The translations under genes were made by a program, and so were the position numbers. Source: a virus. Taken from it: a stretch of DNA of 45,323 bases. The notes under the pieces were generated by a model. It did no database searches and had not been told where the DNA came from. It saw nothing but the letters and a program-made list of their open reading frames with translations. This document shows, piece after piece, positions 1 through 45,323 of the stretch (positions are counted from its first letter, which is position 1; the number at the start of each line of letters is the position of its first letter). Location of the stretch: positions 1-45,323 of the IMG/VR virus record IMGVR_UViG_3300035158_000869; one strand, given 5' to 3'.

Positions 1-133
1 AATCTCCTGTTTGCAAAGTGTTACAGGTCTTATTTCTGAGGCAAAACCATATTGGTAGTGTGATCTCAAGTAGCCTGTTAACTTTAATTTAGAGCCTAAC
101 CCCGAAGACCCTTCGGGGATTGCGGCTCTAAGG
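1..133 (-). repeat. Left copy of a 133-nt inverted duplicate element
   Basis: Read on the minus strand, this segment matches 44594-44726 on the plus strand at 131 of 133 positions by eye. It begins at the stop codon of the 128-439 gene (CCTTAGAGCC), folds into an 8-bp stem TTAGAGCC/GGCTCTAA enclosing a CCCCGAAG/CTTCGGGG hairpin, and ends in a ribosome-binding-site-like AGGAGATT at the window edge. It may continue beyond position 1. Both copies face the direction of local transcription, so it looks like a duplicated leader or a structured RNA. Confidence 0.9.
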
Positions 134-439
134 TTTTTCATGTTTTTCAATTCTAATAAGTTTTGGTGTCTTATAATTACCTTTAAACCTTACATGTACA
201 TCTCTAGCTCCCTCTTTCAAGGCTTTATCATATTTCTCATCTGTAGAACCTATAGTCCTAGTATCTAGTCTATAATAACCCATGAAATCAGAACCTACAA
301 CAGTCCAGAAATAAACAAGCTTCTTTGATTGAAATTCATACCTAACATTAATACCTGCTAGTTTAACTTTTACTTCTGTACCCTTATCAAATTTAGGTCT
401 AGTTGTCTTTGCTTCCTTTACATAATCTTTGAATTTCAT
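128..439 (-). CDS. Small protein with capsid-targeting-like N-terminus
   Basis: This 103-residue basic protein has no recognised domain. Its N-terminus MKFKDYVKEA resembles the capsid-targeting peptide of T4 internal proteins (MKTYQEFIAEA), which the prohead protease cleaves after a Glu. Four other proteins in this window begin the same way. The start codon overlaps the stop of the upstream gene as ATGA, and GGAG lies about nine bases upstream. The stop codon lies inside the 133-nt repeat element. A packaged internal head protein is the best guess; the rest of the sequence (mixed beta-prone, rich in Lys and Tyr) gives no function. Confidence 0.75.
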   Translation of the reverse strand: MKFKDYVKEAKTTRPKFDKGTEVKVKLAGINVRYEFQSKKLVYFWTVVGSDFMGYYRLDTRTIGSTDEKYDKALKEGARDVHVRFKGNYKTPKLIRIEKHEKP

Positions 440-1266
440 AAAAATTTCTCCATGCTGTAATTTAGTAATTTTATAACATCTTTTATATTAGTCTCTTTTT
501 CATTAGACACACATGTAATAATATTTTTATTGTTGAAATTATAAATACCGTTCTGTTTATAAGGGCCTACAGGCTGTCCCCATGAGAACACAGGCACATT
601 CTGTAAATTACTTATTGCTGTCCAATGACTTATAGGACATATAACCAATTTTGCTTTGTTTATATATTGTATAATGTGCTTATAACATATATCGAAATAA
701 TCAATATTTTTCAATATTTCATTATCATCTTCTAGATGGGTTTTCATATCACCAATAGTTTTGAAATCTACATTTTTACCCTCAAGATGGTACTTTATCT
801 CTTCAAGTACTAATTCTTTTTCTCTACTATCGGGTATAAAAACTACTGTTTCATCAACCTCAACATCATTAAAATATGGTAATTTTTCAAATATCTTTCT
901 ATATATAGAATATGGAGGTGAAGACTTAGAATAACTCAAATTATATAAATCAACGTCTTTCATATTACAATCACATCTGTTAGATATCTCATTTCTCAGA
1001 TTTCTTATGAATAAGGAAAAATCGTTATGTTTTATTGTTTTGTGTATATAACCTTCTTGATCAAATTCGTTTCTGGATAAATTTTCATAAACAGGTATAA
1101 AGTAGTCTTTATCTATCCAATCATATAGAAATGACCTATTATGATGAGAATTTATATAAACAACATCGTGGTCAATAACTTCAGTATGCCACCTCACAAA
1201 AGGTCTGAAAGTTAATATTTCACTTTCAATATCTCCTATATATGGTCCAAAAGCTAAAATATTCAT
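436..1266 (-). CDS. Hypothetical protein, possible GT-B glycosyltransferase
   Basis: This protein has 276 residues. The C-terminal half reads like the second Rossmann domain of a GT-B transferase: a beta strand VVFIPDSREKE near residue 140, then KAKLVICPISHWTAISNL and VPVFSWGQPVGPYKQ near residues 205-240, where heptosyltransferase-like enzymes bind the donor nucleotide. The N-terminal half begins MNILAFGPYIGD, a typical first strand plus glycine loop. No catalytic residue can be assigned with certainty. It lies between the nitrilase and the capsid-peptide gene in one tight operon. The alternative is an unrelated phage protein of unknown function. Confidence 0.65.
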   Translation of the reverse strand: MNILAFGPYIGDIESEILTFRPFVRWHTEVIDHDVVYINSHHNRSFLYDWIDKDYFIPVYENLSRNEFDQEGYIHKTIKHNDFSLFIRNLRNEISNRCDCNMKDVDLYNLSYSKSSPPYSIYRKIFEKLPYFNDVEVDETVVFIPDSREKELVLEEIKYHLEGKNVDFKTIGDMKTHLEDDNEILKNIDYFDICYKHIIQYINKAKLVICPISHWTAISNLQNVPVFSWGQPVGPYKQNGIYNFNNKNIITCVSNEKETNIKDVIKLLNYSMEKFL

Positions 1267-1267
1267 A

Positions 1268-2323
1268 TTATAATCTTGTAAAAGCTCTCTTACCCTCTAT
1301 CCTATTATATATTTTATTAAAATCCAATGAATAATCAAAGTCGTCCTTTTCCTCACCTCTAAGTCCTTGTATATCAACATTCCTAATTACTACTAACTCA
1401 TCATAATCATTAGATGCTTGGTACAATTTAAGACCTGAAGGAGCCCATAAACCAGAACCACCCCAGAATTTTGCTTTACTTATATTATGAACACCAACAG
1501 CGTTACAAGCAACTACCCATATCTGATTAGTTGAGGATCGTGATTGCATGAACATATCCCACAGATCACCATAATATGTATCCGTATAAACATTCATCAA
1601 GTCATAATCTCTTTCACCGGTTCCTCTCCATGATGCTATTTGTATTACTGCATCCACCTCATCAACCTGTGAATATTCCTGTAATAATTGTGAAAAACAG
1701 AAATCATAACAAGAAGTAAAACCAAATCTACCCCAATCAGTATCTATAACCAATCTATCTGTTTGTCCTGATATAGTATATGTTTTTTCAATACCAGGTA
1801 GAAGGATTTTATCATATGTAAATTCTGGATTTCTATGATCCATACCCTTGTTTATTACATATGTAGAATTTAAATATTTTCTTTCAGGTCCTCTTCTAAT
1901 ATTGTTAAACATGATGAACTGGAATTTATTATCTAACATTGGTTTCAAGGTTCCATCTATCCATTCACCATGGTTTTCAATAACAGCATTTTCCATGTAT
2001 TCCCAACATTCAGGGTCACCCTGTTGTTCTTCATTATCAAGCCCTTTAGAAGGAGATTCATCCCAAAAATAACCTGCTAAACAAAATTCAGGAAATATAG
2101 CCATATTAACACCTAAATCTTTAAAAACTTTTGCCGCTCGTTCTATTTTTAGCTTATTTTTCTCTATAGATGCGGGATTAGTTTTATCATCTACTTCTGG
2201 TAGAAAGGCATGAATATTACCCAATCCAATAGTTAGATAGTCATCATTATCAGAAAATCTCCTTTCAATGACATTAAAGCCTTCTATTTTTTTGGATTCA
2301 TTTAGATAACTTGTAAATCTCAT
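1268..2323 (-). CDS. Carbon-nitrogen hydrolase (nitrilase superfamily)
   Basis: This 351-residue enzyme has the full Glu-Lys-Cys triad of the nitrilase superfamily: Glu79 in AIFPEFCLAGY, Lys172 in YDKILLPG, and the nucleophile Cys205 in GFTSCYDFCF. Members hydrolyse amides or nitriles; the substrate cannot be read from the sequence, although glutamine amidohydrolase-like or polyamine-related activities are common. The N-terminus MRFTSYLNES matches the capsid-targeting-like leader seen in four neighbours, with an E-S junction suitable for a T4-type prohead protease. The enzyme could therefore be packaged and delivered with the DNA. Length beyond the usual 260-300 residues comes from this leader and a C-terminal extension. 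Confidence 0.88.
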   Translation of the reverse strand: MRFTSYLNESKKIEGFNVIERRFSDNDDYLTIGLGNIHAFLPEVDDKTNPASIEKNKLKIERAAKVFKDLGVNMAIFPEFCLAGYFWDESPSKGLDNEEQQGDPECWEYMENAVIENHGEWIDGTLKPMLDNKFQFIMFNNIRRGPERKYLNSTYVINKGMDHRNPEFTYDKILLPGIEKTYTISGQTDRLVIDTDWGRFGFTSCYDFCFSQLLQEYSQVDEVDAVIQIASWRGTGERDYDLMNVYTDTYYGDLWDMFMQSRSSTNQIWVVACNAVGVHNISKAKFWGGSGLWAPSGLKLYQASNDYDELVVIRNVDIQGLRGEEKDDFDYSLDFNKIYNRIEGKRAFTRL

Positions 2324-2334
2324 ACTTACTTCTC

Positions 2335-2808
2335 CTATATTAAATATTCTGGATTATCTATTATCACATTACCTTTCCACAACTTTAATATATCCTCATA
2401 ATCAATGTAATCTTCTTGCTTCATCTTTACCACTTCAATATTTCTCAAAACATCTTCTAAACAGCTTGATAAAATAAATTGTTTTTCAAAAACATTCAAC
2501 CTTGTGATATCCAACAGAACTTTATTATTTTTCCTAAAGAAAGATATAAGACCTATACCTTCTCTATTTTGTACATAATATTTTTTTGAGGTTCTCTTTA
2601 ATACCGAGTTATAAATCTTTATATTATCTTCCACAACAAATCTATTAGTTTTTGGGAAGTTACTAATAACTTCTTTTACTTTTTCACTTGTAGGACTAGA
2701 AAAATTTAACTTTATCAAATGAACTCTAGGTATCAAAAGTAGCTCTTTATCATTAATATTATCTTCATTTATCCCTATGTAATCGCTTCCCATTCTAGTC
2801 AGGCGCAT
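2335..2808 (-). CDS. Hypothetical protein
   Basis: This 157-residue protein is not recognised. It starts directly after the primase stop codon and is followed by the nitrilase gene, so it is translated from the same message. The composition is ordinary for a cytosolic protein, with alternating hydrophobic strands and a basic central part (around residues 65-90), and no membrane segment or Cys cluster. Its place next to primase might suggest a replication accessory role, but that is context only. Confidence 0.7.
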   Translation of the reverse strand: MRLTRMGSDYIGINEDNINDKELLLIPRVHLIKLNFSSPTSEKVKEVISNFPKTNRFVVEDNIKIYNSVLKRTSKKYYVQNREGIGLISFFRKNNKVLLDITRLNVFEKQFILSSCLEDVLRNIEVVKMKQEDYIDYEDILKLWKGNVIIDNPEYLI

Positions 2809-2809
2809 G

Positions 2810-3805
2810 TTATAACTTCCTCCACTTCATTTTCAGATAAGAATAACTGTTATTAACTATAAAATCATACATATTATTTATTTCGTGTTTTATTGCTAAC
2901 TTATTCAAATCTTCCTCCATCCTATATTTATAAGGAAATCTAAAATATTTCAACTTCTTTGCATACTTATTTTTATTCATAAATTTATTTAGAGCATCAA
3001 AACCTGCTTCATCATTATCAAGTGCTATTATTATTCCTTTCTTTGTATATTTTAAAACTCTTTTAATAAACTCTTCTGATATTTCTTTACCTAAACATGG
3101 TGTTCCTTGATTTTCAATCATTAAAGCATCTAGAATACCCTCTGTTATTATTATATATTTTTCTTCATCAAATTTATCACAATTCATTACAATGTTTCTC
3201 TTTTTTAATTTTGGATTCTTGTATTTAGGTTCCATTTTAGGTAATATTCTTCGTGCTTGAAAATAAACAATATTATCATTTTCATATATAGGTATTATAT
3301 ATCTACATTCATATTTACCTTTCGTAGCAACAAATACATCAAAATTAGATGGTACTTTTCTATCTCTAATAAAATTTAGTAAATGTTGTTTATATAACTT
3401 TTCCTGTCTTGTTTTTGGTTCATGTTTTATTCCTATACAGTCTTTCAGAATATCATTATGATAAAATTTTCTATCTTCCTCTTCTTTCATAATTTTCTTT
3501 TTTGCAGAAAGTTGTTTTTTCATAATATCAGGATTGTATTTATATAGTTTTCTCTTAGCATCCTCTATACTGATACCTGTTATTTCTGAATACAAAAGCA
3601 AAAAAGAACCCGATCTACCACAGTTAAAACAATGGTAGATGGGGTTACCTCCATTATAATTCAAATTAAACCTTCTCTTGCTTTTACTTTTCTTTGAATC
3701 TCCGCATAAAGCACATCTAGCTAAAAAATGGTTTCCGGCTTCAGATATCTTTACTTTTGAAAAGTGCTCCATTACAAATTCTGACACAAAATCTATAGGT
3801 ATCAT
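2810..3805 (-). CDS. DNA primase, DnaG type
   Basis: This 331-residue protein has an N-terminal zinc-binding domain with C31-x2-C34 and H58-C59-x2-C62 (HCFNCGRSG) and a Toprim domain with IIITEGILDALM and the acidic metal motif ALDNDEAG. It synthesises RNA primers at the replication fork. The protein is shorter than bacterial DnaG and lacks a helicase-binding C-terminal domain, which fits T4 gp61-like phage primases that work with a separate helicase. The start overlaps the preceding stop as TAATG, with AGGAAAT upstream. No replicative helicase is visible in this window. Confidence 0.93.
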   Translation of the reverse strand: MIPIDFVSEFVMEHFSKVKISEAGNHFLARCALCGDSKKSKSKRRFNLNYNGGNPIYHCFNCGRSGSFLLLYSEITGISIEDAKRKLYKYNPDIMKKQLSAKKKIMKEEEDRKFYHNDILKDCIGIKHEPKTRQEKLYKQHLLNFIRDRKVPSNFDVFVATKGKYECRYIIPIYENDNIVYFQARRILPKMEPKYKNPKLKKRNIVMNCDKFDEEKYIIITEGILDALMIENQGTPCLGKEISEEFIKRVLKYTKKGIIIALDNDEAGFDALNKFMNKNKYAKKLKYFRFPYKYRMEEDLNKLAIKHEINNMYDFIVNNSYSYLKMKWRKL

Positions 3806-3993
3806 TATATTTCCTCAAATTCATAACAATCAAAGTCTTGTGGTATATAAGTAGTAACCTTACTTTTATCTATATCTTTAAAATAATCTTTACTACAATA
3901 AACTTTGTTTTTCCTTTCTTTACAATTTACACAATTTAAACATAAATGTATATTTATCTTCTTTTTACCTTCTTGGTAATCTCTTTTTAGCAT
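3805..3993 (-). CDS. Small Cys-rich protein
   Basis: This is a protein of about 62 residues with the cluster C-x2-C-x2-C and a further C-x-S (CLNCVNCKERKNKVYCS) followed by an acidic C-terminus ending CYEFEEI. It is probably a small zinc-binding protein. A TTG start three codons further upstream is possible, but the ATG at 3993 has AAGAGG at better spacing. It overlaps the end of the HTH gene and is directly coupled to primase. A Cys-rich relative lies at 36604-36768. Confidence 0.7.
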   Translation of the reverse strand: MLKRDYQEGKKKINIHLCLNCVNCKERKNKVYCSKDYFKDIDKSKVTTYIPQDFDCYEFEEI

Positions 3994-4291
3994 CCTCCTC
4001 AACCTCTTTTCTAATTTTTGGAGGAAGAAGTTTTATAAATTTCGATAAATCAGGTTCTTCAACTTTAAGTATTTGAGACATAACAACAGCAGTTTCAAAA
4101 GGACCCCAAGATGGATCCATCTTTCTAACATTCTTATACATTTTCTCCATTGACCTTTTGAGGGCCTGAGAAACGGCTTGTCTAGAAATTCCTAATTCTT
4201 TAGCTATTTCTGCTCCTGTTTTTTGTTCCAAAATGCTATCAACCGATTTATTTACTTCTTCCTCGTTTATTATTCTATCTCTAAAACCCAT
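3965..4291 (-). CDS. Helix-turn-helix protein, sigma region 4-like
   Basis: This 108-residue protein contains one clear HTH, residues about 27-50: TGAEIAKELGISRQAVSQAL. The pattern is that of sigma-70 region 4 or of LuxR/MerR-like winged helices, where the second helix reads DNA. A basic C-terminus (KKRLPRR) follows. It could be a phage regulator or a small sigma-like factor for the non-host promoter class seen here. It lies between the ribonucleotide reductase and primase in the same operon. Confidence 0.8.
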   Translation of the reverse strand: MGFRDRIINEEEVNKSVDSILEQKTGAEIAKELGISRQAVSQALKRSMEKMYKNVRKMDPSWGPFETAVVMSQILKVEEPDLSKFIKLLPPKIRKEVEEDAKKRLPRR

Positions 4292-4306
4292 CTTTCATTC
4301 CTCCTT

Positions 4307-6523
4307 TTAACTACACCTGCTAAAATTACAATTAAAACAAGTCTTACATCCTTCTAGGTTTTTTACTGCATGTTGACCACAATTAGTACATAACTCCCCT
4401 AAAGGCTCAAAACCTTCTTCACTATCTCTCACATAGTATTTATTTAAAAGTTTAGCCAATCCATCAGGTATACTTAATATCTGTGTAGGCTTTTTTTCAT
4501 TTTCTTCAAATCTAGACCATACAGGCCTATCACTATTTATGTCTATTAGGGTTTTTGTTAGATTATCTAAAGGTACACCGTTTTGTAGTGCTATAGAAAT
4601 AATTCTCCCTATTGCCTCTGTCATAGTATTCATAATCTGTCCGCTTTTACCTATCTGTAGAAAAATTTCAACTGGTTTACCAGCTGTAGATGCTACTGTG
4701 ACATACATTTTACCACTACCTGTATCTAGAGTAAAAACCTCACCCTTCAACCTAGATGGTCTCTTAAAGTTATCCAATGGTTTTTCAGTTTTATTAAATG
4801 TTACAGGCTGGTTTTGCTTACAACCGTCTCTATAAATAGTAATACCTTTCAAACCCTTTTTATATGAGTATTTGTATAAGTCAGATATTTCTTCTTTACC
4901 GGTACTTGAAGGTAAATTAACAGTGCTGGAAATAGCGGTTGAACAATGCTTTTGTAATGCTGCTTGCATATCAACCCTATCCTTTGTCCTTATATCATGT
5001 GCAACTACAAAAACATCTCTTACCTCTTTAGGAATACCATGTAAACCTTTTAATGAACCAGAATTAGAGAATATTTTATTAACTAAAGATTGATTATACC
5101 ATTCTTCATCTTTAAATCTATCCTCAAATATGTTATTAGTAAACAACATTGTATCACCTTCTATAAGGTGTTTCTCAAATGTTAAACCGAAACAAGGTTC
5201 AATACCATAAGAGGCATCACAAGAAATAGCTACCGTACCTGTAGGTTGACATGTAGTGTGTTGTGAGTTCCTTAGACCGTTCTCTTTAACTTTGTTTATA
5301 ACATCTTCATTTGTTATAAGAGAGCTTACAATTCTTTCCACATCTTCTTTGAATACATCATAATCATAAAATTTACCCTTCTCTTTGGCCAAATCAGCAC
5401 TCTTATCAATACAAGCAGTAGTAACAGTCTCCATAATTTTACTTGCAAAATCTCTTCCCTCTTTAGAATCATATTTAATATCTAACATAAACATCGCATC
5501 AGCTAATCCCATTATTCCAACACCAACAGGTCTATATTTTAAAGCTACATCTTTAAATCTTTTATCTGGAAAGTCCATAACATCTATTACATTATCCATG
5601 AGACCCATAACATCATATGATGTTCTATAAAGTCCTTCCCAATCATATTGGTCTTCTAGTTCTTTGTTGGCAAACTTGCCTAGATTTATAGCGCATAGAT
5701 TACAACAACCAAAAGGGATTAAGGGTTGTTCCCCGCAGGGATTTGTAGTCTCCACAAGCATTTTCCTCTTTAGAGGGTTAAACTTGTTCATATTATCAAT
5801 AAAGAATACTCCAGGATCAGCTGTTTTCCAACCCATTTCTACTAGTTTATCCCAAACTTCTGATGGATCAATAGTTCCTCTAGAAGAACCATCATAAGGA
5901 GACCGTAAAGTAAAAGGAGTATTGTTCTCTAAGCACTCCATAAACTCATCGGTTATGGCGACTGATATATTCATATTAGCCAATCTACCATCTATTTCCT
6001 TACAAGATATGAATTCCATTATATCAGGATGCCATACAGGCATATCAACCATTATAGCAGCTCTTCTTACTCTACCGCCACTTTTAGTGGTCTCACCTAC
6101 AGCATCATATAATTTCATAAAAGTTATAGGCCCACTGGATTTTCCTTCTGGAGGTACATCTGGTTTACCCTCGTATATGTAAGCCTCTCTTTCCCTCAAA
6201 TTACCAATAGGTATACCAACTCCTGCTCCATATTGAAATATTTTTCTACATACATCAGCTATATCATATATACTATTCATACTGTCTTTTAGCGGAACAA
6301 CATAACAAGCTGAAAATATTTTATTTTCTTTACCTGCATTTAAATATGTAGGAGTATTAGGTCTCCATATATTTTCTTTCTGTAGCTTGAAAGCTAAGTT
6401 ATAATCATTATCACTTATTGCAAATTCTCTTGCCACTCTTTCAAATGTACCATCTATTTTTTCATTTTGGAATGAGTACAAATTCTCAAAAACTCTTCTA
6501 GCATTTTCTCCAAGTACTGACAT
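4307..6523 (-). CDS. nrdJ: B12-dependent ribonucleotide reductase (class II)
   Basis: This 738-residue enzyme has the class I/II catalytic loop NPCGEQPL (residues 261-268, with Asn261, Cys263 and Glu265) and the partner Cys73 in FSACYVV. Motifs QPTGTVAISCDASYGIEP and a C-terminal zinc-ribbon tail with several CxxC pairs (CTNCGQ, CKTCFNC, ending RCS) identify the adenosylcobalamin-dependent group. It converts ribonucleotides to deoxyribonucleotides without oxygen and without a small NrdB subunit; none is present nearby. It sits beside a thymidylate synthase-like gene, so the two supply dNTPs for phage replication. Oxygen independence and the need for B12 fit an anaerobic host. Confidence 0.95.
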   Translation of the reverse strand: MSVLGENARRVFENLYSFQNEKIDGTFERVAREFAISDNDYNLAFKLQKENIWRPNTPTYLNAGKENKIFSACYVVPLKDSMNSIYDIADVCRKIFQYGAGVGIPIGNLREREAYIYEGKPDVPPEGKSSGPITFMKLYDAVGETTKSGGRVRRAAIMVDMPVWHPDIMEFISCKEIDGRLANMNISVAITDEFMECLENNTPFTLRSPYDGSSRGTIDPSEVWDKLVEMGWKTADPGVFFIDNMNKFNPLKRKMLVETTNPCGEQPLIPFGCCNLCAINLGKFANKELEDQYDWEGLYRTSYDVMGLMDNVIDVMDFPDKRFKDVALKYRPVGVGIMGLADAMFMLDIKYDSKEGRDFASKIMETVTTACIDKSADLAKEKGKFYDYDVFKEDVERIVSSLITNEDVINKVKENGLRNSQHTTCQPTGTVAISCDASYGIEPCFGLTFEKHLIEGDTMLFTNNIFEDRFKDEEWYNQSLVNKIFSNSGSLKGLHGIPKEVRDVFVVAHDIRTKDRVDMQAALQKHCSTAISSTVNLPSSTGKEEISDLYKYSYKKGLKGITIYRDGCKQNQPVTFNKTEKPLDNFKRPSRLKGEVFTLDTGSGKMYVTVASTAGKPVEIFLQIGKSGQIMNTMTEAIGRIISIALQNGVPLDNLTKTLIDINSDRPVWSRFEENEKKPTQILSIPDGLAKLLNKYYVRDSEEGFEPLGELCTNCGQHAVKNLEGCKTCFNCNFSRCS

Positions 6524-6541
6524 TAATCACTTCCTCCGTTT

Positions 6542-7327
6542 TTAATCTTCTCTACCATTTAATCTAGCTTTGAGTAAGTCTTTATAGAAACCATATATAT
6601 GAAGTCCTTTAGAACAAAATGATAATGTTCCCACCTCTACATCTAGTTCACTTGCCATAAATTCTTGCAACATTAATATTCCACCCATGTTTGTAGGCCA
6701 GGCACCATATAAGTCCCATGACCTAAAATAAGCGGTAAATAGAAGATAATCTTTACCATCAACGTTTACCACTTTTGTATCAATCATTCTTAAACATGGA
6801 GATGTTAATCTTTCATTATCATTTTTATAAGGAACATCGTATGCAGAATTAGACTCAGGATAACCAACTTGTATAGTACAATGGTTATTATATAAACCTT
6901 TCTCTCTATAATGTTTTATACACCACTCTAGTTGATCAGGAACTTTTATCTCAAACATTCTATAGATATGTCCATTACCATCAGTAAATTTAGGAATTTC
7001 ATATTTACCACCTCTAATCCATGTAGCATATCTATAATCTTCATTCTCCTCTAAATCTTCTCCATTCATTATATAACTAACAAAATAATTTTCTATATCT
7101 TGATCTGTTGCTACAGGAGAAAAACCTGCTGGCATTATTGGAGATAACGGTCTTGTTGTTGGATAATATATAGTACCTGAAACAAAATCAAATTCTAATC
7201 TTGTAGTTTCCTTCTCATAACTACCTGTACTTATCTCGGTCTCACGACCATGCTTATTAATCTCACTTAACAATTTAAACCATACGTCATCTAGCGTGGT
7301 TCCTTCCACGAATACACCCTTAAACAT
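6542..7327 (-). CDS. thyA: Thymidylate synthase-like protein (ThyA family)
   Basis: This protein has 261 residues. The ThyA signature is in the C-terminal half: catalytic Cys178 in TSPCLRM, then FRSWDLYGAWPTN (Arg202, Ser203, Asp205, Asn213) and the terminal HIYGFY. Asn213 occupies the position that distinguishes dUMP from dCMP enzymes, favouring dTMP synthesis over dCMP hydroxymethylation. The N-terminal half is divergent from bacterial ThyA. It lies directly downstream of the cytochrome gene and upstream of the ribonucleotide reductase. A dUMP- or dCMP-hydroxymethylase cannot be excluded without modelling. Confidence 0.85.
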   Translation of the reverse strand: MFKGVFVEGTTLDDVWFKLLSEINKHGRETEISTGSYEKETTRLEFDFVSGTIYYPTTRPLSPIMPAGFSPVATDQDIENYFVSYIMNGEDLEENEDYRYATWIRGGKYEIPKFTDGNGHIYRMFEIKVPDQLEWCIKHYREKGLYNNHCTIQVGYPESNSAYDVPYKNDNERLTSPCLRMIDTKVVNVDGKDYLLFTAYFRSWDLYGAWPTNMGGILMLQEFMASELDVEVGTLSFCSKGLHIYGFYKDLLKARLNGRED

Positions 7328-7331
7328 ATTT

Positions 7332-7739
7332 TTATCCTCCCACTATTTTTTTTATATGACAGTCTCTACATGAAGTAGGTCCACTACTTTTAGCTTCTCT
7401 TTTTAGAGACTTGTGACAACCCATACAACTATCATGAATTGCATCATAATGAAACCTTTTCACCCTTTCTTCTCTACTCACTCTTATACCTCTTGGTTTT
7501 CTAGGTTTATTATGACAATAAGCACAACTTTCAATACATTCATCACCTTCTTTCATCGTATGGTGACAAACTTTACAATCAATATCGTAATCATTAGCAT
7601 GTGATTCATGATTCCATTCAACTAAAGGTCTTGTATGTTCATCATAAACGCTAGATTCCATAACCATTCCGGCATGAGATAAACCATACGCTATCATCAA
7701 ACCTAGTACTACTGCCATGAAAATTTTGTAAATCTTCAT
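7332..7739 (-). CDS. Secreted tetrahaem cytochrome c (class III/c7-like)
   Basis: This 135-residue protein has a Sec signal peptide (MKIYKIFMAVVLGLMIAYG, cleavage after SHA near residue 23) and four haem-attachment motifs: CKVCH (55-59), CAYCH (72-76), CMGCH (105-109) and CRDCH (124-128). Extra His residues at 44, 47, 97 and 102 could be axial ligands, as in the c3/c7 family of low-potential electron carriers of sulfate and metal reducers. It would be matured in the periplasm by the host Ccm/Ccs machinery. It is embedded, with only 4- and 12-bp gaps, between a thymidylate synthase-like gene and the flap exonuclease, so it belongs to the phage operon. A viral multihaem cytochrome is very unusual. 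Confidence 0.93.
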   Translation of the reverse strand: MKIYKIFMAVVLGLMIAYGLSHAGMVMESSVYDEHTRPLVEWNHESHANDYDIDCKVCHHTMKEGDECIESCAYCHNKPRKPRGIRVSREERVKRFHYDAIHDSCMGCHKSLKREAKSSGPTSCRDCHIKKIVGG

Positions 7740-7751
7740 ACTCTTACCTCC

Positions 7752-8624
7752 TTAATAGAGTTGTAATAATATATTTTCTATCTTTGTAAATTCATCTAAA
7801 TAACTTCTAAACTTATTTCTAGAGAAAAACTTGTATATTTCATCTGGATTAGGATATTCATATTCATAATACTCTTTCTTTATCCTACTACTTATCGTCT
7901 TAGGTATCTTTTTAAAATCCATTAGGACTCTATTTCTATTAAAGTTATACTCTAAACCATTTTCTCTTAACCAGTTTTCATAGCCTTTTTCCATAACCTT
8001 TTCCGTCATTTTAGGTCCAAAACCAGGCTTTCTTTTTCCTTCAGGCCAATCGGATGGTGTTTTTACATTAAAAATATCATCTTTTGATTGACCCATCAAG
8101 CACTTTTCAACTATAAACCTCTCTGTATCGTTACAAACTTTAAATTTTTTATCTTTAGGATTCCATATTCTAACATACTTAGAGTATAATTGTAAATAGT
8201 CTTCATCATTAGAAATAACAACATAATAATTTCCACCTTCTAAGGCAATAACTCCTATTACATCATCTGCTTCAGCATTCTTTATCCTGATTACTTTAAA
8301 AGGTAGGTTCTCTTTAATATCAGTGGATAGCTTATGCATTTCAGAGTATAATAAAGGCCAATTTATATCTGTTTTATCTCTATTCTTCTTTCTAGACTCC
8401 TTATATCTGGAAAAGTATGATTTTCGCCATGAAATATTATCATCAACGGCTAATACTACTTCTTTTACATTTCCAATTTTTAGTATTGATTTGAATATAG
8501 AATCGAAGGTTGTATACCTCCATAGGGGTAGGTCTGGTGCGGGTGTATATCCTGCAACCGCACTACTTAGGTAATGTCTAACAGCTAGGTTGTTAAAATC
8601 AACTAGGATCACATTTTTATTCAT
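7752..8624 (-). CDS. 5'-3' exonuclease, T4 RNase H / FEN-like
   Basis: This 290-residue protein has the PIN/FEN fold signature: VILVDFNNLAVRH at the N-terminus, VVLAVDDN near residue 60, an arch region KSYFSRYKESRKKNRD, the acidic cluster NAEADDVIGV near residue 115 and VISNDEDYLQL near residue 137. A helix-hairpin-helix-like region follows (GFGPKMTEKVM). T4 RNase H removes RNA primers and flaps from lagging strands; this is the likely role beside primase, clamp and ligase. The length is close to T4 RNase H (305). Confidence 0.9.
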   Translation of the reverse strand: MNKNVILVDFNNLAVRHYLSSAVAGYTPAPDLPLWRYTTFDSIFKSILKIGNVKEVVLAVDDNISWRKSYFSRYKESRKKNRDKTDINWPLLYSEMHKLSTDIKENLPFKVIRIKNAEADDVIGVIALEGGNYYVVISNDEDYLQLYSKYVRIWNPKDKKFKVCNDTERFIVEKCLMGQSKDDIFNVKTPSDWPEGKRKPGFGPKMTEKVMEKGYENWLRENGLEYNFNRNRVLMDFKKIPKTISSRIKKEYYEYEYPNPDEIYKFFSRNKFRSYLDEFTKIENILLQLY

Positions 8625-8649
8625 AACAAAATCCTTTCTTTATTTTATT

Positions 8650-8943
8650 TTACTTTACTTTTCTTAGATATCCACCATGCTCAATGAAGAATGGGCTACC
8701 ATATCTAGTTCTCTTCATGTATTTCTGAACATTAGTACCACTAGAAAATCTTATTCTCTTTCTACCGTGAGTCATATTCTGATAAAATTCGTTCTTAGAT
8801 ACTTTAAATACTGGTATTCCATTTCTCTCACCATCAGCTTTTACGTCTTCAAAGCCGGTATCAACACCATCACCATTCATATTAGGTTGCATGTCTTTAA
8901 TAGCATCAATTCCTGGATTATCTCCATTTGTAAATTCACCCAT
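8650..8943 (-). CDS. Hypothetical protein
   Basis: This 97-residue protein has an Asp/Gly-rich N-terminus and a basic C-terminal half with KRTRYGSPFFIEHGGYLRKVK (two strands in pieces). No domain is recognised. A good GGAGGTGG ribosome-binding site precedes the ATG, and the gene sits two bases after the stop of the next gene upstream. Confidence 0.7.
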   Translation of the reverse strand: MGEFTNGDNPGIDAIKDMQPNMNGDGVDTGFEDVKADGERNGIPVFKVSKNEFYQNMTHGRKRIRFSSGTNVQKYMKRTRYGSPFFIEHGGYLRKVK

Positions 8944-8944
8944 A

Positions 8945-9367
8945 TTAAAAATCCACCTCCTTAAACATTTTCTCTACTATTAAGTCTAATTCTTCATCAT
9001 CCAATTCGTTACCTGCTGCTAATGTTTTAGCAGCTTTTGTTATAGCCTTTTTTATACCCTTTAAAACTTTACCTTCTTCCTCTTCTTCCTTTTCAACCTC
9101 TTTTGCTTTATTTATTCTTATTAATGCGTTTTTTGCTTCACCAGTAAAAACTTTTTTTAGCCTCTTATACCTGATTCTCATATCAGCTGGTAAATCCAAA
9201 TAATATTTCATAAACATTGATCTAAGACCTTTACCATAAAGCTTACTAGTCAAAAGGTCAAATTTTTCGTTTTCTGTTACTACTTCAGTAGGATTCAATA
9301 GTTTATCATATAAAAATACAATAATTAAATCAGCAAATTCATTTGTATCTACTATTACTTTTGACAT
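8945..9367 (-). CDS. Hypothetical protein
   Basis: This 140-residue protein is mainly helical, with an uninterrupted acidic run EKEEEEEG near residue 95 between lysine-rich helices, and an acidic C-terminus. It may be structural or an assembly factor, but no family is recognised. It overlaps the nuclease gene upstream by 13 bases, which suggests coupled translation. Confidence 0.7.
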   Translation of the reverse strand: MSKVIVDTNEFADLIIVFLYDKLLNPTEVVTENEKFDLLTSKLYGKGLRSMFMKYYLDLPADMRIRYKRLKKVFTGEAKNALIRINKAKEVEKEEEEEGKVLKGIKKAITKAAKTLAAGNELDDEELDLIVEKMFKEVDF

Positions 9368-9876
9368 TCTATTCCTCTAACCATATCAGGTTTTACTTTC
9401 TTAAAAAATAAATCTCTATCAAAGAAATTAACTGGTGGTAACTTTTTAAAATATAATCTTACATACCTATCATTAGTCAATCCAAATTTATCAATTTTAT
9501 CATCTTCTATACCAACAATAGGTTTAAATGTTTTCTTAGCAAAAATTAGCATAGGATGCTTATTTGCCCTATTGGCATCCACTACGCACTGTTCCCAAAA
9601 ATCTCTTATTTCAAAATTTTTGTTATCCTTCAGATGTTGGTGAAAATTTGTCTTAGGATAACCTTTCTTACATTCTATATTAAATCTATCAGTAAAAAAA
9701 CATGCTTCCATTTTTAGAGGATATATATCTCCTGATATATCTTTATTTTCTTCTGATAATGTTGCTAAAGAACCACTACCTGGAGTCCTCCAGTATGCAT
9801 ATGGTTTGACTTTACCTGTCAACCACTTTGTAAGATACTTGGCTATATCCCTTTCAAAATTTCCACCCTTAGCCAT
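9355..9876 (-). CDS. Putative PD-(D/E)XK-like nuclease
   Basis: This 173-residue protein reads GGNFERDIAKYLTKWL at its N-terminus (a helix with the conserved Glu), YWRTPGSGS, KDISGDIYPL with an Asp, and FNIECKKG with the E-C-K pair. This is the order seen in Holliday-junction-resolvase-like nucleases. The ATG at 9876 sits in ATGGCTAA, overlapping the stop of the upstream gene, with AGGAAAAG before it; a longer in-frame extension exists but reads back into that gene. Its role could be recombination or branched-DNA cleavage before packaging. Confidence 0.68.
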   Translation of the reverse strand: MAKGGNFERDIAKYLTKWLTGKVKPYAYWRTPGSGSLATLSEENKDISGDIYPLKMEACFFTDRFNIECKKGYPKTNFHQHLKDNKNFEIRDFWEQCVVDANRANKHPMLIFAKKTFKPIVGIEDDKIDKFGLTNDRYVRLYFKKLPPVNFFDRDLFFKKVKPDMVRGIECQK

Positions 9877-10057
9877 TTCTACTTTTCCTATCTTGACCAA
9901 GTATACCTTTTCTACCTCTTCCCTTTCCTCTTCCATCCATAGGTCTTTTAGTTTTACTTTTACTTTTAGAGGTTTTACTACCTGGTTTACAGGGACCTAA
10001 ACCTCTACCTGTCTTTGCTCCTTTTCCATCTGGTCCTGTTCCATCTTGTCTAGGCAT
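9869..10057 (-). CDS. Small DUF5320-like Gly/Lys-rich protein
   Basis: This 62-residue protein begins MPRQDGTGPDGKGAKTGRG, the pattern of the DUF5320 family (MPxxDxTGPxGxGxxTGRGxG), and continues as a Lys/Ser/Arg/Gly-rich disordered tail. The start has a perfect AAGGAGG upstream and lies just after the stop of the HAD gene. DUF5320 proteins are common in anaerobes and have no assigned function. Confidence 0.75.
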   Translation of the reverse strand: MPRQDGTGPDGKGAKTGRGLGPCKPGSKTSKSKSKTKRPMDGRGKGRGRKGILGQDRKSRNG

Positions 10058-10058
10058 A

Positions 10059-10463
10059 CTAAACATCCTCCTTAATACTGAACACTCTTTCTGAATCAAC
10101 CATTTGTTCACACTCTTTCAATCTGTCTCTAACGTAATTCCAATCACCTTTAAATTCTATACCACGGTCATCTATATAAGCCATAGCAGGCACTTTACTA
10201 CCTGTTATATAATCATAAGGTACATCATATTTATCTAAATACTCTTTTATTTTCTCCTTAGGATTATTTTGATTCTTTTTTACAAATTCCAAATCTGCTA
10301 ATCTGGCAGTAAAGATCCAAATTTCATATCCATCTTCTTTCAATTCACATAAGTATTCTTTAGCACCTTCCATAGGTTCATCATATAATGTTCCATCATG
10401 GAAACCCTTGCTATATTTATGTATAACACCATCAAAATCAATACAAATTCTTTTACAAAACAT
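10059..10463 (-). CDS. HAD-superfamily hydrolase
   Basis: This protein of about 134 residues has motif I CIDFDGVI (two Asp), motif II in WIFTARL and motif III/IV in AYIDDRGIEF. This is a minimal phosphatase-type HAD, similar to phage-encoded deoxynucleotide or polynucleotide phosphatases. The chosen ATG has TAGGAG at good spacing; sixteen further upstream codons would run into a promoter-like sequence. It might act in nucleotide salvage or end repair; the substrate is unknown. Confidence 0.85.
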   Translation of the reverse strand: MFCKRICIDFDGVIHKYSKGFHDGTLYDEPMEGAKEYLCELKEDGYEIWIFTARLADLEFVKKNQNNPKEKIKEYLDKYDVPYDYITGSKVPAMAYIDDRGIEFKGDWNYVRDRLKECEQMVDSERVFSIKEDV

Positions 10464-10475
10464 TTTTCTACTCCT

Positions 10476-10504
10476 ATTATACACTATTATTTTATCCAAG
10501 TAAA
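10476..10504 (-). promoter_or_regulatory. Promoter, TTTACT-N17-TATAAT
   Basis: On the minus strand, TTTACT and TATAAT are separated by 17 bases, matching the promoter family found throughout the window. The predicted start would fall only a few bases before the HAD start codon, so use for that gene would give a very short leader. Confidence 0.5.
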
Positions 10505-10507
10505 GCA

Positions 10508-10819
10508 TCATACATTTTTATGTTTCTTAACATCTTTCTTTACTTCCTTCTTTGTCTTCCCCTTACCTCTCCAATATGTTGAATCCCAAGCTTCGTCCTT
10601 TACCGCTGCACAAAACTTCTTAGCATTTTCTTCTCCGCCAAGGTCATCTGACATAGCATCAACACATACATCAAAAAAACCATCGTCCTTTGGACCCTTA
10701 CCATGGTTCTTTTTAAAAGTACTCATCCATTTTTTAAGAGATTCTTCAGTCCAACCCTTTGGAAGACCCTTGAAGCCTGCTTCATTTATCTTATTTTCAA
10801 GAAAATCTTTAAACTTCAT
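10508..10819 (-). CDS. Putative packaged internal protein
   Basis: This 103-residue protein starts with MKFKDFLENKINEAG, another capsid-targeting-like peptide with an INE-A cleavage-type junction. The rest contains KGLPKGWTEESLKKW and a lysine-rich tail ending KKDVKKHKNV, so after cleavage it would be a small basic protein like T4 internal proteins. The ATG follows the stop of the ferritin-like gene by one base. A GTG three codons earlier is the alternative start. Confidence 0.72.
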   Translation of the reverse strand: MKFKDFLENKINEAGFKGLPKGWTEESLKKWMSTFKKNHGKGPKDDGFFDVCVDAMSDDLGGEENAKKFCAAVKDEAWDSTYWRGKGKTKKEVKKDVKKHKNV

Positions 10820-10820
10820 T

Positions 10821-11126
10821 TTATTCACTCTCCGTTGGTATTATTCCCATATCTTCTAATTCTTCCTCAGCCTCACTTTCAGCAGGTTCATGTTCTGGGT
10901 CAATCATTTCCAACAATTCTTCAAATTCACCAAAATGAACCTTTTCTTCCTGGGCAATATCTAATAACACTCTTTTAATTCTACTATCTGCTGCTCTTGT
11001 TGATAGTTGCTCATAGAAATTTATAGCATCAAGTTCTGCCATTATTGCAGCTCTAAGTATTTCCTTATCACTTTGAAATTTACCTACTTCGGAAAATAAC
11101 TCATTTATGTAATCTTGAAATTTCAC
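10821..11126 (-). CDS. Ferritin-like (encapsulated-ferritin type) protein
   Basis: This 101-residue protein starts from GTG with GGAGAAAT upstream. Residues 24-75 form a ferritin-like two-helix unit: AIMAELDAINFYEQL, then RVLLDIAQEEKVHFGEF, supplying the Glu and ExxH ligands of a di-iron centre. The spacing and single helical pair resemble encapsulated ferritins and rubrerythrin-like cargo of encapsulins, which share the HK97 fold with phage capsids. The N-terminus MKFQDYINELFSEVG is a capsid-targeting-like peptide and the C-terminus is acidic. A late-promoter-like TATAAATACGGA lies just upstream. An iron-storing or peroxide-protective cargo of the head is an inference. Confidence 0.85.
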   Translation of the reverse strand: MKFQDYINELFSEVGKFQSDKEILRAAIMAELDAINFYEQLSTRAADSRIKRVLLDIAQEEKVHFGEFEELLEMIDPEHEPAESEAEEELEDMGIIPTESE

Positions 11127-11154
11127 TTTAATTTCTCCTCTTATATAATAAAAA

Positions 11155-11188
11155 AAACCTCTATCCGTATTTATAAGGATAGAGGTTT
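11155..11188 (-). terminator. Rho-independent terminator after the Hsp20 gene
   Basis: A 12-bp stem AAACCTCTATCC/GGATAGAGGTTT with a 10-nt loop is followed on the minus strand by a run of eight T. It separates the Hsp20 gene from the ferritin-like operon. Confidence 0.9.
11168..11175 (-). promoter_or_regulatory. T4-late-like promoter in terminator loop
   Basis: The minus strand reads TATAAATACGGA. The first eight bases equal the T4 late promoter consensus, and the whole 12-mer recurs only before the riboswitch leader at 14939-14946. It lies inside the loop of the terminator and faces the ferritin-like and internal-protein genes. Confidence 0.5.
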
Positions 11189-11210
11189 ATTTTTAGTAAC
11201 AAGAACAAAT

Positions 11211-11630
11211 TTATTTATTAATCTCTATTTTCCTAACATTTCTCTTTTTGGGTTTAGCCACAACGGTTAAAATACCATCTTTTATATTAGCATCAACATC
11301 CCCTGTATCACCTAGAGTATATTGTCTAAAAACTCTCTTAGAACCTACAAAACTTTCGTTTTCTTTTATTTCCCTTTCACCCTTTATGGTCAATATACCA
11401 TCTGATACTTCTACGTTGATATTGGATTCATTAAAACCAGGAGCTTCTACCATGTAAACAATATTACCTTCATCATTTTTATACACAGTATCTACCATAG
11501 CACCTTCAAAACTTCTCCATAATTCATCCATTGTCTTATCAAAAGTATCAAAAGTATCAAAAGTATCAAAAGTATCAGTAAAGTCATTTTCAAATAGAGA
11601 ACCCATTTTTTTAGGAATTAAACTTTTCAT
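11211..11630 (-). CDS. Small heat-shock protein (Hsp20/alpha-crystallin)
   Basis: This protein has 139 residues. The alpha-crystallin domain spans residues about 47-135: YMVEAPGFNESNINVEV, GILTIKGERE, and the terminal DGILTVVAKPKK. It would hold unfolding proteins during infection, as proposed for Hsp20 of T4-like cyanophages. The N-terminal arm contains a TFD tripeptide repeated four times, coded by a perfect 9-bp tandem repeat. The C-terminus ends RKIEINK, keeping the I-x-I motif for oligomer contacts. Confidence 0.93.
   Translation of the reverse strand: MKSLIPKKMGSLFENDFTDTFDTFDTFDTFDKTMDELWRSFEGAMVDTVYKNDEGNIVYMVEAPGFNESNINVEVSDGILTIKGEREIKENESFVGSKRVFRQYTLGDTGDVDANIKDGILTVVAKPKKRNVRKIEINK
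11537..11576 (-). repeat. 9-bp in-frame tandem repeat in Hsp20
   Basis: The unit TATCAAAAG occurs four times in a row, followed by a partial unit. On the coding strand it gives Thr-Phe-Asp repeats. Copy-number change would alter the N-terminal arm length by three residues without breaking the frame. Confidence 0.95.
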
Positions 11631-11701
11631 AATTATTACCTCCTCTCTATCTTTTTTCTCTATATGAAAGGTAATACCTTATGATAATTTGTCAAGAGTT
11701 T

Positions 11702-12706
11702 TTATAAATTTTCTAATTCCGCCAACAACTCTTCATCATCACTGTCATCACCACTGTCGTCATCAACACTGTCATCATCATCTTCTTTAGAATCTTCAGT
11801 ATTATCATTATTTGTTTCTTTTGTTTCTTCTTTTTCATCATCTGGAAAATCATCCGGAACATCGTCTTCCGTTTTTTCCTTATCATCTTTCTTATCTTTA
11901 TCAGTACCAACTTTACCGAAATTTCTTTCATACTCCTCCTCTATCATATCCCATAACATTTTAGATTTGAGTATTTCAACAGTATTAACACCATTTCTTA
12001 AACCTTTAATATATTCATCTAAATCATGTGTAGAATCAAGTATTTCCTTTATCTCTTTGTCTGTATCTGCAATAGAACAAGGCTTTCTTGAAAATATACT
12101 ATTTGAATAATCTGGCCAGGTTCTACCATCTTTTGCTTTAGTGGACAAAACTTTTAAAATGAAGTTATAGCCTTCTTCACCTGGATCGAAAATAGAATGA
12201 CCTAAACCATTCTTTGTATCGGTTATTTCTTCTTTCAACTTAGATTCAACTTTAGCAGGGAATTCATACAACCTTACTGTCCTGACCATTTTTTGTTCTC
12301 TATCCTTATCTCTAAAATCATCTATGATGAAAAAGTTACCAACATACTTTTCTTTCCTCTTGTATTCTCTAGCTTGGTTTTTTTCAGCCTCAGAACCCAT
12401 ATATAATTTAGAAGTTACAGAACACCATGCACAAAAATTGTTAAAATTATGCGTTTTTGGACAAAGAATAAAAATCCACCTATCACCAACTTGAAACATA
12501 TGATAATAGTACTTCCTATAGAAGTTACCCTTTTTATCAGGTAGAAATCTGCCTTCGTAAACATTTGGCCTGTCTGATGTTCCTCTTTCTGGTGTAGGCC
12601 ATATAACATCACTCCTTCTAGTACTGTTTGCCTCTTGTTGCTCCTTCTCTTCTGTCTTCTCTTTCCTAAAATCATTAAATAAATTCTTATTAATCCATTT
12701 AGACAT
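11702..12706 (-). CDS. Single-stranded DNA-binding protein, T4 gp32-like
   Basis: This 334-residue protein has the three-part gp32 layout. There is a basic N-terminus (MSKWINKNLFNDFRKEK). The OB-fold core has a zinc subdomain, CPKTHNFNNFCAWC near residues 90-103 (Cys, His, Cys, Cys), and aromatic residues such as YYYHMFQVGDRWIFIL. The C-terminal tail of about 60 residues is almost all Asp, Glu and Ser, which in gp32 contacts polymerase, primase and helicase loader. It coats single-stranded DNA during replication and recombination. It has its own strong promoter and starts a transcription unit. Confidence 0.9.
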   Translation of the reverse strand: MSKWINKNLFNDFRKEKTEEKEQQEANSTRRSDVIWPTPERGTSDRPNVYEGRFLPDKKGNFYRKYYYHMFQVGDRWIFILCPKTHNFNNFCAWCSVTSKLYMGSEAEKNQAREYKRKEKYVGNFFIIDDFRDKDREQKMVRTVRLYEFPAKVESKLKEEITDTKNGLGHSIFDPGEEGYNFILKVLSTKAKDGRTWPDYSNSIFSRKPCSIADTDKEIKEILDSTHDLDEYIKGLRNGVNTVEILKSKMLWDMIEEEYERNFGKVGTDKDKKDDKEKTEDDVPDDFPDDEKEETKETNNDNTEDSKEDDDDSVDDDSGDDSDDEELLAELENL

Positions 12707-12750
12707 ATTAACACCTCTTCTTCTTAAATTATTCCCAATTCATATTCTAT

Positions 12751-12779
12751 ATTTTACCACAATACGGAAATAATGTAAA
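12751..12779 (-). promoter_or_regulatory. Promoter of the gp32-like gene
   Basis: The minus strand has TTTACA, 17 bases, TAAAAT. It is the standard promoter of this phage and lies about 45 bases upstream of the ATG. Confidence 0.8.
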
Positions 12780-12796
12780 CAAAAAATATGAAGAAA

Positions 12797-12826
12797 GGGT
12801 TATACGTGAATATCTACATATAACCC
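12797..12826 (-). terminator. Terminator overlapping the 3' end of a small gene
   Basis: GGGTTATAYGT pairs with the inverted copy over 11 bp and is followed on the minus strand by TTTCTTCATATTTTTT. The hairpin includes the last codons of the 46-residue gene. It lies just upstream of the gp32 promoter. Confidence 0.75.
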
Positions 12827-12940
12827 CTTCTCATAGTTTTTAGAACTTACAACTTCTAGAAGTCTTAAATTCACTACTTCCTCTTCCCGTTTTTCTTCTA
12901 ATTTTTTATTCATATTGTATATAACAATTTCTTTATTCAT
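12800..12940 (-). CDS. Small charged protein
   Basis: This 46-residue open frame starts with MNKEIVIYNMNKKLEEKREE and ends YVDIHV, mostly one charged helix. AGAGGATAT precedes the ATG at usable spacing, and a terminator coincides with its end. It follows the hairpin cluster downstream of the secreted-protein pair, so it could be the last gene of the riboswitch transcript. The function is unknown. Confidence 0.55.
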   Translation of the reverse strand: MNKEIVIYNMNKKLEEKREEEVVNLRLLEVVSSKNYEKGLYVDIHV

Positions 12941-12965
12941 AACAATATCCTCTTTAGAAAGGGTC

Positions 12966-13064
12966 GGGAGGAGAACAATGTTCTCCTCCCTTTCGGTGAA
13001 TGAGGGAAGGTGGGTGATTTTCTCACCCTTTTAGTAGGGACCCGAATGTCCCCACACTGTGTGA
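12966..13064 (-). other. Cluster of four hairpins downstream of secreted genes
   Basis: Four simple stems lie in a row: CACAC/GTGTG (13054-13064), GGGAC/GTCCC (13037-13052), GGGTGA/TCACCC (13012-13028) and an 11-bp GGGAGGAGAAC/GTTCTCCTCCC (12966-12990). None is followed by a long T run. They probably stabilise or process the 3' end of the secreted-protein mRNA, or attenuate transcription. Confidence 0.6.
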
Positions 13065-13066
13065 CA

Positions 13067-13765
13067 TTAATATCTAACGGCAAATACTTGAATCCAAGGA
13101 ATCTGCCTGTATCCAGCCTGACCACTTGAATATCCTGTACCACCTGTTGTTACTGTTCCGATATCACCATTACCGTTTACTGTGGCTGTAGAATGATTAA
13201 GACCGATTCCCCATCCCTTGGTTTTGGTAACTTTGGAAGCACCATCTACTACTATACATATTGCATCAGCGTTCATCTTGAGACCTTGAAGAGCTACTTC
13301 TGACATAAGTTCCAAGTTAGTTGTATAAACATCATCCGCCTCTGCTGTAATAACACCAACAAGTTTTACTTCTTTATCTTTTGGAAGACCTAATATAATA
13401 TCAATAGTATCGTTAGGTTTCTCATCTTCTCTTGAATAACGTACAAAGGATCGTGTTCTAAATTTTATATCACTACCTTCGGTATTAGCTTCAAGTACTG
13501 TTCTCATCCAAGTAGGTTTGAGATTTACTACAAGGTTTAGAGGAATTACTGAACCGTCTGGTTGGTCTGGTCCAAGGTGTCCCGGAAGACCTGGATAGGT
13601 CGTTTCAACACCATTTGCAAAAGATTGAGGAATTTCTGAAGCCTCAAAGTTTTGTTCAACACTTGCTCCTGCACCAGCCATTGCATTTACCCCTCCTGCA
13701 TTAACAACAGGAGTTACCGCAAATAACATACTTACTACTGCTAAAAAAACCAACAATTTTTTCAT
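13067..13765 (-). CDS. Secreted protein of unknown function
   Basis: This 232-residue protein has a clear Sec signal peptide (MKKLLVFLAVVSMLFAVTP, cleavage after VNA near residue 23) and no further membrane segment. The mature part begins Gly/Ala-rich (GGVNAMAGAGASVEQN), has a central region with ADAICIVVDG, and ends with a Gly/Thr-rich stretch and PWIQVFAVRY. It looks like a bacterial cell-surface or periplasmic protein, not a virion protein. It is 30 bases downstream of another secreted protein, both under the riboswitch leader. Confidence 0.8.
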   Translation of the reverse strand: MKKLLVFLAVVSMLFAVTPVVNAGGVNAMAGAGASVEQNFEASEIPQSFANGVETTYPGLPGHLGPDQPDGSVIPLNLVVNLKPTWMRTVLEANTEGSDIKFRTRSFVRYSREDEKPNDTIDIILGLPKDKEVKLVGVITAEADDVYTTNLELMSEVALQGLKMNADAICIVVDGASKVTKTKGWGIGLNHSTATVNGNGDIGTVTTGGTGYSSGQAGYRQIPWIQVFAVRY

Positions 13766-13795
13766 TTATTTTTCCTCCCTCAATTATAATTTTTA

Positions 13796-14629
13796 TTACC
13801 TAGGTGCATACATACTTGTAATATGTGTACCACCGTTTACACTTGTATTACCATTTGTAGAAAATGACATACTTCTAGCCTTAGCCGTTACACCATGTCT
13901 AGTATACTCCACATTAGACATACCTACAGTACCTGCTAGACCTGCCCCCATAGAATGATGATAACCATTAGTTTCATAACCATAGGATGCATTACCGCCG
14001 GTCCATGCTTCTGCTCCATGCTTGTTAGCATAAGTACCATGTTCCACATAACCTTCACCTGCTGTCCATGTATCATATTCATTACAACCAGCGTAAGAAT
14101 GTCCCAAACTTCCTGTTAATGCTCCTGCCATTGAAACGGAGCTATTATTTGTATCAAAACGGGTTGCACCAACTAAGGTACCTCCCATCGTTGTTGCATT
14201 ACCTTCTGTATTAGCATAAGGATTAAACCATCCATCATGGTCTTCTGCATAGTATCCTGCTACACTACTTTGACCACCGCCAGCAAAAGTGCCCGGATTT
14301 GGGTTTACATATGCTTCTGAGTATTGAAAACTTTCACCATATGCATTTGTATATGCATTACCATAAAGGCCTCTTCTTGCCCAAGCGTTTGATTCTACTT
14401 TTTGTAAAGAAAAAGCACCTGCAACATTCCTAGTAACAAAAGAACCTTCAACCGGACGATAAGCCTTTGCATTAGCTTCTCCATTAGAGTAAAACCAACC
14501 ATTTGCACTATAATTAGAACCAACAGTATAATCCGTACCTGAATTAGCATACGCTCCAACTGCTAATGCTGAACCACTAATCATAAAAATTGAAACAACA
14601 ACTGCAATTAAACTAAAAAACTTTTTCAT
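13796..14629 (-). CDS. Secreted Gly/Asn/Tyr/Ala-rich protein
   Basis: This 277-residue protein has signal peptide MKKFFSLIAVVVSIFMISGS and an ALA cleavage site near residue 23. The mature protein is low in charge and rich in Gly, Asn, Tyr, Ser and Ala, with recurring short motifs such as AYANSG, NAYTNAYGES and GGNASYGYETNG, as in extracellular fibre or adhesin-like proteins. It is the first gene after the c-di-GMP-type riboswitch, which fits a surface or biofilm role set by second-messenger level. It may change the surface of the infected cell; no family is recognised. Confidence 0.8.
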   Translation of the reverse strand: MKKFFSLIAVVVSIFMISGSALAVGAYANSGTDYTVGSNYSANGWFYSNGEANAKAYRPVEGSFVTRNVAGAFSLQKVESNAWARRGLYGNAYTNAYGESFQYSEAYVNPNPGTFAGGGQSSVAGYYAEDHDGWFNPYANTEGNATTMGGTLVGATRFDTNNSSVSMAGALTGSLGHSYAGCNEYDTWTAGEGYVEHGTYANKHGAEAWTGGNASYGYETNGYHHSMGAGLAGTVGMSNVEYTRHGVTAKARSMSFSTNGNTSVNGGTHITSMYAPR

Positions 14630-14710
14630 TGTACATTTTCCTCCACTATTTTCTAACTTTTATTACCTAACTAAAACCTTACCCCTTATTCACCTCCTTT
14701 TTTCTAAAAT

Positions 14711-14745
14711 AAAAAAGCCGGAATTGTCTTAATGACAACCCGGCT
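14711..14745 (-). terminator. Second terminator upstream of the secreted operon
   Basis: The minus strand reads AAGCCGG, then an imperfect inner stem TTGTC/GACAA, then CCGGCTT and TTTTATTTT. It follows the riboswitch terminator by about 50 bases and precedes the first secreted gene, so read-through of both is needed for expression. The sequence before it echoes the P2 part of the riboswitch. Confidence 0.8.
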
Positions 14746-14791
14746 TAGTATAAAAATGTTCAGTACCGTAAGGCACCCAAGCATTAAAAAA

Positions 14792-14814
14792 CCGGGCTGC
14801 CTTCGGCAACCCGG
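14792..14814 (-). terminator. Riboswitch expression-platform terminator
   Basis: A 10-bp stem CCGGGTTGCC/GGCAGCCCGG with a short loop is followed by TTTTTT on the minus strand. Its 5' arm is the conserved 3' segment of the aptamer (GCCGGGUUGCC), so ligand binding and terminator formation should exclude each other. On this logic ligand would favour read-through. Confidence 0.88.
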
Positions 14815-14882
14815 CCTTCTCTTAAAAGTAGAGAACCGTAGCTTTCTGCCCCCGCCTCACAACGAGTTTAGCTTTATCGGAC
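14800..14882 (-). promoter_or_regulatory. GEMM-I riboswitch, c-di-GMP-I type
   Basis: The minus-strand RNA matches the GEMM-I core in order. CUAAA is followed by a 6-bp stem CUCGUU/GGCGGG capped by the GNRA loop GUGA (14866-14851). Then come GGCAGAAAGCUA, a second stem UUCUCU/AGAGAA, and the tetraloop-receptor strand GGCCGGGUUGCC. This lines up nearly base for base with Geobacter GEMM-Ib RNAs as I remember them. At the ligand-selectivity position (14872) the base is G, as in c-di-GMP binders, not the A of cGAMP binders. The receptor strand forms half of a terminator hairpin. The downstream genes encode two secreted proteins. Ligand choice is less certain than class. Confidence 0.87.
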
Positions 14883-14937
14883 AATTTAACGGGGTCTCGA
14901 TATTACAAATTATCTCTGACCCTCTCTCATTCTGTCC
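14876..14937 (-). other. Extra 5' structured domain of the riboswitch leader
   Basis: Immediately after the predicted transcription start, CGGACA (14937-14932) pairs with UGUCCG, enclosing a GGGUC/GACCC stem and an inner GAUA/UAUC stem. The closing strand abuts the riboswitch aptamer. The domain may insulate the aptamer, or form a second regulatory or stabilising hairpin at the 5' end of the RNA. Confidence 0.65.
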
Positions 14938-14938
14938 G

Positions 14939-14946
14939 TATTTATA
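14939..14946 (-). promoter_or_regulatory. T4-late-like promoter of riboswitch leader
   Basis: The minus strand reads TATAAATACGGA, sharing all twelve bases with the site at 11168-11175. Initiation about six bases downstream would place the RNA start at the first strand of the 5' hairpin. No TTTACA box lies 17 bases upstream, so this is a different promoter class from the others. Confidence 0.55.
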
Positions 14947-14975
14947 GCGTAAGCTGGAAAATTACGGCGCAAAAA

Positions 14976-15131
14976 TTATCTTTTTATAAATTTTTCTATA
15001 TCAATTTTTAACTTTGTAAAATCTTCCTTACATAGTTTCCAAGCACATTCCTCTTCATGTGTTCCATACTTCTCAACCAAACGACTAATAGCTTTCCATC
15101 TCTCAACAATGTCATTATACCAATATTCCAT
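14976..15131 (-). CDS. Small hypothetical protein
   Basis: This 51-residue, helix-rich protein contains EYGTHEEECAWKLCKEDF in its middle (one turn of acidic and Cys residues). The ATG at 15131 has AAGAGGAGG upstream and is preferred to an in-frame start 18 codons earlier that overlaps glutamate dehydrogenase. It ends a transcription unit; the riboswitch promoter follows. The function is unknown. Confidence 0.7.
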   Translation of the reverse strand: MEYWYNDIVERWKAISRLVEKYGTHEEECAWKLCKEDFTKLKIDIEKFIKR

Positions 15132-15153
15132 AACATCAATCCTCCTCTTAATT

Positions 15154-16407
15154 CTATGGCCAAATACCTCTAAGTTGCATAGCATTAGCTACTCTACCAA
15201 CACCAAGAATATATGCAGCAGTTCTCATATTAGTATTATTCTCATTTCGTATTTTTAGAACTTGTTCAAATGATTGTTTCATTATATTCTCTAGTCTAAC
15301 ATCTACTTCTTTTTCTGACCACAATAACTCCTGTAAGTTTTGTACCCATTCAAAATAAGACACTGTAACACCTCCAGCATTAGCTAATATATCTGGTGCT
15401 ACCATAATATTTTTATCAAATAAAATATTATCCGCATCAGGAGTAGTGGGTCCATTTGCTCCTTCTAGTAAAAGTTTACATTTTATATTTTCAGCATTAT
15501 CCTTAGTTATTTGGTTTTCCAATGCTGCTGGTATTAAAATATCACATTCAAGTTCTAATAGTTCTTTATTTGATATTTCATCAGCATCAACTTTATCCTC
15601 AAGTAAACATCCATAATTATCTCTACAATTCAAAACCTTTTCCACGTCAAGACCGTCTTTATTATACAAACCACCTCTAGAACTACTTATTGCTATAACC
15701 TTAGCACCGGCAGATGAAAACTGTTTAGCAGAAACAGAACCCACATTACCACAACCTTGAATTACCACTTTTGCATCCTTTAAATCAAGTCCTATATGTT
15801 CAGCAGCATATGAACCTACTAAAAATACACCTCTACCTGTTGCAGCTAATCTACCAAGTGAACCACCCATTTCAATAGGTTTTCCTGTAACAACGCCTGG
15901 AACAGAATAACCTTTAAGCATTGAATATGTATCCATAAGCCAACACATGGTTTGTGGATTTGTGTGCATATCTGGTGCAGGAATATCTTTTTCTGGTCCT
16001 ATAATGGGTGAAATTTCATTTGTATATCGCCTGGTCAACTTTTCAATTTCTCTTTGCGACATATCATTTGGACCACACTGTATACCTCCCTTTGCTCCAC
16101 CAAAAGGAATATTAACAACTGCTGCTTTCCATGTCATCCACATTGCTAATGCTTTAACCTCATCTAAATTTACTGATGGGTCAAAGCGTATACCACCTTT
16201 AGCCGGCCCTCTAGAATCATTATGACGTACTCTATAACCTCGAAAAACTTTTATAGAACCATCGTCCATTTTAACAGGAAAATTTACAATATATTCTAGC
16301 TTTGTTGTTTTCAATACATCAAAAATATCTGAAGTTATATTCCCTAAATACGGCCTAACAATATCTACCTGTTCTTTGGCTATTTCATAAGGATTTATGT
16401 GATTCAT
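15154..16407 (-). CDS. gdhA: Glutamate dehydrogenase
   Basis: This 417-residue, full-length enzyme belongs to the Glu/Leu/Phe/Val dehydrogenase family. Catalytic-site segments are intact: GPAKGGIR with Lys70, MTWKAA with Lys94, the active-site loop PFGGAKGG with Lys106, and PAPDMHTN with Asp146. The Rossmann motif GCGNVG (218-223) binds NAD(P). It interconverts glutamate and 2-oxoglutarate plus ammonia. The length matches hexameric bacterial enzymes, so it is likely active. A gdhA gene is rare in phages; it may supply 2-oxoglutarate, NAD(P)H or nitrogen for nucleotide synthesis. It lies between small phage genes in one operon. Confidence 0.95.
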   Translation of the reverse strand: MNHINPYEIAKEQVDIVRPYLGNITSDIFDVLKTTKLEYIVNFPVKMDDGSIKVFRGYRVRHNDSRGPAKGGIRFDPSVNLDEVKALAMWMTWKAAVVNIPFGGAKGGIQCGPNDMSQREIEKLTRRYTNEISPIIGPEKDIPAPDMHTNPQTMCWLMDTYSMLKGYSVPGVVTGKPIEMGGSLGRLAATGRGVFLVGSYAAEHIGLDLKDAKVVIQGCGNVGSVSAKQFSSAGAKVIAISSSRGGLYNKDGLDVEKVLNCRDNYGCLLEDKVDADEISNKELLELECDILIPAALENQITKDNAENIKCKLLLEGANGPTTPDADNILFDKNIMVAPDILANAGGVTVSYFEWVQNLQELLWSEKEVDVRLENIMKQSFEQVLKIRNENNTNMRTAAYILGVGRVANAMQLRGIWP

Positions 16408-16433
16408 TTTTATAGCCTCCAGTTATATTAATC

Positions 16434-16727
16434 CTAATACCATTCTGGCTTCCAACCTAAAGAAGATAATACACTACCAACCTCTTCAGTAATTGTTCCT
16501 TCACCACCAGAACAGTAAAAGTCTAGATAATCTTCTCCCTCATTTCTTAAACCAGAAACGACACCACCTGCCATTCTCCAGCTCAAAGCTCTGACTTCAC
16601 CATTCTTACACCATTTAATATTGCATAAAGCCTTGTATAAATCTTCAGCAAAACCTTTATTCTTCAATAATTCTTTATCAATTTTATGCAGGTCTTCTAT
16701 AAGGTCATATTCCTCTTCATGTTGCAT
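16434..16727 (-). CDS. Hypothetical protein
   Basis: This 97-residue protein has an acidic N-terminal helix, KWCKNGEVRALSWRMAGGVV in the centre and an aromatic C-terminus GWKPEWY. Homologues with the ALSWRxAGG pattern are familiar from many phages, but I know of no function. It precedes glutamate dehydrogenase with a 26-bp gap. Confidence 0.75.
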   Translation of the reverse strand: MQHEEEYDLIEDLHKIDKELLKNKGFAEDLYKALCNIKWCKNGEVRALSWRMAGGVVSGLRNEGEDYLDFYCSGGEGTITEEVGSVLSSLGWKPEWY

Positions 16728-16739
16728 TTTAATTCTCCT

Positions 16740-17177
16740 TTATACTATAGTAATATACTTGTTATGTGGATATAATATACTACTTGAATCAAAAAATTTT
16801 ATAACCCATTCATGGTTTTTTACGTACCATGAAAATATAAAAACAGTGGAACCGGGACCAAACGGTAGTTCACCTGGTTTTTCAGATGCTTCCATACATG
16901 TTATATCCCATCTCTTGGAAGCCTGTATATTATCTATCGTTATACTTGCTAACTTTTTATCTTCGACAGCAAAAAAACTAGATTCATTTATAGAATATAT
17001 ATTATCCAATCTGGAATTATTCATTATATACTTTCTAAGAGCTTTTCTCTGTTCTAAAGAATCAGGTAACTCAGGGTCTATAAGTACCCTTTTAGTATTT
17101 CTCCTGATAGAATACACTAATTTTTCTATATCTACATTTCCCTCTGTGGGTAAACCATTAAAAATATCATCGAACAT
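16740..17177 (-). CDS. Hypothetical protein
   Basis: This 145-residue protein has alternating hydrophobic strands in its C-terminal half (TVFIFSWYVKNHEWVIKFF) and no Cys cluster or membrane segment. It overlaps the preceding J-domain gene by 11 bases. No family is recognised. Confidence 0.68.
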   Translation of the reverse strand: MFDDIFNGLPTEGNVDIEKLVYSIRRNTKRVLIDPELPDSLEQRKALRKYIMNNSRLDNIYSINESSFFAVEDKKLASITIDNIQASKRWDITCMEASEKPGELPFGPGSTVFIFSWYVKNHEWVIKFFDSSSILYPHNKYITIV

Positions 17178-17838
17178 ATTTTTCCAACTCCTTTTTCTCT
17201 TTCGACAACTGTTTTATCTTACTAAAGAAAATATCTGTGAATATTTTTTGTGCTTGTGAAACACTTAATATATCATCTGAATTATATAGATTTGTTATTA
17301 TATAACTATTTGATTTTCTTAGATTTTCTAAATCTCTCTTTTTACCTTCCAAATCCTCTTCCAATGTTTGTAATTTTACTTTTAATTCTTCTCCATCTTC
17401 ATTACTACCAGAATTCAACCTACTATATATATCTAATAATGTTTTGTAATCACCACTTTTACATGCTTCAGATGCATCTTTGAACATATCTATTTTATAT
17501 CCCTCATCCGTCATATCAGGATGACATTCTTTAGATATCTTCCTATATAAGTTCTTGCACTCTTCCTGTAAATTTTCTGGTATTTCATCTTCCAGATTAA
17601 TTTCTTCTTCATCATTATCACTAAATTGGGTTCCTGCTTCTATTCTCAGAACGTCTACATCAAATTCTAATTTTTTGAACTTGCTCCATATAGGTATTTC
17701 AACCTCCAAGTTTTTCATACATTCATCTATATCATTTTTATACTTAGATATATCTTTCTGCACATTAGATATCAGCTTATTTACTCTTCTTATTTTTTCT
17801 CTTATTGTTTCTATGTTTGTCTTTACTGGAAGATTCAT
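17167..17838 (-). CDS. J-domain (DnaJ-like) protein with coiled coils
   Basis: This protein has 223 residues. The central segment LYRKISKECHPDMTDEG carries the HPD motif that stimulates Hsp70 ATPase, followed by a helix (MFKDASEACKSGDYKTLLDI). Long charged heptad-like helices lie on both sides (residues 1-50 and 150-223), suggesting a coiled-coil dimer. It may recruit host DnaK to a phage process. The ATG has AAGGAAAAT upstream; the gene overlaps a 58-residue gene by 62 bases. Confidence 0.8.
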   Translation of the reverse strand: MNLPVKTNIETIREKIRRVNKLISNVQKDISKYKNDIDECMKNLEVEIPIWSKFKKLEFDVDVLRIEAGTQFSDNDEEEINLEDEIPENLQEECKNLYRKISKECHPDMTDEGYKIDMFKDASEACKSGDYKTLLDIYSRLNSGSNEDGEELKVKLQTLEEDLEGKKRDLENLRKSNSYIITNLYNSDDILSVSQAQKIFTDIFFSKIKQLSKEKKELEKYVR

Positions 17839-17953
17839 TCAAATTTTCCTTGCTATATTTTTCTTTAACACTCTTCTCTATTTCTTTACCATATATCATT
17901 TCACCTGAAGGGGATTCCGACCATAACTTATCTCCATCTACTCTCTTTACCAT
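17777..17953 (-). CDS. Small lysine-rich protein
   Basis: This 58-residue open frame starts MVKRVDGDKLWSESPSGEMI and ends in a basic tail of Lys, Arg and Asn. The ATG overlaps the stop of the upstream gene as ATGGTAA, a strong sign of coupled translation. Its 3' end overlaps the J-domain gene in another frame. The function is unknown. Confidence 0.62.
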   Translation of the reverse strand: MVKRVDGDKLWSESPSGEMIYGKEIEKSVKEKYSKENLNESSSKDKHRNNKRKNKKSK

Positions 17954-18582
17954 TTTAAAACTCCTTCTACTTTAGTAATAAAGTTCTTTATATTATCAAT
18001 ATCATTAACATAATTGTAAAAATTACTTGTAACGTAAGGCATTAAAGCTCTTTCCTGGTCTGATAACTTCAAATAACCTTTATTTATAAGCCATACCATA
18101 AAGTAATTATCAATATAACCTTTCAAGTAATGAAATACAGGTTTTCTCAAACCCTCTTCTTTCATTCTACAATATTGAACCAATATAGGCACTTCCTTGC
18201 TATAACCGTTTTTAAGAAAATAACCTTTAACAAATTTAGCTGATCTTAAAAAGTCTTTCTTACTAACTTTATATGCTCTCTTGAGGTTTTTATCTTTCTC
18301 AATGTATAAATCTAGAACCTTTCTATTAAAGAACTTTATATATGTAAAATTTTTACCAAACAATTCAAATCCATATTTCATGTACCTATCAATATCAATA
18401 GTGGACCATTTTGTACAAAAGAATTTAGACGCTGTTTCCAAACACTCCTTCATCTTTTTACGTTTAGGATGTTCTATAAAAGTATCAAAATCTTTCGGTA
18501 ATCTATATCCCCTATTATTAAAACTAGCTTGAGCTTTTCTAAAAGCAATATACACATCCCACATAGATACAATTTTATCCAT
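17947..18582 (-). CDS. Hypothetical basic helical protein
   Basis: This 211-residue protein is rich in Lys, Tyr and Phe, predicted mostly helical, with no recognised motif. The N-terminus MDKIVSMWDVYIAFRKAQAS looks like an amphipathic helix. Its size and basic charge resemble helicase-loader or recombination mediators of T4-like phages, but there is no motif support. It is coupled to the next small gene. Confidence 0.7.
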   Translation of the reverse strand: MDKIVSMWDVYIAFRKAQASFNNRGYRLPKDFDTFIEHPKRKKMKECLETASKFFCTKWSTIDIDRYMKYGFELFGKNFTYIKFFNRKVLDLYIEKDKNLKRAYKVSKKDFLRSAKFVKGYFLKNGYSKEVPILVQYCRMKEEGLRKPVFHYLKGYIDNYFMVWLINKGYLKLSDQERALMPYVTSNFYNYVNDIDNIKNFITKVEGVLKW

Positions 18583-18587
18583 GTATA

Positions 18588-18908
18588 TTATCTCTCCTCA
18601 AAGAATTTTTTAGTATTGTCTGTATTTCTTTTCTTTTCTAAATACTCAACAATAACATCACCATGGCAAGGTTCAGGTTTACAGAAACAACCTAATCTCT
18701 TACCTCTTAATTTATTTACTTCTCTACTGAATCGTTCATTTCTTAACTTCTTATAAAACCATTCTCTGTATTTTTCTATTACCTCTTTTCTTGTACCATC
18801 TTTACCAACTTTAAATGGATTACCAAAAGATGAACCTCTACCGATATAAACATCAAAAGTAGATTCTTTTTTGTTAACAACTTTAGTCTTATGTTTCTTT
18901 TTACTCAT
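18588..18908 (-). CDS. DUF4326 protein
   Basis: This 106-residue protein contains the DUF4326 signature: VYIGRGSSFGNPFKVGKDGT, EVIEKYREWFYKKL and LGCFCKPEPCHGDVI. These proteins are widespread in phages and bacteria; conserved Cys and His in the last motif suggest metal or nucleotide binding. The start has AGGAGAAAG upstream. The biochemical role is not known. Confidence 0.88.
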   Translation of the reverse strand: MSKKKHKTKVVNKKESTFDVYIGRGSSFGNPFKVGKDGTRKEVIEKYREWFYKKLRNERFSREVNKLRGKRLGCFCKPEPCHGDVIVEYLEKKRNTDNTKKFFEER

Positions 18909-18917
18909 TTCTTTCTC

Positions 18918-19151
18918 CTAAAACATTTTGTCTAATATTTCAAACAACTTTTCTTTGAAAGTTTTCTTAGGTATATCTTCTGGATTCTTCTGAGCTCTTT
19001 CCAATCCTTCTTGTATTTGATTCCAAGTGAACAAACATGTAGTGGTAAAATACTTACTATGTTTTACTCTACAAGGAAAATAATATGGATTAGCTGTTGC
19101 TTTCCTCTTCTGATTGGATACTTTTTCTTCTAAATATATTTTAGATTTCAT
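18918..19151 (-). CDS. Hypothetical protein
   Basis: This 77-residue protein is basic at its N-terminus, with PYYFPCRVKHSKYFTTTCLF (two Cys) and a C-terminal helical half. The pattern of one strand pair plus helix resembles short phage proteins near DUF4326 genes, but no function is known. Confidence 0.68.
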   Translation of the reverse strand: MKSKIYLEEKVSNQKRKATANPYYFPCRVKHSKYFTTTCLFTWNQIQEGLERAQKNPEDIPKKTFKEKLFEILDKMF

Positions 19152-19161
19152 TATTTCCTCC

Positions 19162-20292
19162 CTAAGGTAATCTTCTTCCTAACAACGAAAGATATGAATT
19201 TACGTATTTCTTTACATTCTGATGTTCTTCCCAGAATAATTGGGTCTTGACTGTTTCATAATCTTTCTCCCAAACTTTCTTCCTCAAATCAATATCAGAT
19301 GCTAACCTTTCAATACAATCAATCATATATTCTTCTGTTTCTGCTACCATAGTTGCTTTACTATATGGTTCAGATGCAGAATATACACCAGGACAACCAG
19401 TAGCAACAAACTCTAACATCTTTATATTTGATTTACAATCATTAAACAAGCACGGCATAAGAGGAGCAACACATATATCAGCATCTAAATCTTTTAGGTG
19501 TCTGGGGTAGTTGAAAACGTCTACCCATTTATGGGTTTCTATTTTATTTTTTACCCCTTCTAACTCTATAGGAAAACCACCACTGAAAATCCACTGGTAC
19601 TTATCCGTGGTTTTTCTTATGAAATCAAGCATCTTTGAACCAAAATCACCACCCTTCACTCCTTTTTCATACAAGTGCGGTTGGGAAAAATGATTTTGTG
19701 AACCTGCCCATAATATTCTAGGTTTCTTCTCTCTCGGTTCATTATAATGTTTGGGATAAATATCACCCCATATGAATTTCGGTAGGTGATTTGGTATAAC
19801 TGTTATATTCTTATTGAATTCTGAATACACTTCACTTAATCTCTCTGTTGAAGTAATAATTCCATCAACCATAGAAAGCATTTCTTTTATGTAGGGTTCA
19901 CATTGCTTATAATAATCATGTGCATAATTCCATTCAGGTATACCAATTAACAAATCATCAATCTCATATATCAAAGGAGTATTAGTTTGAGTCCTTATCT
20001 TGTTATGAAATACCTTGAATAAATTTAAGTGATCTTTAGTAGCAGCTCTTTGGAACTGTACATATAGGAATCTCTTATAGAAGTCCACATCCCTTATAAA
20101 ATAAGAGCTATATGATGATGCGAAATGTATTTTCTTGTACCTGAAGTGGTTTAAAAGCAGGTAGGGATATATAACACGAATAGTACCACATCCCTGTACA
20201 TCACCCAGGAATGAGTGAACTGATATACCAGCAGGACCTTTTATTTTCTTTAATAATTTTGAACTTCTATTTTTTACCTTTTTCTTAGACAT
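19162..20292 (-). CDS. Glycosyltransferase (GT-B, GT4-like)
   Basis: This 376-residue protein has GT-B features: an N-terminal GCGTIRVIYPYLLL, the interdomain stretch NKNITVIPNHLPKF, the C-terminal-domain start RILWAGSQNHF and the donor-binding ADICVAPLMPCLFND followed by KSNIKMLEFVATGCPGV. It would transfer a sugar from a nucleotide donor. Possible targets are phage DNA bases, virion proteins or host surface glycans; the sequence does not decide. The neighbouring HNH endonuclease and amidoligase do not define a glycan locus. Confidence 0.85.
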   Translation of the reverse strand: MSKKKVKNRSSKLLKKIKGPAGISVHSFLGDVQGCGTIRVIYPYLLLNHFRYKKIHFASSYSSYFIRDVDFYKRFLYVQFQRAATKDHLNLFKVFHNKIRTQTNTPLIYEIDDLLIGIPEWNYAHDYYKQCEPYIKEMLSMVDGIITSTERLSEVYSEFNKNITVIPNHLPKFIWGDIYPKHYNEPREKKPRILWAGSQNHFSQPHLYEKGVKGGDFGSKMLDFIRKTTDKYQWIFSGGFPIELEGVKNKIETHKWVDVFNYPRHLKDLDADICVAPLMPCLFNDCKSNIKMLEFVATGCPGVYSASEPYSKATMVAETEEYMIDCIERLASDIDLRKKVWEKDYETVKTQLFWEEHQNVKKYVNSYLSLLGRRLP

Positions 20293-20294
20293 TT

Positions 20295-20822
20295 TTAATC
20301 TTTAAAGTTACAAATACCCATTGTACCTTTAATAATATCCTCCACATTAAATTTTTTCAATCTCAACTGTAAAAATTCCATTACTGTAGGAGAATGTGGT
20401 TTCTTTATTAGATGCATTCCTGTATCTTCTAATCTCTTGTTACCTTTTGTGCTATTACATTTTTTACATGCAGCAACACAATTTCCAAAAGTAGATTTTC
20501 CTCCTTTTGACTTAGGTACAAGGTGATCAATAGTCAACTTCTCACTTTTAGTTCCACAGAACATACATTTAAAACCATCACGAACTAAAACATTCTTCCT
20601 ACTAAAAGGAACTTTATGTTTGTAGATTGTTTTAACAAATTCTACAAGTTTCATCACCTTTGGTATGAATTTCTCAACAGTCCTTTCAGCATTCCTCACT
20701 ATCATTGATGTATACTCTAGAACCTCAACTTTACCTTTTACTTCAAGTTTAATAGCTCTTTTCCAATTAACAACATTCAAGAAAGTGTAATCTGCATTTA
20801 ACAAAACTGTTTGAGCGCTCAT
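20295..20822 (-). CDS. HNH endonuclease
   Basis: This 175-residue protein has the HNH core: CMFCG, LTIDHLVPKSKGG with the catalytic His, FGNCVAACKKCNSTKGN. Two CxxC pairs bind structural zinc. The N-terminal part (residues 1-75) matches bacterial stand-alone HNH proteins. It could be a homing-type nuclease, a packaging-associated nickase or an antiphage-style protein captured by the phage. It directly precedes the glycosyltransferase. Confidence 0.9.
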   Translation of the reverse strand: MSAQTVLLNADYTFLNVVNWKRAIKLEVKGKVEVLEYTSMIVRNAERTVEKFIPKVMKLVEFVKTIYKHKVPFSRKNVLVRDGFKCMFCGTKSEKLTIDHLVPKSKGGKSTFGNCVAACKKCNSTKGNKRLEDTGMHLIKKPHSPTVMEFLQLRLKKFNVEDIIKGTMGICNFKD

Positions 20823-20827
20823 ACTTC

Positions 20828-21061
20828 TTATTCCCTTTCTTTTGATTTATCAAAAATAGCTTTAACACTCCTCTTTTCCCTCAATTTTTTCAATAACTTC
20901 TTATAATCATCAGCTACTTCTTTCCTAGTTGCAGTCTTTCCAGCTCCATAGTATATATTATCTGATCCTCTTTTACAAAACAAGCATAATTTATCACTAC
21001 CTTCTGCTTGTTCTGTAAATTCAGGTGGAAAGAACTCCTTACATTTAGCACATTGAGCCAT
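20828..21061 (-). CDS. Zinc-ribbon protein
   Basis: This 77-residue protein has CAKCKEFFPP and LCLFCKRG, two CxxC knuckles, followed by a helical basic tail. Such mini-proteins may bind nucleic acids. It sits between the amidoligase-like and HNH genes in the same operon with gaps under 15 bases. Confidence 0.75.
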   Translation of the reverse strand: MAQCAKCKEFFPPEFTEQAEGSDKLCLFCKRGSDNIYYGAGKTATRKEVADDYKKLLKKLREKRSVKAIFDKSKERE

Positions 21062-21073
21062 TTTTACTTCTCC

Positions 21074-22186
21074 TTAAAACTCTTTATCGTCTTTCCTTAA
21101 CTTCAATTTAGTTGCAAATATTTTTCTTTCATATCCTGTCAAACTATAATTCTTCTTTAAATCTTTCATCCTATTATATAGTCTTTTTAACTTTCTTATA
21201 TTTTCCTTACTCCTTGGAATTTCACCTTTTTTCATTCTTCTATCTAGTTTACCATGTCTTACTTCTAATGTAAACAGCTGAACTTTATTCAGTATCCTTG
21301 ATAACTTATTTATATATTCTTTCTTCTTGAAATCCTTATCAACGGCAATACTTAAACCATATGCAAATTTAGCTATAGTATTTTTTACCACACTCCATTT
21401 CTTATGATAATTTTTACCTCCCATATATCTAAATTCTATATACTTATTATTACTTTCTAAATTATCAAAATTTATACCGAGAAATTTATCATACGGAAAG
21501 TTAGATTCCATCTTACCTACTTTGAAGAGGTTTCTAATAATCTTGTTAGTTATCTTTCCTTTTTTTATTTTTTCATGTACGGATTCACACCATTGGTTAT
21601 CTTTTCTACATTCAAAATTTTCATAAGCATATTCTTCATCAAAAAATAAGGCTAGTTTTACAGGGTCGATATCCTCTTCTAGATCAGATATACCTTCTAT
21701 GCTCATTGAAACATGAAAACCTGTTTCGTTAGTGGTTTCACCATAGTTGTTAACGAAATTCATCATTGATTCTGCCAAATCCATAAATTTGTCCACTTCC
21801 ATAGGCGGTGAGGCTATTTCTATACCATAATCTAACGCATCATCAGGTTTTATAACCCAAGTATCACCTGTTGGTGTGTCACCTGATTCTCTTGTTACTT
21901 TAAAGTGTGGATAGAAAGGTAATTTATCTATTTCTAAATAATTATCTACTATATAATCAAATCTTTCATCTGGATTTTTAGGAACTTCGTCTATGGCAGG
22001 CTCAGTGCCTTCTTCAGCATCGTAATATTCATCCCAAATATCATCAGACCTCTTAGCAAACTCTTCAAAACCTTTTGGAACAAACTCCCATTCAGCACCA
22101 ACTATTAGATTAGTATTTTTTAGAGCTTTTTGTAAATCCTTTTTGTACGATGCCTCATTTAATATGTAGTGTTTAAATCTTGACAC
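21074..22186 (-). CDS. Amidoligase-like protein with capsid-targeting N-terminus
   Basis: This protein has 370 residues. Segments resemble the amidoligase family (glutamine-synthetase-like fold): IVGAEWEFVPKG near residue 28, TWVIKPDDALDYGIEIASPP with the G-x-E-x-x-S-P core, TGFHVSMSIEG with the metal-binding His, GINFDNL, and YIEFRYMGG with the Glu-Phe-Arg motif. Family members form isopeptide or amide bonds using ATP. The N-terminus MSRFKHYILNEAS is a capsid-targeting-like leader with an NE-A junction. It overlaps the ligase gene by 14 bases. A peptide ligase injected with the DNA is a speculative but attractive reading. Confidence 0.72.
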   Translation of the reverse strand: MSRFKHYILNEASYKKDLQKALKNTNLIVGAEWEFVPKGFEEFAKRSDDIWDEYYDAEEGTEPAIDEVPKNPDERFDYIVDNYLEIDKLPFYPHFKVTRESGDTPTGDTWVIKPDDALDYGIEIASPPMEVDKFMDLAESMMNFVNNYGETTNETGFHVSMSIEGISDLEEDIDPVKLALFFDEEYAYENFECRKDNQWCESVHEKIKKGKITNKIIRNLFKVGKMESNFPYDKFLGINFDNLESNNKYIEFRYMGGKNYHKKWSVVKNTIAKFAYGLSIAVDKDFKKKEYINKLSRILNKVQLFTLEVRHGKLDRRMKKGEIPRSKENIRKLKRLYNRMKDLKKNYSLTGYERKIFATKLKLRKDDKEF

Positions 22187-23984
22187 CTAACTCCTCCATT
22201 AATTCATCATAAGTAATAACCTTCACTCCATATTTATCTGCTTTCTTCATTTTACTAGAAGTTGAATTAATGGTAGACGTGACTAAATAATCTGTATTTT
22301 TACTTATTCCTTTTACAATTCCACCCTCACCTTCAATAAGTTTTATAAGATTATCTCTTTTCATCGGGCCTTTACCAGTTAAAGTGAATTGCTTACCTCT
22401 TAAATCTCCTCTCTTCTCCTCGATAACCATACCATGTTTTTTAACTACATCATATATAGGCTTGATTACTTTATAGGCATTCTCTATTACTTTAGCTGTC
22501 TTTGTTCCTATACCTTCGCATTCTCTTTCATATGTATATGCCGTCATAGAATCATTTATTATATCAGATAGAGTAAAACCTGCTTTCAGCACAGACCTCC
22601 AGGTTTCTATTCCTACATTAGGCAAACCACATGCTGCCAGGAACTTCTCTGGAGTAGTCTTTAACGTTCTACTTATTTCATTAACTATTATCTCAGCTTT
22701 TTTAAATCCAAAACCCTCAATATCTGCTATATCAAATTCATCTAATTCATAAGCTTTCTCTATATCATTAATTCCTAATCTCATTAGAGTTTTAGTAGTT
22801 ATGTTTTCTGCTCCTAAGGTCCTAAGGAAATATTCAACTCTGTAATAAGATTGACTAACACAGAAAAAATTATCACAAATTAGATCAACACCTTTAACTT
22901 TCAACTTATTACCACAAGAAGGACACTCATAGTTCTCTGGAACTAAATGTGTAGGAGAATCACTATAAACATTAACGATGTAAGGAATAACATCTCCTGA
23001 CCTAACTATATCAAGCTCTGTATTTTCACTGATATAATTTTCAGAAACAAAATCATAATTAAAACCTGTGGTTCTACTAACTGTTACACCTTGTATAACA
23101 GTAGGTTCTAGTAAAATAACAGGAACAACTCTTCCTGTTCTGCTAGTGTTCCACTCTATACCTGTAACTTTCACTCTTACAGCATCTTCATTTACTTTGA
23201 AAGCTACTTTATTCTTCGGATATAATACATTCTCTCTTTTACTATTATTAATAGTTAATACCAAACCATCAGTATCATACCCATACCATGTTGAATTTTT
23301 TATTAGTGATAGCAATTTTTCTTTTTTATTTTCTTCAGTATATTTAAGTAAAGTTCCCTGAGAAACTTTAAGTCCTATACTAGATATCATCATATATCTT
23401 TCAACTTCTGTATTAGGCATATCATCGGAATATACCAATTCGTAAAATATGGGATAAATAAATTTTGCATTCTCGTTATCATCCCTATTTAATATTCCAG
23501 CAGCACCATTTCTTCTAGTTTTGTAACCTACTTTTTCATGGTCTGTACCTGTTAGAAGTGCTTCACCTCTTAGTACTATTGTATCTTTTCTCTCTATACG
23601 AGGACAAAATATTTTGACCTTTTCCGTTATATCTTTACCCTCATTTCCATTTCCTCTAGTAGCGGCAAAAACCACATCACCGTTTTCATATGTAACCACA
23701 AAACTAACACCATCAAGTTTATCAGTTACAAATATGTCCTCATCCCTATTAAGCCATGTATCAACTGTATCAATTTTTAATTTATTAAGACTACCCAACA
23801 CATACGGTAGTTTTACTTTATCACTTGTGACTTCTGAACCAACCGTTTCAAAATATGGGTTATTTGGATGTAATATTTGAGCTAAGTTTTTTAGAGAGTC
23901 GTATTCATCATCACTTATAGGAGAAGTACCCTCATTATAATATAGGTTATCATAATATTTTAGTTTCTCTATTATGCTAGTCAT
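22173..23984 (-). CDS. ligA: NAD-dependent DNA ligase
   Basis: This 603-residue enzyme has the adenylation Lys89 in TDKLDGVSFV, motif TRGNGNEGKDIT, a Cys4 zinc knuckle YECPSCGNKLKV...CDNFFC, helix-hairpin-helix repeats (IEGFGFKKAEIIV, CEGIGTKTAKVI) and a C-terminal BRCT domain (about residues 520-603). The N-terminal Ia domain with YYDNLYYNEG and SDDEYD binds NAD. It joins Okazaki fragments and nicks. It is slightly shorter than bacterial LigA (about 670). It overlaps the HD-phosphodiesterase gene by 8 bases. Confidence 0.95.
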   Translation of the reverse strand: MTSIIEKLKYYDNLYYNEGTSPISDDEYDSLKNLAQILHPNNPYFETVGSEVTSDKVKLPYVLGSLNKLKIDTVDTWLNRDEDIFVTDKLDGVSFVVTYENGDVVFAATRGNGNEGKDITEKVKIFCPRIERKDTIVLRGEALLTGTDHEKVGYKTRRNGAAGILNRDDNENAKFIYPIFYELVYSDDMPNTEVERYMMISSIGLKVSQGTLLKYTEENKKEKLLSLIKNSTWYGYDTDGLVLTINNSKRENVLYPKNKVAFKVNEDAVRVKVTGIEWNTSRTGRVVPVILLEPTVIQGVTVSRTTGFNYDFVSENYISENTELDIVRSGDVIPYIVNVYSDSPTHLVPENYECPSCGNKLKVKGVDLICDNFFCVSQSYYRVEYFLRTLGAENITTKTLMRLGINDIEKAYELDEFDIADIEGFGFKKAEIIVNEISRTLKTTPEKFLAACGLPNVGIETWRSVLKAGFTLSDIINDSMTAYTYERECEGIGTKTAKVIENAYKVIKPIYDVVKKHGMVIEEKRGDLRGKQFTLTGKGPMKRDNLIKLIEGEGGIVKGISKNTDYLVTSTINSTSSKMKKADKYGVKVITYDELMEELGVKI

Positions 23985-24741
23985 CTTTCTCCTTCTCTTT
24001 CTTTGCTTCTGCTACTGTTTTATCATCAGAAGAGTCTTTACCATCCCCATCATAGGAAACCCTTTTATGGTATATAGATTCTAGTTCCTTTATCAAAACC
24101 TTTTTAACCTTTTTTAATATTCCAATTTTCATATTATCAAGTTGATCATCATCCACCAATCTTTCAACGGTAGAATTAACAATTTTCTTTCTATCATCAT
24201 TTGTATTCATTTTACCGCTATGGTACATGGAACGTGACGTTGCTTCTACAGAATCAGCTATCATTAAAACAGCAGCCTCAGTTGATTGAGGAGACTTACT
24301 TTTGTATCGGAAATTACCATCTACTTTATTTTTAGATTTATTATAAAATGCTTTTATAATAGTATCACCGTGGTGCTGTGAAATTATGTTTAGAACTTCC
24401 CTAGGGATATCTTTATATGGAAGTAGAAACATAATACTATCAGAAACATGTCTAGATATTATTTGATAACTTATAGCAGGTTCAAGATTATCATGCGGAT
24501 TTAAATCATCCTCTTGGTTCTCAGAGAAATACTGAGGAGCATTTATTTTACCAACATCATGGTAAAGAGCAGCAACCTTTATTAGAGTGTTATCCAAGTC
24601 TAATTCAGATGCTATTGACTCACAAATATTGGCAACATTCTGGCTATGCCTATATGAACCTGGAGCCTTATCTCTGAACTTCTCTAACAAGGGAAAATCA
24701 GAATCCAAAAACTTTTTTAACTCCTCAGAATTTAAACCCAT
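23977..24741 (-). CDS. HD-domain phosphodiesterase, PgpH-like
   Basis: This 254-residue soluble protein matches the HD domain of the membrane c-di-AMP phosphodiesterase PgpH: APGSYRHSQNVAN (His32), ALYHDVGKINAPQYF (His61-Asp62), SRHVSDS (His98), SQHHGDT (His123, His124) and MIADSVEATSRS (Asp163). Spacing of metal ligands is close to PgpH. The transmembrane and extracellular parts are absent, and a charged tail ends EKEKDD. It probably hydrolyses c-di-AMP or another cyclic nucleotide. It lies immediately downstream of the ubiquitin-like operon and overlaps the ligase. A counter-defence role against cyclic-nucleotide signalling is possible. Confidence 0.88.
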   Translation of the reverse strand: MGLNSEELKKFLDSDFPLLEKFRDKAPGSYRHSQNVANICESIASELDLDNTLIKVAALYHDVGKINAPQYFSENQEDDLNPHDNLEPAISYQIISRHVSDSIMFLLPYKDIPREVLNIISQHHGDTIIKAFYNKSKNKVDGNFRYKSKSPQSTEAAVLMIADSVEATSRSMYHSGKMNTNDDRKKIVNSTVERLVDDDQLDNMKIGILKKVKKVLIKELESIYHKRVSYDGDGKDSSDDKTVAEAKKEKEKDD

Positions 24742-24752
24742 TATGAACCTCC

Positions 24753-24938
24753 TTACTTTACTTCAACCCGTGAATGATATTTTCTTATCTTACTATTGCT
24801 ATTTTTCAACTTCTTCCATACAAATTTATAATAACATGAGCACTCTAAGTAATTCCTAGATTCTCTACATATACCTTCACATAAATCACCTACAGCACAA
24901 CCTTCATAAATCTTTGATCTTTCTCTCTTCTTAGACAT
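24753..24938 (-). CDS. Small Cys-rich protein
   Basis: This 61-residue, strongly basic protein has five Cys (GCAVGDLCEGICRES and LECSCYY). It is probably zinc- or iron-sulfur-binding. It sits between the JAMM protease and the HD phosphodiesterase with gaps of about 10 bases, so it is made with the ubiquitin-like cassette. The function is unknown; it could be a RING-like accessory, but the spacing is too short for a full RING. Confidence 0.7.
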   Translation of the reverse strand: MSKKRERSKIYEGCAVGDLCEGICRESRNYLECSCYYKFVWKKLKNSNSKIRKYHSRVEVK

Positions 24939-24947
24939 AAAAACTCC

Positions 24948-25937
24948 TTAATGTTCTTGACTAATACCTGCTTCTATAAGTTCATTTTCTAATTTCTTCT
25001 TTTCATCATCTGTGAGAACATCTTTTTCCCAGAGGTTATCTGAAAGATTTTCATCCTCATCACTCTCATCATTAAGCCAAGATTCAAAATCCTCATTAGA
25101 TTCACCCCATATATCTTCATCCGTCTCAACAGAATCCTCATATCTTACTTCCCTTACAGTCTCCCAACTGAAAGACCTGTTATTAAATCTATCATATTCT
25201 ACAACTTCCCTAACTTTACCAGGTTCTGGTTGTCCTATAGTTATAACAACAACTTTTTTATTGTCTTCACCAACACCACACCTCTCAGCAAAAGCACCCG
25301 GCGAACCATGAACACCATTAGTTACGATGTTACTAATAACAGGAGGCTGTGGTTTTTTAATAAACTCTTCTGCCTCTTTTAAGAAACCAGGCTTATCCAA
25401 TACTGTGTCCATCATCAAACGAATATTAGCCTCTACAATTTTCAAAGCTCCACATGGAGTTTTCCATCGAACTTGACCACCAACACCAGAATGAGATACA
25501 CAAAGAGAAATATCATGATTCTGGTTAATATAATTATTATCAGTTCCAGAAAAGTCATGGCCCATATTATGATGGGAATGAATAACACCTATAATAGGTA
25601 AACCCTGTTCATTAGAAAACTCAATATTCTTAACAGTAGTCGCTGATGCTTCTTGTTTGGGTATAACAATATCCTCCACAACATTGTTTTCACCAACCAA
25701 ATATGCTAACCATTCTTGTGAAGTATATTTCTCCATCAAAGCGTCAATCTTAGCCTTCACCAGTGGTTTGATAAAAACCTGTATAGATTCAGGACACTTG
25801 CTACATTCTTCAACTACATCCAATTCACTTTCCCAGTAATTATCATTTGTAGTTATATTATGTACTTTTTGAGGAGCTTGCTTTTTCTTCATTTGACTCT
25901 TTTTCCTCTCTTTTCTCTTCTTTTTATTACTTGCCAT
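24948..25937 (-). CDS. JAB/JAMM metalloprotease (deubiquitinase-like)
   Basis: This 329-residue protein starts from the ATG at 25937 (AAGGAAGAA upstream). A Lys-rich tail of about 25 residues comes first. The JAMM core is complete: Glu75 in SQEWLAYLVG, then His120-Ser-His122 in VIHSHHNMGHDF, Ser130 and Asp133, i.e. H-x-H-x7-S-x2-D. These ligate the catalytic zinc of isopeptidases that remove ubiquitin-like proteins. A long acidic C-terminal region follows. As the fourth gene of a Ubl-E2-E1-JAMM operon it is likely to reverse conjugation, because the Ubl already ends in glycine and needs no trimming. Confidence 0.92.
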   Translation of the reverse strand: MASNKKKRKERKKSQMKKKQAPQKVHNITTNDNYWESELDVVEECSKCPESIQVFIKPLVKAKIDALMEKYTSQEWLAYLVGENNVVEDIVIPKQEASATTVKNIEFSNEQGLPIIGVIHSHHNMGHDFSGTDNNYINQNHDISLCVSHSGVGGQVRWKTPCGALKIVEANIRLMMDTVLDKPGFLKEAEEFIKKPQPPVISNIVTNGVHGSPGAFAERCGVGEDNKKVVVITIGQPEPGKVREVVEYDRFNNRSFSWETVREVRYEDSVETDEDIWGESNEDFESWLNDESDEDENLSDNLWEKDVLTDDEKKKLENELIEAGISQEH

Positions 25938-25965
25938 TTCTTCCTTACCCTCAACTATTTCCTTA

Positions 25966-26553
25966 CTAGTAGTTAAATAACCTAGTAATCTGCGTAGACA
26001 ATTCTTTACTTTCATATTTCATCACCTTTGCAACAACCAGAGAGGCTACAATGCTAGCAGGTACCACCCAAGATGGAACAACCCTGTAACCATCTTCTGC
26101 TTCTCCCCACTCTGCTACTCTACCACTTACTGTAATAGATTCACCATCATATCCTGCTTTCACATACTTACATCCTCTCTTATCTGCTATGCTTTGATTT
26201 TCTAATTGTACAGAGTGAGAATCAGTACAGTCAATAATCCAATCAGTATCAGCAAAAGTATGATCCTGAAACTTATAAGGCATGGAAATTACATAACATT
26301 CTGGTCTTAACTGATCAAGGATTTTCTTTGTTATCTCAGACTTATTCCAGCCAATAGAATTATGAGGTAAATCTATTCTAGCCAAATTATGCTCTTCAAT
26401 AACATCAGGATCGAATAGATAGATTTTTTCAACACCAGAAAGTGCTAAAAATTTAGCCACCCAGAAACCAATTCCACCACAACCAATCACGGTTACAGAG
26501 AAATCTCTTTTTAACCCTTCTATTCTATCCTGTCTATCATAAAGTGTACTCAT
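25966..26553 (-). CDS. E1-like (ThiF/MoeB family) activating enzyme
   Basis: This 195-residue adenylation domain has the nucleotide loop VIGCGGIGFWVAKFL (24-29 GCGGIG), LFDPDVIEEHNLARIDLPHN with Asp48/Asp50, Asn56 and Arg59 of the ATP site, and WIIDCTDSHSVQLENQ with Asp111. It adenylates the C-terminal Gly of a ubiquitin-like protein. It lacks the CxxC zinc pairs and any rhodanese or ubiquitin-fold domain, so it is a minimal E1. It lies between the E2-like and JAMM genes. The residue forming the thioester, if one forms, is uncertain; Cys128 in KRGCKYV is a candidate. Confidence 0.92.
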   Translation of the reverse strand: MSTLYDRQDRIEGLKRDFSVTVIGCGGIGFWVAKFLALSGVEKIYLFDPDVIEEHNLARIDLPHNSIGWNKSEITKKILDQLRPECYVISMPYKFQDHTFADTDWIIDCTDSHSVQLENQSIADKRGCKYVKAGYDGESITVSGRVAEWGEAEDGYRVVPSWVVPASIVASLVVAKVMKYESKELSTQITRLFNY

Positions 26554-26569
26554 CCTTTATCTTCCTTTC

Positions 26570-27442
26570 TTATGAGGTCCAAAAATCACTTTCGTCAATA
26601 TTTGAGTTTTCTTCTACACCAACTCTTTTTTCCTCTCTACGGAGATTCACTTTATTATCAGGTGCTTTTTTCTCACCTGTAAGGTGTCTACACACAGTGT
26701 TATATCTCGGTAGACCTCTAGGACGTCTCTCAGCTAGAGAACCAGAATTGATGTTTTCCAAAACAATTTGTGCTTCCTGTGCTATATTGATTATATCTAT
26801 AGGTGTTTCCCAATTTCTAGGATATTTCCATCTACCCCAACAATCTGGATTAGACTGGTGGTAATGTTGGAAATAACCTAAACCTATTGGTTGTCTTGTG
26901 GAAACTCTCTGTACTTTTTTACCTTTGGTTTCTATAAGAACAACAATAGGTGTAATCATTTTCTTTTGATATTTAGGATCAATATATTCTTGGTCAAGAG
27001 TTTTAGGCCAATAAATGCCTTGTACTAGCCAAATATATTCATCTTGTCCTGTACCTTTGACAACGGAAAGACCTTTTTTAGCATCCTCAACACTAACATC
27101 TGGCATTAGTTTAGCTTCATGAAGTTTTCTAGTCAATTCTTCTTCTTTCCTTTCATATTCAAACCTAATACGTGAAACAAAATCTGACATACTATTAATT
27201 TTATCGTTAATATGTTTCTTAATAATATTTAACTTTTCAATGAGTTTATCTCTATATTCCTTTCTTATCTCTTCTTCAATGTCAAGAGGTTCTTCACTAA
27301 CTACCTCAAGTTTTAGAACCTTGTTACCGGCTCTAACAGTTAGTCCATCAAGCTCAATATCATCAGATTTTATACCATCAAGCATTGACCACATTTCCTC
27401 AATATCTTTTTTAGCTCTTTCTTCCATATTATACCTTGACAT
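26570..27442 (-). CDS. E2-like ubiquitin-conjugating protein
   Basis: This 290-residue protein has an N-terminal half (residues 1-115) that is a charged helical, coiled-coil region. The C-terminal half shows the E2 pattern: strand-rich IWLVQGIYWPK and ITPIVVLIET, then an HPN-like turn GYFQHYHQSNPDCWGRW with the probable catalytic Cys201 followed by Trp-Gly, then TPIDIINIAQEAQIVLENIN like the post-Cys helices of E2 enzymes. It would receive the Ubl from the E1 as a thioester and transfer it to a target. The genomic position between Ubl and E1 supports this. A degenerate E2 without activity is the alternative. Confidence 0.75.
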   Translation of the reverse strand: MSRYNMEERAKKDIEEMWSMLDGIKSDDIELDGLTVRAGNKVLKLEVVSEEPLDIEEEIRKEYRDKLIEKLNIIKKHINDKINSMSDFVSRIRFEYERKEEELTRKLHEAKLMPDVSVEDAKKGLSVVKGTGQDEYIWLVQGIYWPKTLDQEYIDPKYQKKMITPIVVLIETKGKKVQRVSTRQPIGLGYFQHYHQSNPDCWGRWKYPRNWETPIDIINIAQEAQIVLENINSGSLAERRPRGLPRYNTVCRHLTGEKKAPDNKVNLRREEKRVGVEENSNIDESDFWTS

Positions 27443-27515
27443 TTTAGACCTCTCAAAATATAACTAAAGGGAACCAAAATGGCTCCCTTTAATCTGGTTT
27501 CTATTGGTGTTTCTA

Positions 27516-27794
27516 TTAACCGGCAACATCATAAGGACGAATATCAAGTCTGTCACCTTCATTGATGAGTTCTGGTGCCTCAGAAGGCTTGATTTCACTA
27601 CCATTAAAATGGACTCTAAACTTTCCAAGTCCTGCGTCCTTAGAAAGACCTACTACAGTATCCTTGAATGAGGAACCTGGTGTAATGTTAACACGGGCAC
27701 CGTTTACAGATGCATAGGTACCTGCAGTATCAAAAGCCTCATCAGTTTCCTCGTCTTCATTTACCATTTGATCCCAATAATTATCATCAAACAT
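27516..27794 (-). CDS. Ubiquitin-like modifier (beta-grasp)
   Basis: This 92-residue protein has an acidic, disordered N-terminus of about 25 residues, then a beta-grasp fold: SVNGARVNITPGSSFKDTVV (strand-turn-strand and helix start), LGKFRVHFNGSEI, and LINEGDRLDIRPYDVAG. The INEGDRLDIRPYD segment is typical of ubiquitin/MoaD-like modifiers. The chain ends in a bare Gly, ready for E1 adenylation with no pro-peptide. It is the first gene of the E2-E1-JAMM operon and has its own promoter. Sulfur transfer (ThiS-like) is less likely given the E2. Confidence 0.88.
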   Translation of the reverse strand: MFDDNYWDQMVNEDEETDEAFDTAGTYASVNGARVNITPGSSFKDTVVGLSKDAGLGKFRVHFNGSEIKPSEAPELINEGDRLDIRPYDVAG

Positions 27795-27851
27795 TTTACT
27801 TTACCTCCTTTTCCTATTTAAAAATTGCATTTGTCTCTCAACCTTTTTCTT

Positions 27852-27880
27852 ATTATACAACAGAAAAACCTGAATGTAAA
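27852..27880 (-). promoter_or_regulatory. Promoter of the ubiquitin-like operon
   Basis: The minus strand has TTTACA, 17 bases, TATAAT, a near-perfect box set that ends 57 bases before the Ubl start codon. The -35 box lies just past the stop of the sliding clamp. It gives the cassette expression independent of the clamp operon. Confidence 0.85.
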
Positions 27881-27882
27881 CA

Positions 27883-28620
27883 TTATTCTGCTTCTGACAT
27901 AAGAAAATATTGCTCTGATTTTTCATCGTTTCCAATGTAACACATACCTAAATCCTGATCTTTCATGTAAGTTAGTCTTACTTTAAAATCTGTAGGATCA
28001 GTCAACACCATGATTGTATTTACGAGATTTTTATAATCAAAACAGAGTCTTAGATCATCATTTTCAATATCAAGAAGATGATACCTCAGGCTGTTGCTAA
28101 AACTATTCTCTCCATCTGTGGTTTCAATGTATAACTTGTTTTCCTCAATAAAGAAATATATTTTCCCAAATCGAGAGCCTATTGCTTTTATTTTCTTAAA
28201 AATATTTATGAAAGTATCATCAATATCAAACTCAACAAAATATTCAATACCATCATGTGGTGAACCTCCTGTGAAAACACTAACAATCTGATCGGAACAG
28301 AAATGAATATTTGATTTTTGGGCACCGTTTATAATTTCAATTTTTCCTCTTTGTATTTTAACATCCGCAACATCATCATCAACCAACTTTAAAAACGGTA
28401 TAACATTTTTTCCTATTTCAGAAAAATTAAATACATGTTCTTTCCTGAGATAACCAAAAATATCGTTATCCATATTTAGTAAAACTATAGCATCACGGTT
28501 AGTGGATATCATTCTTGATTCTATCGTATCAGGAGATATATTTAGCTGAACATTATCAATGCTAAAATTTATAGTTGCTTTCTTCAGTAAATCCTTAAAC
28601 TTTTCCACATTAGTATTCAT
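27883..28620 (-). CDS. Sliding clamp, T4 gp45/PCNA-like
   Basis: This 245-residue protein has segments that fit the two-domain phage clamp: FKDLLKKATINFSI at the N-terminus, IESRMISTNRDAIVLLNM, and the second domain with YFVEFDIDDTFINIFKKI and VRLTYMKDQDLGMCYIGNDEK near the end. It forms a ring that tethers polymerase and, in T4, is needed for late transcription. It directly follows the two clamp-loader genes, as in T4. The size (T4 gp45 has 228) fits. Confidence 0.86.
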   Translation of the reverse strand: MNTNVEKFKDLLKKATINFSIDNVQLNISPDTIESRMISTNRDAIVLLNMDNDIFGYLRKEHVFNFSEIGKNVIPFLKLVDDDVADVKIQRGKIEIINGAQKSNIHFCSDQIVSVFTGGSPHDGIEYFVEFDIDDTFINIFKKIKAIGSRFGKIYFFIEENKLYIETTDGENSFSNSLRYHLLDIENDDLRLCFDYKNLVNTIMVLTDPTDFKVRLTYMKDQDLGMCYIGNDEKSEQYFLMSEAE

Positions 28621-28634
28621 ACAAATTCTTCCTC

Positions 28635-28994
28635 CTAAATATCTAAAAATGTCAGGTACATCTTTGCTTCTCTAGTAGATATACCATATACTTCCTTCAT
28701 TTTATCTATGGTTTTCTTTCTCTTTTTGTCATCTCCCTCCTTTTTCACCCATTTAATAAATCTCTTTTTTCTTGGAATCTTGTTCATGTAATATTGGTAA
28801 ATTAGATCATCCGATAACTTGAATTGTAGAGGGTTCAACCTGTTTACTATGTTTATAAGTTCTTTATCATGGGATAACCAAAGTGATAACATATATGCAT
28901 TTGCCTTTTTCTTATCATATACCACATTCTTGTTTTTGTAAAATATAGCATTTAAAAAAGTGAATAAATTAGGGCCATCATCTTTCTTAGGCAT
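28635..28994 (-). CDS. Clamp-loader small subunit, T4 gp62-like
   Basis: This 119-residue protein has YMLSLWLSHDKELINIVN and YYMNKIPRKKRFIKWVKK, the pattern of small clamp-loader subunits of T4-like phages (short helical protein ending in a basic patch). It would act with the AAA+ subunit to open the clamp. It is shorter than T4 gp62 (187). Its start overlaps the stop of the AAA+ gene. Confidence 0.8.
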   Translation of the reverse strand: MPKKDDGPNLFTFLNAIFYKNKNVVYDKKKANAYMLSLWLSHDKELINIVNRLNPLQFKLSDDLIYQYYMNKIPRKKRFIKWVKKEGDDKKRKKTIDKMKEVYGISTREAKMYLTFLDI

Positions 28995-29887
28995 TAAATT
29001 ATCCCCTGCTTCATCATATTAACCACCATAGCCATAAAATTTATCTCTTTTATAGCAACTGTAGTATCTCTATACATATACTCACCTATCATTATGATAG
29101 CATCCCCCGGTGATTTGAAACCGTCTATATTTTCAAATAAATGTTTATATAATGCTGCATAATTAATTGTATTACTTTTTAGTGTTACTCTGATATTATC
29201 AAGGTCTCCTTCCTTCATAGACTTTAATATACCATCCCACATTGATTCATAAACACCTTCATCACTTACCAATTTACCTTTCAAAACATTTTGTTGAACT
29301 GTCAATATTGTACTTCTTATATCAGGGTGACATTTTTTAACAATATTCACCAACATCTTTTGATCAAATTTAACATTTTCCTTCTTCAAAATATCAGCAA
29401 CAAACTTGTAAACCTCTTTACCTGGTGGATTGTCCACTCTAATTACTTGACACCTTGACATTAGCTCATTCATCATCAAAGATTCATCATTGGTTAGAAA
29501 AATAAATCTAGTAATCCTCTGAACATCTTCTATTAACTGTTTCAACATCTTTTGTGCACCAGATGCTCCTCTACTAAGAGCATCTGCCTCGTTCAAAACA
29601 ACAATCTTTAGAGGAGTTATACCAAGAGCAGTGGAAAAACTTTTCACCTTATCTCTTATAGCATCAATACCTGTTTCATCTGATGCATTTATCCACATAT
29701 GATCGAAGCCAGTTTCCTTGATGAAAATATTAGTGAATGTTCCCTTACCTACACCAGGCGGACCTACTAACATCAAATTTGGTACTTCTTCCAGAGCCTT
29801 TTTCAATTTAGATTTTATCTTATCATTCAAAATTATATCATCAAATTTTTGTGGTTCATACTTAAAGGTCCATATTTCTTTACTCAT
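28994..29887 (-). CDS. Clamp-loader AAA+ subunit, T4 gp44-like
   Basis: This 297-residue AAA+ ATPase has Walker A GPPGVGKGTF (residues about 42-50), Walker B VVLNEADALS, sensor 1 FIFLTND and the arginine-finger SRC motif (MSRCQVIRV). It loads the sliding clamp on primer-template. The N-terminus MSKEIWTFKYEPQKFDDI is the RFC-box-like start of RFC/gp44 proteins. It heads the loader-clamp operon after one small gene. Confidence 0.93.
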   Translation of the reverse strand: MSKEIWTFKYEPQKFDDIILNDKIKSKLKKALEEVPNLMLVGPPGVGKGTFTNIFIKETGFDHMWINASDETGIDAIRDKVKSFSTALGITPLKIVVLNEADALSRGASGAQKMLKQLIEDVQRITRFIFLTNDESLMMNELMSRCQVIRVDNPPGKEVYKFVADILKKENVKFDQKMLVNIVKKCHPDIRSTILTVQQNVLKGKLVSDEGVYESMWDGILKSMKEGDLDNIRVTLKSNTINYAALYKHLFENIDGFKSPGDAIIMIGEYMYRDTTVAIKEINFMAMVVNMMKQGII

Positions 29888-29892
29888 TTTTA

Positions 29893-30135
29893 TTACTCTC
29901 CATTAACAAAATCTTCTTCATTACTCAAGAAAAAGTCAATCCTTGAGCTCAACACAAATTGCAAATCCTGTACTTCCGATTCTAATTGCATAAGTACTTC
30001 ATACACATTATGTTTTATGGTATCAGGATAAGCAATTTTAAATTTTTCTAACTCCATTTCGGTGTATTCAGATTCTAAGTACTTCACTAATGCTTTTTCA
30101 ATTTCATCTTTTATATTACATTCATTTTCAAACAT
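29893..30135 (-). CDS. Small acidic hypothetical protein
   Basis: This 80-residue acidic, helix-rich protein starts MFENECNIKDEIEKALVKYL. It is the first gene after the promoter at 30174-30202 and leads into the clamp loader. No family is recognised. Confidence 0.7.
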   Translation of the reverse strand: MFENECNIKDEIEKALVKYLESEYTEMELEKFKIAYPDTIKHNVYEVLMQLESEVQDLQFVLSSRIDFFLSNEEDFVNGE

Positions 30136-30173
30136 TTTCCGTCCTCATCTTAATTCAAATTATCACTTTATCT

Positions 30174-30202
30174 ATTATACATAAAAAAAGCATAGTTGTA
30201 AA
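30174..30202 (-). promoter_or_regulatory. Promoter of the clamp-loader operon
   Basis: The minus strand has TTTACA, 17 bases, TATAAT, followed after about 35 bases by the start of the 80-residue gene. A terminator for the HU gene abuts the -35 box. Confidence 0.85.
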
Positions 30203-30205
30203 CAA

Positions 30206-30238
30206 AGAAAGAGGTGCGGTTAAACCACACCTCTTTCT
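30206..30238 (-). terminator. Terminator of the HU gene
   Basis: An 11-bp stem AGAAAGAGGTG/CACCTCTTTCT with an inner GGTT/AACC pair set lies 40 bases after the HU stop. Only a short T-rich tail follows, partly shared with the next promoter. Confidence 0.72.
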
Positions 30239-30276
30239 GCTTAGCATCTACCATGTAAACCATGGTGGTAGGGCTG

Positions 30277-30552
30277 TTAGCCCTCAACTGAAGTTTTCAA
30301 AGCTTTTGAAGCCTTGAACTTTGGAACGCGCTTGGCAGGAACATCAATTTCCTCACCGGTCTGCGGGTTTCGGGCCTTTCGGGCCTTTCGCTCTACAACT
30401 GAAAAGGTACCAAAATCAACCAACGTGACCTTGCCATCCTCTTTCAATCCCTTGGAAACACCATCGAGAACCGTACCGATAACGATACGAGCATCTTTCT
30501 TTGTTACACCACCTTCTTCAGCCACATAATTAATAAGATCGGTTTTGTTCAT
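30277..30552 (-). CDS. HU/IHF-family DNA-binding protein
   Basis: This 91-residue protein is a standard HU: MNKTDLINYVAEEGGVTKK, VTLVDFGTFSV, ARKARNPQTGEEIDV (the DNA-binding arm) and AKRVPKFKASKAL. It bends and compacts DNA. The gene is visibly richer in G and C and in strong codons than its neighbours, suggesting either high expression or recent capture from a host. It stands alone between a consensus promoter and a terminator. Confidence 0.96.
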   Translation of the reverse strand: MNKTDLINYVAEEGGVTKKDARIVIGTVLDGVSKGLKEDGKVTLVDFGTFSVVERKARKARNPQTGEEIDVPAKRVPKFKASKALKTSVEG

Positions 30553-30618
30553 TTTACTTCCTCCTTCTTTTTTTGGTTTTTTGTTTTTAAGGTTTTAATC
30601 CTCATTCGACTAACTATA

Positions 30619-30647
30619 ATTATAAAACAATGAACATTCAATGTAAA
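30619..30647 (-). promoter_or_regulatory. Promoter of the HU gene
   Basis: The minus strand has TTTACA, 17 bases, TATAAT. It lies about 65 bases upstream of the HU start, with GAAGGAGGAAG as ribosome-binding site. Confidence 0.85.
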
Positions 30648-30689
30648 CACTTACCATAAAGATTTTTCTTTTTTCTTTCTTCTCCTACT

Positions 30690-30914
30690 TCATAGTTTAT
30701 TTACTTCTTTCCGTGCTTTTACTTCACACAAATTATCCTTTATCATCAAAAATATTAATCTTTCTACAAAAAAATTAAATGCTTTCCAAAAGAACCTACT
30801 GTAAAAGAAAGTTAAGGTTGCACTTTTCTTTTTAGATAAACCCTTCCTATAAACAAAACACATAAAATGCAACGGGTTAGTCTTGTGCTGAATATAGTTC
30901 AAAACCTGTATCAT
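30690..30914 (-). CDS. Small basic hypothetical protein
   Basis: This 74-residue protein begins MIQVLNYIQHKTNPLHFMC. It has an aromatic, hydrophobic middle (FFYSRFFWKAFNFFVERLIF) and a basic C-terminus. The ATG overlaps the stop of the preceding small membrane gene as ATGA, which favours this start over longer forms. It ends a run of small overlapping genes. The function is unknown; membrane association is possible. Confidence 0.62.
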   Translation of the reverse strand: MIQVLNYIQHKTNPLHFMCFVYRKGLSKKKSATLTFFYSRFFWKAFNFFVERLIFLMIKDNLCEVKARKEVNKL

Positions 30915-31075
30915 ACAATAGGCTCCTTCGATGCTATCGTTACTGATAGGAAAATAATTGTACATACTGCAAAATACATAATCGAAAAAAACTGTGAACA
31001 TGTTACAACATCAAGCCAATTAATAAACATCGTTTGTCTTTCAAGAGTAGACTGGTAATTGATTATATCATTCAT
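30911..31075 (-). CDS. Small membrane protein
   Basis: This 54-residue open frame starts MNDIINYQSTLERQTMFINW, with one hydrophobic segment (FFSIMYFAVCTIIFLSVTIA, residues about 29-48). Both its start and its stop sit in ATGA overlaps with neighbouring genes, which is strong evidence that it is translated. It is the size of phage lysis-inhibition or superinfection-exclusion peptides; the role is unknown. Confidence 0.7.
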   Translation of the reverse strand: MNDIINYQSTLERQTMFINWLDVVTCSQFFSIMYFAVCTIIFLSVTIASKEPIV

Positions 31076-31353
31076 TTTCTCACCTTAATATACTTTGTGT
31101 AATATTCAACAATGGCAATACATTCTTGTACTGCACTTCTCCATGCTCTTGCTTCATCAGGAGAAGCATCCTCCGTTTTCTCCTCACTAAGAAGTTCTTC
31201 CATATCAGAAATCATATTACCTTTCTTTAGAGCTTCTTTTAACTGTCCACCAATTATACATTCTAATTGGGTGTTGGCCCATTCAAGATCATTACCAATA
31301 GAGCGATTTTCCTTAATAAGGAGTTCAGATAAAATTTCCTGTTCTGTTTTCAT
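31072..31353 (-). CDS. Acidic hypothetical protein
   Basis: This 93-residue acidic, helical protein starts MKTEQEILSELLIKENRSIG. The ATG at 31353 lies in an ATGA overlap with the upstream gene and is preferred to a GTG two codons before. The C-terminal SAVQECIAIVEYYTKYIKV looks amphipathic. No family is recognised. Confidence 0.7.
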   Translation of the reverse strand: MKTEQEILSELLIKENRSIGNDLEWANTQLECIIGGQLKEALKKGNMISDMEELLSEEKTEDASPDEARAWRSAVQECIAIVEYYTKYIKVRK

Positions 31354-31565
31354 ATCCACCTTACATCACGTAAATTGAATTCCTTTATTCCTAAAGTACC
31401 CAAGTCAACATAAACCGTACCGTTTGCGTTGACATCTTTACACTTACCAATTCCTAAATCAGTAGAACAACCCCTATTCTTATGAGCTCTCAACATTTTC
31501 AAATTCTGCTGCATTTTTATCTCAGCTGGATGTACTGGTTCATACATAGACTTTAGTACTTTCAT
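31350..31565 (-). CDS. Hypothetical protein
   Basis: This 71-residue basic protein has a C-terminal beta-hairpin-like segment (NGTVYVDLGTLGIKEFNL). GAGGAATAA precedes the start, adjacent to the upstream stop. The function is unknown. Confidence 0.68.
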   Translation of the reverse strand: MKVLKSMYEPVHPAEIKMQQNLKMLRAHKNRGCSTDLGIGKCKDVNANGTVYVDLGTLGIKEFNLRDVRWI

Positions 31566-31811
31566 TTATTCCTCCAAAGTCATCATAGAAATGTTATTCT
31601 TGTTTATCAAGAGTTCTCTTTTACCATCAAACTCCTTTGTTCTTGCATCAGACAAAGCAATGAAACCAGTCTTTTCAGTTTTAACATAATCAGAGAGTCT
31701 TTGGTTCCCATTAGGTAAATGAATATTTCCTACTACATAAGAACCATCCATCATCTTTATCTGTATTTTCTTTTTCACACTATTCATATTTTTTTCATAA
31801 GTATTATACAT
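31566..31811 (-). CDS. Small beta-rich protein, DUF6812-like
   Basis: This 81-residue protein has QIKMMDGSYVVGNIHLPNG, then QRLSDYVKTEKTGFIALSDA, resembling small beta-barrel proteins of the DUF6812 type (R-L-S-D, then F-I-x-L). The ATG overlaps the stop of the lipoprotein gene as ATGTATAA, with GAGGAG upstream. The role is unknown; family assignment is tentative. Confidence 0.68.
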   Translation of the reverse strand: MYNTYEKNMNSVKKKIQIKMMDGSYVVGNIHLPNGNQRLSDYVKTEKTGFIALSDARTKEFDGKRELLINKNNISMMTLEE

Positions 31812-31947
31812 CTTCCTGCTCCTCTCCAATATCAATACCATTAGCTTTCTGTATCTCTAATATCTTTACAGCGAAATCTTCTCTACCTTTTTTATATGAA
31901 CAAGAGGTAGCTATAATCAAAAGTACTATCCAAGCCAAATTAATCAT
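31804..31947 (-). CDS. Small lipoprotein
   Basis: This 47-residue protein has a lipoprotein signal MINLAWIVLLIIATSCSYKK: a hydrophobic stretch, then the lipobox IATSC with the acylated Cys at position 16. The mature part is only 32 residues and charged. The start overlaps the previous stop as ATGATTAA and the end overlaps the next start. Phages use small outer-membrane lipoproteins as o-spanins or for exclusion. No i-spanin pair can be proven here. Confidence 0.7.
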   Translation of the reverse strand: MINLAWIVLLIIATSCSYKKGREDFAVKILEIQKANGIDIGEEQEDV

Positions 31948-32089
31948 TCTGTGTATTCCTTTCTTTATACCACATCATACGTTTAGTCATTTTTTCGTAA
32001 TATTCCATTTTTCTCTGTGGATTATCTTTTATAGGAGTATTACGAACCTTTTCCGAAAGATATTCTGTTATTTTTATCAGTTTACCCAT
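31940..32089 (-). CDS. Small basic protein
   Basis: This 49-residue, basic, helical protein starts MGKLIKITEYLSEKVRNTPI. It overlaps the preceding gene as ATGGGTAA and the following lipoprotein gene as ATGATTAA, so it is part of a translationally coupled chain. The function is unknown. Confidence 0.66.
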   Translation of the reverse strand: MGKLIKITEYLSEKVRNTPIKDNPQRKMEYYEKMTKRMMWYKERNTQND

Positions 32090-32360
32090 CGAAAGCCCCT
32101 TCCATCTGCAAAATCTTTAGTACTTCTATCATAAGAACCGAAGCGTTATTAGTCCTATCAAAGTTCCTAACAACCACACCATAATCTTTTATAATGTTTC
32201 CTTCTGTATCAACTGTCCTCGCCTTATATGAGGACAACATAGTACCGTCTCTTTTATAAGACCTGCCTTTTTCACCTATATTAATAATTTCCAAGGTATG
32301 GAGATTTCTTTTTTGACCCTCCAAACCAAAAGGGATAAGATCAAGTGAAGCTCTTAACAT
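32082..32360 (-). CDS. Hypothetical protein
   Basis: This 92-residue protein starts MLRASLDLIPFGLEGQKRNL. Alternating strands and a central KGRSYKRDGTMLSSYKARTV suggest a small beta-rich fold. It follows a 40-residue membrane peptide with AGGAGGATAT as ribosome-binding site. No family is recognised. Confidence 0.7.
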   Translation of the reverse strand: MLRASLDLIPFGLEGQKRNLHTLEIINIGEKGRSYKRDGTMLSSYKARTVDTEGNIIKDYGVVVRNFDRTNNASVLMIEVLKILQMEGAFDG

Positions 32361-32369
32361 TATATCCTC

Positions 32370-32492
32370 CTACACCGTGAACCATATTACAAGACCAACA
32401 AGACCAAGAACTATAATATACAACATTATCCTTAATTCAATAGGAAGATTTGCTACTTGTTCTGCTATTTCGATTTGCCATGGTACAAACAT
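32370..32492 (-). CDS. Small single-span membrane peptide
   Basis: This 40-residue peptide starts MFVPWQIEIAEQVANLPIEL and ends with a hydrophobic segment MLYIIVLGLVGLVIWFTV. AAAGGATAACC precedes the ATG. Its size and layout resemble phage membrane peptides of the early region. The function is unknown. Confidence 0.62.
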   Translation of the reverse strand: MFVPWQIEIAEQVANLPIELRIMLYIIVLGLVGLVIWFTV

Positions 32493-32495
32493 AGG

Positions 32496-32756
32496 TTATC
32501 CTTTCGTACATTCTTCAATACTATCAACTATCTTTTTTGCTTCTTTCAATGACAGACCTCTTTCTTCCCTGACTTTCTTTATAGCTTTTATTTTTTCACC
32601 TTTCCTTACTAAACATGAAATATCATTATCAAGCATTTCCATGAAAATATGGGGATAATACTTAGCAAGGTTCATTGAAATATTCTTATATGTATTGTAA
32701 TCTTCCTTCCCCATTACATCTATAATTGTTTCATATACTTTCTTTGATATACCCAT
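32496..32756 (-). CDS. Small protein with L7/L12 C-terminal-like segment
   Basis: This 86-residue protein ends with EKIKAIKKVREERGLSLKEA and KKIVDSIEE, which resembles the helix pair of the ribosomal L7/L12 C-terminal domain (K-x-V-R-x-x-x-G-L-x-L-K-E-A-K). This fold recurs in phage proteins and may bind translation or host factors. The ATG at 32756 with GAGGAACGA is chosen because the promoter at 32798-32826 would start transcription downstream of a longer in-frame ATG. Confidence 0.75.
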   Translation of the reverse strand: MGISKKVYETIIDVMGKEDYNTYKNISMNLAKYYPHIFMEMLDNDISCLVRKGEKIKAIKKVREERGLSLKEAKKIVDSIEECTKG

Positions 32757-32797
32757 TTCGTTCCTCATTTTAGTATTCTGTTTGATATCTGGGAACC

Positions 32798-32826
32798 AGA
32801 TTATCATTTTCAGAGTGGAATGTAAA
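32798..32826 (-). promoter_or_regulatory. Promoter of small-gene operon
   Basis: The minus strand has TTTACA, 17 bases, TAATCT. It drives the run of small genes from 32756 down to 30690. Confidence 0.7.
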
Positions 32827-32834
32827 CGAGAAAA

Positions 32835-32993
32835 TTATGCTTTGGTATCAACAACATACCTCTTTTTCCTCTTAACCTTCTTTTTTCTTATAGTTTTTCT
32901 ATCTTTAGTTTTCTCCTTATACCATTGACGTAAAAAATCTTGACTTTGATCACCAATAGTACGAATACCTGAAATTTTTGATACTTTACTCAT
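32835..32993 (-). CDS. Small highly basic protein
   Basis: This 52-residue protein starts MSKVSKISGIRTIGDQSQDF and has a very Lys/Arg-rich tail (TIRKKKVKRKKRYVV). It is probably nucleic-acid binding. AAGGATGGATAAA gives a ribosome-binding site for the ATG at 32993; an ATG three codons earlier overlaps the preceding peptide. Confidence 0.65.
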   Translation of the reverse strand: MSKVSKISGIRTIGDQSQDFLRQWYKEKTKDRKTIRKKKVKRKKRYVVDTKA

Positions 32994-32994
32994 T

Positions 32995-33084
32995 TTATCC
33001 ATCCTTGTTTATTAATATCACTGTTAAAATAACTATATAAAACAAAAGAGTTACCACATTACTTGAATATAAAGCTATAGACAT
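32995..33084 (-). CDS. 29-residue hydrophobic peptide
   Basis: This short open frame starts MSIALYSSNVVTLLFYIVIL and forms one membrane span. GGAAGG lies eight bases upstream and its end overlaps the next start region. The reading is plausible but small; no homologue is known to me. Confidence 0.45.
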   Translation of the reverse strand: MSIALYSSNVVTLLFYIVILTVILINKDG

Positions 33085-33134
33085 TCTTCACAACCTTCCA
33101 AATAAACATCCTTATTTTAAGGTATTTACAATCT

Positions 33135-33542
33135 TTACAATTCTTCATCTTGGTAGTCTGCATATTCCATATCATAGTCTAATGTATCTTTGTCACACGC
33201 TTTCCTCATCATGTTAAGTACACTTTTAATTTCTTTCAGTCCATCAGATACAACATCAACTGGTTCCCTTGTCATAGCATAAATAGAACCATCAGGATTA
33301 TAGTGTACCTCATGAATAGCATAATAATCATCATATTCAATTTCTTTACCTGAAGACAAAGCACGTATACCAGCTTTATGTCTAACCACTCTATAGTTCC
33401 AATAATGAGACATTTTTAATGTTCCTTCCAAGGGTGTTTTCTCTTCAAGGATATGAGATTCTCCACCACACCAATTACATTTATCATTTTTGTTTAATGA
33501 TTCCCACTCATGGTAACATTTATTACAATGTAAATAAGGCAT
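33135..33542 (-). CDS. Zinc-ribbon phage protein
   Basis: This protein has 135 residues. An N-terminal zinc ribbon (LHCNKCYHEWE, CNWCGGE) is fused to a domain with HYWNYRVVRHK, YYAIHEVHYNPDGSIYAMT and EPVDVVSDGLKEIKSVLNMM. The second domain is a common phage family of unknown role, usually found alone. The start overlaps the previous stop as TAATG. Confidence 0.82.
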   Translation of the reverse strand: MPYLHCNKCYHEWESLNKNDKCNWCGGESHILEEKTPLEGTLKMSHYWNYRVVRHKAGIRALSSGKEIEYDDYYAIHEVHYNPDGSIYAMTREPVDVVSDGLKEIKSVLNMMRKACDKDTLDYDMEYADYQDEEL

Positions 33543-33775
33543 TATACAGAGTCATCCTCCAACTGCCAGGCACCACAATTAGCACAATGGGCGTCTCCGA
33601 TACCTTGATTATAAGTAACCTCTGTGGAGCCACAATACAAACACATGATATTATCACAGTTATAACCTCTATCTATAACATCATAAACAGTAAAATGCTC
33701 TTCTTTCATGTTCTCTTCCCTTTTCTTCCTCTCTTCATTATCATGCCAATTTATAATATACGGTTCTATCATCAT
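33542..33775 (-). CDS. Zinc-ribbon protein
   Basis: This 77-residue protein has MCLYCGSTEVTYNQGIGDAH and CANCGAW, two CxxC knuckles at the C-terminus after a charged helix. It is probably nucleic-acid or protein binding. It is coupled to the next zinc-ribbon gene. Confidence 0.75.
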   Translation of the reverse strand: MMIEPYIINWHDNEERKKREENMKEEHFTVYDVIDRGYNCDNIMCLYCGSTEVTYNQGIGDAHCANCGAWQLEDDSV

Positions 33776-33808
33776 TTTTTACACCTTTAATTCAAACATG
33801 TTATATTA

Positions 33809-34069
33809 TTATACTACCACAACTTTCTTACGAAGTAAACCACAAAGCTCTGATAATTCCTCTTCATCCACCTGACCGTTCATCATTCTACACTGGTAAC
33901 CAAGAAAAGTTACCACAGATTCGTGAGATACTTCCTTCCTTTTACCAAAACCACTCAAAGCTAAACCTTCTAGGGGAGACATCATATCATACATTTGATC
34001 AACATCATTATGATATCTGATACCATCCTTTAACTCCCTAACAGCCCTTTTCAATTCAGCTTTGTTCAT
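33809..34069 (-). CDS. Hypothetical protein
   Basis: This 86-residue protein is mostly helical and ends in a hydrophobic basic strand (LCGLLRKKVVVV). AAGGGAAAT precedes the ATG. No family is recognised. Confidence 0.7.
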   Translation of the reverse strand: MNKAELKRAVRELKDGIRYHNDVDQMYDMMSPLEGLALSGFGKRKEVSHESVVTFLGYQCRMMNGQVDEEELSELCGLLRKKVVVV

Positions 34070-34203
34070 CTTATTTCCCTTATTTGTTTTTTATTGTTTT
34101 TAATATCGGGCCCGATTTGAGGTTTATGGATTAAGACTGGTTATTGTACTTCCGCTGCCGGCAGGCGTTTTAAATAACCCAGAAGCTACGAGCTTCCGTG
34201 CGT

Positions 34204-34265
34204 CTCCCTATTTGACCCATCCAAAATATTGAATAGGTCAAATAGGGAGGGGGACCGAAGTCCCC
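34204..34265 (-). terminator. Tandem hairpins after the 34272 gene
   Basis: Right after the stop codon on the minus strand come a GGGGAC/GTCCCC hairpin with a UUCG-type loop (34265-34250) and a 14-bp stem CTCCCTATTTGACC/GGTCAAATAGGGAG (34249-34204). A further stem GAAGCT/AGCTTC and a CTGCCGGCAG palindrome follow to about 34155. There is no strong T run, so the array may be a 3' stabiliser or a leaky terminator. Confidence 0.68.
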
Positions 34266-34271
34266 ACTCTA

Positions 34272-34556
34272 TTACTCTGAGTCAGGAAGAGACTCAGGAA
34301 TGCTATCCTCCGTGTTAACAACATCCTCAACCTGATCTAGAATTGTTACCAACCAGGCGATTTCATCAGCGTTAAGGCGACCAGCCTTGTTATATCGAAC
34401 CTTACCGCTTTTCAATGTGCTGGAACGAGGACCGATCTGTACCTTTCGCTCACCATCATTATACTGCATGACGGAAACATAAAGGTTGGACTCGGAATCT
34501 TCTGGTTCCTTAGCCCAGGAAGCGATTTCTTTATCCAACGACTTTTGATATGCCAT
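34272..34556 (-). CDS. Small acidic protein, probably highly expressed
   Basis: This 94-residue protein starts MAYQKSLDKEIASWAKEPED. The core has NLYVSVMQYNDGERKVQIGP and LKSGKVRYNKAGRLNADEIA, and the tail is acidic. Strong G/C-ending codons, a consensus promoter and AAGGGGG indicate heavy expression, as for HU. The start at 34556 is preferred because the promoter boxes lie inside a longer in-frame extension. The function is unknown; a small DNA-mimic or host-takeover protein is possible. Confidence 0.78.
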   Translation of the reverse strand: MAYQKSLDKEIASWAKEPEDSESNLYVSVMQYNDGERKVQIGPRSSTLKSGKVRYNKAGRLNADEIAWLVTILDQVEDVVNTEDSIPESLPDSE

Positions 34557-34583
34557 GTGAACCCCCTTGTTTGATTTGTCTCC

Positions 34584-34612
34584 ATAATAAAATAAAACGA
34601 ACATGATGTAAA
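34584..34612 (-). promoter_or_regulatory. Promoter of the 34272 gene
   Basis: The minus strand has TTTACA, 17 bases, TATTAT, about 28 bases before the ATG. It belongs to the common promoter family. Confidence 0.8.
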
Positions 34613-34671
34613 CGAAAAAAATTTCTAGAGTTTTCAGATGCTTATAATCTATAGTATTTACCAATCTCAGT

Positions 34672-34851
34672 TTAACGAGGGACTCTAAACCTCAAACGAG
34701 CTGCCGTTTTAATTCGGACTTTCCTATTAGTCGTAAGGTTAAGTCCATCCCAACCTTTATAAGGGTTTTCATTCAAAATCCTTACAGGTTGAATCTTACC
34801 GCTAACCTTTACGACATAAACATCATTAATACTGACATCTTTCTTTTTCAT
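34672..34851 (-). CDS. Small conserved phage protein
   Basis: This 59-residue protein starts MKKKDVSINDVYVVKVSGKI and continues with QPVRILNENPYKGWDGLNL and NRKVRIKTAARLRFRV. This K-V-S-G-K...P-V-R...G-W...N...R-x-V-R-I-x-x-A-x-R-L-R pattern occurs in many phage and plasmid proteins of unknown role. It is the first minus-strand gene next to the control region. AAGAGG precedes the ATG at a long spacing. Confidence 0.78.
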   Translation of the reverse strand: MKKKDVSINDVYVVKVSGKIQPVRILNENPYKGWDGLNLTTNRKVRIKTAARLRFRVPR

Positions 34852-34910
34852 AACAAATTCAACCTCTTGCCTCTAAGTAGTTGATAAACTCTCGTAACCG
34901 ATTCAAAAAC

Positions 34911-34939
34911 AGAATAACATAACAGGTCTGCGAAGTAAA
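34911..34939 (-). promoter_or_regulatory. Promoter next to the repeat array
   Basis: The minus strand has TTTACT, 17 bases, TATTCT. The -35 box lies four bases from the palindrome GTAATTGGAATTAC and the 24-bp repeats, so a protein bound there could control it. Confidence 0.65.
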
Positions 34940-34942
34940 CTC

Positions 34943-35085
34943 GTAATTGGAATTACAATTTCGTGATTTGAATTACTTACAATTTCGTGATTTGAATTAC
35001 TTACATTTTTGTAATTCGGGTTACTTACATTTTTGTAATTACAATTTCGTAAGTAGGTGATTGTAAACTATGTAATTCCAATTAC
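34943..35085. repeat. Four 24-bp tandem repeats flanked by inverted 14-mers
   Basis: Units lie at 34953-34976, 34977-35000, 35001-35024 and 35025-35048. The first two are identical, and units three and four diverge but keep TTAC at the start and the period. The array is flanked by GTAATTGGAATTAC (34943-34956) and its exact inverted counterpart GTAATTCCAATTAC (35072-35085). Multiple GTAATT/AATTAC half-sites suggest binding sites of a dimeric regulator or iterons of a replication origin. There are no spacers of CRISPR size. Confidence 0.88.
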
Positions 35086-35582
35086 ACAGTGGGGCCGCAG
35101 AACAGGTACAGACTGGACCTCAAATATCTACGGAGAGCAACGGATTTGCGCCAGGACTGGACGGAATTCTAGGTGAAGGTCTCAACACATATGGATCCAA
35201 CCTGCGCAAAATGGGAGTAACGTACTGAATTTACTACATAAAAAGTGTGTTGTTTTTGACACACTCGGAGGTGCTAAAAGGGTGTCTAGTAAGTTGTTGA
35301 TATTGTTATGAAATCTGAGTGTGTAAAAATTTACATACTCTAAAGTATTGTTATTACTTAAAAATCGTGCGCTCCCGGATTTGCTTCAGGACGAGCTGGT
35401 AAACCCCTGAAATCACGTGCTAGTACCATAGTATTCAAAAAAAGTTCCGTAAAATCCTGGTGTATCTCCGTTGCTCCTACGCCTGGTTTTGGGTGTGGTC
35501 TCAGATACTTATAGAGGCTTCCGTCCATGTAAATTCAACAACTTACGTCTAAGTATCTGATTTTATTCAGAAAAAATCTCCG

Positions 35583-35611
35583 TTTACATAGTGATTTCAG
35601 TATGTTATATT
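35583..35611 (+). promoter_or_regulatory. Plus-strand promoter in control region
   Basis: TTTACA, 17 bases, TATATT. The nearest gene start downstream is 36027, so the transcript would have an untranslated stretch of about 400 bases or be a non-coding RNA. Confidence 0.65.
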
Positions 35612-35684
35612 GGTATCGGAAATGAGACAGGACCCAACAAACTTGGGATTGCAAATGGCTGATTTTATTACAAAACATTTTCGA

Positions 35685-35713
35685 TTTACAAAGGCGTTGT
35701 TTCTTGTTATCAT
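35685..35713 (+). promoter_or_regulatory. Second plus-strand promoter in control region
   Basis: TTTACA, 17 bases, TATCAT. The sequence after the -35 box resembles that at 36245-36273 (both continue GTTAT, ATT and CCAGTT), which suggests duplication. Confidence 0.5.
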
Positions 35714-36026
35714 TGTTCCAGTTTCGGCGATAGTGTGTATCTAATTAACAATTCAAACTAACCTCAAACCGTTACAGATCAACCCAGTATCGTTCCAAGG
35801 TCTTGTAACCCTTGGGATTTTCTGAAAAGCCACCCGGGAGGCGATAGTAAGAAAATCAGATACTTAACCTCAAACTCTATATCAGGCGCCTGAACAAAAA
35901 CAAATTAAATCAACAAGTTAGTAAAACGAAATAAGCACTAAAGACAAAGCCTTATCATGATAGCGTGTACACTTCAGTTATGCTTTAGTGTTTGTTCCGT
36001 ATTATTAATTAAAAGAGGTGTTTATA

Positions 36027-36197
36027 ATGTCTTGTATTTATTCTGATTTTAATGGTAAATGTACATTATGGGATGAAAACTATGAACTTCCCTGTGCTCC
36101 AGACGGGGACTGTGTATGTGAGGATGATCCAAACCCTGAGGATTCCTGTGAAAATTACGAGTCTGATGAACCCACTGATGATCCCTGGTGGGAGTAA
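36027..36197 (+). CDS. Small acidic Cys-rich protein
   Basis: This 56-residue protein has seven Cys (SCIYSDFNGKC, PCAPDGDCVCED, SCENY) and a very acidic C-terminus ending DDPWWE. AAGAGGTG precedes the ATG. The Cys pattern suggests a metal-binding or disulfide-rich small protein. It is the first plus-strand gene after the control region. The function is unknown. Confidence 0.75.
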   Translation: MSCIYSDFNGKCTLWDENYELPCAPDGDCVCEDDPNPEDSCENYESDEPTDDPWWE

Positions 36198-36244
36198 ATC
36201 GTAAACCATTTAATTAATTTAGAAACATTTTTTAAATTATCATA

Positions 36245-36273
36245 TTTACATCAACAAGCGGTTTTGTTATTAT
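36245..36273 (+). promoter_or_regulatory. Promoter
   Basis: TTTACA, 17 bases, TATTAT, about 65 bases before the next gene start. Confidence 0.75.
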
Positions 36274-36335
36274 TAGTCCCAGTTGAGACAAACACTTTAT
36301 TAAACATACAAAACAAATCGAAAGGAGATTTTATC

Positions 36336-36497
36336 ATGGCATATGTCGTATTGAAGAAAGGCGAATTTCTCAAGGCCCGTGGCGGTGACCCCCGAGTTTT
36401 CAAGAGCATCGAAAAAGCCCGTAACTTCGTTATGAACCTTATCCTCCGCAGCAAGGCACTCACCCCCGCAGATTTCGAGTATCTGCGTAACGGCTAG
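36336..36497 (+). CDS. Small basic protein, strong codon use
   Basis: This 53-residue protein starts MAYVVLKKGEFLKARGGDPR and ends in a helix with LRSKALTPADFEYLRNG. It has GC-rich codons unlike its neighbours, AAAGGAG, its own promoter and a strong terminator, so it is a monocistronic, highly expressed gene. Its organisation mirrors the 34272-34556 gene on the other side of the control region. The function is unknown. Confidence 0.78.
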   Translation: MAYVVLKKGEFLKARGGDPRVFKSIEKARNFVMNLILRSKALTPADFEYLRNG

Positions 36498-36504
36498 ACC
36501 CGAT

Positions 36505-36532
36505 AAGTCCGGTACCGAAAGGTACCGGGCTT
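36505..36532 (+). terminator. Rho-independent terminator
   Basis: A 12-bp stem AAGTCCGGTACC/GGTACCGGGCTT has a GAAA tetraloop and is followed by TTATT. It ends the short gene at 36336. Confidence 0.88.
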
Positions 36533-36603
36533 TATTAGGCTTTATTGAAGTACCTGTCATTAGCAGATATTTCAATAAATTCTAATAGTTAGGGAGGGTT
36601 TGA

Positions 36604-36768
36604 ATGAAAAGATACGAAAAACAGTGTATAAATTGTATTTGTTTTTATAGTAACTGGGATTGTCAGGTCAGGAAAGATATGGAAGATTGTCCTGGTGAAG
36701 AGTGTAGCCAAGGTATGAATCCTTATACAAACAAATCTTGTCACTCATTCCAACCAATTGAAAATTAA
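36604..36768 (+). CDS. Small Cys-rich protein
   Basis: This 54-residue protein has Cys in CINCICFYSNWDC and further Cys at DCPGEEC and KSCHSF. It resembles the small Cys-rich protein at 3805-3993 in its first cluster. It probably binds metal. It starts after GGGAGGGTTTG. Confidence 0.7.
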   Translation: MKRYEKQCINCICFYSNWDCQVRKDMEDCPGEECSQGMNPYTNKSCHSFQPIEN

Positions 36769-36833
36769 AGGTTTTATCATGGCACTAAACAAACAGTAGT
36801 TAACAGGTTGAAAATACACTAAATGTTTTTTCG

Positions 36834-36862
36834 TTTACACAAAACTGCAGGTGTTGTAATAT
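36834..36862 (+). promoter_or_regulatory. Promoter
   Basis: TTTACA, 17 bases, TAATAT, 30 bases before the zinc-ribbon gene at 36893. Confidence 0.72.
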
Positions 36863-36892
36863 TAACTTAACATTCGATACGGAGGTTTCAAA

Positions 36893-37051
36893 ATGATTAA
36901 GAAATGTAAATGCAATCACGATTATCAGGACAAACGTTATGGAAAGAAAATGAGGGTCCATAACAAGAAAGCCGACGGTGGTTTTGTTTGTACTATTTGT
37001 AGAGATGAAAAGACAGGTAACGGTTCAGGACCTTACATTCCTAAAAGATAG
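36893..37051 (+). CDS. Small zinc-ribbon phage protein
   Basis: This 52-residue protein starts MIKKCKCNHDYQDKRYGKKM and continues RVHNKKADGGFVCTICRD. The C-x-C-x-H, Q-D-x-x-Y-G, R-x-H-N and C-x-x-C pattern is a widespread phage family of unknown function. GGAGG precedes the ATG. Confidence 0.82.
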   Translation: MIKKCKCNHDYQDKRYGKKMRVHNKKADGGFVCTICRDEKTGNGSGPYIPKR

Positions 37052-37069
37052 AAAACTTATCTTTTGAAT

Positions 37070-37094
37070 TTCCTGCCTCTTTTTGAGGCAGGAA
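37070..37094 (+). terminator. Intergenic hairpin
   Basis: A 10-bp stem TTCCTGCCTC/GAGGCAGGAA with a T5 loop follows the zinc-ribbon gene. No T run follows, so it may stabilise or only partly terminate the transcript. Confidence 0.6.
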
Positions 37095-37124
37095 CTTGAA
37101 CGGATAAGATGAAAGGAGAGAACA

Positions 37125-37847
37125 GTGAATTACAGAATGATGGCAAAAGCAGTTCACCCTGATCTTAATCCTAATATGCCTAATGCAAATGAAATGATGG
37201 CAGAGGTTAACAAGTTCAAGAACAGCCCGGAAATGCTTCTACATTTGGCTCGTAAATGGGGACTTCAGGAAGACGGTACTTTCAACGAAAATATCTTTAA
37301 CAAGAGGTCAAACGAGACAAAGGAAGAGCATGTATATAGAGTAGTTGTCGGTTCTGTAATTCGCTTCTGGTATCATAAAAGAAGGAGGCGACACTGCCTG
37401 AGGGGTGTTGTTATAGAAATTCGACCTATCAAAAGAGGCAGGTACGCTGGAGCAAAAGAGTACAAAGTGTATTCCTTCACTGATGGTAGCATTATGAAGT
37501 ATAAGACCCACAGTGAACCACCTTTCACAGTTGTTGGTAAGGCTGATACAGATCAGGTGATGGTTGGTAAAGAGGCCGAAGAGAGAATTAAAGAAACAAA
37601 AAAGAGAAAATCTGACCTTAGACAGGAAAGGGCTAATGATCACTTTAATAAGTTGGGTCTTGTAAAACCTTTCGATTATTCTAGAAGTGGTGTGAAAGTA
37701 CTAGTAAACTATAAAAGTGGTCCTCAGTGGAAAGACTTAGCAAAAACTACTTCAAAAAGTGCATATGTTTATGAGATTTACAGGACTAGAAGGATTCCAA
37801 TATGGCATGTTTTAGATGTAAGGAGGAGAGATCATGGGAGCAACTGA
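37125..37847 (+). CDS. Truncated J-domain-like basic protein
   Basis: This 240-residue protein starts from GTG with AAAGGAGAG upstream. The first 45 residues read like the second half of a J-domain: YRMMAKAVHPDLNPN with the HPD motif, then MMAEVNKFKNSPEMLLHLAR. Helix I of a full J-domain is absent. A basic region (YHKRRRRHCLRG) and KVYSFTDGSIMKYK follow. It may still engage DnaK, or the motif may be a remnant. The function of the C-terminal two thirds is unknown. Confidence 0.75.
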   Translation: MNYRMMAKAVHPDLNPNMPNANEMMAEVNKFKNSPEMLLHLARKWGLQEDGTFNENIFNKRSNETKEEHVYRVVVGSVIRFWYHKRRRRHCLRGVVIEIRPIKRGRYAGAKEYKVYSFTDGSIMKYKTHSEPPFTVVGKADTDQVMVGKEAEERIKETKKRKSDLRQERANDHFNKLGLVKPFDYSRSGVKVLVNYKSGPQWKDLAKTTSKSAYVYEIYRTRRIPIWHVLDVRRRDHGSN

Positions 37848-38187
37848 ATTTGGCAAAACTGTGATAGGTGTTTATAAGGATGCCTATGATGCATTTTATA
37901 ACGAAAAACAAAGGTCTCAGTGGGAACATGGTCATAAAGGTTACACAGGTACAATAGCAGAAAAAACTTCCTTTAGGATGATTGAATGTCCTCCAAGAAA
38001 GAACCCTTATAAATTTGCTCAGGACTTGATAGTAAATAAAGATCCAAGAATAGATGACAAATGGGGACCTGCTGGATGTATTGAAATTAAGAGGTCCTTC
38101 TTGAAAAAGCTCAAGGATAAACATCCTGAATTAAAAGGTAGGCGAAACGTAAAAGCTTATATTTTCTTCGGATGGGCGTCCTGTTAA
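37834..38187 (+). CDS. Hypothetical protein
   Basis: This 117-residue basic protein starts MGATEFGKTVIGVYKDAYDA. The central part has KTSFRMIECPPRKNPYKFAQ, and the C-terminus is aromatic (AYIFFGWASC). It overlaps the J-domain-like gene by 14 bases, with AAGGAGGAGAG upstream. No family is recognised. Confidence 0.72.
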   Translation: MGATEFGKTVIGVYKDAYDAFYNEKQRSQWEHGHKGYTGTIAEKTSFRMIECPPRKNPYKFAQDLIVNKDPRIDDKWGPAGCIEIKRSFLKKLKDKHPELKGRRNVKAYIFFGWASC

Positions 38188-38229
38188 AACTAATAAAAAT
38201 ACAATAAATTTTTAGATCGGAGGTGCAAA

Positions 38230-38442
38230 ATGGAAGAGAACATTCATGAACCAGTAATTGATAAATGTAAGGAAAACGGTGGATGTACTAGAATTAAGGA
38301 TGGTGTCTGTGCTGCCTATCTCTATCCCGATAAGAAATGGAAGAACGGAAATTGTAATCTCGCAGATAACATCGAAACGGAAAAAGAGAAAAAGAAGAAA
38401 ATTAACCCTATCAAGTATTCTAAGGGAAGGGGACGGAGATAG
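38230..38442 (+). CDS. Small Cys-containing protein
   Basis: This 70-residue protein has CKENGGCTRIKDGVCAAYLY and GNCNLAD, four Cys, then a very basic tail (KEKKKKINPIKYSKGRGRR). CGGAGGTG precedes the ATG. It is possibly a zinc-binding nucleic-acid protein. Confidence 0.72.
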   Translation: MEENIHEPVIDKCKENGGCTRIKDGVCAAYLYPDKKWKNGNCNLADNIETEKEKKKKINPIKYSKGRGRR

Positions 38443-38450
38443 GTAGAAGG

Positions 38451-38484
38451 GGTTCCATTATGTGATATACGGCATAATGGAACC
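38451..38484 (+). terminator. Intergenic 12-bp hairpin
   Basis: GGTTCCATTATG pairs with CATAATGGAACC around a 10-nt loop, ten bases after the preceding stop. No run of T follows. Confidence 0.6.
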
Positions 38485-38562
38485 AATTGTATTTATCTCT
38501 ATTTTTTGGTAAATGTGATTTAAGGAGTTAGTATTAGAATGAAAGTATTTGAAGGAGGAAAG

Positions 38563-38895
38563 ATGAGTTTAAAAGAATGTATAATAACTAAGGAAATAAG
38601 TTGTCCAGAACATTATATAACAGGTAAAAAATGTTGTAAATGTAATATACCTGATAAAGATCACAAAGAGGTACTTGGTCTTATCAAGAGTAAACAAAGA
38701 CAACCAATAGGCAAAAAATTCAAGAATATAGTAAAGTGTACTAAGTGTGGAGATGTTATAGAATCAAAGTACAGAGATGTAAAAGTATCTTGTAAATGTG
38801 GAGATATAACAATAAGTGGTGGAATGGATAAACTGAAGAGAAGTTCCAGTGATTATATTGAAATGTCAGGTACTTACGATGTTTATGATTTTTAG
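38563..38895 (+). CDS. Zinc-ribbon protein (DUF7695-like)
   Basis: This 110-residue protein starts at MSLKECIITKEISC after a strong GAAGGAGGAAAG. Two metal sites are suggested: CCKCNIPDKDH, and VKCTKCGDVIESKYRDVKV with CKCGDITISGG. The second is the pattern of small phage zinc ribbons. An upstream in-frame ATG at 38539 lacks a comparable ribosome-binding site. Confidence 0.78.
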   Translation: MSLKECIITKEISCPEHYITGKKCCKCNIPDKDHKEVLGLIKSKQRQPIGKKFKNIVKCTKCGDVIESKYRDVKVSCKCGDITISGGMDKLKRSSSDYIEMSGTYDVYDF

Positions 38896-38924
38896 TTTAC
38901 ACGAAAAATTTTTTATGTTACACT
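38896..38924 (+). promoter_or_regulatory. Promoter of the DUF932 operon
   Basis: TTTACA, 17 bases, TACACT, beginning one base after the previous stop codon. Confidence 0.65.
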
Positions 38925-38964
38925 AAGTCTAAAAAAATCAAAAATCTAAAGGAAAGGAAGGAAA

Positions 38965-39789
38965 ATGAATAGAGTTGATCCATTTTTTGGAATAGAAAGA
39001 CAACCACTTATAACTTCAAGTGGAATTCCTGTTGACAAGGAAGCACTTGTAAGGGAAGATACAGGTACCGTTCTTGGTATCATTTCTCCAGGTTACAAAG
39101 TGGTTAGTAACAATGATGTTTCTGATCTCTTTGATAGAGCATTGGAAAACTATCCTGTTGCGAAGGTTACAGACCACCTTGATTCAATAGGTAAAAGATG
39201 GAAGAGACGAATTGTTTTCGATAAGGATGAATTATCTTATGATGTTGATGGTAGAGGTGACAATGTTGGTGTTATGATTGAAATACACAACGGTTATGAT
39301 GCCAGGACAGCATGGGGTTTTAATGTACTTGGATACCGTTGGATTTGCCAGAACGGTATGGTGATGGGCAAGAAAAAGCTTTTCTCTGAATCTTATTCCC
39401 ATTTCAATGATGATATTCAGAGGCTGCTCAACTCTTTCCAGATGAAGTTTGAGTTGTTCAACCAAACAGCTCTTACTTGGTCCGATTGGACAAAGGAATC
39501 ATTCAATAGGCATGATTTTAAAGGCTATATTGAATCAAAAATAAAAGATGATAATAGAGGTCAATCTGGTTACATATCAAGAAAGATTGCAGAAGGTATC
39601 GTAGCACAGTATGATCCTATCATGAACAAATACAAGATGGATGAGAACAAATGGGGTGCTTTCAATGTACTTACATATATCTCAACCCATGAAACAAAGG
39701 CCCGTAAAGGTTCCAATGTTTTCAGTAATCGTTACAAGACTGTAAATAGACTAGCTGATGATTTCTATAGCTTCGAGAAAGCGGCATAA
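38965..39789 (+). CDS. DUF932 protein
   Basis: This 274-residue protein belongs to the DUF932 family of phage and plasmid proteins: GTVLGIISPGYKVVSNNDVS, GVMIEIHNGYDARTAWGF, GYRWICQNGMVMGKK and the C-terminal NVLTYISTHET. Members are often encoded near antirestriction or plasmid-maintenance genes; the activity is not established. AAAGGAAAGGAAGG precedes the ATG. The start of the next gene overlaps its stop as TAATG. Confidence 0.9.
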   Translation: MNRVDPFFGIERQPLITSSGIPVDKEALVREDTGTVLGIISPGYKVVSNNDVSDLFDRALENYPVAKVTDHLDSIGKRWKRRIVFDKDELSYDVDGRGDNVGVMIEIHNGYDARTAWGFNVLGYRWICQNGMVMGKKKLFSESYSHFNDDIQRLLNSFQMKFELFNQTALTWSDWTKESFNRHDFKGYIESKIKDDNRGQSGYISRKIAEGIVAQYDPIMNKYKMDENKWGAFNVLTYISTHETKARKGSNVFSNRYKTVNRLADDFYSFEKAA

Positions 39790-40331
39790 TGGAAGACTAT
39801 GTAAGGGTAAAAGTAAAATCTCTTATGAGATATAAGAAAGACCAGTTGATAACCATGGCTGAGGAGAGAAATCTCCCCAGTCATGGAATCAAGATGGAAA
39901 TCTCAAAGAGAATTGCTAAATACGATTCTGATAGAGCAGAAAAAGATTGGAAAGTTATTTCATCAAATAAAAATTCCGTAAAAGTAAATATACCTAAAAA
40001 AGGAGAGTATACTTACTTTTACAAAGAAGGAAGCAACAAAGCAGGTTGCGGTAAGAATATAGAAGAATATGAATTGACTTATTCTGATAGCTCTTGGTCT
40101 TGCTCATGTATGGGTTTTTCTTATAGGAGGTACTGTTCCCATATAGATAATGTACCACAAGAGATAAAAGACTTATTAGAAAACCAGAAAGCAATAAGTA
40201 TCAAAGACCCTATAAAAGAGGGTGCAAAAGAAGCTTTTAGACAGACATATAACCATGAAACAGGTAAAATGGAACCTATCTATAAGGAAGATGGTTCAAA
40301 AATGTCAGCTCATGATGAGTTTTGGACATAA
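39789..40331 (+). CDS. SAP-domain and SWIM zinc-finger protein
   Basis: This protein has 180 residues. The N-terminal part (KKDQLITMAEERNLPSHGIK, then MEISKRIAKYD) is a SAP-like helix-turn-helix DNA-binding motif. In the centre WSCSCMGFSYRRYCSHIDNV is a SWIM zinc finger (C-x-C-xn-C-x-H). The protein probably binds DNA and a partner. It is coupled to the DUF932 gene, and the pair may work together in DNA processing or regulation. Confidence 0.84.
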   Translation: MEDYVRVKVKSLMRYKKDQLITMAEERNLPSHGIKMEISKRIAKYDSDRAEKDWKVISSNKNSVKVNIPKKGEYTYFYKEGSNKAGCGKNIEEYELTYSDSSWSCSCMGFSYRRYCSHIDNVPQEIKDLLENQKAISIKDPIKEGAKEAFRQTYNHETGKMEPIYKEDGSKMSAHDEFWT

Positions 40332-40350
40332 ATAAGAAAGGAGAGAATAA

Positions 40351-40755
40351 ATGTATTTAAAGGTCTCACCTAAAAACGTACCATATATAGAGTTTAACGA
40401 TAAAAACTTTCTTATATTCTCTGTTATGTCCGAGGACCCAGAGAGAGGATTCAAGAAGTTGGTTTTCAACGGACATATTACTAAGCACATAAAGAGTCCT
40501 GCTAGCAAAAAGAAAGGAGCAAAACAGCAATATATACGTATAAATGACAGAACCGACTTCATTACTGATACAAAATTGACAAAAATACCACGAGAGGTTT
40601 CCACGAAGCATCCACACCTCTCAAAGGTAACAATAAACTTGTTAAAGAAACTATTCAAAAAGTACACTGATAGCAAAGGATATATTGCTAGGAGCAAACT
40701 TAGTGATCTTTCTAAAGACCTATTAGATATAGTAGAGGAGGTCGAAAGTGACTGA
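40351..40755 (+). CDS. Hypothetical protein
   Basis: This 134-residue basic protein starts MYLKV. It has a beta-rich first half (IEFNDKNFLIFSVMSEDPER) and a helical C-terminus (KVTINLLKKLFKKYTDSKGY). AAAGGAGAG precedes the ATG. The function is unknown. Confidence 0.72.
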   Translation: MYLKVSPKNVPYIEFNDKNFLIFSVMSEDPERGFKKLVFNGHITKHIKSPASKKKGAKQQYIRINDRTDFITDTKLTKIPREVSTKHPHLSKVTINLLKKLFKKYTDSKGYIARSKLSDLSKDLLDIVEEVESD

Positions 40756-41035
40756 AGAAGAAAAAGAACTAGCAAAACAAGAAGAGGAGAATGAGGAGTT
40801 AGTATTGGATTTAAATGATCCTAGTTCTATTGAGTATCTCCTCCATCTAGAAGAGCTTAGAACTGCTATAAGGTTTCATGTAGAACTTATAAAAGAAGAG
40901 GAAGACAGGGAACTTCAGGAACTTAGTATAGAATGTCTGAGGTATATTGATGAAGAATTTGATAAGTACCTCATGCAAGGAGAAGGAATGTATAGCGAGA
41001 TTAAAGATATTTGTATTAAACAAAAACTTTTATAA
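40748..41035 (+). CDS. Acidic helical protein
   Basis: This 95-residue protein starts from GTG inside the previous gene (AGGAGG upstream). The N-terminal 25 residues are nearly all Glu and Lys, followed by regular helices (SSIEYLLHLEELRTAIRFHV). It is probably a coiled-coil or partner protein of the preceding gene product. Confidence 0.7.
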   Translation: MTEEEKELAKQEEENEELVLDLNDPSSIEYLLHLEELRTAIRFHVELIKEEEDRELQELSIECLRYIDEEFDKYLMQGEGMYSEIKDICIKQKLL

Positions 41036-41040
41036 AAAAG

Positions 41041-41069
41041 TTTACAAACATTTCGCTATATAATATAAA
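41041..41069 (+). promoter_or_regulatory. Promoter upstream of the tRNA region
   Basis: TTTACA, 17 bases, TATAAA. The -10 region also reads TATAAATA, so either promoter class could act here. It leads into a 32-residue frame and a strong terminator, then the tRNA cluster. Confidence 0.65.
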
Positions 41070-41099
41070 TAGGAGTGAACGAGTAAAGAGGTAAAAATT

Positions 41100-41198
41100 A
41101 TGGGAGAATCCAGTATGCAAAGATCGAATTTACATACGTCAGTTTTTAAACCTGATACATCCTGGTGTTTGCTTATTGGATATAATAGTGAATCATGA
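41100..41198 (+). CDS. Short 32-residue open frame
   Basis: MGESSMQRSNLHTSVFKPDT and a short tail, preceded by AAGAGGTAAA at good spacing, between a promoter and a terminator. It may be a real micro-protein or part of a leader RNA read-out for the tRNA cluster. No homologue is recognised. Confidence 0.45.
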   Translation: MGESSMQRSNLHTSVFKPDTSWCLLIGYNSES

Positions 41199-41230
41199 CT
41201 CAGGAGCCTTAATAAACTTTTCTTCTTACT

Positions 41231-41261
41231 AAAGGGCTCCTGAGAAAATCAGGAGCCCTTT
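41231..41261 (+). terminator. Strong terminator before tRNA cluster
   Basis: A 13-bp stem AAAGGGCTCCTGA/TCAGGAGCCCTTT with a GAAAA loop is followed by TTTT. The sequence CTCAGGAGCC shortly upstream (41198) could pair with one arm, so attenuation is possible. Confidence 0.85.
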
Positions 41262-41280
41262 TTTAGTTAGTACTTTATAA

Positions 41281-41352
41281 GGGTCGGAGGCCATGGTGGC
41301 CAAACGGGCTCCAAACCCGTAGGACAGGGTTCGATTCCTTGCCGGCCTGCCA
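41281..41352 (+). tRNA. trnW: tRNA-Trp (CCA)
   Basis: The acceptor stem GGGTCGG/CCGGCCT, anticodon stem ACGGG/CCCGT with loop CTCCAAA and T-arm CAGGG/CCTTG are all paired; CCA is encoded. The D-loop is very short (ATGGT). Confidence 0.85.
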
Positions 41353-41357
41353 AATAT

Positions 41358-41434
41358 AGGCAAGTGATGGAATTGGCATACATGATGGTTTCAAAAATCA
41401 TTTTTTGAGGGTTCGACTCCCTCCTTGCCTACCA
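41358..41434 (+). tRNA. trnL: tRNA-Leu-like (CAA), short variable loop
   Basis: The acceptor AGGCAAG/CTTGCCT, T-arm GAGGG/CCCTC and anticodon stem ATGGT/ATCAT (one G-U pair) with loop TTCAAAA give anticodon CAA, reading UUG. CCA is encoded. The variable loop is only five T, unlike the long arm of bacterial leucine tRNAs, so charging with leucine is not certain. Confidence 0.72.
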
Positions 41435-41445
41435 GAAAGGACATA

Positions 41446-41634
41446 ATGATGAGAGTAGGAAATATAGAAAATACGGAAAAGATTGAATATAAAATGATGA
41501 GAGATTATGGAAGAGGTAAAATTAAATTGTTTACAAATGATAAAAGATTTGATAATATAATCCGTAATCTCAAAGAAAAACTGATAAAGAAGCACCGTAG
41601 CTCAAAGGTAGAGCAATCGGCTGATAACCGATAG
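41446..41634 (+). CDS. Small basic protein running into tRNA-Ile
   Basis: This 62-residue protein starts MMRVGNIENTEKIEYKMMRD with AAAGGACATA upstream. The last 14 codons lie inside the tRNA-Ile gene; the stop TAG is in the anticodon arm region. The composition (basic, helical) is like other small phage proteins. Translation into a tRNA gene suggests that the transcript is either an mRNA or a tRNA precursor, not both. Confidence 0.6.
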   Translation: MMRVGNIENTEKIEYKMMRDYGRGKIKLFTNDKRFDNIIRNLKEKLIKKHRSSKVEQSADNR

Positions 41635-41664
41635 ACAAGAGTTCGATTCTCTTCGGTGCTACCA
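41591..41664 (+). tRNA. trnI: tRNA-Ile (GAT)
   Basis: Acceptor AGCACCG/CGGTGCT, anticodon stem ATCGG/CCGAT with loop CTGATAA, T-arm AAGAG/CTCTT, CCA encoded. Confidence 0.93.
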
Positions 41665-41686
41665 ACAAATTAGAAAGGAATAAATA

Positions 41687-41893
41687 ATGACAGAAAGATA
41701 TTGGATAGCTCATTGGTCAATGGGTTTCGTTGGTACAGATACAGAGTAAGAAGTAGATATTAAAGATTTATTAGGTTTAACAGAAGAAAAACTTAAAAGT
41801 ATGAGTAATGAAAAAGCAGAAAAGGAAGTAGCAAATTATGCATGGGAAATGGCAGTACTACAGATAGATGCATGGGCTGAACCAAAAGACTAG
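41687..41893 (+). pseudogene. Small gene interrupted by one in-frame TAA
   Basis: From the ATG at 41687 (AAAGGAATAAATA upstream) the frame reads MTERYWIAHWSMGFVGTDTE, then TAA at 41747-41749. It continues in the same frame EVDIKDLLGLTEEKLKSMSN and on to WAEPKD before TAG at 41891. The whole resembles a common phage protein (YW-x-A-H-W-S-x-G-F-x-G-T-D-T-x-E) that is normally uninterrupted. It is either a single nonsense mutation, a sequencing error, or stop-codon read-through. No suppressor tRNA for UAA is visible in this window. Confidence 0.65.
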
Positions 41894-41895
41894 AA

Positions 41896-42264
41896 GGGAG
41901 TGAAATGGTATCGACAGGAATGGAAATCTATGAGTTGCATGCCATGGTTGATCGAAGGCCATGTAAAAATTCGATCATTAAAGTAATCGCAGATGATTAC
42001 GCTTACGCCAAGGCTGCTTAGACAGCCTTTGTCCACCTAAAACCATCCTGACGTTTTAGAATTGGGCATCATACAGTTGGGATAGATTTTGATTCTGGCA
42101 ACTTTCCCTGTACCATGAATCACCATCGAAATCAAATTGGCAAAGGGAAACTTCTCAAAGACCGGTTGCTTGTGAATTTGAAGAAGTAATAATAAGTAAC
42201 TAAGCATGTAGAGATTGATAGTGAACATTGTTGGACGCGGGTTCGACTCCCGCCACTTCCACCA
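41896..42264 (+). ncRNA. ssrA: tmRNA with tag ADDYAYAKAA
   Basis: The 5' end GGGAGTG pairs with CACTTCC before an encoded ACCA; the third pair is G-U, the alanyl-tRNA synthetase identity element. The 5' segment GGTATCGACAGG matches the conserved tmRNA start, and the 3' T-arm is GCGGGTTCGACTCCCGC. The resume codon GCA is at 41989 after AGTAATC. The tag reads ADDYAYAKAA and stops at TAG inside the hairpin AAGGCTG/CAGCCTT. The RNA rescues stalled ribosomes and tags their products for proteolysis. It is 369 nt, a full single-piece length. Confidence 0.94.
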
Positions 42265-42281
42265 AATAGAAAGGAAATAAT

Positions 42282-42620
42282 ATGTCAGTAAAACTAGTTG
42301 ATACACAAAGAATGGAAACAATAAAAGAAAACTTTGTTGACTTGGTAATGGAAAATATCGACTGGAGTAAGATAGAATGGGCTCTCAAAGCAAAACATAA
42401 CATAGAACTGAGTGATGATATTGAATTTATTAAAGGTGATATTATTTCCCATACAAATGATATCGCTTGTAAACTCAAATTTGAAGTAAAAATGAATTTA
42501 GATATTTTAGTGGGAAGAGATGGTAGATTTATTTCAAACAATCTAAAACCTGTAGACAAGAAAAAGAAGTTACCTGAAGCAATCGAAAGAGTACAGGCTG
42601 CTAACTCAATGGTAGAGTAG
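42282..42620 (+). CDS. Hypothetical protein running into tRNA-Lys
   Basis: This 112-residue protein starts MSVKLVDTQRMETIKENFVD with AAAGGAAATAAT upstream. It is mixed helical with no recognised motif. Its last eight codons are inside tRNA-Lys (stop in the D-arm), the same arrangement as at 41446-41634. Confidence 0.68.
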   Translation: MSVKLVDTQRMETIKENFVDLVMENIDWSKIEWALKAKHNIELSDDIEFIKGDIISHTNDIACKLKFEVKMNLDILVGRDGRFISNNLKPVDKKKKLPEAIERVQAANSMVE

Positions 42621-42668
42621 CTGGCTTTTAACCAGCAAATCAGGGTTCGATTCCCTGGCGGCCTACCA
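42595..42668 (+). tRNA. trnK: tRNA-Lys (TTT)
   Basis: Acceptor AGGCTGC/GCGGCCT (one G-U), anticodon stem GCTGG/CCAGC with loop CTTTTAA, T-arm CAGGG/CCCTG, CCA encoded. Confidence 0.93.
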
Positions 42669-42674
42669 AATAAT

Positions 42675-42749
42675 GACCCCGTAGTTCAATGGTTAGAATG
42701 TCAGGCTTTCAACCTGAATACGGGAGTTCAATTCTCCCCGGGGTCACCA
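42675..42749 (+). tRNA. trnE: tRNA-Glu (TTC)
   Basis: Acceptor GACCCCG/CGGGGTC, anticodon stem TCAGG/CCTGA with loop CTTTCAA, T-arm GGGAG/CTCCC, CCA encoded. Confidence 0.93.
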
Positions 42750-42754
42750 AATAT

Positions 42755-42829
42755 TCCGGCATAGTGTCAATGGCAGCACGGCTGGCTGTTAACCAGCAAG
42801 TACAGGTTCGACCCCTGTTGCCGGAGCCA
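42755..42829 (+). tRNA. trnN: tRNA-Asn (GTT)
   Basis: Acceptor TCCGGCA/TGCCGGA, anticodon stem GCTGG/CCAGC with loop CTGTTAA, T-arm ACAGG/CCTGT, CCA encoded. Confidence 0.93.
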
Positions 42830-42836
42830 AAATTAC

Positions 42837-42911
42837 CGGGCACAAGTCTCGGGGTGAGACGCGTGATTTGGGATCACGAAGCGCCGAGTTCGACTCTCGG
42901 GTGCCCGACCA
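42837..42911 (+). tRNA. trnP: tRNA-Pro (TGG)
   Basis: Acceptor CGGGCAC/GTGCCCG, anticodon stem CGTGA/TCACG with loop TTTGGGA, T-arm CCGAG/CTCGG, CCA encoded. The C1-G72 pair is typical of bacterial tRNA-Pro. Confidence 0.93.
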
Positions 42912-42934
42912 TATCAACTAGGAGATAAAATAAT

Positions 42935-43060
42935 AGAGGTAAAGACAAGACAGATATAGAAGAACTAATAAAAACAAACGAATTGGACAAGTCTTTTTCA
43001 AAAAAGTTACCATCAAATGTAAGAAGTAAATTCTTGAAAATATACGGAAGGGTCGCCTAA
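42935..43060 (+). pseudogene. Remnant small open frame without start codon
   Basis: Between tRNA-Pro and tRNA-Ser the frame encodes RGKDKTDIEELIKTNELDKS and ends IYGRVA at TAA inside tRNA-Ser. GGAG lies 12 bases upstream, but no ATG, GTG or TTG is in frame at the right place (the codons are AAT AAT). It looks like a small basic gene that has lost its start. Confidence 0.45.
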
Positions 43061-43131
43061 CAGGTATGGCAGTTGATTGCTAATCAACCGGTGTAAAAGC
43101 CGTACAGGTTCGATTCCTGTCCCTTCCGCCA
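43046..43131 (+). tRNA. trnS: tRNA-Ser (GCT)
   Basis: Acceptor GGAAGGG/CCCTTCC, anticodon stem GTTGA/TCAAC with loop TTGCTAA, a long class II variable arm (CGGTGTAAAAGCCG), T-arm ACAGG/CCTGT, CCA encoded. Confidence 0.92.
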
Positions 43132-43151
43132 CCTCAAAAAGGAGATTGTTA

Positions 43152-43403
43152 ATGACTATTATAAACACTAAAATTAAATTGTGGGAGAAAGATAAAAACG
43201 GTAATGAAAATATATTTATGTGTTTAAGTAGGAATAAAGAGCAAGAAAAATGTAATGTAAGAGAAGAAGTTGAAACCTTTAAGAAATTTTACAATGATAG
43301 AATTTCTAGAATTACGGTTAACATTAAAGAGGTTTTCATATATACTAAGAACAGTAAGCATGAAAACGGTGTCATTGATGAAGATGATGGATATTGTGAT
43401 TAA
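43152..43403 (+). CDS. Hypothetical protein
   Basis: This 83-residue protein starts MTIINTKIKLWEKDKNGNEN with AAAGGAG upstream. The sequence alternates basic helix and strand and ends with an acidic EDDGYCD. It ends two bases before tRNA-Tyr. No family is recognised. Confidence 0.7.
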   Translation: MTIINTKIKLWEKDKNGNENIFMCLSRNKEQEKCNVREEVETFKKFYNDRISRITVNIKEVFIYTKNSKHENGVIDEDDGYCD

Positions 43404-43404
43404 T

Positions 43405-43492
43405 GGGTGAGTTGAGCAGTGTGGTGGGCTTAGCGGGCTGTAACCCCGTAGTCATTGAGACCTTGGAGGTTCGATTCCTCCCTCACCCACCA
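43405..43492 (+). tRNA. trnY: tRNA-Tyr (GTA)
   Basis: Acceptor GGGTGAG/CTCACCC, anticodon stem GCGGG/CCCGT (one G-U) with loop CTGTAAC, a long class II variable arm, T-arm GGAGG/CCTCC, CCA encoded. Confidence 0.92.
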
Positions 43493-43505
43493 AAAGGAGA
43501 AGTAA

Positions 43506-44420
43506 ATGAAAGAAGAAAGTGAAAAAAAATTTGTTAGATTCTCAGAAATCGAAAATCCTGATTTTGTTTACAAAACAATAGATAAATATGTAGAGGATTT
43601 TAATCCTTCTCAGAATCAAGAATTTTGGCAAATCACTGAGAAAATTCATGGTTCTAATGTATGTATATCAAATAAGTATGAAGAAGGACCTGCTTTTTTC
43701 ACTAGAAATGGAAACCAACTTCCATCTGATTATCAAAATGTAATGAAACAATATAACTGGGAAGAATATTTTAGAAAAAATCCAGACATTGATTTTGTTT
43801 ACGGAGAAATAGCAGGAAAGAAGATTCAAAAAGGTGTTGATTATGGTGAAAGAGCATTCTATGTATTCGATGCTAAAGATAAAGATGGTAACTTCAAACA
43901 ACCTATTATTGAAAATATAGAAATTAGCGGATATTACAGACCCTTTCAACTAGCACCTGTAATAACATATATTACATGTACGTTGGATGAAGTATTGAAG
44001 TACTGTTACGGTCTAATAGAATCGGATACTTTAACTCAAATAAATCCTATTGAAGGAAATATAGTAGAAGGATTTGTTATAAAATGTCTATCAAGACCAA
44101 AACTTACTACTTATAGTAGATTTATAATTAAGGTAAAGCATCCGAAGTTTGAGGAAAAACAAAGAGAAAGAAAGAGACCAAAAAAACAAGATGACTTTGA
44201 TTATTCTCCAGTGGAACCATATGTAAATGAAAACAGAGCACATTCTGCTATGAGTAAGTTTCCTGGATATAAGAAGGATCAAATAGGAGATGTATTGAGG
44301 GAAGTAGTAAATGACATTAAAAACTCAATGGAAAAAGATGGTTTGGAATGGGAAAAGCAATATTGTAAATATATTAATAGACAAATAAGTAAAATAGTAG
44401 TGAAAGGAGCTGACGTATAA
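43506..44420 (+). CDS. RNA ligase, T4 Rnl2-like
   Basis: This 304-residue nucleotidyltransferase has motif I TEKIHGSNVCI (adenylated Lys46), a later YGEIAG (motif III-like, near residue 98), EGFVIK (motif IV) and FIIKVKH (motif V). These match T4 RNA ligase 2, which seals nicks in double-stranded RNA. The gene lies between tRNA-Tyr and tRNA-Thr, so repair of tRNAs cleaved by host anticodon nucleases is a natural role. A C-terminal helical domain of about 90 residues (from KKQDDFDYS) follows, as in Rnl2. Confidence 0.88.
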   Translation: MKEESEKKFVRFSEIENPDFVYKTIDKYVEDFNPSQNQEFWQITEKIHGSNVCISNKYEEGPAFFTRNGNQLPSDYQNVMKQYNWEEYFRKNPDIDFVYGEIAGKKIQKGVDYGERAFYVFDAKDKDGNFKQPIIENIEISGYYRPFQLAPVITYITCTLDEVLKYCYGLIESDTLTQINPIEGNIVEGFVIKCLSRPKLTTYSRFIIKVKHPKFEEKQRERKRPKKQDDFDYSPVEPYVNENRAHSAMSKFPGYKKDQIGDVLREVVNDIKNSMEKDGLEWEKQYCKYINRQISKIVVKGADV

Positions 44421-44422
44421 AA

Positions 44423-44496
44423 GGCCCTGTAGTTCAATGGTAGAACGTGGGATTTGTAACCCCTTGACCTCGGTTCGACTCCGAGTAGGGCCTCCA
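44423..44496 (+). tRNA. trnT: tRNA-Thr (TGT)
   Basis: Acceptor GGCCCTG/TAGGGCC (one G-U), T-arm CTCGG/CCGAG, loop TTTGTAA, CCA encoded. The anticodon stem is weak: only the three inner G-C pairs form cleanly, with mismatches at both ends. Confidence 0.82.
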
Positions 44497-44501
44497 TTAA
44501 A

Positions 44502-44578
44502 GACAGTGTAGCCAAAATGGATAAGGCGACTGGTTGCAACCCAGTAAATTAGGAGTTCGAGTCTCCTCACTGTCTCCA
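44502..44578 (+). tRNA. trnC: tRNA-Cys (GCA)
   Basis: Acceptor GACAGTG/CACTGTC, anticodon stem ACTGG/CCAGT with loop TTGCAAC, T-arm AGGAG/CTCCT, CCA encoded. Confidence 0.92.
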
Positions 44579-44593
44579 AAAGAATATGAACAG

Positions 44594-44726
44594 CCTTAGA
44601 GCCGCAATCCCCGAAGGGTCTTCGGGGTTAGGCTCTAAATTAAAGTTAACAGGCTACTTGAGATCACATTACCAAAATGGTTTTGCCTCAGAAATAAGAC
44701 CTGTAACACTTTGCAAACAGGAGATT
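44594..44726 (+). repeat. Right copy of the 133-nt inverted duplicate element
   Basis: This copy matches the minus strand of 1-133 with two differences by eye. It follows tRNA-Cys by 15 bases and ends in AGGAGATT. The conserved hairpins are the same as in the left copy. Confidence 0.9.
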
Positions 44727-44878
44727 ATTATGTCCTTTAGAACAATCAGAAGTAATCGTTTTTTCTGTAAGCAAACGGTTGGACATAGTGCTTCGACCGT
44801 GGGGCAATTGGTGGTCCCCCTAAACCAGAGTTCCGAAAAGGCGGTTCAACTAGAATCGTCGGGCGGTACCCGATGAGC
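44727..44878 (+). ncRNA. Candidate structured RNA after the repeat
   Basis: This stretch is richer in G and C than the surrounding coding DNA and folds by eye. ATGTCC pairs with GGACAT around an AATCGTTT/AAACGGTT stem; GGGG and CCCC close another loop; TCGTCGGG pairs with CCCGATGA near the end. It also contains a 48-codon frame from 44730 with a ribosome-binding site (MSFRTIRSNRFF...), but its composition reads like translated structural RNA, not protein. Together with the preceding repeat it may form one RNA of about 280 nt. It does not fit tRNA, tmRNA or RNase P. Confidence 0.5.
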
Positions 44879-44910
44879 ATCAAAAACCTTAGAAGGAGGT
44901 AACGGTAAAA

Positions 44911-45180
44911 ATGCCAATGTGGGATTATACATGTGAAAAATGTGGTAATGTAGTAGAAGTGCTCATTTTGAAGAGAGATAAGAACCTTGAGGTTAAATGT
45001 GATTGTGGAAATAAGATGAAGAGAATATTTCCCAACAAAACCTCTTTTAAGTTGGTTTATAACAACAAAACCGATATGTGTTCTTGGGGTTATGAAGGCT
45101 ATGCAAGTTCACAGTACTGGAGAGATTATAAAGCAGCGAAAGAGAGAGGAGAAAATGTAAAACCAGCCGGAGCCGATTGA
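44911..45180 (+). CDS. FmdB-type zinc-ribbon protein
   Basis: This 89-residue protein has an N-terminal FmdB-like zinc ribbon: MPMWDYTCEKCGNVVEVLIL, then KCDCGNKMKRIFP, with two CxxC-type knuckles. The C-terminus is CSWGYEGYASSQYWRDYKAA with an Ala-rich end. FmdB-like ribbons are regulatory or partner-binding; in phages no role is established. AGAAGGAGGTAAC precedes the ATG. Confidence 0.88.
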   Translation: MPMWDYTCEKCGNVVEVLILKRDKNLEVKCDCGNKMKRIFPNKTSFKLVYNNKTDMCSWGYEGYASSQYWRDYKAAKERGENVKPAGAD

Positions 45181-45323
45181 TAATTTGTATTAAGTAGTTA
45201 TAGAAACTGCCAAGAAAACCCCGTCCGCTTGCGGCGGAGATGAATTGGCAAATAATATTTTTAAACTTTTTTTGCATTTTGTACCCCTGGGCAAGGGAAA
45301 TCTAAAGCCTTTGGAGAAGATGT
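45181..45323 (+). other. Window end with hairpins, no gene seen
   Basis: GCCAA/TTGGC encloses a GTCCGC/GGCGGA hairpin (about 45208-45250). A T-rich stretch and a CCCCTGGGCAAGGG segment follow. This may be a terminator region for the FmdB gene. No open frame with a start is visible before the edge. Confidence 0.5.

Follow-up and report, generated by a model that had tools for sequence, protein, structure and literature searches.

Analysis of a 45,323-nucleotide window from an IMG/VR virus record (IMGVR_UViG_3300035158_000869, positions 1 to 45,323) revealed a four-gene cassette that probably encodes a phage-borne, reversible ubiquitin-like (Ubl) conjugation system forming part of the replication module. 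At the sequence level, this reading draws on the membership of two proteins in the E1 and JAMM families, on invariant putative catalytic residues in all the enzymes, on co-inheritance with the sliding clamp and on selection. The four ORFs of the first-pass annotation (Ubl, E2-like, E1 and JAMM, in that order) were all found where it had placed them on the minus strand (27794-24948), and its location of the cassette among replication genes also held, the neighbours being the gp44-gp62-gp45 clamp-loader and clamp genes:

28994..29887, minus strand: clamp-loader large subunit, gp44-like AAA+ (PHROG 168, E=4.5e-62; Pfam AAA, 5.8e-12)
28635..28994, minus strand: clamp-loader small subunit, gp62-like (PHROG 225, E=2.1e-23)
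27883..28620, minus strand: sliding clamp, gp45-like (PHROG 223 processivity factor, E=4e-7), directly upstream of the Ubl cassette
27852..27880, minus strand: promoter TTTACA-17-TATAAT before the Ubl gene (11/12 consensus match)
27516..27794, minus strand: Ubl, 92 aa, C-terminus RPYDVAG-stop
27462..27494, minus strand: 15-bp hairpin with a T-rich stretch after it, in the Ubl-E2 gap; candidate terminator or attenuator
26570..27442, minus strand: E2-like protein, 290 aa, with HYHQSNPDCWG and Cys201
25966..26553, minus strand: minimal E1/ThiF adenylation domain, 195 aa (Pfam ThiF)
24948..26015, minus strand: JAMM/MPN+ metalloprotease, 355-aa ORF (Pfam Prok-JAB)
24753..24938, minus strand: Cys-rich 61-aa ORF, past the JAMM gene

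The gp44-like protein also matched Pfam Gp44_lid (1.3e-4), under the family cut-off. Judged by the T4-type gp44/62/45 set of the window and by the gp23 capsid gene of three related contigs (no gp23 lies within the window fragment), the cassette-bearing phages form a lineage of large T4-like phages. Membership of the 61-aa Cys-rich ORF in the cassette is without support, as it showed no family match and no counterpart in the first relatives compared.

The order Ubl-E2-E1-JAMM was found unchanged in the window and in 26 related loci, giving 27 distinct T4-like loci in all; two of the related loci are incomplete at contig ends. All but one are carried by uncultured viral contigs; the exception belongs to an archaeal (Thermoplasmata) MAG bin, a placement that likely reflects mis-binning, since a tmRNA occurs in the window phage and two relatives and the promoters are of bacterial type. 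Of the 26 distinct loci having upstream sequence, 25 show gp44-gp62-gp45 directly ahead of the cassette, which is kept beside the clamp across lineages whose protein identity is only about 35-60%. Distances of the four cassette proteins track those of gp45 (Mantel r 0.56-0.67, p 0.0005; gp44 gives 0.69), pointing to co-inheritance with the clamp, and the cassette genes are under purifying selection (dN/dS 0.07-0.36, close pairs). With its fixed place beside these replication genes and its inheritance along with them, the cassette looks like a part of the replication module, and less like a patchy counter-defence gene.

Most of what is known of Ubl conjugation in bacteria comes from antiphage defence, and counter-defence genes are usually patchy in distribution. 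It is unlikely that the cassette acts on, or competes with, host Ubl defences (Bil, type II CBASS Cap2/Cap3 or 6A-MBL), for example through modification of defence proteins or removal of host tags by the JAMM protease: in 25/26 distinct loci it adjoins core replication genes as a fixed, vertically inherited companion, and it retains all four activities, more than a decoy or an eraser by itself would require. Such a role would nonetheless agree with the existence of antiphage-defence relatives for each part, with the matches of the E1 to defence E1-E2 models, and with the presence of CBASS antagonists in other phages, such as T4 Vs.4 (PMC10097602).

Expression signals recur among the replication-associated loci. 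Sigma-70-like matches of at least 10/12 precede Ubl in 22 of 26 distinct loci, all 22 with a 17-bp spacing, and a hairpin occupies the Ubl-E2 gap in 18 of 26, both figures being raw counts taken without a shuffle control. Given these hairpins, Ubl may be produced in excess of the enzymes. Of the earlier proposal that four genes stand under one consensus promoter, the promoter itself is thus retained (11/12 match), but a plain single transcription unit is not, considering the hairpin at 27494-27462.

The predicted fold of the 92-aa modifier is clearly beta-grasp, as first proposed: its AlphaFold2 model (pLDDT 75.7) matched ThiS, SUMO and ubiquitin at a Foldseek probability of about 1.0, with VIA Z up to 7.2, and is structurally near ThiS and MoaD. 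Among 26 distinct Ubl sequences, window included, 17 end in a bare Gly, eight carry 1-5 residues past Ala-Gly and one ends in Ala-Ala (L083/L085); the bare terminal Gly therefore holds for the window but not as a universal trait, the distant L015/L016 set also being without it. An intact JAMM gene accompanies the short-tailed Ubl in seven of the eight loci concerned, the contig of the remaining one (L003) stopping before JAMM.

The 195-aa protein is, by sequence, a member of the ThiF/MoeB/E1 superfamily, as annotated at first pass, with a Pfam ThiF match over the cut-off (E=1.6e-23) and an ATP site (GxGGxG, D48, N56, R59, K71 and D111) that is invariant in 28/28 sequences. Its profile matches in the PDB include MccB, Uba1, UBA5, MoeB, ThiF and Cap2, describing an E1 of the minimal MoeB/ThiF type that also matched defence E1-E2 models. 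The separate catalytic Cys domain of canonical eukaryotic E1s is absent from it, and C109, in a DCTD motif, is the only near-invariant Cys (Thr in L015/L016). This minimal E1, the likeness of the Ubl to ThiS and MoaD, and the many tRNA genes of the window phage (11, plus the tmRNA) would also suit a sulfur-carrier or biosynthetic role, in which Ubl, E1 and JAMM make a thiocarboxylate in the style of ThiS/MoaD-ThiF-JAMM, for instance for tRNA or nucleotide thiolation. We consider this very unlikely: an E2-like gene with an invariant His/Cys centre is present in every complete locus, sulfur-carrier pathways are not known to have an E2, and the window genes that were compared with PHROGs or Pfam included no recognisable sulfurtransferase or thiolase.

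The conjugation reading is further consistent with the protease. The JAMM protein matched Pfam Prok-JAB (E=7.2e-6) and carries the perfect zinc-site motif reported at first pass (H146-S-H148-x7-S156-x2-D159), to which a conserved Glu can be added, E101, H146, H148, S156 and D159 being invariant in 28/28. Inspection by eye makes an ATG at 25937 (329 aa), directly past the E1 stop, the more likely start over 26015, which lies inside the E1 gene. An apparently degenerate JAMM in L087/L096 proved to have been missed by the pattern search, apparently owing to one inserted residue, and its aligned active-site residues are intact.

The 290-aa protein is predicted to comprise a long N-terminal helix, a UBC-like core (about residues 111-252) and a C-terminal D-F-W motif. 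Residues 111-252 of the model align weakly with many eukaryotic E2s (VIA Z 4-5.3, rmsd 4-5 A), the best match being E2-25K (Z 5.3, rmsd 4.2 A, 114 residues), a weak agreement with a UBC-type fold. Foldseek returned no PDB match at E<=0.001 (best E 0.16) and no significant fold match among viral models, the long N-terminal helix probably diluting the search. No E2-family profile of Pfam or NCBIfam, Prok-E2 and PRTRC_B included, matched the window protein; none of 13 members matched any Pfam E2 family, and plasmid records gave no match to the protein. The E2-like identity first proposed is thus upheld, weakly, by the alignment of the core (Z 5.3) but not by E2-family sequence, and the assignment combines a fold similarity of intermediate strength (Z about 5) with an invariant His/Cys motif. 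The first-pass annotation had named the lack of a UBC fold here, or of a beta-grasp in the modifier, as grounds for rejection; the predicted structures refuted the identity of neither protein.

Cys201 of NPDCWG, already singled out as the catalytic candidate, lies at exactly that position, and H193, Y194, H195, C201, W202 and G203 are invariant in 27/27 sequences. A catalytic Cys with a nearby His, an E2 feature, is therefore present (H193/H195/C201), and residue offsets in the VIA ranges would set Cys201 near the catalytic position of E2-25K, which we take to be Cys92. UEV and RWD domains were likewise among the fold matches, which, with the lack of an E2-family match, could suggest a non-catalytic RWD/UEV-type scaffold beside an E1 that alone adenylates and attaches Ubl. 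Archaeal SAMPs are attached directly by E1. Ubl and E1 systems whose E1 is without a Cys domain are described from archaea (PMC11354881). A scaffold seems quite improbable here, as Cys201, His193 and His195 are invariant in an alignment of 27 sequences with just 13 invariant residues overall, and Cys201 would fall near the E2 catalytic position.

Under the favoured conjugation model, Ubl would be made from its own strong promoter and, where the Ubl of a relative carries 1-5 extra residues, its terminal Gly would first be exposed by the JAMM protease. The E1 would then adenylate this Gly with ATP and Ubl would pass to Cys201 of the E2-like protein; because the E1 is without a separate Cys domain, Cys201 would probably attack Ubl-AMP directly, or through the single Cys of the DCTD motif. 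No E3 was seen, and the E2 would join Ubl to a target amine without a recognisable one, the JAMM protease later taking Ubl off. We would guess that Ubl is most likely attached to a component of the phage's replication or late-transcription complex, with the adjacent sliding clamp as first candidate. It is possible, albeit doubtful, that the phage tags and untags its own clamp, or some other factor of the replisome or of late transcription, with its own Ubl; this would be a bacterial-virus counterpart of PCNA ubiquitylation/SUMOylation and a conserved element of a T4-like replication module. The clamp as target is a guess from synteny. Few clamp lysines are conserved among 13 clamps compared, and an invariant lysine as modification site (K14 in 13/13, K145 in 12/13) was not decisive. 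Docking of the E2 on the clamp by its C-terminal D-x-W is unsupported, because the polymerase C-terminus, likely a clamp-binding peptide, ends differently in relatives (...IFG, ...LFFN, ...LFFK), and because, outside the E2s, protein ends show no enrichment of D-x-W (22 observed against 9.9 expected, about half of the 22 being the E2s themselves).

Among known systems, the class 6d operons of Iyer and Aravind, which we take to be PRTRC cassettes, also combine Ubl, JAB, E1-like and E2-like proteins, with an alpha-helical protein. They occur on mobile elements and were described from bacteria, whereas the present cassette is phage-borne; their E2s are without the classical upstream His, of which the phage protein has two, invariant. 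Likeness to PRTRC is weak (window E1 against PRTRC ThiF, 1.6e-4; L016 JAMM against PRTRC_A, 4.7e-4). Bil likewise unites Ubl, E2, E1 and JAMM, its JAMM maturing the Ubl, but in Bil the Ub domain is doubled (BilA), BilD pairs an inactive domain with an active one and has a Cys domain, and BilB carries a CEHH motif (PMC11354881); by this published description, the phage set differs in its one Ubl domain, its HYHx(n)CWG motif and its E1 of just 195 aa. Type II CBASS Cap2/Cap3 and 6A-MBL share a sequence-related E1 adenylation domain and a JAMM partner. In type II CBASS, Cap2 is a fused E2-E1 and the cGAS-like enzyme itself serves as modifier (PMC10097602), whereas the phage has separate E1 and E2 genes and a dedicated Ubl, and the window genes tested included no recognisable CD-NTase. 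In lambda/T1 tail assembly, a TAPI Ubl with a conserved Gly stands beside the TAPK JAB peptidase (PMC1779556), a phage pairing that resembles the present one but is without E1/E2 and serves in tail assembly.

Here the whole Ubl set belongs to a phage and is sited beside its replication clamp, which suggests reversible protein tagging during infection, perhaps of its own replication machinery. If active, it would stand as a full protein-tagging system of a bacterial virus, able both to write and to erase, and the question would arise whether Ubl tagging of replication clamps has more than one origin. Culturable crAss-like relatives (crAss001, DAC15) make the question testable now. In crAss001, gp79 (Ubl-like), gp78 (E2-like), gp77 (JAMM) and gp76 (ThiF) form a comparable phage-borne set, JAMM and ThiF being clear, E2 and Ubl probable, and such genes are annotated merely as 'metalloprotease', 'ThiF' or hypothetical. 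The E1 and JAMM profiles are related to those of the T4-like cassette (hhalign E about 1e-12); the E2 and Ubl were not alignable with their crAss counterparts, the E2 profile-profile comparison giving no significant match. The crAss-like set also differs in its gene order (E2-JAMM-E1), in its Ubl lying within a longer protein and in its Bacteroides hosts, and it adjoins DNA primase and uracil-DNA glycosylase genes. The crAss-like E2-like and ThiF genes match Flavobacterium phages too.

The viral record (45,323 bases) carries a phage ubiquitin-like (Ubl) conjugation cassette that is real and conserved and is probably active. As the first-pass annotation had proposed, genes for the Ubl tag and for E2-like conjugating, E1 activating and JAMM tag-removing enzymes are consecutive and lie among replication genes. 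They occupy the minus strand (27794-24948), directly after the T4-type gp44-gp62-gp45 set:

28994-29887, minus: gp44, clamp-loader large subunit, upstream of the cassette
28635-28994, minus: gp62, clamp-loader small subunit, upstream of the cassette
27883-28620, minus: gp45-like sliding clamp, directly preceding the Ubl gene
27516-27794, minus: Ubl, first cassette gene
26570-27442, minus: E2-like, second cassette gene
25966-26553, minus: E1, third cassette gene (Pfam ThiF, 1.6e-23)
24948-26015, minus: JAMM, fourth cassette gene (Pfam Prok-JAB, 7.2e-6); a start at 25937 is more likely than one at 26015

The Pfam search recognised neither the Ubl nor the E2 of the window. Structure prediction supported the suspected beta-grasp fold of the Ubl: at a probability of about 1.0, its model (pLDDT 75.7) matched ThiS, SUMO and ubiquitin. 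The E2 model (pLDDT 72.4) combines a long N-terminal helix with a core whose strand order fits a UBC fold. Foldseek alone gave no significant match for this model; VIA-align of residues 111-252 matched E2-25K best (Z 5.3, 114 residues, 4.2 A), and also UbcH5C, Ubc13, Ubc7, UEV, RWD and Cap2. As middling Z values are common, these matches are suggestive of a UBC fold, short of proof.

Viral loci were collected with an E1 query (13) and an E1 profile (27), and an E2 profile search led to one contig in a Thermoplasmata MAG. Once repeats were removed, 27 distinct T4-like loci, window included, carried the cassette, whole or contig-truncated (L003 ends after E2, L088 begins at E1). Each of the 25 distinct loci whose clamp gene was recognised had the order gp44-gp62-gp45-Ubl-E2-E1-JAMM up to the limits of its contig or fetched stretch (that of L092 excludes gp44); the upstream clamp was missing in L099 alone. 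Intergenic gaps were mostly <160 bp, the clamp-Ubl distance reaching 600-820 bp in the L086-L098 group, with an extra gene in between in L086, L090 and L098. L005/L014 carry tandem E2-like genes, and three relatives a T4-type gp23 capsid gene.

Alignment revealed invariant E2 H193, Y194, H195, C201, W202 and G203 (27/27), E1 ATP-site residues (28/28) and JAMM E101, H146, H148, S156 and D159 (28/28). The bare terminal Gly described for the modifier stands in the window but not in every relative; across 26 distinct sequences, window included, the Ubl ends in Gly in 17/26, in Ala-Gly plus 1-5 more residues in 8/26 and in Ala-Ala in 1/26. Near the E2 C-terminus (26570-26600), D-[VIF]-W is conserved in most relatives.

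Cassette genes displayed dN/dS of 0.07-0.36, and their protein distances track clamp distances (Mantel r 0.56-0.67). Gene trees share many groupings (L009/L013, L007/L011, L005/L006, L087/L096 and the L086-L098 group), not each of them fully supported in all trees; this sharing is consistent with vertical inheritance of the cassette together with the replisome.

The predicted consensus promoter, TTTACA-17-TATAAT, was found upstream of the window Ubl. In raw, uncorrected counts, the best match reached at least 10/12 in 22 of 26 distinct loci, always with a 17 bp spacer, and a hairpin separated Ubl from E2 in 18 of 26. From these sequences, we infer that Ubl output may exceed that of its enzymes.

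The E1 resembles MccB, UBA5, MoeB and ThiF domains and lacks a Cys domain, so the Ubl could pass directly from E1 to E2. The short tails after Ala-Gly suggest that JAMM would mature the Ubl in some relatives, and the bare ends of others that it would be retained there for deconjugation. Since the cassette constantly adjoins the clamp, the replisome is the first suspect as Ubl target. Attempts to find direct support in the D-x-W motif or a conserved clamp lysine failed.

Two distant viral loci (L015, L016) encode a diverged version of all four genes, with a Ubl devoid of the bare terminal Gly, and a SNF2-type helicase read from sequence; their E2s have a comparable W ending. In crAss-like phages, reached via a weak E1 match, JAMM and a ThiF protein are encoded beside DNA primase, together with a probable E2 (His-Ser-His ... 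Cys-x-Gly-x-Gly, a motif conserved across six) and a protein that probably contains a Ubl. The model isolate crAss001 carries equivalent genes (gp79-gp76) at the corresponding place, with counterparts in DAC15, and the E2-like protein matched 74 phage records, including Flavobacterium phages. Named 'metalloprotease', 'thiamine biosynthesis protein', hypothetical or, once, 'E1 enzyme family protein', this crAss-like E1/JAMM set (L105-L111, crAss001 included) of culturable phages has gone unrecognised.

Among the bacterial Ubl/E1/E2/JAB operons described by Iyer et al. 2006 (PMC1779556), class 6d is closest to the window cassette; the same study reported tail-assembly Ubl+JAB in lambdoid phages. 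The RaFAH paper (2021, PMC8276007) tied MoeB/ThiF genes of predicted archaeal virus genomes to ubiquitination, without the remainder of the set. Among the papers listed by searches of an open-licence library, none was seen to describe all four components together in a phage.

Additional protein- or peptide-modifying enzymes occur near the cassette: a putative amidoligase (21074-22186, minus; PF12224) and, in relative L004, a RimK-like ATP-grasp protein (9003-10427). TROVE/Ro60-like proteins lie just downstream in L008 (8157-9737) and L007 (7920-9530). The window also holds a full-length glutamate-dehydrogenase-type enzyme (15154-16407, minus; Pfam ELFV 3e-83) and a phage-borne c-di-GMP-I-GGC riboswitch (14801-14881, minus; 61.9 bits) with a terminator-like hairpin, followed by two signal-peptide-like protein genes (13796-14629 and 13067-13765). 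Eleven tRNA genes and a tmRNA (41281-44578, plus; tag ADDYAYAKAA) point to a bacterial host; relatives L057 and L060 also have tmRNAs with ADDY- tags (ADDYELRMAA, ADDYNYEYAMAA). In a related contig (L033, 5166-5239), ARAGORN called a tRNA-Pyl with anticodon CUA, a possible amber suppressor.
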